Positions 1-39,139 are shown, counted from the first letter of the stretch. The stretch is DNA of 39,139 nucleotides from Bacteroidota bacterium (GCA_021789975.1 JAJYIT010000039.1:1-39139), one strand, 5' to 3'. Notes: generated by a model not told the origin, from the sequence alone. A program made the numbers and translations.

Positions 1-19
1 CTCTTATCTTCTTCTCCAT
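1..19 (-). CDS. Transposase start, only six codons in window
   Basis: ATG at 19 is followed by GAG AAG AAG ATA AGA (MEKKIR), then the contig ends. An AAAGGAG motif lies 9 bases upstream of the ATG. Being the first ORF about 107 bases inside an IS terminus, it is most likely the transposase. The product cannot be identified from six residues; the call rests on position only. Confidence 0.4.
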
Positions 20-126
20 AGGTGCTGTCTCCTTTGTTTTGTCGGTTGTCTTGTTTTTTCCCAATTACAATTTTAACCGACTGGAGCGGCACCTCCTAAT
101 TTTTACACAAAGTTACGGACATCACC
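1..126 (-). mobile_element. End of an IS256/Mutator-like insertion sequence
   Basis: Read on the minus strand the element starts at 126 with GGTGATGTCCGTAACTTTG, followed by TGTAAAAATTAGGAGG. The same sequence starts at 39017 on the plus strand. From memory it resembles the IS256 terminal repeat (a TCCGTA..TTGTGTAAAA core), which is the basis for the family call. Behind the terminus come a leader, a ribosome binding site (AAAGGAG, complement of 29-35) and the first codons of an ORF running off the contig. The element interrupts the methyltransferase gene whose last sense codon ends next to position 126. The rest of the element and its target duplication lie outside the window. Confidence 0.7.
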
Positions 127-737
127 TACTCGATCCGCAAATCAGCATCTTCACCCGACAAAGCCTTGCTTATTTCTACATTCGTCTCCCTATACTGGTC
201 CAAATCATATTTCAATATTTCTGATGGAAATGAATAATCGTCTAAGGTAGGTGCTGTCCTCTCAAAACCCTTACCGTGTGGCACCGGAGTCTTTGCCAAG
301 AAAAGTTGCAGTAAATCGTCATTTACCTCAAGGTTCCGCTCAGAAAACGCATGTCTAATTACATCAAACGCGAGATAATTGCTTGCGCCGGAGTACAGTG
401 CAGACATTCCGATCCCAAGTGAATCCCCCGGTCCAATCTCAGCAACGGTCTTGATTTGAGCTATATCGCTCACGAGCCCATTACCATACAAATGCTTTAG
501 ATGTCTCAACCACACCGAGTAACAGTATGCGCTACTTGTGGTCCCACCTGTGCCGGGACGCATCATTAATCTCTCTGGTAAGACAAAACTTGCAAGGGTT
601 CACAATATCGGGTAGGGACGAATGTTCACCCAATTCCTCCAGTAGTTAATGAAAGAGTAATCATTTGAGACCGATTTAAACTGGATCTTGTGAATTTGAG
701 TATTTTCTTGGGTAAGCCAAAGAACACGCAGGAATCA
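126..737 (-). pseudogene. Sugar/polysaccharide SAM-dependent methyltransferase, broken at both ends
   Basis: An open frame from 566 encodes about 146 residues with PGTGGTTSSAYCYSVWLRHL and a SAM-binding glycine motif, VAEIGPGDSLGIG, as in class I methyltransferases often found in polysaccharide loci. The family is normally about twice as long. At the 3' end the left IS starts exactly where the frame stops: the TAG takes TA from the gene and G from the first base of the element. At the 5' end the same frame continues upstream (RLMM is preceded by LPE) but a TGA at 600-602 interrupts it. Before that TGA a protein-like stretch (YSFINYWRNWVNIRPYPIL) runs up to a further stop at 735-737. An ATG at 790 overlaps the stop of the upstream ATP-grasp gene as ATGA and may be the original start, but it is in another frame. 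I infer a dead gene; the last gene of the polysaccharide locus. Confidence 0.65.
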
Positions 738-786
738 TTCAAGATGCCTGAGGCAATATCTCACTTACCCCGGATTATTAGGATTC

Positions 787-1797
787 TCATATTTCCTTCA
801 ACAAATCTTCCACCATCCATCCATAAGGATCAAACTTTTCTTCGTGCCAGTTGAGATTCTTATCCCAGTAGCCGGCGCAAGGGTCATAACCTTCAGGTGT
901 GAAACCATAGGAGATTTCGACAGCCTTCGGTTCCCCATTGTCAAAGACATAATCTAAAGCCAGCGATTGCGATTTGATCTTCTTATTTATGGCGAACGAT
1001 AGCTTTATGAGTTCATCGCGGAAGTTCTCTTTTTCATAGCGGATGTCGCCGCTTCCCGAAGCCCTGAAGTCGTTCTTCCTCACGAGCCTTTTGATCGCAA
1101 AAGCTTTGTCTCCGATAACGATGACCCTTATGTCAAAATCGTTTCCGGGTATGAAGTCTTGAAAATAGACGTAACCCCGATCCGGACCTTTAATCGTGGA
1201 GTAGACCGGTGGGTGGGCAAGCCGGACAATTCCCTTTGCGACGTCCCATGCGTTGGTTTTCCCGAGCCGGTATTTGCGCCACCTCTCGCTCAGATTGGAC
1301 CACGGATCATATTGTGTGAACCCTCTGCCGAAAGCCCTCCCGATTAGCATCTTCGCTTCGGACCTGGTGTTCACGAGCCGCACACTGGCCGACCCGGCTC
1401 CTCCGCGTAGTTTCAAAACTTTCGGAAAGCGTGTTCCATCAACCCAGTTCAGCGCTTCTTTTTCGTCGTAGAATACATAACTGGGGACAAAGGGCGCTTT
1501 AACGGCCTCCAGCAAATACTTCTGGCCCAATTTGTCATCGAAATGCCACGCCGTATTATAGTCCGGGAAGACTCTCATGCCTGCCTGCTCAAGTGAGAAG
1601 AGAAGCTGCTTCGCAAACAGAAGCTCCTTGGGGTTGTCCTGGTGATGGTGCCACATCAACGCTTTGCAGTCGCCAAGTTGCTGGATGATGTCGTTCGCGT
1701 GGCAGTCGACCAGCTTGTAGGGAATGCTCCTCTCCTGACAATAGCGGACCCATCTTGGATGAAAACCTGCTTGGCTGTTATGGATGGCTACATTCAC
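787..1797 (-). CDS. ATP-grasp domain protein, polysaccharide locus
   Basis: 336 residues. ATP-grasp features are visible: a lysine-bearing strand and glycine loop FPKVLKLRGGAGSASVRLV (about 124-142), FQDFIPGNDFDIRVIVIG (about 212-229) and the metal-binding C-terminal strand LDYVFDNGEPKAVEISYGF (281-299). The family joins a carboxylate to an amine or thiol using ATP, via an acyl-phosphate. The N-terminal pre-ATP-grasp part (MNVAIHNSQAGFHPRWVRYC) starts like a Rossmann-type domain. It overlaps the CapA-like gene by 20 bases and its stop overlaps an ATG at 790, so it belongs to the operon. A plausible job is adding an amino acid or peptide to the glycan or making such a precursor, but the substrate cannot be read from sequence. 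Confidence 0.75.
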   Translation of the reverse strand: MNVAIHNSQAGFHPRWVRYCQERSIPYKLVDCHANDIIQQLGDCKALMWHHHQDNPKELLFAKQLLFSLEQAGMRVFPDYNTAWHFDDKLGQKYLLEAVKAPFVPSYVFYDEKEALNWVDGTRFPKVLKLRGGAGSASVRLVNTRSEAKMLIGRAFGRGFTQYDPWSNLSERWRKYRLGKTNAWDVAKGIVRLAHPPVYSTIKGPDRGYVYFQDFIPGNDFDIRVIVIGDKAFAIKRLVRKNDFRASGSGDIRYEKENFRDELIKLSFAINKKIKSQSLALDYVFDNGEPKAVEISYGFTPEGYDPCAGYWDKNLNWHEEKFDPYGWMVEDLLKEI

Positions 1798-2926
1798 GTT
1801 CCAGAATCCTCTGTAGTACGTCGCGATGAGCTTCGCAACGAATTAGGTTCAACAAGAGCCGCTTCTTCTCGCGGGACCAGAGGCTAGGAAACCATTTCCG
1901 GTTCTGCATCGCGCTCACTATCCGACTTTGGTGCGGCTCTATAAATGCATCGTACATTTTTCGCTGGTGGTCGACATATTCTTCGAAAGCATTTTCTAGT
2001 CTTGAGTCCGCGGCAATGATGTCGTTTAGTTTTCCAATCCGAATAGTTCTTTCTTCAAGTTCTTCCTCATTGCTTAACCTTACTCCCACCCGCTCATCGT
2101 TTTGATTGAAGTGGATTAAATCGAAGGTAATCCGTCTCTTACTCAATTCGAGGAGAACTGCCATACCTTCATTCCAGAAAGAATGATGTCGCACCTTATT
2201 GTCAAACACAAAGTTTCCCACAGAATAGAAAATGGGCGCGCTGTTGTACACTTCGTACCCGGCAACACAATGGGGGTGGTGATTGATCACAGCATCGGCC
2301 CCTGCATCGACAAAAAACCGGAAAAGTCTTTTCATGTGGGGGCTTGGAAGAGGGTACATCTCGTGTCCGCCGTGCGTTATCACAATTACCCTGTCTGACT
2401 TCGTTTTCGCCGACTTTATCGAATTGTAATTCCTCAGCGGATCTATGGGGTTAGCTCCCGCACCCGCGGTGATGGTCGTTGACCATTCATTCTCTGCGAA
2501 ATTTAGAATCGAGATTTTTACTCCCTTCATGGAAGATTGAAAGGGTTCCGCGGCCTTCTCAAGGCTGCTCCCCGCTCCCACATACGACAAGTTATTTTGC
2601 CTGAGGGTATCGAGAGTCTCCTCCAGACCTCCTTGACCGTAGTCCATTATGTGGTTGTTTGCAAGTGACACCATCTTGAAGCCAGCGTATGCCAACGACC
2701 CGGCGCTTTTCGGGTCGGCCTTAATCGCAGGCCCGGTCTTCACTATCGGCACGCTCCCTTTGGTCAGAGGGGACTCCAAGTTCGTTATCGCAAAATCGGC
2801 TTGCTGAACAAATCGACGAAAATCACCAAATAGTGCATCGTTCTCCCCCCGAGCGATTAATGCGGCAGTGCGATTCCCACCGAAGAAATCGCCCGTTATT
2901 AAGACGCTCGCGGAATCTTCTACCAC
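1778..2926 (-). CDS. CapA-like metallophosphatase-fold capsule protein
   Basis: 382 residues, GTG start directly after the stop of the upstream gene (TGA then GTG, no gap). It carries the metal-centre motifs of the CapA/PgsA family (calcineurin-like fold): ITGDFFGG (10-17), NLESPL (49-54), LANNHIMDYG (88-97), ITHGGHE (183-189), INHHPH (214-219) and YSVGNFVFD (234-242). CapA proteins are tied to poly-gamma-glutamate and other capsule synthesis, but their reaction is not settled. No N-terminal signal or anchor helix is obvious, unlike the classical membrane-anchored CapA, so it may act in the cytoplasm. Its tail (from about 260) is charged and helical. It overlaps the ATP-grasp gene by 20 bases, suggesting linked function. 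Confidence 0.85.
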   Translation of the reverse strand: MVEDSASVLITGDFFGGNRTAALIARGENDALFGDFRRFVQQADFAITNLESPLTKGSVPIVKTGPAIKADPKSAGSLAYAGFKMVSLANNHIMDYGQGGLEETLDTLRQNNLSYVGAGSSLEKAAEPFQSSMKGVKISILNFAENEWSTTITAGAGANPIDPLRNYNSIKSAKTKSDRVIVITHGGHEMYPLPSPHMKRLFRFFVDAGADAVINHHPHCVAGYEVYNSAPIFYSVGNFVFDNKVRHHSFWNEGMAVLLELSKRRITFDLIHFNQNDERVGVRLSNEEELEERTIRIGKLNDIIAADSRLENAFEEYVDHQRKMYDAFIEPHQSRIVSAMQNRKWFPSLWSREKKRLLLNLIRCEAHRDVLQRILERECSHP

Positions 2927-4048
2927 TCAACCCTCATCGATGAGTCTTCCTAGCGCGCCTGAGGAGAGAAATCGAACGTCAGGCCACCTCCTCAACAATG
3001 ATTGAAGCAATAGATTGAGCAAACGTAGGTTGCGGTCCCTATTTGCCGCATTGATGAAGCCAACGTAATTCACCCTGTGTGATGAAATCACAGCAGGTTT
3101 CCCGTACCTGAAAGCCGTGGATATCTGAGCCATGCAACGATCAACCCAATCAATGTTAGGGCTTGAAGCAGGTTCGAATATGACGTTGCGAACTAAGTAA
3201 CGTTGTCCTAGATGGTTCTTCTGCCCCTGGTAGTGCGGCCTTGTATTCTTGGGTCGCTCATAAGCCTCAGAGAGATACTGATTCCTGATCCCTTGAATAT
3301 ACCTAACCCCAGATTGGTGTAACACACTCTCCACCGGATCATCCCAAACGTAGTTTGGCGCGACGAAAGACTCGGAAGCATATCCGAAGGTGTCTTGGAA
3401 CAACTTTACCGCTTCCTCGACTATTATTCCTTTCTCGTGGAGCGGGCCCCCATCAGTGCGGTCAAAGGCAGCCAGATAGCTTCCTCTCTTCTCCCTGACT
3501 ATGTGCCGACTCACAGCAAAAACGCCGAGATCAAAAGCTCTCGCTGTTTCTCCTAGCCCATTTCTCAAATCGCGCATCCACAGAGAAACGTTAAGATGCT
3601 CCCGTCCATGCAACTCCGGGTGGAAAACACCATCGTCCATGCCCGCTTTCCAAAGCGAAAACGAATTCTGGTGTTCCGGATACCGCTTCAATGTCTCTCT
3701 GAAGTGTTCGAAATAGTAATTCCTAAACCCGTCGGCTTTTATTCTCGCGAAGTCCGGATTCACCATGATGCAGTTCGCCGTGATGAGGGGGTGAATGCCC
3801 CCCGAGTCCTTGTACTTCATTAGCAGCTCAAACAAGTTCTCCAGATCTCTTTCACTGGCCAGGCTGTCGTTCATCATGTAGTGACAAGCTTCGACATTGA
3901 AACCGTCATCCTTGAGTGCCTTGAGGACTTCCTTCGATGGAGTTCGCTCACTGCCCCAGTCGTCGGACTCTATCACGACTATTCTGCGATCGGTTCGCCA
4001 CCCGCGTAGGTTCACGATGCTATCGGACAAGAATCGTTTAACACTCAT
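2927..4048 (-). CDS. NodB-like polysaccharide (de)acetylase, copy 2 of a tandem pair
   Basis: 373 residues from ATG 4048, chosen because GAGAAG sits just ahead and the upstream gene stops at 4053; a start at 4087 would overlap that gene by 35 bases. The deacetylase-like pattern is ESDDWGSE (27-34; Asp pair 29-30), ELHGREHLN (145-153; two His as metal ligands) and VISSHRVNYVG near the C-terminus. The neighbour at 4053-5174 has all of these at matching positions. Members with this ESDDWG signature are usually annotated as polysaccharide (de)acetylases of the NodB/glycoside hydrolase fold; substrates are unknown. No signal peptide, so it probably acts on cytoplasmic lipid-linked intermediates (inference). 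Confidence 0.7.
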   Translation of the reverse strand: MSVKRFLSDSIVNLRGWRTDRRIVVIESDDWGSERTPSKEVLKALKDDGFNVEACHYMMNDSLASERDLENLFELLMKYKDSGGIHPLITANCIMVNPDFARIKADGFRNYYFEHFRETLKRYPEHQNSFSLWKAGMDDGVFHPELHGREHLNVSLWMRDLRNGLGETARAFDLGVFAVSRHIVREKRGSYLAAFDRTDGGPLHEKGIIVEEAVKLFQDTFGYASESFVAPNYVWDDPVESVLHQSGVRYIQGIRNQYLSEAYERPKNTRPHYQGQKNHLGQRYLVRNVIFEPASSPNIDWVDRCMAQISTAFRYGKPAVISSHRVNYVGFINAANRDRNLRLLNLLLQSLLRRWPDVRFLSSGALGRLIDEG

Positions 4049-4052
4049 CTTC

Positions 4053-5174
4053 TCAATTACCAGAAGTAATGAGACATCCAAGCTCACTAGAAGTCATGAA
4101 TTCGATGTCGGTCCAGTTCTTCACGACGTTGCGTAAGAGTGCTTCCAGTTGCATTAGTCCCCTTGCTTTGTTTTGCGGACTTAAACGACCTATGTAGTTA
4201 ACGCGATGCGAACTGATCACCGCCGGTTTCTTCCATTTGAAAGCGATTTGAATCTCCGACAGACAGGAATCAACCCAATCTTTTCTTCCGTCGCCCGGCT
4301 CGAAGAAGCAATTCCGCGTCAAATATCTTTGCCCATTCTTGTTTTGCTGCCCGAGCCAGTGGAATCTCCTTCCCGTTCTTCCGCCGCCGAGGGCTTCCCT
4401 CTGGATCTTGGAGGTCGACATGAACCTGACGCCATAGTCGTCGGCTAGTTTCTCAAGCGAATTGTTTATCGGTCCGTTCGGCGGGACAAAAAACTCAGCC
4501 TTATACCCGTGCAGTTTCTCGAACAACTCGAGGCCTGTCGTTATTGCCTCTCTATGGGTTTCCAAATCCGCCATGGTCTCCAAATCGAAAGCCGCCTGGT
4601 AACTCACACCGTACTGATGTCTGTTATTGAATCCCCAGAAACCATAATCGAAGGCAAGTCTCGTCTCGCGGTCATTCTGTCGAAGTGCCCGCATCCACGC
4701 GGCGACATTCAGATGCTCTCTCCCATGAAACTGCGGCACGAACAAGCGTTCCTGGATCCCTTGCTTCCACAGCATGAAAGCATCCGATAATCCGTACCTC
4801 CTTAAAGTCTCATTGAAGGGCTCATAGTAGTATTGCTCAAACTTACCCTCCTTTATTCTTTCGAAATCAGGATTTGCAGTGAGGCTGACGGCTGTAAAGA
4901 CGGGGTGGCGTCCGTTTTTGTCCGTGAATTTCGAGAGTGTTTCAAATAGAGAAGACAGGTCATCTGGAGAAGCCAGTGTGTCGTTCTTATTATATCTCTC
5001 CGATTCACCGTCCATCGAAAGTCCCTTACTCTTCAGCGCTTCGTATGCTTTTAATGAAGGCATACGAATACTCCCCCAGTCATCACTTTCAAAAACAATT
5101 ACTCTTCGGTTACTTCGCCACCCCGGGAGGTTAGAAAGACTTCTTCGAAGGGAGTATCTCAAATCAGATATCAC
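4053..5174 (-). CDS. NodB-like polysaccharide (de)acetylase, copy 1 of a tandem pair
   Basis: 373 residues, GTG start. It shares with its neighbour the opening pattern LPGWRSNRRVIVFESDDWGS (16-35; Asp 31-32), PQFHGREHLNVAAWMRALR (148-166; His 150 and 154) and PAVISSHRVNYIG near the end. The two proteins have equal length and clearly related sequence but differ at most positions, so this is an old duplication, not a recent copy. The Asp pair and His-x3-His suggest a divalent metal site typical of carbohydrate esterases. A poor ribosome binding site precedes the GTG. Its substrate is unknown; position in the locus argues for modification of the repeat unit. Confidence 0.7.
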   Translation of the reverse strand: MISDLRYSLRRSLSNLPGWRSNRRVIVFESDDWGSIRMPSLKAYEALKSKGLSMDGESERYNKNDTLASPDDLSSLFETLSKFTDKNGRHPVFTAVSLTANPDFERIKEGKFEQYYYEPFNETLRRYGLSDAFMLWKQGIQERLFVPQFHGREHLNVAAWMRALRQNDRETRLAFDYGFWGFNNRHQYGVSYQAAFDLETMADLETHREAITTGLELFEKLHGYKAEFFVPPNGPINNSLEKLADDYGVRFMSTSKIQREALGGGRTGRRFHWLGQQNKNGQRYLTRNCFFEPGDGRKDWVDSCLSEIQIAFKWKKPAVISSHRVNYIGRLSPQNKARGLMQLEALLRNVVKNWTDIEFMTSSELGCLITSGN

Positions 5175-5233
5175 TCAGTTCACCCACAAAGAGAATATAT
5201 TTTGGTGAGTTAGTACGATGAGCCTTAACACGT

Positions 5234-6385
5234 CTACAACGCTGCAATGGAATTCGTTCCCTTGATTCCCGGGGACAGCAAGGTGAAAAACCATTTCAGC
5301 TTCTCTAAATTTTCGCGGTAATGGAATTCAGTTTTTGCGATTTGTTTCGCATTGACGTGCAGTTGACCGACGAGCTTGCGATCGCTGAGGACAAGGAAGA
5401 TCTTCTCCGCGATGTCCTTGGGGTCATCCGGCACGGCATAAACGCAGTGCTTCTTGTCCTTTAGATAACCTGTTACTTCGCCCACCGGCGTGGTGACAAT
5501 CGGTTTCCCCAGGGCCAGGTATTCCCCTAGTCTCGTTGAGAAATTAAATTTGTTCTGCTCCGTCCAAGTCTTGTTGATTACTACCAGGTCACAGGCACGC
5601 TGATAACGAAGGAGGGTGTCATCATCCGGATCATCAAGATAGTGAACGAATGGTTTTAGCTCCGCTTTCTCCACCAGGCTCTCTATTGCATCTGTGACCT
5701 TCCGAAATCCCAAATCCGTTGACAGATAGAAGTGGAGTGGAATTTGATACTTTTCATGGACTATGCTGAACGCTTCAAAGACCGCGATGATGCCATCCTT
5801 CGAGTCGTTCAACGTCGCGCTATGGAGCATAAAGGGATGAGGTAATTGCAAAGGTAGAGATTGTCCATCCTGAAAATACTGGTAGTCAACCAAGATTGGT
5901 ATTTTTGTGATGCTGGCCTTTCGGTTGGAATACCTGGAGACAAACTCACTGAGTGCCTCCGAGATCACTACAAAACCATCTACGAACGGGAACACCAAGT
6001 GCGTGAGGCAATAAAGGTTAATTGGCGCGAAATATTTGAGCACCCTGTCTCGCCTTCCGCTATCCCGGATGGAATACGGCTTCTCGTTTATCTCGAGTAC
6101 CACCCGGCTCCGCTTGAGTCTCACATAGCCGATGATAACAAACTTGCTGACCCACCCGAAGCCGTAGACAAAATAGACATCGGCAACTGTCCTAAGGTTC
6201 AGCAAGTGGGCCAGTGTGTATAGCGGATACAGGAGAGAAAAGAAAACAGACTTGCCGTTTAGCCGGATGGGCAGGATAGAGACCTCTGTCCCCAATGAAA
6301 CGAGCCCCTTCCTGTAGTTGCTGATCCTTCTCGAAGCGGCACCCTTTCCGGGAAATGGGCTATCGTATAAGATTAGAATTCTCAC
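5234..6385 (-). CDS. Glycosyltransferase, GT4-like (GT-B fold)
   Basis: 383 residues from a GTG at 6385 that overlaps the end of the acetyltransferase gene by 26 bases. The start [20 protein letters not shown] is typical of the first GT-B domain. The C-terminal donor domain has [20 protein letters not shown] (284-303), the usual nucleotide-sugar binding region with a conserved Glu (288). Residues about 120-145 are hydrophobic and may dip into the membrane. It should transfer a sugar from a nucleotide donor to a lipid-linked acceptor; donor and linkage cannot be read. Part of the polysaccharide operon. Confidence 0.85.
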
Positions 6386-6989
6386 TCTTCCCCAGAGGCT
6401 TTATAATTCTGCAGGGGTTGCCCGCTGCAATCACGTTTGACGGAATATTCTTGGTAACGACGCTTCCCGCTCCGATAACCGAATTCTCCCCTATTGAGAC
6501 TCCTTTAAGCACCTTCACCCCTTCTCCGAGCCACACATTCTTACCAATTCGTATGGGCCTTGGATTTCCCGATCTCGGATCATCCTCATGCCAATCCCCG
6601 TCTGTGATCAGTGTGTTTGCACCGATCCGGACGTTGTCTTCTATTATGATTTCTTTGAAACACCCTATCACCGTACCGGAGAAACCACACCTTTCACCGA
6701 TCACAAGATTGGCTTCCCGGGTCAGGGCGGAGATTATGCACGGTCGGTTGATCCCTATAAGGTTCGATGTCGGCCGGGATAGGAAAACACACGATCTGCC
6801 TACAGATATTCTTGCTGTCTTGGCTCTCTTGAATTTGGCCCTGCCAACAAATGACACACCTCTCGACAATTTCACGCCACGCAAGCACGCAGAAATTGCC
6901 ATGTATCCGCTCCAGAACCAAGCGCATACACCACGCCAAGTCGAATCAATTCTATTCAATAAGGCATTGGAGAAATCAAACGCGGCCAT
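6360..6989 (-). CDS. Left-handed beta-helix O-acetyltransferase (hexapeptide repeat)
   Basis: 209 residues from ATG 6989. This start is chosen because the upstream glycosyltransferase stops there (overlap TGATG by one base) and homologous sequence begins only after it. Hexapeptide-repeat pattern from about residue 95: [66 protein letters not shown] His in DGDWH (134) fits the catalytic base seen in sugar O-acetyltransferases of the maltose/galactoside/serine acetyltransferase class. Acetyl-CoA is the probable donor. It most likely acetylates a sugar of the repeat unit. A tryptophan-rich hydrophobic start (about 18-35) could associate with the membrane. Confidence 0.85.
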
Positions 6990-8239
6990 CAGTGAGATCT
7001 CTGTATCTGCATATAGACTTTCAACTGTTGCTCGACTATCTTCTTCCTGTTGTGACGAGAAACCGCCTTCCTTCGGGCCGTTTCTCCGAACTTCGCTGCC
7101 TTTCCCCGGTCGTTCTTCAGTTCCAATACGGCACCCGCTAACGCCCACGGATCACCGTCCTGGACCAGGATTCCATCTTCGCCGTCCTTGAGCAGCGATG
7201 GGGTTCCTCCCGCACACGTCGCAATGCAAGGCATTCCAAGCATCATCGCCTCGCAGAGATTGTTCGGACTGTTTTCTATGTGCGAAGGCATTACATAAAT
7301 ATCCGCCTCCAGCATTTTCTGGACCAAAGGCTCTTCGGTCAATGGTCCGAGGAGCACCAGTCCCTTTGAAGGGTACTGCTTACCCAATAATTTCCGGGCC
7401 ACTTTTACTATCAGATCATCTTTTCGTACCCCAGCAACTCTCCACTGCACGTTGTACCCGAGGTTGTTTAGCAAGGTCAGGCTCTGACAGATGGTCTCAA
7501 ATCCCTTATAAGGGCTGTTACCGTTTGTGGTGTGAAGAACCAGCGCATGATGCTCCTGAGGCGCCCAGCGATCTTCGTAAAACGAGTCACGGAGCATCTC
7601 CTCAGATCTGAAGTAAACACTGCCGGGGGCTAAGATCCTCGAAACGCGCCTATCCCAATCCGTTCTTCCAATGACAAATTTACACCGGCTCATGATGAGC
7701 CTTTCCCGATTGCTCATCTTCCGAAAGAGTTTCTGCCTACCCTTGAATGATTCATAAAATGGCACGTCTGCAATCGAGCCAAATTTCAGAACTTTCGTTC
7801 TCAGGCCCATTTGTCCTATGCCGGACAAGAACTTGTGGTAGTGCACGTTGATGATTCCCTGCATCGAAACAACGACAGGTATTTTCGTATGGTCGATAAT
7901 ATTTCCGAAAGGGTTTTCAGTGCCGTGAATGTGGATGACGTCGGGCTTTATCATCTCCACAAGCCGCAAGTATTTTGGGAGGTCCTCGTCATCTGTAAAA
8001 TGCCTGAACAGTTTGGCTCTAAGAAACACCCATCTCCAATGTCTGTCATAGATCGGATAATAGTGAACCCCCTGATGAACGAAATCACCCGAAGGCTTTG
8101 GATGGTAAAAGGCCACATGCAGCTCCACCTTATCCCTCAAGGCTTTATCAAGCGAGCTTAGCCAGCCCCCTCCAACCCCCGGTATCTTGAGATACTCTCC
8201 CCCAGAGGCAGCGGTATTCGAAAACCAAAGGACCCTCAT
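6989..8239 (-). CDS. Glycosyltransferase family 4-like
   Basis: 416 residues, ATG start 6 bases after the end of wzy. The N-terminal half is GT-B like ([33 protein letters not shown] at 99-112). The C-terminal half has [20 protein letters not shown] (about 235-254) and the E-x7-E motif [20 protein letters not shown] (321-340, Glu 322 and 330), diagnostic of GT4 enzymes. It would add one sugar to the growing repeat unit at the cytoplasmic membrane face. The stop overlaps the start of the acetyltransferase by one base, implying translational coupling. Confidence 0.9.
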
Positions 8240-8245
8240 GTTAAA

Positions 8246-9532
8246 CTATACTAATCCAACAATCATTTGCACGTCATCATCAGAGTAACTTCTGATTTCG
8301 TCGGACAGACAAATCCCTAGACTAAGCCAAATCAAAATGTATTCGACGGTAAGGTCCGGCAAGCCGAAACCAACCATGTCAATAAGATTGATCAACACCA
8401 TTGCTGCGGCAGCCTTGCTGAGCAAATTCGAGGAATTGAGCATCCCTCTCTTGACCGCAACAAGTGAGACCAAAATGAATGGGATAAGATAGAAGAGTCC
8501 CCCTTTTAGTATGAGGTACAGATAGCCGTTTTCTATAACGTCGCGCCTTTGATACCCATTTACCGCAGGGTTTGCTATCCCAAGGCTCACCTCATAAGAA
8601 CCATTCATGCCCTTTCCAAAATACCAATCTTCCGGATTGCTATTGAAATCGTTTACGAACTCGTTGATAACACTCACACGGCTGTAAAACACCCCTTGCC
8701 GTTCACCTGTCTCTATCCGCTGGGTGAGGAGCGAAAAATCAGGTTCGAGCGCGTTATATGCCAACAATATGAATGGCGCAGCACCTAGGAGGGCAAGCGC
8801 GAATGCCCACCTTTGCCCTCTCCAATGCCTCCGCGAGCTGAACATAATCATTAGTCCGGCAAAAAAGAATACCGCACCCAAGTACAATATCTCATTTCGA
8901 CGAGCTAGTATTGCCATCAGCGTGAAGGAGACGAGAAGTGCCAGCACAGAGTACATCTGCACGCGTCTGCGGTGGTAGGGCAAAGTGAGAAAAATGAATG
9001 CTGCACCCGACGCAAATGTCCGAGTATAATACTCTGCACCTAGCCTATAATCGTGGGCGAAGCTCAAGAAAAAAGGTAGCGTGAACACCAAGTACAAGAC
9101 AGCCAAGAAGTAGACCAGCTCAATCGACCTCCGGAGAAGAAACAGATCTGGCTTGAAGAGGACTAAGAAGGGAAGCATCGACAGAAGAAGCTGCCCTGAT
9201 ATTAACCTTTTCAAATTCAAATAGTCATTTGCCCGTGACAGCACAGCCGGCAGGCCAATCGCTACAGAGTAGACGACCGAAAGTAGCAAGACCCAGCTTA
9301 ACCACCTGACCAAGACACCGCGGGATTCAAGCGAATAGCCAGTCACGATGCCCTTGATTAGATAGTAGAGCGCCACTGCGCATAGAAAGTATCTCAAGAC
9401 CGGCAAATCAATCCCCCACAAGGTCTGGAACTCACTCACAAATGTCACGGATACAATTGCCAATACCGAGTAATAAATGTATTTCTGCGAAAGTTCCGGC
9501 CAGTAATATCCAAACGGATTTGCGACCTTCAT
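8246..9532 (-). CDS. wzy: Wzy-type O-antigen/capsule polymerase
   Basis: 428 residues with about 11-12 hydrophobic helices and one large polar segment (roughly 275-345, containing RIETGERQGVFYSRVSVINE and FGKGMNGSYEV), the arrangement expected of Wzy polymerases and O-antigen ligases with a big periplasmic loop. Sequence conservation in this family is low, so the call rests on topology and on the neighbouring Wzx and glycosyltransferases. It would join undecaprenyl-linked repeat units in the periplasm. A ligase (WaaL-like) is the main alternative. Its ATG overlaps the stop of the small ORF at 9529-9675 (ATGA). Confidence 0.8.
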   Translation of the reverse strand: MKVANPFGYYWPELSQKYIYYSVLAIVSVTFVSEFQTLWGIDLPVLRYFLCAVALYYLIKGIVTGYSLESRGVLVRWLSWVLLLSVVYSVAIGLPAVLSRANDYLNLKRLISGQLLLSMLPFLVLFKPDLFLLRRSIELVYFLAVLYLVFTLPFFLSFAHDYRLGAEYYTRTFASGAAFIFLTLPYHRRRVQMYSVLALLVSFTLMAILARRNEILYLGAVFFFAGLMIMFSSRRHWRGQRWAFALALLGAAPFILLAYNALEPDFSLLTQRIETGERQGVFYSRVSVINEFVNDFNSNPEDWYFGKGMNGSYEVSLGIANPAVNGYQRRDVIENGYLYLILKGGLFYLIPFILVSLVAVKRGMLNSSNLLSKAAAAMVLINLIDMVGFGLPDLTVEYILIWLSLGICLSDEIRSYSDDDVQMIVGLV

Positions 9533-9675
9533 TTACGTCCACGCAACGATTTCACTTCACCCCGAATATGGTGAGACACACCCGGAGCAGCCCTTCCACG
9601 AATGACCGTGCGCTCCGCGATCACCTTCGAGAATTGTGGGGAGACAAATCGGAAGGTTGCGACGCAGCGCCTCAT
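9529..9675 (-). CDS. Small basic ORF (48 aa) coupled to wzx and wzy
   Basis: This ORF fills the gap between wzx and wzy. Its ATG (9675) overlaps the wzx stop as ATGA, and its TGA overlaps the wzy ATG as ATGA. The peptide starts MRRCVATFRFVSPQFSKVIA and ends VKSLRGRK. It is strongly basic (about a quarter Arg/Lys, two His) with no membrane segment. I recognise no family. It may be a real coupled small protein, a translational bridge that carries ribosomes into wzy (which otherwise lacks an obvious ribosome binding site), or chance. The double ATGA junction is the main evidence. Confidence 0.45.
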   Translation of the reverse strand: MRRCVATFRFVSPQFSKVIAERTVIRGRAAPGVSHHIRGEVKSLRGRK

Positions 9676-11033
9676 GCGGCCCATATGCCACGTGCCCCGC
9701 CAGTCATGATCACCTTGTATTGATAGTACGCAAGCCAGAGTGCTATCACCTGTGTCGCCAGCGTAGCGGCAATCACTCCTGCTACCCCGAGGCTTGTAAA
9801 TTTCGCCAGCACAATTGACAAAGGAATATTCGCGACAGCGGCGCCTAGGGCTACGTACAATTGAAGCTTAATGAAGCCAGTGCCATTTATGAAGTTCGTG
9901 AATATCGCGTTCATCGTCTGAACTGCCACAAATAAAGCCCATACCAGAGAGAGGACGAAAGGAATGCGGACCTTGTTGCCCACCCACACTCTGAATGCGT
10001 CCGTCGAGAACAACAACATTATGACCAACAAGGCTGCAGCCCAGTACCACAATCGCACCAACTTTCTCATTCCCCTCTTTATCCAGGCAAAATCTCTCTT
10101 CACGAAGGCCTCGGTTATAGCTGACCAAAAGGGTGTTACCACAACTACAAACCCCATAAGGACCATTCCGAAATATCTGTTTGCAATCTGGTAAGGGGTG
10201 ACTTCCTTTGGAGAAAAGATCTGGGCTATAATGACATTATCCGTCGAGTAAAGAACGACTCCGCAAATCTGGAGGAGAAAGAATTTGCCGCCCAACCCAA
10301 GAATGTCCTTTAGGTATGCTCTCCTGAACCACCCAAGACTGGGTCGATAATTCTTGAGCCGGTAGGAAAAAGCCAAGAGACTCCCGAGGAAAATCACGAA
10401 TACCGGTGCCACACTGTAGGAGATCCCGAGGTAAAGCAAGGAGTTGGAGGTCGTTTTGACCAGAACAAAAACCAGGAGCAAATTCAACAGCTGGCCAATA
10501 GTACCCATCAGATCGTTTAGAGCTGGTTCTTGAATAGCGTAGAAGATGCTGTTCAACAGCTGCAGCACTAGCCTCAGGAAGAAGAACCCAAAGACGTACA
10601 ATGCAAGCAATCTAAGGTCACCGTTGGCCACGGCAGTCGCGTTCAGTATGGAAGACCAGTTGAGAAAACAATTGATCCCAACGAACATCAGGAATCCAGC
10701 TGCGGACACCAACAATACGGAGAAGTAAGCAGTTGATATGTACGCCCGCGCCACCTGCTCATCGCCTTTCGCCAAAGCTTCAGCCAGCCTATTACGTAAG
10801 CCATTCCCCAGCCCGACATCAAAAAGCCGGAACCATCCGACTATGGAACTAAGGGTTAGCCAGATTCCATATCCCGTCGCATCTAGGTAGTTCAGAGTGA
10901 GCGGTACTAGTAGCAGTCCGGCAACGATCTGCGTGGATCGTAAGACAAACGAAAGCGCAACGTTTCTCTTTATCCTTGCTGTTCTAGGACTGCCAGAAGT
11001 GAAATTACTTGCGAACTTAACGGTAGACTCCAC
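9672..11033 (-). CDS. wzx: Wzx-like polysaccharide flippase (MOP superfamily)
   Basis: 453 residues with about 12-14 hydrophobic helices along the whole length. The N-terminal region RNVALSFVLRSTQIVAGLLL, then LDATGYGIWLTLSSIVGWFR and LFDVGLGNGLRNRLAEALAK, is typical of Wzx/RfbX polysaccharide transporters (GYGIW, DxGLGNGLRN). It should flip undecaprenyl-linked repeat units across the inner membrane. It pairs with the downstream Wzy, so the locus is of Wzx/Wzy type, not ABC-transporter type. The stop overlaps the next ATG (ATGA). Confidence 0.9.
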   Translation of the reverse strand: MESTVKFASNFTSGSPRTARIKRNVALSFVLRSTQIVAGLLLVPLTLNYLDATGYGIWLTLSSIVGWFRLFDVGLGNGLRNRLAEALAKGDEQVARAYISTAYFSVLLVSAAGFLMFVGINCFLNWSSILNATAVANGDLRLLALYVFGFFFLRLVLQLLNSIFYAIQEPALNDLMGTIGQLLNLLLVFVLVKTTSNSLLYLGISYSVAPVFVIFLGSLLAFSYRLKNYRPSLGWFRRAYLKDILGLGGKFFLLQICGVVLYSTDNVIIAQIFSPKEVTPYQIANRYFGMVLMGFVVVVTPFWSAITEAFVKRDFAWIKRGMRKLVRLWYWAAALLVIMLLFSTDAFRVWVGNKVRIPFVLSLVWALFVAVQTMNAIFTNFINGTGFIKLQLYVALGAAVANIPLSIVLAKFTSLGVAGVIAATLATQVIALWLAYYQYKVIMTGGARGIWAA

Positions 11034-11117
11034 TTAAGAGCTCTGATTCTTTTCTACTACTCCGTCGCATTCTCCACTATAGAAATTGCAACCAAACTCG
11101 AAGTCGTTAGATCTAAA

Positions 11118-11702
11118 TTACGTGCTAATTCTGGGAGCTTCAGACTCGGAGCTTACCATGCTTGAGTTCGAATAATACCACTCGGTTGCCCTGGCGAACC
11201 CTTCCTCAGTATTACTGCTTGGATGGTACCTCAGAATGATTTTGGCCTTGATAATGCTAGCTTGCGAGTGTGGTATATCTCCTACTCTAGGCGGCCCAAA
11301 TTCCGGCTGGACTTCTGCAATCGCGGCATCGTACTTCGCCAGATTCTCACGCAAAGCATGGAAGAGTTCTAGAAGTGTGGTATTGGCTCCGTAGGCAATG
11401 TTGAAGACCTCAGAGAAATTGTCTCCACCAGTGTCAAACCGATTGGCGCCGTTCTTCTTCTGCAGAAAATATTTATACTCCTCCAACTCGAGATTGTAGT
11501 ACTCTTTCTGGCCTTTACGGATTTGCTCCGCCGGCGTGAACAGGGCCTTCTCATTCGCTTGCACGACGTTGTCTATGTACGTGAAATCCCGGCTGTAGCT
11601 TCCGTCTCCGTTGATAACGGAGCTTTCGTGGTCGATCAGTTTCTTCACCCATAGAGGAATGACAGCCGCGTACGTGCCGTTCGGCTCTGGCCCCTTTCTC
11701 GC
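11118..11702 (-). pseudogene. C-terminal half of a second NAD-dependent sugar epimerase
   Basis: The open frame runs from 11702 (just after an in-frame TAG) to 11118. From ARKGPEPNGTYAAVIPLWVK onward it matches the product of 15023-16168 from about residue 183 to its end (GKRQDPNGVYAAVIPLWVK; INGDGS.SRDFTYI.NVVQA; GDIPHSQASI). The NAD-binding domain and the catalytic Ser-Tyr-Lys half are absent. An internal ATG at 11648 could still express 176 residues, but these cannot form an active enzyme. The sequences differ by roughly a quarter to a third, so it is a diverged paralogue and not a fresh duplicate. The sequence just upstream is from a different gene (see 11695-11730). Confidence 0.8.
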
Positions 11703-11730
11703 CTAAATAAGGTTCATTGAAAGGAATCAT
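11695..11730 (-). pseudogene. Start of a DegT/DnrJ-type aminotransferase, deletion remnant
   Basis: An ATG at 11730, preceded by GGTGAG, opens with MIPFNEPYLGEK and then runs out of frame into the epimerase fragment. MIP(V/F)NEP.LG is the usual opening of PLP-dependent sugar aminotransferases of the DegT/DnrJ/EryC1/StrS family (from memory). If correct, a deletion removed the rest of the aminotransferase and the first half of an epimerase and joined the two. Twelve codons are too few for certainty. Confidence 0.4.
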
Positions 11731-11812
11731 ATACTCACCGATCTTCTAAAGGAAATATGAAACCGAGCAACACGGATGGGAAACAAGCGGATGGCCACCT
11801 GCTTATCTGTCT

Positions 11813-12559
11813 CTATTTTACTGAAAACGTGGTCCACACAGACCTTGCTCCTTCATAGGGCCGTCCCGTACTATCTACTCCGAACCTATCGACCCGCCAT
11901 TTATAGAAATGGCCCGAGACAAGCTGCGAAATCGCAGTGCTGTCAAAGTTGAACTTAGCATAGCTTTCGGAACTTCCAAACATTTGAAATCTGGGAGTAA
12001 TCCAGACGTATTGCGAGGGGATATCCGATACATCTTTAACTCGTAGAACTATGTATCCCCCACTGATCCTGTCCACCCAATTGAAAACCAATTTCGAATC
12101 ATCCCTAGGACTATTCCCCCAAGGATAAATGTACGGTCTTTGGAGAAGTTCGTAGTCCACTGTGTCGGATCGACTGCTGTAAGTATTGTCGTGACCGTAA
12201 GCTTCAAGATAGTAGTAATATCTGATCCCTGTTGTCGCTCCCCTGTCCACAATGGATGTGTCATTCAATCCCGAGGCTGAAGCAACATCAGCCACCAATG
12301 CGAAGAGCAGGGGCATACCCTTCACATCACTCGTATCGGATCGATACACCTTGTACCCTACCGCTCCCGGGACGCTGTACCACTGCAGAAACATTCCGCC
12401 AGTAGCTGGGTCCTGTCCGATTCCGGTTTCTTCGACCGAGTCGTGTTGAGACTGTGGCACGAAATGCGGAGTACCGATCGTCGATACCTGTGGGCCCTGC
12501 TTGACGCAGCCTGCAAGGGAGAGGAGGGAAAGCAGAGCAAGAAAGAGAGTTCGGTTCAA
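11813..12559 (-). CDS. Lipoprotein with fibronectin-like domain
   Basis: Signal sequence MNRTLFLALLSLLSLAGC with an LAGC lipobox: lipidation of the Cys and export are expected. The body has one fibronectin-III-like stretch (LQWYSVPGAVGYKVYRSDTS, later RYYYYLEAYGHDNTYSSRSD) and a second beta-rich part (VFNWVDRISGGYIVLRVKDV; YKWRVDRFGVDSTGRPYEGA). Start choice is unusual: no ATG fits. TTG at 12559 gives a perfect signal peptide; TTG at 12595 would add 12 residues coded by repeat DNA. Both TTG codons lie inside TTGAAC heptad repeats and neither has a ribosome binding site. It sits between fcl and the deletion scar; a role in polysaccharide export or attachment is only a guess. Confidence 0.7.
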   Translation of the reverse strand: MNRTLFLALLSLLSLAGCVKQGPQVSTIGTPHFVPQSQHDSVEETGIGQDPATGGMFLQWYSVPGAVGYKVYRSDTSDVKGMPLLFALVADVASASGLNDTSIVDRGATTGIRYYYYLEAYGHDNTYSSRSDTVDYELLQRPYIYPWGNSPRDDSKLVFNWVDRISGGYIVLRVKDVSDIPSQYVWITPRFQMFGSSESYAKFNFDSTAISQLVSGHFYKWRVDRFGVDSTGRPYEGARSVWTTFSVK

Positions 12560-12800
12560 TGTTCGGGGTTCAGAGCCCGCGGAAAGCGAGTTCAAGGTTC
12601 TAGGTTCAGAGTTCTAAGTTCAATGTTCCAGGTCCGCAGCTGCATCGCTCGCCAACCTTGAACTCCGAACTGCCCTTAACTTTGAACATCGTTTCGGAAG
12701 AGGTTCCAGGTTCTGAGTTCCAAGTTCTGCGCCGGCTTGTCCGCCATCATTTAGGCGGAAGGCGCATCAGCCTTTGACTGAGATGTTCGAGGTTCCGGGG
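12549..12800. repeat. Heptanucleotide GTTCNNN array with GC-rich module
   Basis: From 12590 seven consecutive 7-mers follow each other: GTTCAAG, GTTCTAG, GTTCAGA, GTTCTAA, GTTCAAT, GTTCCAG, GTCCGCA. Further units lie at 12554-12574. From 12654 the same repeat occurs inverted (AACCTTGAACTCCGAACTG), so forward and inverted parts could pair into a long hairpin. Direct units resume at about 12706 and lead into GTTCTGCGCCGGCTTGTCCGCC, written here as two parts: GTTCTGCGCC and GGCTTGTCCGCC. The array covers the 5' end of the lipoprotein gene and nearly the whole gap to fcl. Confidence 0.85.
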
Positions 12801-12877
12801 TTATGAGCATGGGGCAATGCCGGAAGACCGAGGCAGGGAGCAAAAGTCATTTGCCGGTCAGCAAAAGTTTGGTATTA

Positions 12878-13789
12878 TTATAAATGAATTACCTCGCGTA
12901 TTCCGTCCCTAAGAGAGATGCTCGCTTTCCAACCTAACTTGTTGATCATCGAGACATCGAGAAGTTTCCTCGGAGTACCGTCAGGTTTAGCCGTATCAAA
13001 TATGATCTCGCCTTTAAAGTCCACAGTTTTAGCGATCATTTCAGCGAGTTCCTTGATGGTGACATCCTTGCCAGTTCCGACGTTAAGAATCTCGTTACCA
13101 TTGTAATTCTCCATGAGAAACAGACACGCATCCGCCATATCGTCAACATGCAAAAACTCTCGCCTTGGATTTCCGGTCCCCCACACGGTGACTGAAGGCG
13201 GGGCGGATCGCTTTGCTTCCACGAACTTCCGCACCAACGCAGCAAGAACATGAGAGTTCTCAAGATCGAAGTTGTCATTCGGTCCGTATAGGTTGGCAGG
13301 CATGACGGAGATGAAATTTGTACCGTACTGCTTGTTGTATGCCTGACACATCTTAATCCCTGCGATCTTCGCGACGGCATACGGCTCGTTCGTCGGCTCG
13401 AGTTTTCCGTCGAGCAGATATTCCTCTTTCATCGGCTGCGGTGCGAATTTCGGATAAATGCACGAGCTGCCGAGGACACAGAGTTTCTTTACTCCGGACA
13501 AATATGAGTTGTGAATGATGTTGTTTTGGATCTGAAGGTTGATATATATGAATTCTGCCGGGTATGTGTTGTTGGCATGTATTCCGCCGACCTTCGCCGC
13601 CGCCAGGAAAACATACTCAGGTTTTTCTTGCTCAAAGAACTCTTTGACGGCTGCCTGATCTACTAGGTCCAATTCCGCGTGCCTACGGACAACTATGTTT
13701 TTGAAACCCTTTTTCTCCAGTGCACGGACTAATGCGGACCCGACAAGCCCGAGGTGGCCGGCAATATATATCTTTGAATTCTTATCCAA
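12878..13789 (-). CDS. fcl: GDP-L-fucose synthase
   Basis: 303 residues, usual family length. It converts GDP-4-keto-6-deoxy-mannose to GDP-L-fucose (3,5-epimerase and 4-reductase, NADPH). Visible: Rossmann motif GHLGLVG (11-17), [14 protein letters not shown] (107-120) with the catalytic Ser and Cys, YAVAK (137-141) with Tyr and Lys, [13 protein letters not shown] and [19 protein letters not shown]. It overlaps gmd by 8 bases, the standard gmd-fcl pairing, so the polysaccharide very probably contains L-fucose. Confidence 0.97.
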
Positions 13790-14945
13790 CTGTCTCCCTT
13801 AGCTTCTCATGAAACGAGAATTCGTGATGCGTCCAGTCGAAGCCCTTCGCCTCTACCGCCCTGATGCCTTCTCTCGGCGGTTCCAACCCTACGGCTAACA
13901 TATCGTAATCTACCATTATTTTCAGGAGATCGTCAAAGTTCACGCGCGTTGACCACCGCAGCGCATCCTTTGCTTTACGCGTGTCCGCCTGGAGGAACTC
14001 GACCTCCGTCGGCCTGAAATATCTCGGATCAATCTCTATCAGCACCTCGCCGCTCGAGATTTCACCGTACCACCGCTCGCCGACTTTTTCCGCCACACCT
14101 TTCTCGTGAATTCCCTCGCCTACCCATTTAAGCTCTACGTCGACATACGCGAAGGCTCTTTCGATGAGATCCCTGACTGTATGACTTTCTCCTGTACCGA
14201 CGACGAAATCTGCCGGAGCCTGCTGCTGCAAAATCAGCCACATCATCTCTACATATTCCGGCGCAAATCCCCAGTCGCGCTTCGCGTTCAGGTATCCCAT
14301 GTACAGTTTCTTCTGCCTCCCCGCAAGTATGTTCGCAACAGCGCGTGTCACCTTCCTGCTTACAAAGTTCTCGCCTCTACGCGGGCTTTCATGGTTGAAC
14401 AGGATACCGTTGCAAGCGAACATGTTGTAGGCGTTTCTGTAATCCACCACCATCCAATACGAGTAGAGTTTGGCAATCGCGTAGGGGCTTTGCGGCTGAA
14501 ACAGGGTCTTCTCACTTTGAGGAGGAGGCGCCGAGCCGAATAGCTCCGACGACGACGCCTGATAGAATTTAGTCGTCACACCACTGCGGCGGATTGCTTC
14601 CAGAAGTCTCGTCGTTCCAAGCCCGGTAACGTTCCCCGTAAACTCAGGCATATCGAACGACACGCGAACATGGCTCTGAGCCCCAAGATGGTACACTTCG
14701 TCCGGCCGGACATTGTAAACAATCTCAGTTATCAGGCCAGGGTCTGTCAGGTCTCCATAGTGCAGGAAGAGTCTGTTGTCAGTCTCATGTGGATCTACGT
14801 ATATGTGGTCGATCCTGTGGGTGTTGAACGTGCTTGCCCGCCGGATTATTCCGTGAACTTCATACCCCTTGTTAAGAAGAAGCTCGGCAAGGTATGAGCC
14901 GTCCTGGCCAGTGATGCCGGTTATTAGAACTTTCTTCATGTCCAA
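13782..14945 (-). CDS. gmd: GDP-mannose 4,6-dehydratase
   Basis: 387 residues. It makes GDP-4-keto-6-deoxy-D-mannose from GDP-mannose. Motifs: [15 protein letters not shown] (10-24) for NADP binding, [15 protein letters not shown] (84-98), [10 protein letters not shown] (128-137), [12 protein letters not shown] (153-164; Tyr 155, Lys 159), [16 protein letters not shown] (183-198). All catalytic residues are present. Length is slightly above the classical E. coli form; the extra residues are in the C-terminal third. The product feeds the overlapping fcl. Confidence 0.97.
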
Positions 14946-15022
14946 TAGTTCAATCTTCTAAGTCCAGGGTTCGAAGTCCTGAGAAGAGACAAGAGGATTC
15001 TCCAGCAGAAACAACGGTTCTG

Positions 15023-16168
15023 TTATTTCAGCTGCAGATTTTTGCTCATTTCAAGCTCAGGGCTTGCCTGCGATGGTAGCTCACTCAGGCTTTGGTGATA
15101 CCATTTCGCTGCCCGCGTGAGGCCCTCTTTCGCATCATACCCCGGTCGATAACCTAATATGGTCTCAGCCTTCAAGATGCTTGCCTGGGAATGGGGGATA
15201 TCACCGACTCTGAGAGGCCCGAACCGGGGTTGAATAACTGCAATTGCGGGATCAAACTGCGCGAGACTATCCCGCAAAGTGTCAAAGAGCTGGAGGAGTG
15301 TCGTATTTCCGCCAAGTGCTATGTTGAAGATTTCTGAGATGATTTCGTCTCCAGCTTTGTCCCCATCTGAGCCGTGTTCGCTCTGCATCAAATACTTGTG
15401 CTTATCGAGCCCGGTATTGTAGTACTCTTTTCTCCGTTCGGAAATTTCTTTTGATGGGGTAAACAGAGCCTTCTCATTCGCCTGCACCACGTTCTCAATG
15501 TAGGTAAAATCTCTACTGTGGCTGCCATCACCGTTGATCACCGGACTCGCATGGTTGATCAGTTTCTTCACCCAGAGTGGAATTACTGCGGCATACACGC
15601 CGTTTGGGTCCTGCCTTTTCCCGAACACGTTGAAGTAACGCAAACCAACGCACTGCATCCCATACGATTTAGCGAACACATCCGCGTATAGCTCGTTGAC
15701 GTATTTGGTGACTGCGTACGGAGAGAGGGGCCTGCCGATTTCTTCCTCCACCTTCGGTAGTTTCTTTGAATCCCCGTACGTGCTGGAGCTGCACGCATAG
15801 ACGAACCTCTTGATTTTCCTATCTCTTGCAGCGATGAGCACATTGAGGAAACCATCGATGTTCACTGAGTTTGTATTGGCCGGATCGGCAATCGATCGTG
15901 GCACAGAGCCGAGCGCTGCCTGATGGCAAACGTAGTCGCAATCTTCAATGGCTCTCTTGCACGTCTCCAGGTCCCTTATGTCTCCTTTGATGAACTCGAA
16001 TTTCGGGTCCTCGTAGTGGTGACTGATATTGTGTTCGTATCCTGTGCTAAGGTCGTCAAGACACACCACCTCATGACCGAGTTCGAGAAACCTGTCGATA
16101 AGGTTGCTGCCGATGAAACCGGCGCCGCCGGTGATCAGGATACGGGCGGGAGGAATCGTTTGGCTCAT
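15023..16168 (-). CDS. UDP-sugar 4-epimerase-like SDR (WbpP/TviC-type)
   Basis: 381 residues. NAD-binding GGAGFIG (14-20), CLDDLSTGYEHNI (36-48), YACSSSTYGDS (124-134) and the catalytic pair YAVTK (151-155) are all present, then RYFNVFGKRQDPNGVYAAVI (177-196). This pattern matches the WbpP/TviC group that interconverts UDP-GlcNAc(A) and UDP-GalNAc(A). There is an insertion at about 235-270 (KEISERRKEYYNTGLDKHKY region) that ordinary family members lack; the pseudogene at 11118 has it too. It is the first gene of the minus-strand polysaccharide locus; upstream lies only repeat DNA. Confidence 0.85.
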   Translation of the reverse strand: MSQTIPPARILITGGAGFIGSNLIDRFLELGHEVVCLDDLSTGYEHNISHHYEDPKFEFIKGDIRDLETCKRAIEDCDYVCHQAALGSVPRSIADPANTNSVNIDGFLNVLIAARDRKIKRFVYACSSSTYGDSKKLPKVEEEIGRPLSPYAVTKYVNELYADVFAKSYGMQCVGLRYFNVFGKRQDPNGVYAAVIPLWVKKLINHASPVINGDGSHSRDFTYIENVVQANEKALFTPSKEISERRKEYYNTGLDKHKYLMQSEHGSDGDKAGDEIISEIFNIALGGNTTLLQLFDTLRDSLAQFDPAIAVIQPRFGPLRVGDIPHSQASILKAETILGYRPGYDAKEGLTRAAKWYHQSLSELPSQASPELEMSKNLQLK

Positions 16169-16228
16169 GATGAAGCTTATAGAGACTTAGGTTTGAAAAG
16201 GTTGGAGCTTTTATTCACGGATACGCTT

Positions 16229-16350
16229 GTTCAAAGTTCTATGCTCTGAGTTCTGGGTTCGGGGATAGGAAGTTCTAGGTTCTGCGCCGGGCCTGTCCGC
16301 CACTCTTTATGCAGTATAGCCTTTGGCGCAAGAGGTCAGAAGTCAGAAAC
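16229..16350. repeat. Heptad array plus GC-rich module, second locus
   Basis: Units GTTCAAA, GTTCTAT, GCTCTGA, GTTCTGG, GTTCGGG follow without gaps from 16229, then AGTTCTAGGTTCTGCGCC and GGGCCTGTCCGCC. After the GC-rich part comes TTTGGCGCAAGAGGTCAGAA, leading into AGTCAGAAAC-type units. This is the same order as at 12.7, 18.1 and 19.2 kb: GTTC heptads, TGCGCC..TGTCCGCC block, AGTCAGA heptads. Confidence 0.8.
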
Positions 16351-16536
16351 AAGAAATGAGGAGTAAGCGCAAAGCTTTCAGCGATCACCAGTCAGCAGAT
16401 TTCGGATTGCGTGCCATGGTACGTTTTTAACCTTTCACCTTTCACTCTTCACTTCTTACCCGCTCGCATTCTACTCCCAGTGGCCCTTTGCTTTAACACA
16501 CATGTCTCCACGGAAGCCGCGGACCTACACTGACTC

Positions 16537-16555
16537 CCGGTTATTCTCTAACCGG
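16537..16555. other. Perfect 7-bp stem-loop downstream of the TGA-split gene
   Basis: CCGGTTA, loop TTCTC, TAACCGG. It lies about 55 bases beyond the 3' end of the minus-strand gene 16611-17315. There is no U-run on either side, so a factor-independent terminator is not supported; it could be an RNA-stabilising hairpin or a small repeat. Confidence 0.4.
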
Positions 16556-16610
16556 ATAGCCCGTGAAAATCCGCAGCTTCCGTTTCAACCGGCGTTCAAT
16601 TCTTTCGGTC

Positions 16611-17315
16611 TTAGCTCGCGGGTGGTGTTGGTGGAGGGTTCTCGTCCGGTGGGTTGTGCCGCGTACCAAGGTCCTTGATTTGCCTTGCCGCCTCGTACTG
16701 CACACAGAAGTCCGGATAATCTTCGCGCAGGTTCTCTACCAGCCCGTTGATCTCTTCATGGATCAATTCATCGGCTTCCTTGAGGAGGTCGTTAACGCTT
16801 TTCGTCGCGCTCACCTGCTTCGCAAGCCCCGTGCCCTGCATGCCGACCGACTTGTCGAAGTTGTCGATGCTTGTCCTCAGAGATGCCAGCCGGGCGGCAT
16901 CGACGCCGCGCGGCAGTAGGTCCGCTGCGTTCGCCGTGCCGAGTGCATAAATCATCTCTGCCTTGATCGAGAGCTCCTGTGCCCTCATCCTTCCAAGCCT
17001 GCTTCTTCACAGCGATGCCTGCTCTTTCAGTGCAGTGTCTCTGTTCGTCTGTGCCAGGCTCCTGAGTCCGCCGCCGACTTTCATCACGTCGTCTATCAGG
17101 GTCGTCTCAGCCTGAACCTTCCCTTCGGTTGTTCCTGATGTGGCCGCGTCCTTCTCGCTTGCCTTCACGCCGATCTCGGTATTCACGGCCCCGAGCAGGT
17201 CGGTTACCTCCACCAGCCTCGGCACCTTAGTGAAGAGAGATTTGTTGCTCTTGAGCAAATTGGATACCAGTTTGTCTCTAGAGTACCTGTTGTCTTGAGC
17301 TTTGTTTAGTTGCAT
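16611..17315 (-). pseudogene. Uncharacterised helical protein gene split by in-frame TGA
   Basis: ATG at 17315 has a good ribosome binding site (AGGAGGGCCCAA). The first 102 residues (MQLNKAQDNRYSRDKLVSNL ... DDVMKVGGGLRSLAQTNRDT) end at TGA 17007-17009. The same frame then continues without another stop: RSRLGRMRAQELSIKAEMIY ... YEAARQIKDLGTRHNPPDEN to 16611. Together this makes about 234 residues. I recognise the pattern of a Bacteroidota hypothetical protein family with LLDD..KV.G.L, RMRD.EL and a tail like ARKIVDLGTRH, in which the two parts are one chain (from memory). So one base change probably created the stop. Function unknown; mostly helical, no signal peptide. Confidence 0.65.
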
Positions 17316-17722
17316 TTGGGCCCTCCTGATTTACGAGTCTTACGATCCGGTCCGCGCGAAAACGCGGTTGCCGTGTGATTTATCGCCATGTCCTTCCGCG
17401 CCTCCAGCGGGAAGTTGCCACCGCCTTGCCTGAGTGGTGCTGACTCCGACACGCTTCATCACTTACGGACACCTCTAAGAACTAATTTGTTTCACCGCGC
17501 AGACGCAAACTTGCCTGCCGGTAGGCAGGCCTGCCTGCCATAGGCAGGGACGCCAGGGGGATATTTGAGATTTGCGCCTTCGCGACTTTGCAGTGTTCTT
17601 TCGCCGACAGGTTTTTAGACCATGGATCCTCTTTGACCACCTCTGCACGATCTTCACGTGCCACTGTGTTACGAAATATGACAATGTACCACGCTTGTTT
17701 TAATTGCAGGAGATCTATCCCG
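17316..17722. other. Gap with REP-like palindromes, no supported gene
   Basis: Apart from the hairpins at 17512-17548 I see nothing recognisable. An open frame on the minus strand enters here from the minisatellite but its downstream part is coded by palindromic repeat DNA and is not credible protein. Confidence 0.4.
17512..17548. repeat. REP-like GC palindromes
   Basis: GCCTGCC-GGTA-GGCAGGC (17513-17530) is a perfect hairpin and is followed by CCTGCC-ATA-GGCAGG. Two adjacent small hairpins of related sequence are typical of dispersed palindromic elements. No gene function. Confidence 0.75.
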
Positions 17723-17947
17723 CTCTGTAAAAGTTTCACAAGGCTCTGCTGCACTTTTACGAAGCCTTGTAACAAATTCACGGAGCTCTGTAGCCATTTC
17801 ATACGGGTCTGCAAGACTTTCATTATGCTCTGTAAGGGTTTCACGGGCTTTGCAACTTTTTCACAGATCTCTGCAAGAGTTTCACGAGTCTCTGCGCGAC
17901 TTTCACGGCGCATTGCAGGGGTTTCACGGGGCTATGTAAAAGCTAAG
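17723..17947. repeat. 21-bp minisatellite, about 11 units
   Basis: Units are close to CTCTGYAARRGTTTCAC plus four variable bases. Starts: 17723, 17744, 17765, 17786, 17807, 17828, 17848, 17869, 17890, 17911, 17932. All are 21 bp except the unit at 17828, which is 20 bp. Because 21 is a multiple of 3, the minus strand encodes a 7-residue repeat V-K-x-L-Q-S/x-x (for example FVKVQQSLVKLLQSGIDLLQ), which looks like a coiled-coil heptad. The 20-bp unit shifts the frame, so no single frame covers the array, and no start codon with a ribosome binding site is in the right frame. I take it as a decayed coding repeat. Confidence 0.85.
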
Positions 17948-17979
17948 TCTTGGGGTGCGTAAGAAGATCTATGCAATGA

Positions 17980-18362
17980 GAAGAGGGGTTCCAGGTTCAT
18001 GGTTTCGTAGCCAGCCAACCCTGAACTCTGAACTGCTCTTAACTTTGAACTGGTTTTCGGAAAAAGTTCAGGGGAAAGGAAGTTCAAGGTTCTGCGCCAG
18101 CCTGTCCACCATCTCCTTGGCGCACCTGCCCGCCAATCTTTATGGTGGGTCCGCCTATGGCGGAGAGGTTAAGGAAAACAGATATCAGAGGTCAGGACGA
18201 CACAACACACAGTAGAGAGTATGTAGATTACAGAAACAAGAGACCAGAGGTTAGGGATCAGAGACCAGAAGTCAGAAATCGGTTCCGAAAATCTTCAATT
18301 CTAGATGTTGAATTATACAAACCACGCTTCCGAATTCAGAAATCAGAAGTCGAAAACATTAG
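17980..18362. repeat. Composite repeat: GTTC heptads, GC module, AGTCAGA heptads
   Basis: Begins GGTTCCAGGTTCATGG, with inverted units CCCTGAACTCTGAACTGC at about 18018. At 18082 follows GTTCAAGGTTCTGCGCCAGC, then a GC hairpin block ending CCGCCTATGGCGGAGAGG near 18167. From 18185 units of the type AGAGACC, AGAAGTC, AGAAATC follow to about 18362. The block 18082-18173 is repeated almost base for base at 19153-19269. Confidence 0.8.
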
Positions 18363-18434
18363 ATCAAAGGGATGGCGAGTTGTGCATGGTACCCCAACTA
18401 CGAAGTGGCAAACACATGGAGAAACCAGGGGAAC

Positions 18435-18692
18435 TCAATGATTGACTATGTCTTTCAATTGATACAACATCGGCCTGTACCGGGGCGGAGGGATAGGTTT
18501 CCTGTTCTTGCGAGCCGAAGCCAACCATGCCTCCTTTGCCAAAAGCACTTCTGCTAAAGCTTGATCAGGAGTTTCGCCGAATGCCGAGCAGTGCGCCAGA
18601 TCAGGAATGTCAGCGATGTAGCCGCTATCTTCCCCGCTGTAAAATATGTTAATGTGATAATCGGCTCTCTTACCATTTCTCTTCGAGTTCAT
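18435..18692 (-). CDS. hicB: HicB-like antitoxin
   Basis: 85 residues. HicB core YHINIFYSGEDSGYIADIPD (12-31) followed by SAFGETPDQALAEVLLAKEA (36-55), the partial RNase H-like fold of HicB/UPF0150. There is no clear DNA-binding C-terminal domain, so autorepression, if any, would use another mode. It overlaps hicA by 4 bases (ATGA) and follows it, the usual order. It should neutralise HicA. Confidence 0.85.
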   Translation of the reverse strand: MNSKRNGKRADYHINIFYSGEDSGYIADIPDLAHCSAFGETPDQALAEVLLAKEAWLASARKNRKPIPPPRYRPMLYQLKDIVNH

Positions 18693-18940
18693 TCTTCCTC
18701 CAGCTTCAAATCGTACCTTTCAACAAGGCTCAACAATTGCTTAACCTGGTAAGGTTTGGCCTTCCCCTTCACTTCCTGCAGATTAACAAGTTCTGGAATA
18801 CCTTTATGTACAAAAATATGATGACTCCATGCAATTCTATCAAGCCTAAACCCGAAAGCTTCAGCCAACTCGCAAGCATCGCTGAATCGTATGTTACCTT
18901 TTCCAGCAACGACTTTCGCCAGGAGCTTCCGCTTATTCAT
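18689..18940 (-). CDS. hicA: HicA-like mRNA interferase toxin
   Basis: 83 residues. A dsRBD-like small protein: MNKRKLLAKVVAGKGNIRFS, then RLDRIAWSHHIFVHKGIPEL with the conserved His (40-41) that cuts mRNA in HicA toxins, then VKGKAKPYQVKQLLSLVERY. The usual G-S-H motif is W-S-H here, a small departure. Upstream and downstream are repeat arrays, so this is a solitary toxin-antitoxin pair in a decayed region, as is common for such modules. Confidence 0.85.
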   Translation of the reverse strand: MNKRKLLAKVVAGKGNIRFSDACELAEAFGFRLDRIAWSHHIFVHKGIPELVNLQEVKGKAKPYQVKQLLSLVERYDLKLEEE

Positions 18941-19053
18941 TTGCCTTATTCACTCTTTATCAATGTTGCATCCCTGGCCACTCAGAATCAAGTTGTAAGA
19001 CTCAAGTTCCAACGTTCGGCGTTGAAGGTATAGAGATTAAAGGCGAAGCGCCA

Positions 19054-19270
19054 AGGGTCAGAAATCACAAGAAAAGGCTCGGAGTTTCAGGAAGGACAGA
19101 AGCAAGATGTCGGAAGTCAGGAATCAGAAGTCAGAGGCAAGTAAAAATAAGGCTTCAAGGTTCTGCGCCAGCTTGTCCGCCGTTTGTTTGGCGGGCTTGT
19201 CCGCCGTCTCCTTGGCGGACCTGCCCGCCAATCTTTATGGTGGGTCCGCCCATGGCGGAGAGGTTAAGGG
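19054..19270. repeat. Composite repeat, fourth locus
   Basis: AGTCAGGAATCAGAAGTC heptads (about 19112-19140) precede a GC-rich part: TTCAAGGTTCTGCGCCAGC, then three TGTCCGCC/GGCGGAC units forming hairpins, then CCGCCAATCTTTATGGTGGG and CCGCCCATGGCGGAGAGG. The second half is nearly identical to 18131-18173. Compared with that copy there is an extra TTGTCCGCCGT unit, so the block expands by internal duplication. Confidence 0.8.
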
Positions 19271-20047
19271 TTTAAAGATCGCGGTGGCGACCAACTGCGA
19301 ACGCTTGTTTACCCTTTTACCGCGCAGCCGCTTTCTAGAATGTTCCGGGTATTAACAACTGCTCACTTCACCCGGAAGCGGTAGCTCCTTCAATACTATT
19401 CGCCCAATTCCCACCAACCACCTCACACACACATCCCCCCACAGCTTCGCCCTTTCAGTCACATGCTGTTACTGATCATGGACCTACATTCGGCTGACCA
19501 CAAATTGGGGACGAACTATTGGTTGTTGACATCCTTCTTCCAAATGCCAAGCGCTGACGGACGCCAGTGCTTTACTCTCTTCAGCGACCGTCTACACGTT
19601 TGCTTAGAAGAGGTGCAATACAATCCCTGACTGCCCCCACCGCAGCTAATATGCCTGCGTAAGATGCAGCTGCCCGTGGTTAATGTATGACGCTGGATAT
19701 GTGCTACCCGATCCCTGACATCCAGGACAGAGAGCTTACAGATGCAACTTCAAGTGTACTCTCTGGAAACAGAACCTTGTGATTTGTACTCCGCCAACCC
19801 TGACTGGTTTCAACAGGCACGCCCGCTCTCCCATCCTTTGCAACCGCCCGTGACAAGTAGTATAAGAAACACGTTCTAAATTGTCAACACCCTCAGTATT
19901 TGAAAATTCTTCGCAACCACCGATGGACAGCATCATGAATGTCAGATCTACCGACAATTGAGCAAAAGGTTGCCCGGTGCCCCGCTTAGCCTATACCGGG
20001 TTCCCCTCGTTCCGACCCCCTGGAAACTTTCTAGAACAGGCCGAATT
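19271..20047. other. Intergenic, nothing recognised
   Basis: About 780 bases with short, unconvincing open frames only. The frame at 19736-19957 (minus) has no ribosome binding site and no family resemblance. No RNA gene or long palindrome seen. Confidence 0.4.
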
Positions 20048-21877
20048 TCATTGACCTGCCGATACCGCCATCAGGAACCACGCATCATGCGGCAGCCACT
20101 GTTCCGTCCAGCGCCAGTCGTAATCTTTCCCGGTTACGGAATATGGTATATCGAAGGCGATGCCGTGCGGGTTGTCCAAACCACAAGTGATACCGTTTGA
20201 GATTCCACCAGGCATTTCGGCGTATTGGTAGCTTCCGAAGAACATGTACTCGGGATTATTATACCCCACACCGTTCATCATGCACATATCAAAAGGATTT
20301 AGTCCGAGTATCCAATTCAACTGGTTATCGGCAAAATTCTTCAGCTTGTCGGCAAACGGCGAGTCAGATTTGAAATAAGGAGCTGCGAGCCTCGCCGCAC
20401 ATGCCAGGCTTGCTATACGCGCATCTTCACCCTGCCACCATGGTGCGGCCTCTGTATCATGCGGGAAGAAAAAGCTGCTGTTGCGCTTTCCATCCAAATG
20501 CTGCACCAGTTCACGTGCGTACCCGAAAGCGTTAGGCACTTCGGAAGTTATCGCCAGATCAAACTCGAGAGATTTCTTTATCACGTCGAGGACCTTAGCT
20601 CTTGTGCCATGATCGCATATATCGAGATAGTATATTAGCGACACGACAGGCATACCCTCGTCAGTCGGATGAAAGAACGGCCTGTTTCCGTTGTCTGCAC
20701 GCCAGAAATTCTTGTACTTCCCCCACGATGCCAGCCTGCTCATAAGACTTTCGGCACGCCTGTCGGCCGCCGATTTGTAGGCTTCGTCGCCCGTGGTCTT
20801 GTATAATTCGGTCGCGGCAGCAAGAGCACAATAATCGTCGATGATGTTGTCCTGACGGTCAAAGTCCAGGAACAGGTTATTCTTCTGAAGATAACGGAAA
20901 GCGTCCTCCGCGCATTTTAGATAGGTTGCCGACGAATAGTCTCCGCTCACTTTAAATTGAGAGGCCATGGCAAGTGCCGCGATCGCTATCCCGCCACCCG
21001 TCATGAAGCTTGCCTCGTAAATGCTGCTCTGTTTCTCGGATGATTGCGAGATTCGAGCGGACTCGGAATTGCTTTTGGTTATGGTGAAGCTGCCGTTCTC
21101 AGGGACGATCCGCCTGTCCTTCGGCAGTTTGCCCGCGCCGGGCGCCGCTACCGACAGATAAAAAGATCCCTTCGGATCTTTTATCCTGACAAGATAGTCT
21201 GCCCCGTACAACAGCTCATCGAGAATTCTGCGTTTGTACTGTCTGAAGTTTTCGTCGTTACGCGCGCTAAGCATCTGGTAACTCTTGCAGAGACTGTACA
21301 CTACCATCGGGATCTGCTGCGTGACAAAATAATTTGTGAACGCAAGACCTGAAAGATGTTTGCCGTAATCACCGGTCGCGTCTTGCCAGCCGCCGTGCAC
21401 ATCGACCGTATCCTTTCTCCCATCTGCAAACGTCATCCTCTTGTCCGCCTTTTCCATCTGCCCGACGCACCGCTGCTCCTTGAAGTATGAAACGGCATCC
21501 GAAAGAGTGTGCCTCTCGAGGACGTCCCTTTGTATAAGAAACGGGAATGAGCACACACTTCCTTTGTCGGTCTCGCAATCGAGATAGTACTTCCCTTCTC
21601 TATGAACAGAAGAAAAATCAATCGTCCAGAAATACCAGTTCTCCCACTGGTCGATCCTGCCGACTTCGACGGGTTTTACTTCTGCAACTATGCTGTCATC
21701 GCTGCACAATTTCACATAACAATTTCTTATGGCCTCGCCCCGGTAAGCTTCAACAACCGCCCTCTTGGAGCCGGACGGATAGTAACCCACTTGATCGGTC
21801 AACACTCTTATTTTCTGTCCGTAGGCCTGAGACCCAGAAAGGACTGCAGCTGCAATAAGAATTAAGATCCGTTTCAT
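20048..21877 (-). CDS. Secreted glycoside hydrolase family 9 (endoglucanase-like)
   Basis: 609 residues. Signal peptide about 1-20 (MKRILILIAAAVLSGSQAYG). Residues 22-115 are the N-terminal Ig-like domain of theme CelD_N (RVLTDQVGYYPSGSKRAVVE). The GH9 (alpha/alpha)6 barrel follows: GGWQDATGDYGKH (162-174) holds the catalytic base Asp pair, FADNQLNWILGLNPFDMCMM lies near the end, and the last block WTEQWLPHDAWFLMAVSAGQ carries the likely acid Glu (592). GH9 enzymes cut beta-1,4-glucans and related glycans by inversion. GGWQDAT differs from the common GGWYDAGDYGKY by an extra residue, so substrate may not be cellulose. Standalone gene; a 21-bp palindrome lies 142 bases upstream. Confidence 0.9.
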   Translation of the reverse strand: MKRILILIAAAVLSGSQAYGQKIRVLTDQVGYYPSGSKRAVVEAYRGEAIRNCYVKLCSDDSIVAEVKPVEVGRIDQWENWYFWTIDFSSVHREGKYYLDCETDKGSVCSFPFLIQRDVLERHTLSDAVSYFKEQRCVGQMEKADKRMTFADGRKDTVDVHGGWQDATGDYGKHLSGLAFTNYFVTQQIPMVVYSLCKSYQMLSARNDENFRQYKRRILDELLYGADYLVRIKDPKGSFYLSVAAPGAGKLPKDRRIVPENGSFTITKSNSESARISQSSEKQSSIYEASFMTGGGIAIAALAMASQFKVSGDYSSATYLKCAEDAFRYLQKNNLFLDFDRQDNIIDDYCALAAATELYKTTGDEAYKSAADRRAESLMSRLASWGKYKNFWRADNGNRPFFHPTDEGMPVVSLIYYLDICDHGTRAKVLDVIKKSLEFDLAITSEVPNAFGYARELVQHLDGKRNSSFFFPHDTEAAPWWQGEDARIASLACAARLAAPYFKSDSPFADKLKNFADNQLNWILGLNPFDMCMMNGVGYNNPEYMFFGSYQYAEMPGGISNGITCGLDNPHGIAFDIPYSVTGKDYDWRWTEQWLPHDAWFLMAVSAGQ

Positions 21878-22018
21878 AATGCCGATACCTCTGGAGTTTG
21901 TTGAAATGAAAGTTGGAAATGTTCCCTGACGGAAAAATTGGACAGCCTTGTCATTAGGGGTGCAACCATGAGTGTTCGCCTAACTCTGAACATGAACTTA
22001 AGGTCGATCTATTATCAA

Positions 22019-22039
22019 TTACGAATCCATGATTCGTAA
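22019..22039. promoter_or_regulatory. 21-bp perfect palindrome, possible operator
   Basis: TTACGAATC-CAT-GATTCGTAA: two 9-base arms, no mismatch, 3-base centre. It lies 142 bases upstream of the GH9 start on the minus strand. Size and symmetry suit a dimeric regulator. No regulator gene is adjacent, so the assignment to GH9 is inference. A small hairpin repeat is the alternative. Confidence 0.45.
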
Positions 22040-22300
22040 ACCATATTTCCGCCTGCCGGTCTGGAGAGATCCGCTGACCTCGTCAAAACGGAAAGTCCGA
22101 CAACCTGGACCTGACCGGCAGAAAGGTCTGGCGGGCCGACAGCAAACGGGAGCGAAGCCGGATGCGACGGGTGACCCCACCCGCAGTCATCAAACTGTGA
22201 GGGTCGTTGTCGCACTCGAGGTGCTTCCATAGCGTTTATCAGCCGGTTTGAAGTTAGTGAGCGACCCAGAAATTGTCAAACTGATATGGCATCGGGTAGT
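22040..22300. other. GC-rich stretch with small hairpins, unassigned
   Basis: Contains CGGGTG-ACCC-CACCCG (about 22167-22182), GGAAAGTCC near 22090 and several CCTG/CAGG and GACC/GGTC complements. The density of short complementary segments suggests folded RNA or a decayed repeat, but it matches no RNA family I know. Open frames here look like shadows. Confidence 0.3.
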
Positions 22301-22430
22301 GGCTCAATTTCAATTCACACGTCACCCCGAACCCTGGACTGATACGCTCCAGGTCAGGCTTGTTTCGGGGTCTAAGACCAGACGTTGAACCGAGTTCAAC
22401 ATGACGGAATATTTCAAAGTGAGCCGGTAC
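22301..22430 (-). repeat. 130-bp dispersed repeat, copy A
   Basis: The reverse complement matches 26821-26950 and 33718-33847 along its whole length at roughly 90 percent by eye. It holds two hairpins: GTTGAAC-TCG-GTTCAAC, and an outer CCCCGAA/TTCGGGG pair around CCTGG/CCAGG. No ORF of its own. Copy A is in the opposite orientation to B and C. Confidence 0.85.
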
Positions 22431-22724
22431 TTGGCGTCAACGGGCGGCACAAAATAGATTTTCGGTGATCCGATCCTTACGATCTCGTTTTGATGGCGAC
22501 GACGATCTGCTTCATTGACGATGTCGGGTAAGCCTTCACAAAAGCCGGGAAGTTCCGGAGTTCAAATATGGTTGCTGAGAAGGCAGCTTCGTGGTAATAC
22601 AAGCGAACAAAGTACCAGGAGCATACAGATTTTGGAAGTATCTGGTTGCGTACCTAATTTAGTCCAACATCAAATATGCAGGAAAGAAGGCAAGTTTATA
22701 TGATTGCGGCGAATTTAAGTTAGG
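22431..22724. other. Intergenic, possible decayed coding remnant
   Basis: On the minus strand FPAFVKAYPTSSMKQIVVAI is readable around 22500-22560 before a stop; it might be the tail of a lost gene, but I cannot place it. Nothing else seen. Confidence 0.25.
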
Positions 22725-23210
22725 ATGAATCCGTTGAAAGCAAAATCAATCCAGGACCATTATCCCGATGAATACAGCTATTGTTATGGCTGTGGGAGAT
22801 TGAACGAGAAGGGGCATCAGATAAAAAGCTACCCCGACGGCGAAGAAGCAGTAGCGCATTTTACGCCGCAGCCGTACTATATCGCAGTCCCCGGTTTCGT
22901 TTACGGCGGGCTAATCGCCTCTCTGATAGATTGCCACGGAATCGGCACCGCGGCGATTGCGTATAATAGAGCAAAAGGGAATGAAGCATCATCAGATTCG
23001 GTGCCGCGATATGTGACCGCCTCGCTTCAGATCGATTACCTGAAGCCCACTCCACTCGGAGTTGAGCTTGAGCTGCGTGGGAAGGTACTGGAACTGAAAG
23101 GAAGGAAAGCGATATCGCAGGTGGAGGTCTTTGCTAACGGCTCGCTGACAGCACGTGGGACAGTTGTCGCCGTTCAAATCCCGGACAGCATGACTAACAC
23201 TGGAAAGTAA
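22725..23210 (+). CDS. PaaI-like hotdog-fold thioesterase
   Basis: 161 residues and one of the few plus-strand genes. It starts with CYGCGRLNEKGHQIK (20-34), the Cys-x2-Cys-Gly opening seen in many PaaI-type proteins, and has the hotdog helix VYGGLIASLIDCHGIGTAAI (59-78), where the family normally has HGG..a.L.D. VTASLQIDYLKPTPLGVELE is the matching central strand. It would hydrolyse an acyl-CoA thioester. The first His of HGG is Tyr here. Only a weak ribosome binding site is visible. No partner genes; convergent with the following methyltransferase. Confidence 0.85.
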   Translation: MNPLKAKSIQDHYPDEYSYCYGCGRLNEKGHQIKSYPDGEEAVAHFTPQPYYIAVPGFVYGGLIASLIDCHGIGTAAIAYNRAKGNEASSDSVPRYVTASLQIDYLKPTPLGVELELRGKVLELKGRKAISQVEVFANGSLTARGTVVAVQIPDSMTNTGK

Positions 23211-23372
23211 TAAACCAGCCAGGCAACCCGAAAAGCCGGGAAAAGTTGAACCTTGGCTTTGCGCACCTCCGATGAAAATCGGTCTACGACTTATCTCTTT
23301 CGCTTTTGCTTTGAAGCCGGATCGTCCGACAGTTATCTGAAGGATCCCACCTTACATCAATTCAATGAACAG

Positions 23373-23999
23373 CTACCTGTTGCGGCCGGTGAGTACCATG
23401 ATGTGGAAGTGAGGCACCTGATCCTTAATATCATGGACTATGGTCAAGCCTGAACTCTTCGCGAGACCAGGCAAACCCCCTTCAGCCATGAAGGATCTGA
23501 AATTCCTGTAATGTTCCTTCCCTGCAGAAAATTCCACTATGTTGTCTATAGCTCCCGACAGCAAATCACGTCGCAACCAGAAATAGTCTGCCGCGATAAT
23601 CTTATCGACGTGTTTCGAAAGCTCAATGAGAATGCCGATTCTCTTCTCACTCTCAATTTCATGGATGACGTAAGATAGAACCGCGTAATCATAGGAGGCG
23701 GCATGCTCACGGAAGAAATCCTCCACATTCGCATGGGAAAAAGAGACGTTGGGGAAATGCCGGCCGCGCAAGTTCTTCCTTGCCCTGTCGATGTTTCTCA
23801 ACGATAGATCTATTCCGTCGACCCGTGAGCATCTTTCAGCAAGCTGAAAACCGAGCCTCCCGGTCCCGCAGCCGACATCGAGGAGTGTCGAGCCCGGCTC
23901 CACAAGGTCTTTCACTTGCGCAAAAGCCCTGTCCTGATTCGGAGCAATGAAGCGGTCGAAAAACCAGCCGTCGTACCAGTGATTCTTATTCGTGGTCAT
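23373..23999 (-). CDS. Class I SAM-dependent methyltransferase
   Basis: 208 residues. LLDVGCGTGRLGFQLAERC (39-57) is motif I for SAM binding, VDGIDLS follows as motif II with the acidic residue, and YDYAVLSYVIHEIE as motif IV. The start MTTNKNHWYDGWFFDRFIAP is typical of ubiquinone/menaquinone- or small-molecule-type methyltransferases of UbiE shape. Substrate unknown. No operon partner. Confidence 0.85.
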   Translation of the reverse strand: MTTNKNHWYDGWFFDRFIAPNQDRAFAQVKDLVEPGSTLLDVGCGTGRLGFQLAERCSRVDGIDLSLRNIDRARKNLRGRHFPNVSFSHANVEDFFREHAASYDYAVLSYVIHEIESEKRIGILIELSKHVDKIIAADYFWLRRDLLSGAIDNIVEFSAGKEHYRNFRSFMAEGGLPGLAKSSGLTIVHDIKDQVPHFHIMVLTGRNR

Positions 24000-24474
24000 A
24001 AGACTTCATTGAGCGCGATGATTCGATGCCGAAGCCGGACCAAAGATTCCGGCAGGATCCGGACAGACCTGAGCGCTAAAAGCCTCCACACCATGGCAGC
24101 AATGACCGTCGAACCTCCGCAGGCATCGTACCACCAAATCCACGAATAAGTCAGCAGGCCACTCTTGCTTCGGCCCCGTCCTCAAGTCTTCGGCCAAAGC
24201 CGCGTCATGAGCCAGGCTAAGGGTCATGACATGAAGACTGTTCGCACGACTAATTCCATCGGGCGAATGATGCCACCCTGCCGCGAGGTAACAACCGGAT
24301 ACAGGTTCCTCTTCAGAAGCTCTTCTACCGGGTACCGCGTCGCGAAGAGTTTACGTCTCAAGTCTTCCGGCTACCTGACATAAACTATATTGGTTACATG
24401 GTGAGCGACATCGATGTCATAAGTACTGACCGCGAGCTTCGATTCGGCTATGAGTGTGGGTGGCGTGCTTTGGA
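24000..24474. other. Intergenic, nothing recognised
   Basis: About 475 bases. Short frames on both strands (24006-24227 minus, 24165-24383 plus) show no family features and no ribosome binding sites. GACATCGATGTC at about 24408 is a 12-base palindrome but may be chance. Confidence 0.35.
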
Positions 24475-25020
24475 TCATGGCAGCAGGACCGCTACAGCCA
24501 GAACCGTTGTCCACAACCCGTTCCTGTCCCCTTCTGCAGTTTGAGTGATGTTGAATGTCCTGACAATCTTGCCGGACATTTTGAAAACCTGCTCGCGCTC
24601 GTTCCAGTCGGTGTTTGGATCGAACTCAACGCCCAAGGTTGTCGCAAGCATCTGGGCAGCGAGGTCTTCCGCATAATCACCGGCTGATCTCTCGTTGACC
24701 CCGAACGCGTGATGTTCGGAGAGATAGCCGTACTGAGTAGTGTCGGCGGGAATTGCCGCGCCGATGGAAGCGGCCACGAGCCGGTTCGGCTCGTTCGTCG
24801 AGTTCCGCGCCATAACCGTAAATGTAATTTGGCCGTTCCTCATTTCTTTCAGCCCTTCTTCCCTGCTTATTCGCTTGCAACCCGGCGGGAAAATACTGCT
24901 GACGGAAACGAGATTGCAAATCTCGACTCCAGCATCTCTCATCGCCAGCTCGAAGGAGCTCTGGTAGTCTTTGTGTCTTCCGACGCCCTTGGTGAAGTAG
25001 ATCCTCGATGGAACGAACAT
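24475..25020 (-). CDS. pdaD: Pyruvoyl-dependent arginine decarboxylase
   Basis: 181 residues, the usual proenzyme length. It decarboxylates arginine to agmatine, the first step to putrescine and spermidine by the agmatine route. The self-cleavage site is clear: [17 protein letters not shown] (36-51), with cleavage expected between Ser 41 and Ser 42 so that Ser 42 becomes the pyruvoyl group. [26 protein letters not shown] and the Glu-rich C-terminal part are also family-like. AAGGAGG lies 12 bases ahead of the ATG, slightly far. No agmatine-processing gene is adjacent. Confidence 0.93.
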
Positions 25021-25101
25021 TTTCTTATCAAGCCTCCTTCTTCAATATAAGACCTCTATTTTATTAAATGTTGCAAGAATTACAAGCTTATGCTCATGAC
25101 A

Positions 25102-25167
25102 GCCCGCGAAACACAGCAAACACGCAAAAACACTTTGCGTTCGTGTCTTTTCGCGTCTTTCGTGGGC
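25102..25167. repeat. Imperfect inverted repeat of CACGAAAG/CGCGAAAA type
   Basis: GCCCGCGAAACACAGCAAAC on one side faces TTTTCGCGTCTTTCGTGGGC on the other, with TTTGCGTTCGTG between. It is of a kind often found between genes in related genomes (from memory). It could act as a hairpin between the arginine decarboxylase and the MFS gene; no U-run. Confidence 0.6.
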
Positions 25168-25296
25168 ACACAAAAAGGTATTTCAACAGCCTGATAGTTT
25201 ATCAACTTAGATTTTATCATCAGGAATGTTCGGCAGAAATTTCATGCGCTTGATGCAGGCCGGCATCGCAATTTATGAAATCGTTCAGCGAATCGT

Positions 25297-26477
25297 TCAC
25301 TGACCGGCAGCACGATAAGTCTGTACAGTTCTTTCGGGAAGCATCAAAGCTAAAGGGAACCCGAGCAATGACATTCCTGCGATACACCACATTGAAACGG
25401 CGATCCCGTAGTAATCAGCGATGAAGCCGAGGCCGAAAATTGCCATCGCCGCAACGGTATTACCGGCACCCAGTGCGACCCCGGATGCCAACGAGCGGTT
25501 GTCCGGAAAGAGGTCCTGTCCAATCAGCATCGTCACCGGTGCCGTCGCCCAGACGGCGATCCCCAGGAATGCAAGCGCTATCCAGAGCCAGGCTCCGCTC
25601 GAAAACATGAAAAGAGCCAGAATCGTTGCGGAGAGAACACTCGACCATATTATGACAGGACGACGACCCAGGTGGTCGGCAATCATACCTCCGGAGAAAT
25701 TCCCGAGAATTCCCACCACCAGCATCACGCTAATTAGAGATGCCCCTGCAATCAGCGACCCGCCCTGGGCATGCCATAGAATCGGCACAAAAGTTTTGAC
25801 GCCATACGAAACCGTTTGGCGCAACCCGACAAATCCCACAAGCGCTATGATCCGCCCCCGGTTGCGCTGCCAGGCATTCCGCACACTCCGAGGCGGCATA
25901 GGTCGCATTTCAGGCGTGGTCCGGACGAGCAGCAACAGCGTGAAAGCTCCCGGTATTGCAAACAGCCAGAGACCTTGTAACCCCAGCCACATTACTAACC
26001 ATCCTGCAACAAGCGGCCACACTCCCCGACCGAGTTCACCACCGATCATGAACAACGATATCGCCGTCCCCTCTCTTGACCTGGTAATCGAGCGAGCGGC
26101 CGCCAATGCCTGCGGATGAAAAGCCGCATTTCCAAGACCGGCCACGGTCAGGAGAAGGATTAAAGTCCAGTAGCCGGGTGCTACACCGAGCAAGCTCGCG
26201 CCTACCGCACTCAAGGCGAGTCCCCACAGTACAAACCTGCGTGTCCTCCTACCCGATCCGCTTTCAAACCGAAGACGGGCTGGAGCAGCGATCCTATCCC
26301 CTGAAGTGCGAATATTAAGCTGCCGACGAGGGCAATCTCAATGTGAAACTTTACAAGGAGAAGCGGCAGTACCGCAGGGAGGTAATTGATGTAGCCGTCA
26401 TTTAAGAAGTGAGCCCATGTTAAAGCCGCCAGGCCAAGTCTTGCGGACGGCGCAGTTGTAGTTCTATTATCAGTCAT
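25297..26477 (-). pseudogene. MFS transporter (fosmidomycin-resistance-like), frameshifted
   Basis: The first 77 or so codons from ATG 26477 (LGLAALTWAHFLNDGYINYL, LIFALQGIGSLLQPVFGLKA, DRVGG) are in one frame. The remaining ~310 codons (TRRFVLWGLALSAVGASLLG onward) are in another. The break is at about 26244-26250, inside the MFS motif A loop, where DR.GRRTRR is expected; one base seems to be missing. Both parts together give about 393 residues and 12 helices, the normal MFS size. GNAAFHPQALAAARSI and IGGELGRGVWPLVAGW resemble the Fsr group. It is either a recent null mutation or a sequencing error; the rest is well preserved. Confidence 0.85.
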
Positions 26478-26820
26478 TCTCGTTTACCGTTTTAACACCT
26501 GTCAGTCACAAATAATTGAGAAGTTCTGGCTGCGGCATCCAGACCAGGAGATTTGCGCGAGGCATACAAAGCACCTAAATGCCGTTCGAAGTCTCCTTCA
26601 ATTGGAACGACTCGCAATCATAATTCCTTCGCCCCGCGGGACTCGGACTCTGCTCCGCAGGAGCAAAGGTTCGTAGCGTAGCTGGCAATACAGTATCGGA
26701 GGCTCCACGGCAGAGTCACGTCGGCAGCATTCGTCGATGTCGATTCTCCGAAAGACTCTAAACCCAATCTGGCGATTCTTATAAATCCGCTGCACAATGG
26801 ATATAGAGTCGCGGCAGATA
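26478..26820. other. Intergenic, small hairpins, no gene
   Basis: GCTCC-GCA-GGAGC at about 26653-26665 and GGCTCCACGGCAGAGTCACG just downstream give local pairing. The frame 26598-26795 (minus) is open but looks like repeat-derived sequence. No tRNA fits. Confidence 0.35.
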
Positions 26821-26950
26821 GTACTGGCCCACTTAGAAGTATTCCGTCATGTTGAGCTCGGTTCAACATCTGGTTTTAGACCCCGAAACAAGCCTGACCT
26901 GGAGCGTATCAGTCTAGGGTCCGGGGTGACGTGTGAATTGTAATTGGGCC
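26821..26950 (+). repeat. 130-bp dispersed repeat, copy B
   Basis: GTACTGGCCCACTTAGAAGT, ATTCCGTCATGTTGAGCTCG and so on to GTGTGAATTGTAATTGGGCC. Same two hairpins as copies A and C; one arm base of the first hairpin differs (GAGCTCGG for GAACTCGG). Confidence 0.85.
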
Positions 26951-27104
26951 TCTACCCGGCAGATCCTCAATTTCGCCGGAATCCGCAGCCGAGATATTTC
27001 TCAATCGTTGGAATCCATGGCTATAGTTTGTTTCGTCGTCAGGAGATTCACGAAGATAACCGGTCTGCGCGCGGGCCTCAACACCTCTGACAAAAGGTAA
27101 AAGC

Positions 27105-27512
27105 TCAGTCAGTCCGTTCATTCATTAGATTTTTCAAATTGCCTGCCGCATATGCTTTCACAGCATCTTCAATCGCGTGCATATCGGTCAGAATCACGTC
27201 AAGACCTGCTTCCCTGAAATTCTCATAAGCACCGCTTCCCATTCCACCTGCAATCAGAACCTGGCAGTCGCTTATCTCCTGTGCCATAGCTGCATGTGAC
27301 ATCCTGGCTTCAGGCCCGTAACCATGCCTGCCTCTTTCATCAACGTCGCTGCCGTGCTGAGGGCCCTGCGGCGCAAAATGTCCTGTTCTACGCTCCCTGA
27401 GTTCGCGCGATTTCACTTCGTGGTTTTCAACCGTCATGATTGAGTAATAGGGCGATCTGCCAAAATGCTGGCTGATCGTTTTCCCATCGAGTGTTACTAC
27501 TGCAATTTTCAT
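27105..27512 (-). CDS. NifX/NifB-C-like (Fe-Mo cofactor binding fold) protein
   Basis: 135 residues. MKIAVVTLDGKTISQHFGRS (1-20) and CQVLIAGGMGSGAYENFREA, then VILTDMHAIEDAVKAYAAG, define the dinitrogenase iron-molybdenum cofactor domain. Stand-alone proteins of this type occur in many non-fixing bacteria and probably bind or traffic Fe-S or metal clusters. There is a His/Gly-rich insert at about 43-72 (GHFAPQGPQHGSD, GRHGYGPE), a plausible metal-binding arm. It starts 12 bases after the ArsR gene, so the two form an operon. Confidence 0.85.
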   Translation of the reverse strand: MKIAVVTLDGKTISQHFGRSPYYSIMTVENHEVKSRELRERRTGHFAPQGPQHGSDVDERGRHGYGPEARMSHAAMAQEISDCQVLIAGGMGSGAYENFREAGLDVILTDMHAIEDAVKAYAAGNLKNLMNERTD

Positions 27513-27524
27513 TTTCGTTTTCCT

Positions 27525-27878
27525 TTACTCGAACATTTGCTGGTTTTGTTTGAACCAATCGCTCATGATTTGGTTTGACAGGGCCATTAGATCAAACACC
27601 CTTTTATCTGCAATATTGAAATAGACAAAGATGCCTTCTCTCCTCGCCGAGACTATCCCGACACCACGGAGCAGCATGAGGTGTCTGGAAACCACAGACA
27701 CATCGATTTCGAGAGCCTTGGTAAAGTCGGAAAGAGTCTTCTCCCCGCCCTTCAGGAGCTCAAGTATCCTCACTCGCTGGTCGCTGGCAAGCGCCATGAA
27801 AAAGCGGCTCCTCGGGTCCATCATCGATCCCATCATTCGACCGCCCATCCCGCGCATTCCTCTCATACCTCTCGGCAT
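27525..27878 (-). CDS. ArsR-family winged-helix regulator with Met-rich N-terminus
   Basis: 117 residues from ATG 27878, chosen because GGAGGA sits 4-9 bases ahead and homology starts only after it. The N-terminal 20 residues (MPRGMRGMRGMGGRMMGSMM) are Met/Gly/Arg-rich. The ArsR HTH follows: DQRVRILELLKGGEKTLSDF, TKALEIDVSVVSRHLMLLRG, VSARREGIFVYFNIADKRVF. The alpha-3 Cys pair of arsenic/cadmium sensors is missing and there is no Cys in the HTH, so it senses something else. The Met-rich tail could bind Cu(I) or Ag(I), but that is speculation. A 36-bp palindrome directly upstream suggests autorepression. Confidence 0.88.
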   Translation of the reverse strand: MPRGMRGMRGMGGRMMGSMMDPRSRFFMALASDQRVRILELLKGGEKTLSDFTKALEIDVSVVSRHLMLLRGVGIVSARREGIFVYFNIADKRVFDLMALSNQIMSDWFKQNQQMFE

Positions 27879-27887
27879 CGTTCCTCC

Positions 27888-27923
27888 ACATAATTGTGTA
27901 ATTGCATCATTGTGCAATAATGT
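27888..27923. promoter_or_regulatory. 36-bp dyad operator upstream of the arsR gene
   Basis: ACAT.ATTG...AAT is mirrored by ATT...CAAT.ATGT around a 7-base centre: 11 of the 18 positions in each arm pair. It lies immediately upstream of the ribosome binding site of the ArsR gene. AT-rich dyads of this kind are typical ArsR-family operators. Binding here would block transcription or translation start of both genes of the operon. Confidence 0.7.
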
Positions 27924-28633
27924 AGGCACCGGAGCATTTTGTTTCAAACCAGATCCTGGTATCCTGGCCCTGTCATGAAGCAGAGCACCGACTGTCGTTT
28001 GAAAGTGCATTGCTTGCATGAAACTTCAACGGGGAATCACCCCGCCGGCTCCACAAGGCAGAAGAAGGAGCCTGTGTTGCGGTTGCGGATGATTGCTCAA
28101 AGAGTCGGAATAGAGACTTGAGATTGAGCGCGGTGGGGCGTGAGGACGCATTCACACGGAGACGCGAAAATTTAACCGGCTACGAACATGCAACGCATTC
28201 AAACGGATCGCCATGGAATGCCTAAGTCATTAGTTGAGGCCACTTTCAGATCGGAAAATTCGGCGCGAATCAGTCAAGAAGACTATCGCTCTATTCTAAA
28301 GTGTCGTGAACGTTCCCGAATAGCAGTTGGGGATCCTCAAGGGTGTGAATGGACTCTGCTTTCTTGTCGGAGACTAAACTTGATCATTAATAACGTTCTT
28401 TGGTTGAAGCACTTCACCGGTTCCAGATGGACATCGACTCGGTATCGAAGAAATCGGGCCGTGCCAGGTTAGTCTCGCATATAGCCATTGAATCAAGAGC
28501 CGGGTGAATCGTCTGATTCCATCGTTCGCATATTGGCACACTCACCCGCCTTCAGGGGCGCCTTGAAGCGCCCCCAAGGTCATTTACATTTTACCCTTCA
28601 GTATCTGCCAACGAAGATTGTCCCGATGAGCTC
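27924..28633. other. Intergenic; hairpin at 28555-28574
   Basis: About 710 bases without a convincing gene. GGGGCGC-CTTGAA-GCGCCCC (28555-28574) is a perfect 7-bp stem 60 bases past the end of the tricorn gene; it could protect or end that transcript but lacks a U-run. A promoter for the ArsR operon should be near 27925-27960 but none stands out. Confidence 0.4.
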
Positions 28634-31600
28634 TCACTTCTTAGGATAGTTGAACGCCTTGATGGGATACGGCGGTGGCGGCGGAGTCGTTACCGGGTGT
28701 TCTTTAATCTCCGTCATGAGATATTTTACCGCCTCCTGCAGCTGGGCGTCGTGTCCTTCAAAAGTCTCGTGCGGAGTATCGTCGACGACAATATCTGGAT
28801 TGACACCGTGGCCTTCGATCAGCCAATGTCCACCCGGACCGTACACGCCGAGTTCGGCAGCTGAAGCGATCCCGCCGTCGAGGAGCCCGTTGTCGAATGA
28901 CAGCCAGATCTCGCCGCCCCAAGTCCGCATGCCGATTACCTTGCCGAGATGCAGCCGCTTGAAGCCTTCGGTGAAGGCTTCGCCGTCCGAGGCAGTGAAC
29001 TGGTTGCAGATGACCACGATGTGTCCGCGAAATGCGTACTGCATGTTCCAGAACGGCTTCTCGTCGCGCGGCTTCCAATACATCCAGGCTTTGCGTATGA
29101 GCTTCTCCAGGATCCAACTGTCGATGTCCCCGCCGCGATTGTCGCGCACGTCGATAATCAATCCTTCGCGGTTGAATACGGGGTAGAAGTCCCGCACCCA
29201 CTGAGAAAAGTCGGAGCTTCCCATCGCACGAAGGTGGACATAACCGATCTCGCCGTGACTCTCCGTATCGACTATCATCCTTCTATCGTATTCCCACTGG
29301 CTGTAGCGCAGATTGGCAAACTGGTCCTGTGAAATAGGGACCACAACCTGTTTGAATCCTTTTCCCGTCTTGCGGGATTTCAGGTTGAGGAGGACCTGCC
29401 GGCCCACCTGCTTTTCCAGAAGCTTGTCTGGTGAAGGGACGGAAAGAGTCGGAACACCGTTGATGGCAGTAATCACATCTCCTTCGGCGATACCGAGACC
29501 CGGCTTGGCAAGCGGAGAAACGATCTTAAGATAATCGGGATCCGCCCGATAGATGTGTTTGATCTTATAACCACCGGCAGCTTCGTCGCGTGTGAGTATC
29601 GCACCAAGCGAACCGACAGAAATATCGTAGGTCGGCTTCCTGATGTCTCCTCCGACAACGAAAGTGTGAAGCGCGGAGAGCTCGCCCACAATTTGTCCGA
29701 TCAGATCGTTGAGCTCTTCACGGTCGGTTATGCGACTGACGAGCGGGAGATATCTTTTCAATGTCGCCTCATAGTTCACCCCTTGAAGATTCGGATCGTA
29801 GAAGTAGTCCCTTTCAAGCCGCCAGGCATCGATGAACATCTGGCGCCATTCCTCCTTGGGATTGAACGAAAATGTCCAATTCTTCAGATTCACTGCGTCT
29901 TTCTGAAGCTCGGCCGGCGGATTTGCCGACGCGTCGACCACGTGTATCTCATTCCCTTTCGTCGCCATAAGCTTCTTGCCGTTGTCGGAAAGCTCGTAGC
30001 GGCCAACCCCCCCGATCAAGGTCTTTGCAGAAACGTCTTTGTTTCGTAACGCAATGGCTTCCAGCTTCGGCTTCTCGCTCGCTATTCCCGGACCTTCAAC
30101 CATGAATAGTGCCTTGTCGTTCATAGAGAGGTGTTCATATCTACCTGCTGGAACAGGAACCTGGTAAGTCCTCGACTGAATTCCCGAAAAATCTATGGCG
30201 ACGTGTGACGCCTTGGACTTTCCTTTCTTCTTGGCTGCTTCCGTCTTGCCCGCGGTGGACTTGGAGGTATCAGTAAGCTCATTCGGCGGCGCGAACGGAA
30301 ATTTCTCTCCTTCCTTCAGCGCAATGGCATAAATGTCAGTCGTCTTGTCGAAGAACGGTTCAGGCTGATATGGCCCCCACGGACTGCCGACCGTCGAGTG
30401 AAACGTCCTGTCCGACAGGAAATAGAGCCACTTCCCATCCGGGCTCCAGGCGGGGCTATAGCTGTTTACCCGTTCGTCGGTCAGCGTGTAACTCGAATCA
30501 TTCGATAGGCTATAGACCGTTAGCTGCTCGTATGTGTTCGGGTCCGGTTTCGTGTACGCGATCCATCTGCTGTCAGGGGACCAGGTCAGGTTGCCGAAGC
30601 CGCCCCACTCGGAGGTGGCTGCGACAGTGAGCTTCTTCTCAGCGACGTCGAACACGAGAAGCCGATGACGTCTATCGGTATAAGCAAGATACTTCCCGTC
30701 AGGTGAGGGAATGCCCTCGTTCCTGAATCCTTTACCTTCATGCGTGAGCTGTTCTCCTTTTCCGAGACCGTTTGCCGGATATGTCCAGAATTCCTGGTAC
30801 CCGCTTTCGTCGGACTGTAGCTCGAGTGTTTTGCCGTCAGGCATGAAACGCGCATTGCGGTAGCGTACCCCGCTCTTCCTTGTTACCTCTACGAGCCGTC
30901 CTTCTGAAACGGGAGCCACAAAGACTTCGCCACGTGCCGTCAGGACTACATGATTTCCTTTCGGAGATATGTGCACTGCGGTCAAATACTTCATCGGGTG
31001 TTTTACCCATTGTGTCACTTCCTGGTCGAAATCAGAAGAGAGCTCTATCGGCACAAGCCTATCCTTCTTCGAAGCGATATTGTAGACATAAATATCAGCA
31101 CCTTCATGGTACGCTATCCTTCCGTCCGACAGCGACGGCGAGCTGATGTCGAAACCGGAATGAAACGTTTCCTGGCGCGGCTCCTTGCCGTCCATGTTCA
31201 TCGACCATATGTTCATTGTACCGTCCCTGTCACTGGCGAAATAGACGCGTCCCTTCCAGAGCATCGGGTCTTTACTTGTGCCTGCGTAGTCGGCGGTAAG
31301 CGGAGTTGCCTCGGGCTGGCCGTTAATATAACGCCAGATGTTCTGCGCCGTACCTCCTTTGTACCTCTTCGTATGGCTTCCCTGGAACGGGAACCGGGTG
31401 AAGAAAAGTGTGTCGCCCGATTCGGTGTAGACTCCAGTGCTCGCCTGTGCCAGCGGAATCAGAGTCTTCTCACCGGTCTTGAGATCGATTGCGGCAAGCT
31501 GCCTGTTTGGGAGTGTCGAATAGTAGCTCGTGCTGTAAATGACTTTTCCGTCCGGCGTCCATCCGACAACTATCGCGACTTCGCCTTCGTATGTCCTTCT

Positions 31601-31897
31601 GACAGGAAGTCCTCCGTCAACAGGCATTGTATAAACTTCAGTCGGGCCCTGGTATTGGGCTGAGAAGGCAATCGTCCTGCCGTCGGGCGAGATTGCGGCG
31701 TGTGACTCGATGCCTCGCGCCGAGGTAAGTCTTGTGGCTGTGCCACCGTCTATGCCTACCGACCATAGGTCGCCCTCAGCGGTGAACACGATCGTCTTGT
31801 CGTGAATTGCCGGATACATATAGTATCCTTCTCTTGATTCGGCGAAGGCAACTGAGGTGAGAATAAGGATTGAAATCGTGAGGACTAAACGTCTCAT
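28634..31897 (-). CDS. Secreted tricorn-type protease (S41 family)
   Basis: 1087 residues from ATG 31897. AAGGAG is 6 bases ahead of this ATG but abuts the earlier ATG at 31903, so the later one is preferred. Signal peptide 1-20 (MRRLVLTISILILTSVAFA). Then PD40 beta-propeller repeats (AISPDGRTIAFSAQ, PSPDGKYLAYTDRR, WSPDSRWIAYTKPD, WSPDGKWLYFLSDR). After about 690 come the C1 helical part, a PDZ domain (GLGIAEGDVITAINGVP) and the S41 core. Likely catalytic residues: His 744 (LSALHTF), Ser 970 (FTASDGEAF) and Glu 1028 (LIEGHGVNPD), matching the tricorn set. It should cut oligopeptides, here in the periplasm or outside the cell. Tail PVTTPPPPPYPIKAFNYPKK is proline-rich. Confidence 0.93.
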   Translation of the reverse strand: MRRLVLTISILILTSVAFAESREGYYMYPAIHDKTIVFTAEGDLWSVGIDGGTATRLTSARGIESHAAISPDGRTIAFSAQYQGPTEVYTMPVDGGLPVRRTYEGEVAIVVGWTPDGKVIYSTSYYSTLPNRQLAAIDLKTGEKTLIPLAQASTGVYTESGDTLFFTRFPFQGSHTKRYKGGTAQNIWRYINGQPEATPLTADYAGTSKDPMLWKGRVYFASDRDGTMNIWSMNMDGKEPRQETFHSGFDISSPSLSDGRIAYHEGADIYVYNIASKKDRLVPIELSSDFDQEVTQWVKHPMKYLTAVHISPKGNHVVLTARGEVFVAPVSEGRLVEVTRKSGVRYRNARFMPDGKTLELQSDESGYQEFWTYPANGLGKGEQLTHEGKGFRNEGIPSPDGKYLAYTDRRHRLLVFDVAEKKLTVAATSEWGGFGNLTWSPDSRWIAYTKPDPNTYEQLTVYSLSNDSSYTLTDERVNSYSPAWSPDGKWLYFLSDRTFHSTVGSPWGPYQPEPFFDKTTDIYAIALKEGEKFPFAPPNELTDTSKSTAGKTEAAKKKGKSKASHVAIDFSGIQSRTYQVPVPAGRYEHLSMNDKALFMVEGPGIASEKPKLEAIALRNKDVSAKTLIGGVGRYELSDNGKKLMATKGNEIHVVDASANPPAELQKDAVNLKNWTFSFNPKEEWRQMFIDAWRLERDYFYDPNLQGVNYEATLKRYLPLVSRITDREELNDLIGQIVGELSALHTFVVGGDIRKPTYDISVGSLGAILTRDEAAGGYKIKHIYRADPDYLKIVSPLAKPGLGIAEGDVITAINGVPTLSVPSPDKLLEKQVGRQVLLNLKSRKTGKGFKQVVVPISQDQFANLRYSQWEYDRRMIVDTESHGEIGYVHLRAMGSSDFSQWVRDFYPVFNREGLIIDVRDNRGGDIDSWILEKLIRKAWMYWKPRDEKPFWNMQYAFRGHIVVICNQFTASDGEAFTEGFKRLHLGKVIGMRTWGGEIWLSFDNGLLDGGIASAAELGVYGPGGHWLIEGHGVNPDIVVDDTPHETFEGHDAQLQEAVKYLMTEIKEHPVTTPPPPPYPIKAFNYPKK

Positions 31898-32271
31898 AAG
31901 CATCTCCTTGGGGCTGTTCCGGAGAGAACTCCGAACTCGTTATAGGTTGTGCTACATTGTTTGAAAATCTAAACAAGCCCCGTAAGTGATGCAAAGGAAA
32001 TCATGCGTAGGTCTGAAGCAGTCTCGCGCGATTTAAGCTCATTCAAATTCACGGCACGACATGCTGCAATCTAATTCCACACGCCACAAAACAAGATTCG
32101 ATGGGGATCAAATCACACTCTTATCATCCTGGAGATCCGGCTGAAAAGCCCACGCAGAAAAGAAAACCGCTGAGACGCTAAGGCGCAAAGTAGAAAATTG
32201 ATTCAATTATTGTCTCCGCGCCCTCGCGTCCCTCAGGCAGGTTCGCGGTGAGACCCTTTTCGGCCACGCTT
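31898..32271. other. Intergenic with inverted repeat
   Basis: ACCGCTGAGACGCTAAGGCG (32166-32185) faces TCTCCGCGCCCTCGCGTCCC and GTTCGCGGTGAG (to 32252). Together they form an imperfect dyad of the GCTGAGACGC/GCGTC..GCGGT type. Nothing else recognised. Confidence 0.5.
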
Positions 32272-33312
32272 TTAGAACAATGTTAAAGCCTTAGTCAACT
32301 CTCCATGACGATACCCGATCGTTTTATTTCTAAGGTACTCAAGCATGAGAGCGCTATCTCCGTCACAATCCCCTTGCTCCATGATAAGGCTGTAGATACT
32401 TTCCCAGGTTGCAAGCACGAAATGCCCGACTCCGGCTTGATGAATGTGCTTTCCAAAATCCATTTCTAAGTTTATTTGAACTTCCGAAGGGGCGAGATTA
32501 ACGAGGAAGAAATCGAGCCTCATCGATCGTGCCATCCATGATCCAAGCAGCCAAAGCCGCATCAAGTCAAATTCCTCGTCCGATACGAATGCTTTATAAT
32601 CGCTGGCGAATACCTTTGAGAACCAAATGCCACAGCCGAGGACATATCCTTTCTGAGTCCCCGCCTGTTTGGTTAAGCCAAAGCCGCCACCTGAACGATT
32701 ATATCCAGGCGCCAATTTCGCCTCAATCATGAACAGTGCGTTATCAGTCACTATAATTAGATCCGGTTCGGAGCCATGAAAGGCGCGCTCACCGAACAGA
32801 ACTCTTGTTTTTCCAAGCTCTGAAAATAACCCGCTTTCTTCCCGGCTATACGACCAGTAAACAACCGGCCGCGACCTCAGAGGTACGTTCGCGACGGATG
32901 AGACGAAATTGTCAACCAGTCCGGCTCTCTCGAGAAATCTAAACACGTTCCATGTGAAAGCTTCTTCGCTGTCCTCATAATGCAGCGGAGCATTCTCCCT
33001 CTTTACGGACATCACCCCTTCAAGCGCTCTTCCTTCTTCGCTTGGCCGAAGCAAATTGTCCGTCAAATCGCGATAAGCAAAGGTAGTTGGAGTAATGTAA
33101 ATCCCATGGTCACTGCAAAAGTACCTGTCGAAAGTTGTGTCGTCGGATCCACTCCCCTCCAGAAAACTATCGAGCGATCTTCGAGCATCATCTTTCATCA
33201 GAGGAACCGAGCGACTGCAGCCGAGGACAGGACACATTACAGTGTTCTTGTTTATCTCAAGCAGCTTCTTCAAAACCGTAAAATCAAACACATCCTCTTC
33301 CCTCAACTCCAA
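32272..33312 (-). CDS. PD-(D/E)XK nuclease-like protein with Cys/His cluster
   Basis: 346 residues from TTG 33312 (the frame is closed just upstream). Nuclease-fold signature: SEEAFTWNVFRFLERAGLVD (115-134) with an early Glu, then SEPDLIIVTD (181-190) and FMIEAKL (194-200), giving Asp 184, Glu 197 and Lys 199 in the order D-x12-E-x-K. The N-terminal region has C-x4-C at 27-32 and C-x2-H at 66-69, a possible zinc site. Proteins of this build include restriction-like and defence nucleases as well as repair enzymes. No methyltransferase, helicase or other defence gene is adjacent, so the role is open. I do not recognise a named family. Confidence 0.6.
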   Translation of the reverse strand: MELREEDVFDFTVLKKLLEINKNTVMCPVLGCSRSVPLMKDDARRSLDSFLEGSGSDDTTFDRYFCSDHGIYITPTTFAYRDLTDNLLRPSEEGRALEGVMSVKRENAPLHYEDSEEAFTWNVFRFLERAGLVDNFVSSVANVPLRSRPVVYWSYSREESGLFSELGKTRVLFGERAFHGSEPDLIIVTDNALFMIEAKLAPGYNRSGGGFGLTKQAGTQKGYVLGCGIWFSKVFASDYKAFVSDEEFDLMRLWLLGSWMARSMRLDFFLVNLAPSEVQINLEMDFGKHIHQAGVGHFVLATWESIYSLIMEQGDCDGDSALMLEYLRNKTIGYRHGELTKALTLF

Positions 33313-33622
33313 GTCCGGCAGGCATCATCTTTTATTATTTGGGCCGGCTTCGACAACATGTCCGTCTGAACCGGTAGGTTTACGTATTCAACAAATTTAC
33401 CCAGATGAATTTAGCTCCGCTCTCAAAAGACGACAAGTGAAGCGCAACGCTCTTTTCTTATCGCACGTCTTTCGACTGAAGATCGGCTATTTACTATTGT
33501 AGGAGTGGGCTGATGCCACCTCGATGTCCATTATAGCACATAAATTATCCCTAAACAAAATGATAAACATCCTCTTGGCAAGCCGCGAGGTACTCGTCGA
33601 AATCCAAAAGAGCCATGATGTC
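33313..33622. other. Intergenic, nothing recognised
   Basis: Short frames overlapping the start of the nuclease-like gene on the other strand are shadows. A promoter for that gene is expected here but none is clear. Confidence 0.35.
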
Positions 33623-33647
33623 ATTCCCGAACGCTCCTGTCGGGAAT
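33623..33647. repeat. GTCATTCCCG-type hairpin repeat
   Basis: ATTCCCGA, 9-base loop ACGCTCCTG, TCGGGAAT: perfect 8-bp stem, preceded by GTC and followed by CCAGG. It resembles the widespread CATTCCCG...CGGGAATCC dispersed hairpins of environmental bacteria (from memory). Confidence 0.65.
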
Positions 33648-33717
33648 CCAGGCTCCTGAACCAGACTCCCCCGCTGAGAGCGACGGGGGATGTAACCCCA
33701 AGCGATTCAAATATTTA

Positions 33718-33847
33718 GTACCGGCCCACTTTGAGGTATTCCGTCATGTTGAACTCGGCTCAACATCTGGTTTTAGACCCCGAAACAAGCCTGACCTGGA
33801 GCGTATCAGTCCAGGGTTCGGGCTGACGTGTGAATTGAAATTGAGCC
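33718..33847 (+). repeat. 130-bp dispersed repeat, copy C
   Basis: GTACCGGCCCACTTTGAGGT to GTGTGAATTGAAATTGAGCC. Same orientation as copy B. The first hairpin is GTTGAAC-TCG-GCTCAAC. It lies 70 bases after the hairpin at 33623-33647, so two repeat families sit together here. Confidence 0.85.
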
Positions 33848-34032
33848 AATACCAAATATTTGCCGGGTCATGGTATTGGGAACCTCTCACCTAAGATTGA
33901 ATTCTGTCGCGGATGATGGCGAAGCGTAGCAATGGTTCAGAAGGAAAGGGATCAGTGTTCCTCAAGGTTATACGATAGCCGAAAGTCAACAGCGTGAGCA
34001 CGGCGAATTTAACGGATGAGTTGCAGTAGTAG
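33848..34032. other. Short gap, nothing recognised
   Basis: 185 bases downstream of the ATP-grasp gene at 34033; no terminator with a U-run is visible. Confidence 0.35.
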
Positions 34033-35268
34033 TTATTCCGCATTCGGCTCCTGAACAGTCACCAGCTTGTCCGAAGTTTCGGGTACAAGCTTTTTGCTTA
34101 CAGACCGGTATAACATTACAGCGCTTAAGACCGGATCCTTGAGCTGAAACTTGAGAATGGAATTCCTGACGACATTCCGCGGATTGGAGAGTCTCATCAC
34201 GCTTTTCAATGTCGCGCCAATAGCCCTTTTGCCATTTGTGATGAATTGACCCTCGCAATACCCGGGTATAGATGTCTCCATCCCCATTCCAACGAGGCAT
34301 TGCAGATACGGAAAATTGATCCCAACACTCAATGACCCCAACAAGGAAGTCCAATAGCGCGGATTAATTTCCAGCACTTTTATTCGTCCATCAGCTTCAT
34401 CGAAAATCATGTCGATGTGAGCCACCCCGGACCAGTTAAGTGCCGACATGAGACGACCCGCTACGCCATGCACTTCGTCGTTATGCACAAATCTGACCCC
34501 CGATGGAAACCGGAATTCCGCCGACGACCGGATCGACTCTTTCTGAACCGTGTATGCCAAAATTTTTCCATGATTACACAGCACGCTACAATCGATTCCG
34601 AACCCCCGAACAAAAGTCTGGATAATGACCGACCTGGGATCCCGCAAATCTTTCAAGTAGCCGATGAGATCGCTCCGTTCATTCCAGAGATGTATGCCTT
34701 TCCCCCCGAAACCATGAACGGGTTTTGTCAAAACCGGAAACCGCACGGATGAAGTTATGTTCTCGAGCTGCGCATTTGATTCATAAATAGTCGTCTCCGG
34801 TGTTGGGATGTAATTCTCTTGCATGAACTTAGCCAGCAACCATTTGTCGCTCGCAACGTCGAAAGATTTCCTATCGGGGATCGGCGCCATTACAGCGGGC
34901 GAAATGGATGGTCCACCGCTCCCAATAAGTTTTCTAATCCCGTGATCGCCCACCGGCAGAATGATGTCTGCCTTTAATTTCGCAGCGGTCGCCAAAACTT
35001 GTTCTGTCCAATTTGCAGTGTTATCGTCATTCGAGTAGAACAGCCCATCTTTCAGACGCGAATATTTCAATACTGAAGATCGGCTGGCAGACAGGACATA
35101 TGACCTGAGACCGGGGACCTGACGGAGACAGGTAAGGACTGACCAGGCATAATGACTCTCGCCGTCAGGTATCAAGACAGAGAATCCGCGTGCGAGGTCA
35201 TTGAGACCCCTGATAGAATCAGTAGACTTTATTGATTCAAGATCAAAGTTGGTCGCAGAACGGATCAT
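34033..35268 (-). CDS. ATP-grasp carboxylate-amine ligase-like protein
   Basis: 411 residues. N-terminal Rossmann-like domain (FSVLIPDGESHYAWSVLTCL, 29-48; ADIILPVGDHGIRKLI, 100-115). ATP-grasp: DKWLLAKFMQENYIPTPET (141-159), FPVLTKPVHGFGGKGIHLW (177-195) with Lys 182 and the Gly loop, ending in VLEINPRYWTSLLGS (298-312) with the Glu/Asn Mg site. This is the carbamoyl-phosphate-synthase-like order seen in ATP-grasp proteins of cell-surface and peptide ligase type. Substrate unknown. It is about 33 kb from the other ATP-grasp gene and not obviously related beyond the fold. Confidence 0.8.
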   Translation of the reverse strand: MIRSATNFDLESIKSTDSIRGLNDLARGFSVLIPDGESHYAWSVLTCLRQVPGLRSYVLSASRSSVLKYSRLKDGLFYSNDDNTANWTEQVLATAAKLKADIILPVGDHGIRKLIGSGGPSISPAVMAPIPDRKSFDVASDKWLLAKFMQENYIPTPETTIYESNAQLENITSSVRFPVLTKPVHGFGGKGIHLWNERSDLIGYLKDLRDPRSVIIQTFVRGFGIDCSVLCNHGKILAYTVQKESIRSSAEFRFPSGVRFVHNDEVHGVAGRLMSALNWSGVAHIDMIFDEADGRIKVLEINPRYWTSLLGSLSVGINFPYLQCLVGMGMETSIPGYCEGQFITNGKRAIGATLKSVMRLSNPRNVVRNSILKFQLKDPVLSAVMLYRSVSKKLVPETSDKLVTVQEPNAE

Positions 35269-35830
35269 GAAACAATTCTCAATATTTTGGATCCCTCCGC
35301 TTAAACTGCCGTTTACAAGATAGCTTCATCGTTCCTTAACAGCCAGTAAGAATCTATCGCTTCAGGATTATTGCCTCTTTCAGTGATGATGGGTGGGTTG
35401 TGAGAATAGAGAAGCCGCCCGCGACAAAACAGTTTTCCCACTCGCTTGCTTGTCTCAAAAGCGTACCAGCGGAAGTGCCAACCAAGCAGGAAGGATTGTT
35501 ACTGGCGGTTTCGCTTGAGAAGTTGCAATCACCCGGTTTTGACTCTAACGTCCTGTCAGCTATTTCAAACTCTTTCCTGAGCCGATTTGTGCTTGTCATG
35601 TCACAGGTTCTTCGCTATCTCATTCTCTTTTTTTGTGTCACGCCCATAACCCAATCAAATTGCGAAACGAGGAGAGAAATTCAAAGTGCGGTACGGCACA
35701 GGGCACTCACTTTCTTCTACTCAGAACAGCAGTTGACTCAAATTACAGAGTCCGGAAGGAGTGGACTGATTTTCCGGCTTGTTCAATAGGATATTGGTCA
35801 ACGCTCATTCCGCGGGGAGCCGTAACGCGA
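35269..35830. other. Intergenic, no supported gene
   Basis: Frames at 35354-35599 (minus) and 35400-35789 (plus) overlap each other, have no ribosome binding site and no family resemblance. The minus frame ends in SILTTHPSSLKEAIILKR, mildly protein-like, and could be a remnant. Confidence 0.35.
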
Positions 35831-35977
35831 CTAATGAAAATAGAATATAAGTTCGCAGGCTGTCATCCCGACAAGAGCAATCGCAAGTAGACCGGCAAAT
35901 ATTATACTGCGCCTCAGCTGCTTACCGCTCTCTGGCGTCGCGGCTCTGGGCATGCTACGTATTGTTGATGCCATCAT
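35831..35977 (-). CDS. Small single-pass membrane protein (48 aa)
   Basis: ATG 35977, with AAGGTGA 4-10 bases ahead. The sequence is MMASTIRSMPRAATPESGKQ, then LRRSIIFAGLLAIALVGMTA, then CELIFYFH. A polar basic start and one helix of about 20 residues with two Arg just before it: N-terminus expected in the cytoplasm. Not a lipoprotein, since the Cys follows MTA without a lipobox start. It lies about 150 bases after the 94-residue gene and in the same direction. No family recognised. Too short for standard gene callers, hence easily missed. Confidence 0.55.
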   Translation of the reverse strand: MMASTIRSMPRAATPESGKQLRRSIIFAGLLAIALVGMTACELIFYFH

Positions 35978-36124
35978 GATCACCTTCCATTGTTCTATCT
36001 TTTATAGCTCGGTTAGAAGGACAACTCCTTCCCTCTTTACCAGGGCAATCTACGAAAGCTGTTCGATTGAAAGGTATGTCATTAGTCACGTCATCCGCTC
36101 ATCGGTCCTGCAAAGGGAAAAATA

Positions 36125-36409
36125 TCACTCCAGTATCTCCACCGGCATATTATCGAGAAATTTCTCTTTTGTATTCCCTCGCGTCCATTCAGCGATCAGC
36201 GCAGCATTTTTGTCTGTAGACTTCAGCTTTGAGAATAATGATTGATTCAAATCTTCTGCGCTGGTTCCGCACAAAGTGGTCCGGACTATGAACCCTTGAT
36301 TAGTTCTAAGAATACCGTCAACTCCGACTATTTCGGCCAGAATTGATTGCACTTTTATAGGCTCGTTGGTAGTTATCATCGCTACCAACTTAAAATCGCA
36401 CATTGGCAT
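36125..36409 (-). CDS. Uncharacterised 94-residue protein
   Basis: AAGGAGG lies 5 bases ahead of the ATG, so it is very likely translated. The alternation CDFKLVAMITTNEPIKVQSI, LAEIVGVDGILRTNQGFIVR, TTLCGTSAEDLNQSLFSKLK, IAEWTRGNTKEKFLDNMPVE suggests a small ferredoxin-like alpha/beta fold, similar in outline to ACT or Lrp ligand-binding domains. EWTRGNTKEKFLD at the end looks like a conserved family signature, but I cannot name the family. The next gene downstream is the 48-residue membrane protein. Confidence 0.65.
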   Translation of the reverse strand: MPMCDFKLVAMITTNEPIKVQSILAEIVGVDGILRTNQGFIVRTTLCGTSAEDLNQSLFSKLKSTDKNAALIAEWTRGNTKEKFLDNMPVEILE

Positions 36410-36473
36410 TACAGCCTCCTTATGGATATAAGGATATAACGCGGCTGTTGGAATTTCAATGGATCTAACGGGG

Positions 36474-38936
36474 CTACTTGATTAGTATCAACTTCCTGAC
36501 CTGAACAAGATTACCGGCTTGAAGTCTGTAGAAATACACTCCGCTTGCCAGCCCCCTTGCATCAAAAATGGCATCGTGATTCCCCATCGTCTGATTTTCA
36601 TTCACCAACGTCTTCACTCGTCTGCCAAGTACATCGAATACTTGCAGAGTCACGTGACTGTATGCGGGCAACTGATAAGTGATGATGGTGGACGGGTTGA
36701 ATGGGTTCGGAAAATTTTGAGAAAGTGAAAAACGAATTCGGGCTTGATTGGACCGCTCTTTGAGTCCGGCTGCCAGATCAGATATGGATCTTCGCCAAAT
36801 ACCATGGCACTGGAGAGAGGAGGAGACATAGAGTGGTTGACCGAAACCAGCATAGAGATAAGGAGTTCCACTCGCATTGGAATTCACTACCAGATCCGTA
36901 ATCGCGTCATCAGAGGGCAGCCCGCCGCTCACTTCTTCCCAGGTCGCACCGAGGCTTGTTGACAGGAACAAGTGACCCTGTGCTTGGGTGATTCCACTAA
37001 AATATGGATAAGGAAATGTGCTCGCGAATAAATAGTAGCCGCTGCTTCCATGCCGAGCCATCGCTACTGAAGTTATTTGAGAGCTGGCGACAACTGTGTC
37101 AATCGGTCCGCTGTTGACGGGATTCCATGTCGCACCCTTGTCTGTTGATAAGAATACTCCTCCCTGTAATGTTCCCGCTAAAAGATACTTGCCATTCGCG
37201 GCCAGCGCAGTAACCTCAGAAGATGTACCTCCGGGGGAAGCGGTCTCCGTCCAGTTCAAACCACCGTCCGTAGAATAGTAAACTCCACCCCATATCGCGT
37301 AAACTGTCGAGTCGTTCACGATGAAAGAAAGAGCACCCTGCAACCCGGAAGGAAGTACCCAGGTCGCCCCATTGTCAGTTGTTACATGAAGGGCATTTGA
37401 TGCAAGGGCAGATGATTCGAGCAGGTTGTATCCACCAACCAGGTTCGGAGCTGCAGCAAGACTTACACCGCCGTTATAAGGCAATGTGTTGCTGTCGCTG
37501 CTGCTCAAGGAGTTCCAGCTCACACCATCGTTGGTGGATTCATAAAATCTCAAATAATCGAACGAACCGGCAGTTGAGCCTAACGGCCCCGTTGCACCGT
37601 AACAGCCGATATAAAGATTCGCCCCTCCCGACTTTTTCGGTGTTGAAGTAAATGCTCCAATCCCCGTGCTCACAAAGGGACTCATAAGATTTGTGGTGTC
37701 GAAGGTAGTCCAAGTAACGCCGCCATCTGTGGAACGAACAAGGCTCGGACTGCAAGACGCGATAATATCCGACCCTCCGCCCGCACCCTGGACTGTTGTG
37801 ACAAAAGAAACATCGTCGTCGGCCAAACTTACGTTGCTTGTCTGCCACGCAACGCCATTGTCGGTAGAACGGAGCAGTATCGCTCCGGTTGCGAAGAGAG
37901 TTTGTCCCCCTGTGCCGTCCGGGACCGAGGCGACGGCTTCGGCCCGTGGCAGAAGGTAGCTCCAGCTTGCGCCTTCATCGGTTGAGCGCAGCAATGCGTT
38001 GGAACCCGTAAAACCGCCATTGTAGCTTATGCCCGCGAATAGTACTGTTCCGCCTGCTCCGTCAGGGATTGCAGCAATACTCGTTACAGATGTATTAGCT
38101 CCGTTAGCCTGATTCGGCAGTGGAAATCCGTTCAATGAAAAAGTATCAGGTTTCCAGGTGGTTCCACTATTGGAAGAATAGTACAGACCGTATAGGGTTC
38201 CGGCAAAAATATCCGAATCTCTCGCCGCGATGCAATTGACAAAACCGCCTAACAGATGGCTCCAGCTTGTACCATTATCTGTGGAACGATCTACTCCTCC
38301 GAGATACTCTATCGAGCGCCCATTCGACTCAACCAGTCCCGACGCTGTATAAATGTAATAATCTCCCGCGCCATTTGCGCTCACAAAAATGGAGAAAACC
38401 GGTATACTGTCGGAAGTGACCGAATCCCAGTTTAGACCACTGTTCGTGGATCTGAACAAGCACACAGTGTTGTAAACCTGGGTCCCGGCAAAGACGTCGC
38501 ATCCACCCGATGCATTCGGATATGATGCAAGTGAAGTCACATCTATGCTATCCAAACCAACCGGTATCCAGCTTGCACCATAATCCGATGAAACAAAGAC
38601 GCCTCCATTAAGAACGGTAATGCGATTTCCGTAAGTAACTGATCTACCGGTCCCCGCAAATAGCATGTAGCCCCCGGATCCATCCCGGCATGCAGTTAGT
38701 GCATGAACCGACATGCTCGTGAGACCATTGCTCGATGGTGCCCAAGTCAATCCATCGTCGGTAGAACGAATGACTCCATCCGTCGTACCGGAAAATACAT
38801 ACGACCCTCCCGATCCGTCAGTACATGAAGCAAAGCATGTTGCGGTTCCGCCGATTCCGTTGGCCGGCTCCCATTGGGCATCCACTGAGGTCGCAGCGAA
38901 AAGGAGACAAAGCAACAACTTAAACGTGCATCTCAT
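36474..38936 (-). CDS. Secreted BNR/sortilin-like repeat protein with type IX sorting domain
   Basis: 820 residues from ATG 38936, picked for the ribosome binding site GAGGTG and for the signal peptide MRCTFKLLLCLLFAATSVDA directly after it. The body has about 13 Asp-box motifs of the form S-T-D-x-G-x-x-W (RSTDDGLTWAP, RSTNSGLNWDS, RSTDNGTSWSH, RSTDEGASWSY, STDGGLNWTE, STDKGATWNP and others), i.e. a beta-propeller as in Vps10/sortilin and photosynthesis-type stability factors. The C-terminus, from FSLSQNFPNPFNPSTIITYQ to GVYFYRLQAG and VRKLILIK, is a type IX (Por) secretion sorting domain. It should be exported across the outer membrane and attached or released. Ligand unknown. The right IS ends 80 bases upstream of its start, probably separating it from its native promoter. 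Confidence 0.93.
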   Translation of the reverse strand: MRCTFKLLLCLLFAATSVDAQWEPANGIGGTATCFASCTDGSGGSYVFSGTTDGVIRSTDDGLTWAPSSNGLTSMSVHALTACRDGSGGYMLFAGTGRSVTYGNRITVLNGGVFVSSDYGASWIPVGLDSIDVTSLASYPNASGGCDVFAGTQVYNTVCLFRSTNSGLNWDSVTSDSIPVFSIFVSANGAGDYYIYTASGLVESNGRSIEYLGGVDRSTDNGTSWSHLLGGFVNCIAARDSDIFAGTLYGLYYSSNSGTTWKPDTFSLNGFPLPNQANGANTSVTSIAAIPDGAGGTVLFAGISYNGGFTGSNALLRSTDEGASWSYLLPRAEAVASVPDGTGGQTLFATGAILLRSTDNGVAWQTSNVSLADDDVSFVTTVQGAGGGSDIIASCSPSLVRSTDGGVTWTTFDTTNLMSPFVSTGIGAFTSTPKKSGGANLYIGCYGATGPLGSTAGSFDYLRFYESTNDGVSWNSLSSSDSNTLPYNGGVSLAAAPNLVGGYNLLESSALASNALHVTTDNGATWVLPSGLQGALSFIVNDSTVYAIWGGVYYSTDGGLNWTETASPGGTSSEVTALAANGKYLLAGTLQGGVFLSTDKGATWNPVNSGPIDTVVASSQITSVAMARHGSSGYYLFASTFPYPYFSGITQAQGHLFLSTSLGATWEEVSGGLPSDDAITDLVVNSNASGTPYLYAGFGQPLYVSSSLQCHGIWRRSISDLAAGLKERSNQARIRFSLSQNFPNPFNPSTIITYQLPAYSHVTLQVFDVLGRRVKTLVNENQTMGNHDAIFDARGLASGVYFYRLQAGNLVQVRKLILIK

Positions 38937-39016
38937 GGCAACACCTCTAAATAATTGAAGTGCATTTGGTGTCGGAGGAAATATAGATCTTGAACCGACT
39001 ACATTCATCTACCCTG

Positions 39017-39139
39017 GGTGATGTCCGTAACTTTGTGTAAAAATTAGGAGGTGCCGCTCCAGTCCCGTCAACGATATTTGTATGTCGGGATCCCGCAAAG
39101 CGGTTGATCGGTTAAAATTGTAATTGGCAAAAAACAAGA
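39017..39139 (+). mobile_element. End of a second copy of the IS256/Mutator-like element
   Basis: Starts GGTGATGTCCGTAACTTTG and continues like the left copy, but carries 45 extra bases at 39064-39108 between CTCCAGT and CGGTTAAAATTG. The contig ends before the transposase start. Both copies present the same terminus and point outward, so they are two distinct copies and the contig is not simply circular. Confidence 0.7.

Follow-up and report, generated by a model that had tools for sequence, protein, structure and literature searches.

Why should two deacetylase-like genes, a CapA-like gene and an ATP-grasp ligase gene lie side by side, and what might their products make together? The question is raised by a stretch of 39,139 nucleotides from a Bacteroidota bacterium (GCA_021789975.1, JAJYIT010000039.1:1-39139), called hereafter the window. 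An earlier note, made from the sequence alone, had pointed to four adjoining or overlapping genes at 787-5174, and had suggested that they may form a glycan aminoacylation module, one that its author did not know as a described system.

The four genes and their setting

Four minus-strand open reading frames were indeed found in this interval. They are read from 5174 to 787 in the order DacA, DacB, CapA-like and ATP-grasp (Table 1), are co-directional, and abut or overlap: the DacB and CapA-like genes abut, and the CapA-like and ATP-grasp genes overlap by 20 nt. The description of the first two products as diverged ESDDWG proteins was accurate. DacA and DacB share 44% identity over 370 residues, and have 373 residues each (386 for DacB if its GTG start is used). 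The CapA-like protein had been described as having no visible anchor, and this was also the case, with neither signal peptide nor membrane helix found and a 19-residue Kyte-Doolittle mean of at most 0.89. No strong hydrophobic segment was found in any of the four proteins, the highest 19-residue mean being 1.04. The 4.7-Mb genome has no ESDDWG genes other than dacA and dacB.

The four genes close a Wzx-type surface-polysaccharide locus on its 3' side. Beyond the ligase gene the contig runs on for 786 bases, and any genes further downstream are lost. The short ORF in this last segment resembles a 303-residue protein which adjoins a deacetylase in two related loci (L062 and L063), and which has a weak Methyltransf_11 match. 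The possibility that the 4-epimerase gene was broken by an insertion was considered and rejected: the gene at 15023-16168 is complete, and the segment at 11118-11648 is a degenerate second copy of its C-terminal part.

Table 1. Genes of the module and of the surrounding polysaccharide locus, in order of transcription (positions counted from the first base of the window).
Feature	Position	Strand	Remarks
UDP-HexNAc/UDP-HexNAcA 4-epimerase-like, TviC relative	15023..16168	minus	NF011728 370 bits, below cut-off 760
GDP-mannose 4,6-dehydratase	13782..14945	minus	TIGR01472 518 bits, cut-off 415
GDP-L-fucose synthase-like	12878..13789	minus	NF047922 494 bits, cut-off 500
Wzx-like flippase	9672..11033	minus	PF01943 33.2 bits; NF041503 WZX_like below its cut-off
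428-aa protein	8246..9532	minus	no Pfam/NCBIfam match; polymerase suggested by position only
GT4 glycosyltransferase	6989..8239	minus	PF00534 73.7 bits; L059 orthologue in same place, 532 bits
Hexapeptide acyltransferase	6360..7148	minus	PF00132; WbbJ-like
GT4-type glycosyltransferase, directly upstream of DacA	5234..6385	minus	PF00534 42.5 bits; same position in L059
DacA	4053..5174	minus	ESDDWG-family CE4-fold putative N-deacetylase, 373 aa
DacB	2927..4087	minus	second ESDDWG-family protein; 386 aa from GTG, 373 aa from ATG at 4048
CapA-like cytosolic metallo-enzyme	1778..2926	minus	calcineurin-like fold family, 382 aa, PF09587
ATP-grasp carboxylate-amine ligase	787..1797	minus	336 aa, PF08443 and AF2 fold match
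Short methyltransferase-like ORF, downstream of ligase	126..566	minus	probably truncated; resembles 303-aa protein of L062/L063

Folds and conserved residues

The ESDDWG, HGREH and SSHRVN motifs are present in both DacA and DacB. Neither protein had a match in Pfam or NCBIfam at ordinary thresholds. DacA reached 13.2 bits for PF01522 (Polysacc_deac_1), below the gathering score of 23.1, and weak matches to this model were obtained for 9 of 72 family members (best E 6.7e-4). A PDB sequence search with the ESDDWG profile returned designed repeat proteins only, which were taken as spurious.

Structure prediction, proposed in the earlier note as a check, confirmed the NodB/CE4 fold for DacA. The AF2 model (pLDDT 96.6) is a distorted barrel of the NodB type, aligned by VIA-align over residues 16-373 with Z 19.6 to 3rxz and 19.1 to HP0310; further fold matches were PuuE, the deacetylase part of human NDST1 (Z 18.2), GH57 enzymes and ArnD (Z 16.2). 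The CE4-type motif set, consisting of DD, HxxxH (H150-x3-H154) and a late His (H323), is matched in kind and order in the ESDDWG family, where metal and catalytic residues were assigned by motif order and fold. In the alignment, D31, D32, H150, E153 and H154 are found in 83 of 83 relatives, and H323 in 82 of them. Loss of the catalytic residues in both proteins, which the earlier note had named as speaking against its proposal, was thus not observed.

In a tree of the family, DacA falls within a supported clade of 17 rows and DacB lies outside it; second ESDDWG copies mostly group in a separate clade of 50 rows (support 95). DacA and DacB are therefore old paralogues that have been kept together, which suggests that they act on two distinct substrates or positions. 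No ESDDWG relatives were found in plasmids, phages or viral contigs, and there was thus no sign that these genes stem from a mobile element or phage.

The CapA-like protein scored 202.9 bits for PF09587 (PGA_cap, gathering score 27). Its nearest solved sequence relative is the lasso-peptide epimerase MslH, and every metal or catalytic position of MslH has an equivalent in it, namely D13, E51, N91, H92, D95, H185 and H219, all invariant in nine members of the subfamily, and H188, which is Asn in two relatives. A C-terminal motif, C364/E365/H367, is invariant across the subfamily. An assignment as MslH-type epimerase by residue identity was dropped, because the phosphodiesterase YmdB has the same residues at these positions, and the chemistry is thus not decided by them. 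For the MslH equivalog model NF038314, the score was 90.4 bits, under a cut-off of 700.

That the fourth gene encodes an ATP-grasp ligase was verified by a match to the RimK model PF08443 (24.1 bits, gathering score 21), which covers the C-terminal half only, and by the fold of the AF2 model (pLDDT 89.5). The best Foldseek matches of this model were ArgX, LysX and RimK (E 1.6e-14), followed by D-Ala-D-Ala ligase. The protein remained at 46.3 bits for TIGR00768 (RimK family alpha-L-glutamate ligases, cut-off 143.4), and PF14397 (ATPgrasp_ST, gathering score 31.4 bits) matched neither the ligase nor any other protein of its genome. Among 23 aligned sequences, K129, R224, D282, E294 and S296 are invariant, Ser296 occupying the third Mg-ligand position, where ATP-grasp enzymes usually have Asn. 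The ligase should form an amide via an acyl phosphate, and either of the two partners may be the acid.

Co-occurrence among genomes of the phylum

The distribution of these genes was surveyed in an even set of 395 genomes of the phylum, the window's own genome being counted. ESDDWG genes were present in 23 genomes, mostly in two copies, which were adjacent or within about 1.4 kb in seven genomes. The family of the window ligase (E up to 1.3e-99) was found in 19 genomes, and 16 of these were also ESDDWG-positive (Fisher p 1.8e-20 by genome, related genomes not being independent). At the genus level, the proportions were 8/10 versus 5/160 (p 3.7e-9), and dropping one genome left the picture unchanged. 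In ESDDWG genomes, each of the 18 ligase copies has an ESDDWG gene at a distance of 0-5.2 kb. Such a neighbourhood survey had been called for in the earlier note, for which a lack of co-occurrence in other genomes would have been damaging; the two families proved to co-occur across genera at gene-neighbour distance. Since it recurs across many genomes, the four-gene arrangement is not due to chance.

A second ATP-grasp family, PF14397, was also enriched with ESDDWG genes (11 of 29 genomes, p 3.5e-8). In all cases of a shared contig, the PF14397 gene is 0.3-9.4 kb away from an ESDDWG gene. One genome (G364) has four PF14397 genes and the ligase near a single deacetylase. Neither ATP-grasp family was found in 4 of the 23 ESDDWG genomes, and in three genomes the ligase is present but ESDDWG genes are not.

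The CapA-like subfamily is present in 11 genomes, with a relative of the ligase within 2 kb in seven of them. Three of these seven (G065, G066 and G346) have no ESDDWG gene. In G065, the ligase and CapA genes are next to a deacetylase recognised by Pfam (PF01522, 31.6 bits), which is followed by a formyltransferase. Although a single case, it looks like a swap of the deacetylase type beside the same ligase and CapA, and no other observation hints more directly at a coupling of deacetylation with ligation.

Gene content was also inspected in 25 loci of at least 12 kb, made up of the window and 24 named contigs retrieved by similarity to DacA. At least two ESDDWG genes were present in 17 loci, the ligase in eight, any of these ATP-grasps in 11, an Asn-synthase-like gene in 10 and a CapA-like gene in six. 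A Bacteroidales MAG (L059) keeps the order of the window, from the glycosyltransferases through DacA-DacB-CapA to the ligase. In G201, L054 (Rhodonellum psychrophilum) and L055, the Asn-synthase-like gene lies between CapA and the ligase. One PF01522 protein was seen in L101.

Possible products and known systems

The simplest and best-fitting reading, to which we give even odds, is that the four genes form a module for amide decoration of a glycan, in which an amine would be unmasked by deacetylation before amide ligation. DacA and DacB, both predicted to be cytosolic and metal-dependent, would each strip an acyl group (N-acetyl being the most likely) from an aminosugar within a nucleotide- or lipid-linked repeat unit, leaving a free amine. 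The ATP-grasp ligase would convert a carboxylic acid, which may be an amino acid, a short peptide or a hydroxy acid, to its acyl phosphate, and join the activated acyl group to the unmasked sugar amine. The CapA-like protein might then work on the added group, either by epimerisation of the alpha carbon, as in MslH, or by trimming. The UDP-HexNAc-type epimerase of the locus was counted in favour of this reading, as were the genome survey, the G065 case and the C. difficile precedent described below. Counted against it were the ESDDWG genomes with neither ATP-grasp family, the ligase genomes that have no ESDDWG gene, and the Ser at the third Mg-ligand position of the ligase. From the aminoacylation module of the earlier note, the tandem deacetylases with their intact residues and CE4 fold, the conserved linkage to the ligase and the CapA-ligase pair were recovered; an amino acid or peptide as the N-linked product is conjectural. 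A broader version, in which a pathway widespread in Bacteroidota would use two cytosolic CE4 deacetylases to unmask aminosugars, one to five ATP-grasp ligases to add a side chain consisting of an amino acid or peptide, and a CapA-like epimerase to set its D configuration, appears improbable to us.

The polarity of the ligase's closest solved relatives argues against acylation of a sugar amine, and leads to the main rival explanation. As ArgX, LysX and RimK join the amine of an amino acid to an activated carboxylate of the acceptor, the window ligase might similarly activate the carboxylate of an (N-acetyl)hexosaminuronic acid and join it to an amino-acid amine, and the deacetylases would have the separate task of providing aminosugars that are free or carry another acyl group. 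The TviC-like epimerase of the locus is consistent with such a route, as is the recurrence in related clusters of Asn-synthase-type amidotransferases, which amidate carboxylates. Uronic acids are also possible in the host, since its genome has one nucleotide-sugar dehydrogenase gene, of the WecC/TviB type. This gene is on another contig, however, none was found within the locus itself, and the tight linkage between deacetylases and ligase would need another cause. We consider a uronic-acid amide possible, but rather unlikely.

The deacetylases, the CapA-like protein and the ligase could also act separately, and be co-located simply because polysaccharide loci gather and exchange accessory genes. 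The loci are mosaic, and in some genomes CapA and the ligase are not accompanied by ESDDWG genes. The sampled members of the window's own genus have none of these genes, which suggests horizontal transfer. Generic clustering does not, however, predict that a ligase family so infrequent in the survey should be found so largely in ESDDWG-positive genomes, and in ESDDWG-free G065 a different deacetylase lies beside ligase and CapA. Independent decorations are therefore judged unlikely. Finally, because the deformylase ArnD and the allantoinase PuuE are among the DacA fold matches, the leaving group does not follow from the CE4 fold, but removal of N-formyl (as by ArnD) or of O-acyl, or the unmasking of an amine held only during transfer, with the ligase adding the final acyl group, is very improbable given that most of the CE4 matches act on N-acetyl substrates and that a HexNAc-type epimerase is present in the locus.

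If the deacetylation-ligation reading is right, the ESDDWG pair together with an ATP-grasp gene would be a genetic marker for surface polysaccharides with amide-linked amino acids or peptides. Polysaccharides of this class have mostly come to light through chemical analysis and not from genomes. A function would be assigned to the ESDDWG family, which has no Pfam model. It would also open a route to the biochemical role of CapA-type proteins, since a soluble CapA-like protein is here paired with an amide ligase.

Each component has known relatives. The ESDDWG family has the fold and the DD/HxxxH/late-His order in common with the CE4/NodB deacetylases (HP0310, ArnD, VhCOD) and the NDST1 domain, but identity to these enzymes is only 9-18%, the PF01522 cut-off is not reached, and the ESDDWG proteins differ in being 373-residue, cytosolic proteins with extra segments, mostly present in two diverged copies. 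With RimK, LysX and ArgX, the window ligase shares the fold, the ATP-grasp architecture and the D and E Mg-ligand positions; it differs by an identity of about 15%, by the Ser at the third ligand position and by its polysaccharide setting, and no carrier-protein gene was noticed in the locus. In poly-gamma-glutamate capsule systems, CapA is likewise paired with an ATP-dependent amide ligase. The CapA-like protein belongs with CapA/PgsA and MslH by its PGA_cap family and metal-site residues, but unlike CapA/PgsA it has no membrane anchor, and its partner is an ATP-grasp ligase instead of CapB/PgsB: up to the contig end, 786 bases past the ligase, no CapB/PgsB ligase or CapC neighbour was found, the adjoining genes being the ATP-grasp and ESDDWG genes.

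No description of a glycan locus combining deacetylase, CapA and ATP-grasp genes was found in the open-access literature, which misses most subscription papers. To this extent the claim that the system is not a described one stands, but its elements have precedents. According to one report, ATP-grasp peptide ligases are linked to O-antigen and teichuronopeptide synthesis (PMC4431377). In the type B flagellin of C. difficile, the amine of Fuc3N carries taurinyl-Ala-Gly, and the capped sugar is lost in a mutant of the ATP-grasp gene CDR20291_0245 (PMC5207245, PMC5207246), so that both ATP-grasp genes in glycan loci and an aminosugar capped with amino acids in an ATP-grasp-dependent way were already known. 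Like the window, the C. difficile locus (CDR20291_0244-0247) is a glycan locus with an ATP-grasp ligase, and in its product the aminosugar Fuc3N bears a short peptide as N-acyl group. The presumed source of the sugar amine is an FdtB-like aminotransferase, where the window set has a deacetylase pair; a FemAB-like acyltransferase is present and no CapA-like gene has been described; and the C. difficile ATP-grasp protein belongs to PF13535, a Pfam family other than that of the window ligase. What is new here is thus the deacetylase pair, the ATP-grasp subfamily and the CapA-like gene, whereas the kind of sugar decoration is already known.

Accompanying genes in related loci

Two loci of relatives, L033 and L052, carry a gene for a DUF362 protein close to the ligase and deacetylase genes, whereas the Bacteroidales locus with the same gene order, L059, has a FrhB-like gene and a pyruvyl-transferase gene in its place, which suggests that further decorations vary among loci. 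In L051 (genome G364) and L097 (G211), four to five ATP-grasp genes belonging to two families are arranged in runs, at about 6 kb or less from an ESDDWG (putative deacetylase) gene. Such runs would suit a stepwise assembly of a peptide on the glycan. The second ATP-grasp gene of the window lies about 29 kb from the module.

Epimerase copies and contig edge

The two copies of the TviC-like 4-epimerase gene flank the GDP-fucose genes, and share 78% identity over 160 nt (11533–11692 and 15456–15615). Short, GTTC-rich direct repeats are found between genes at 12554–12724, 14948–14969 and 16229–16250.

Directly beyond the module's ligase gene, the contig ends (1–786); a methyltransferase-like ORF (126–566) seems truncated there, and a further ORF seems to begin at the extreme edge.

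Features in the window and in related loci
Feature	Position	Strand	Remark
4-epimerase, degenerate second copy	11118–11648	-	C-terminal part; compared with 15023–16168 (-)
DUF362 protein	L033:10572–12035		
DUF362 protein	L052:9047–10441		
Second ATP-grasp protein	34033–35268	-	411 aa; unrelated to module ligase; weak PRK12767/archaeal Ddl-like matches
GH9 cellulase-like	20048–21877		unrelated to module
Pyruvoyl arginine decarboxylase-like	24475–25020		unrelated to module
Tricorn-like protease	28634–31903		unrelated to module
Protein with type IX secretion sorting tail	36474–39008		unrelated to module
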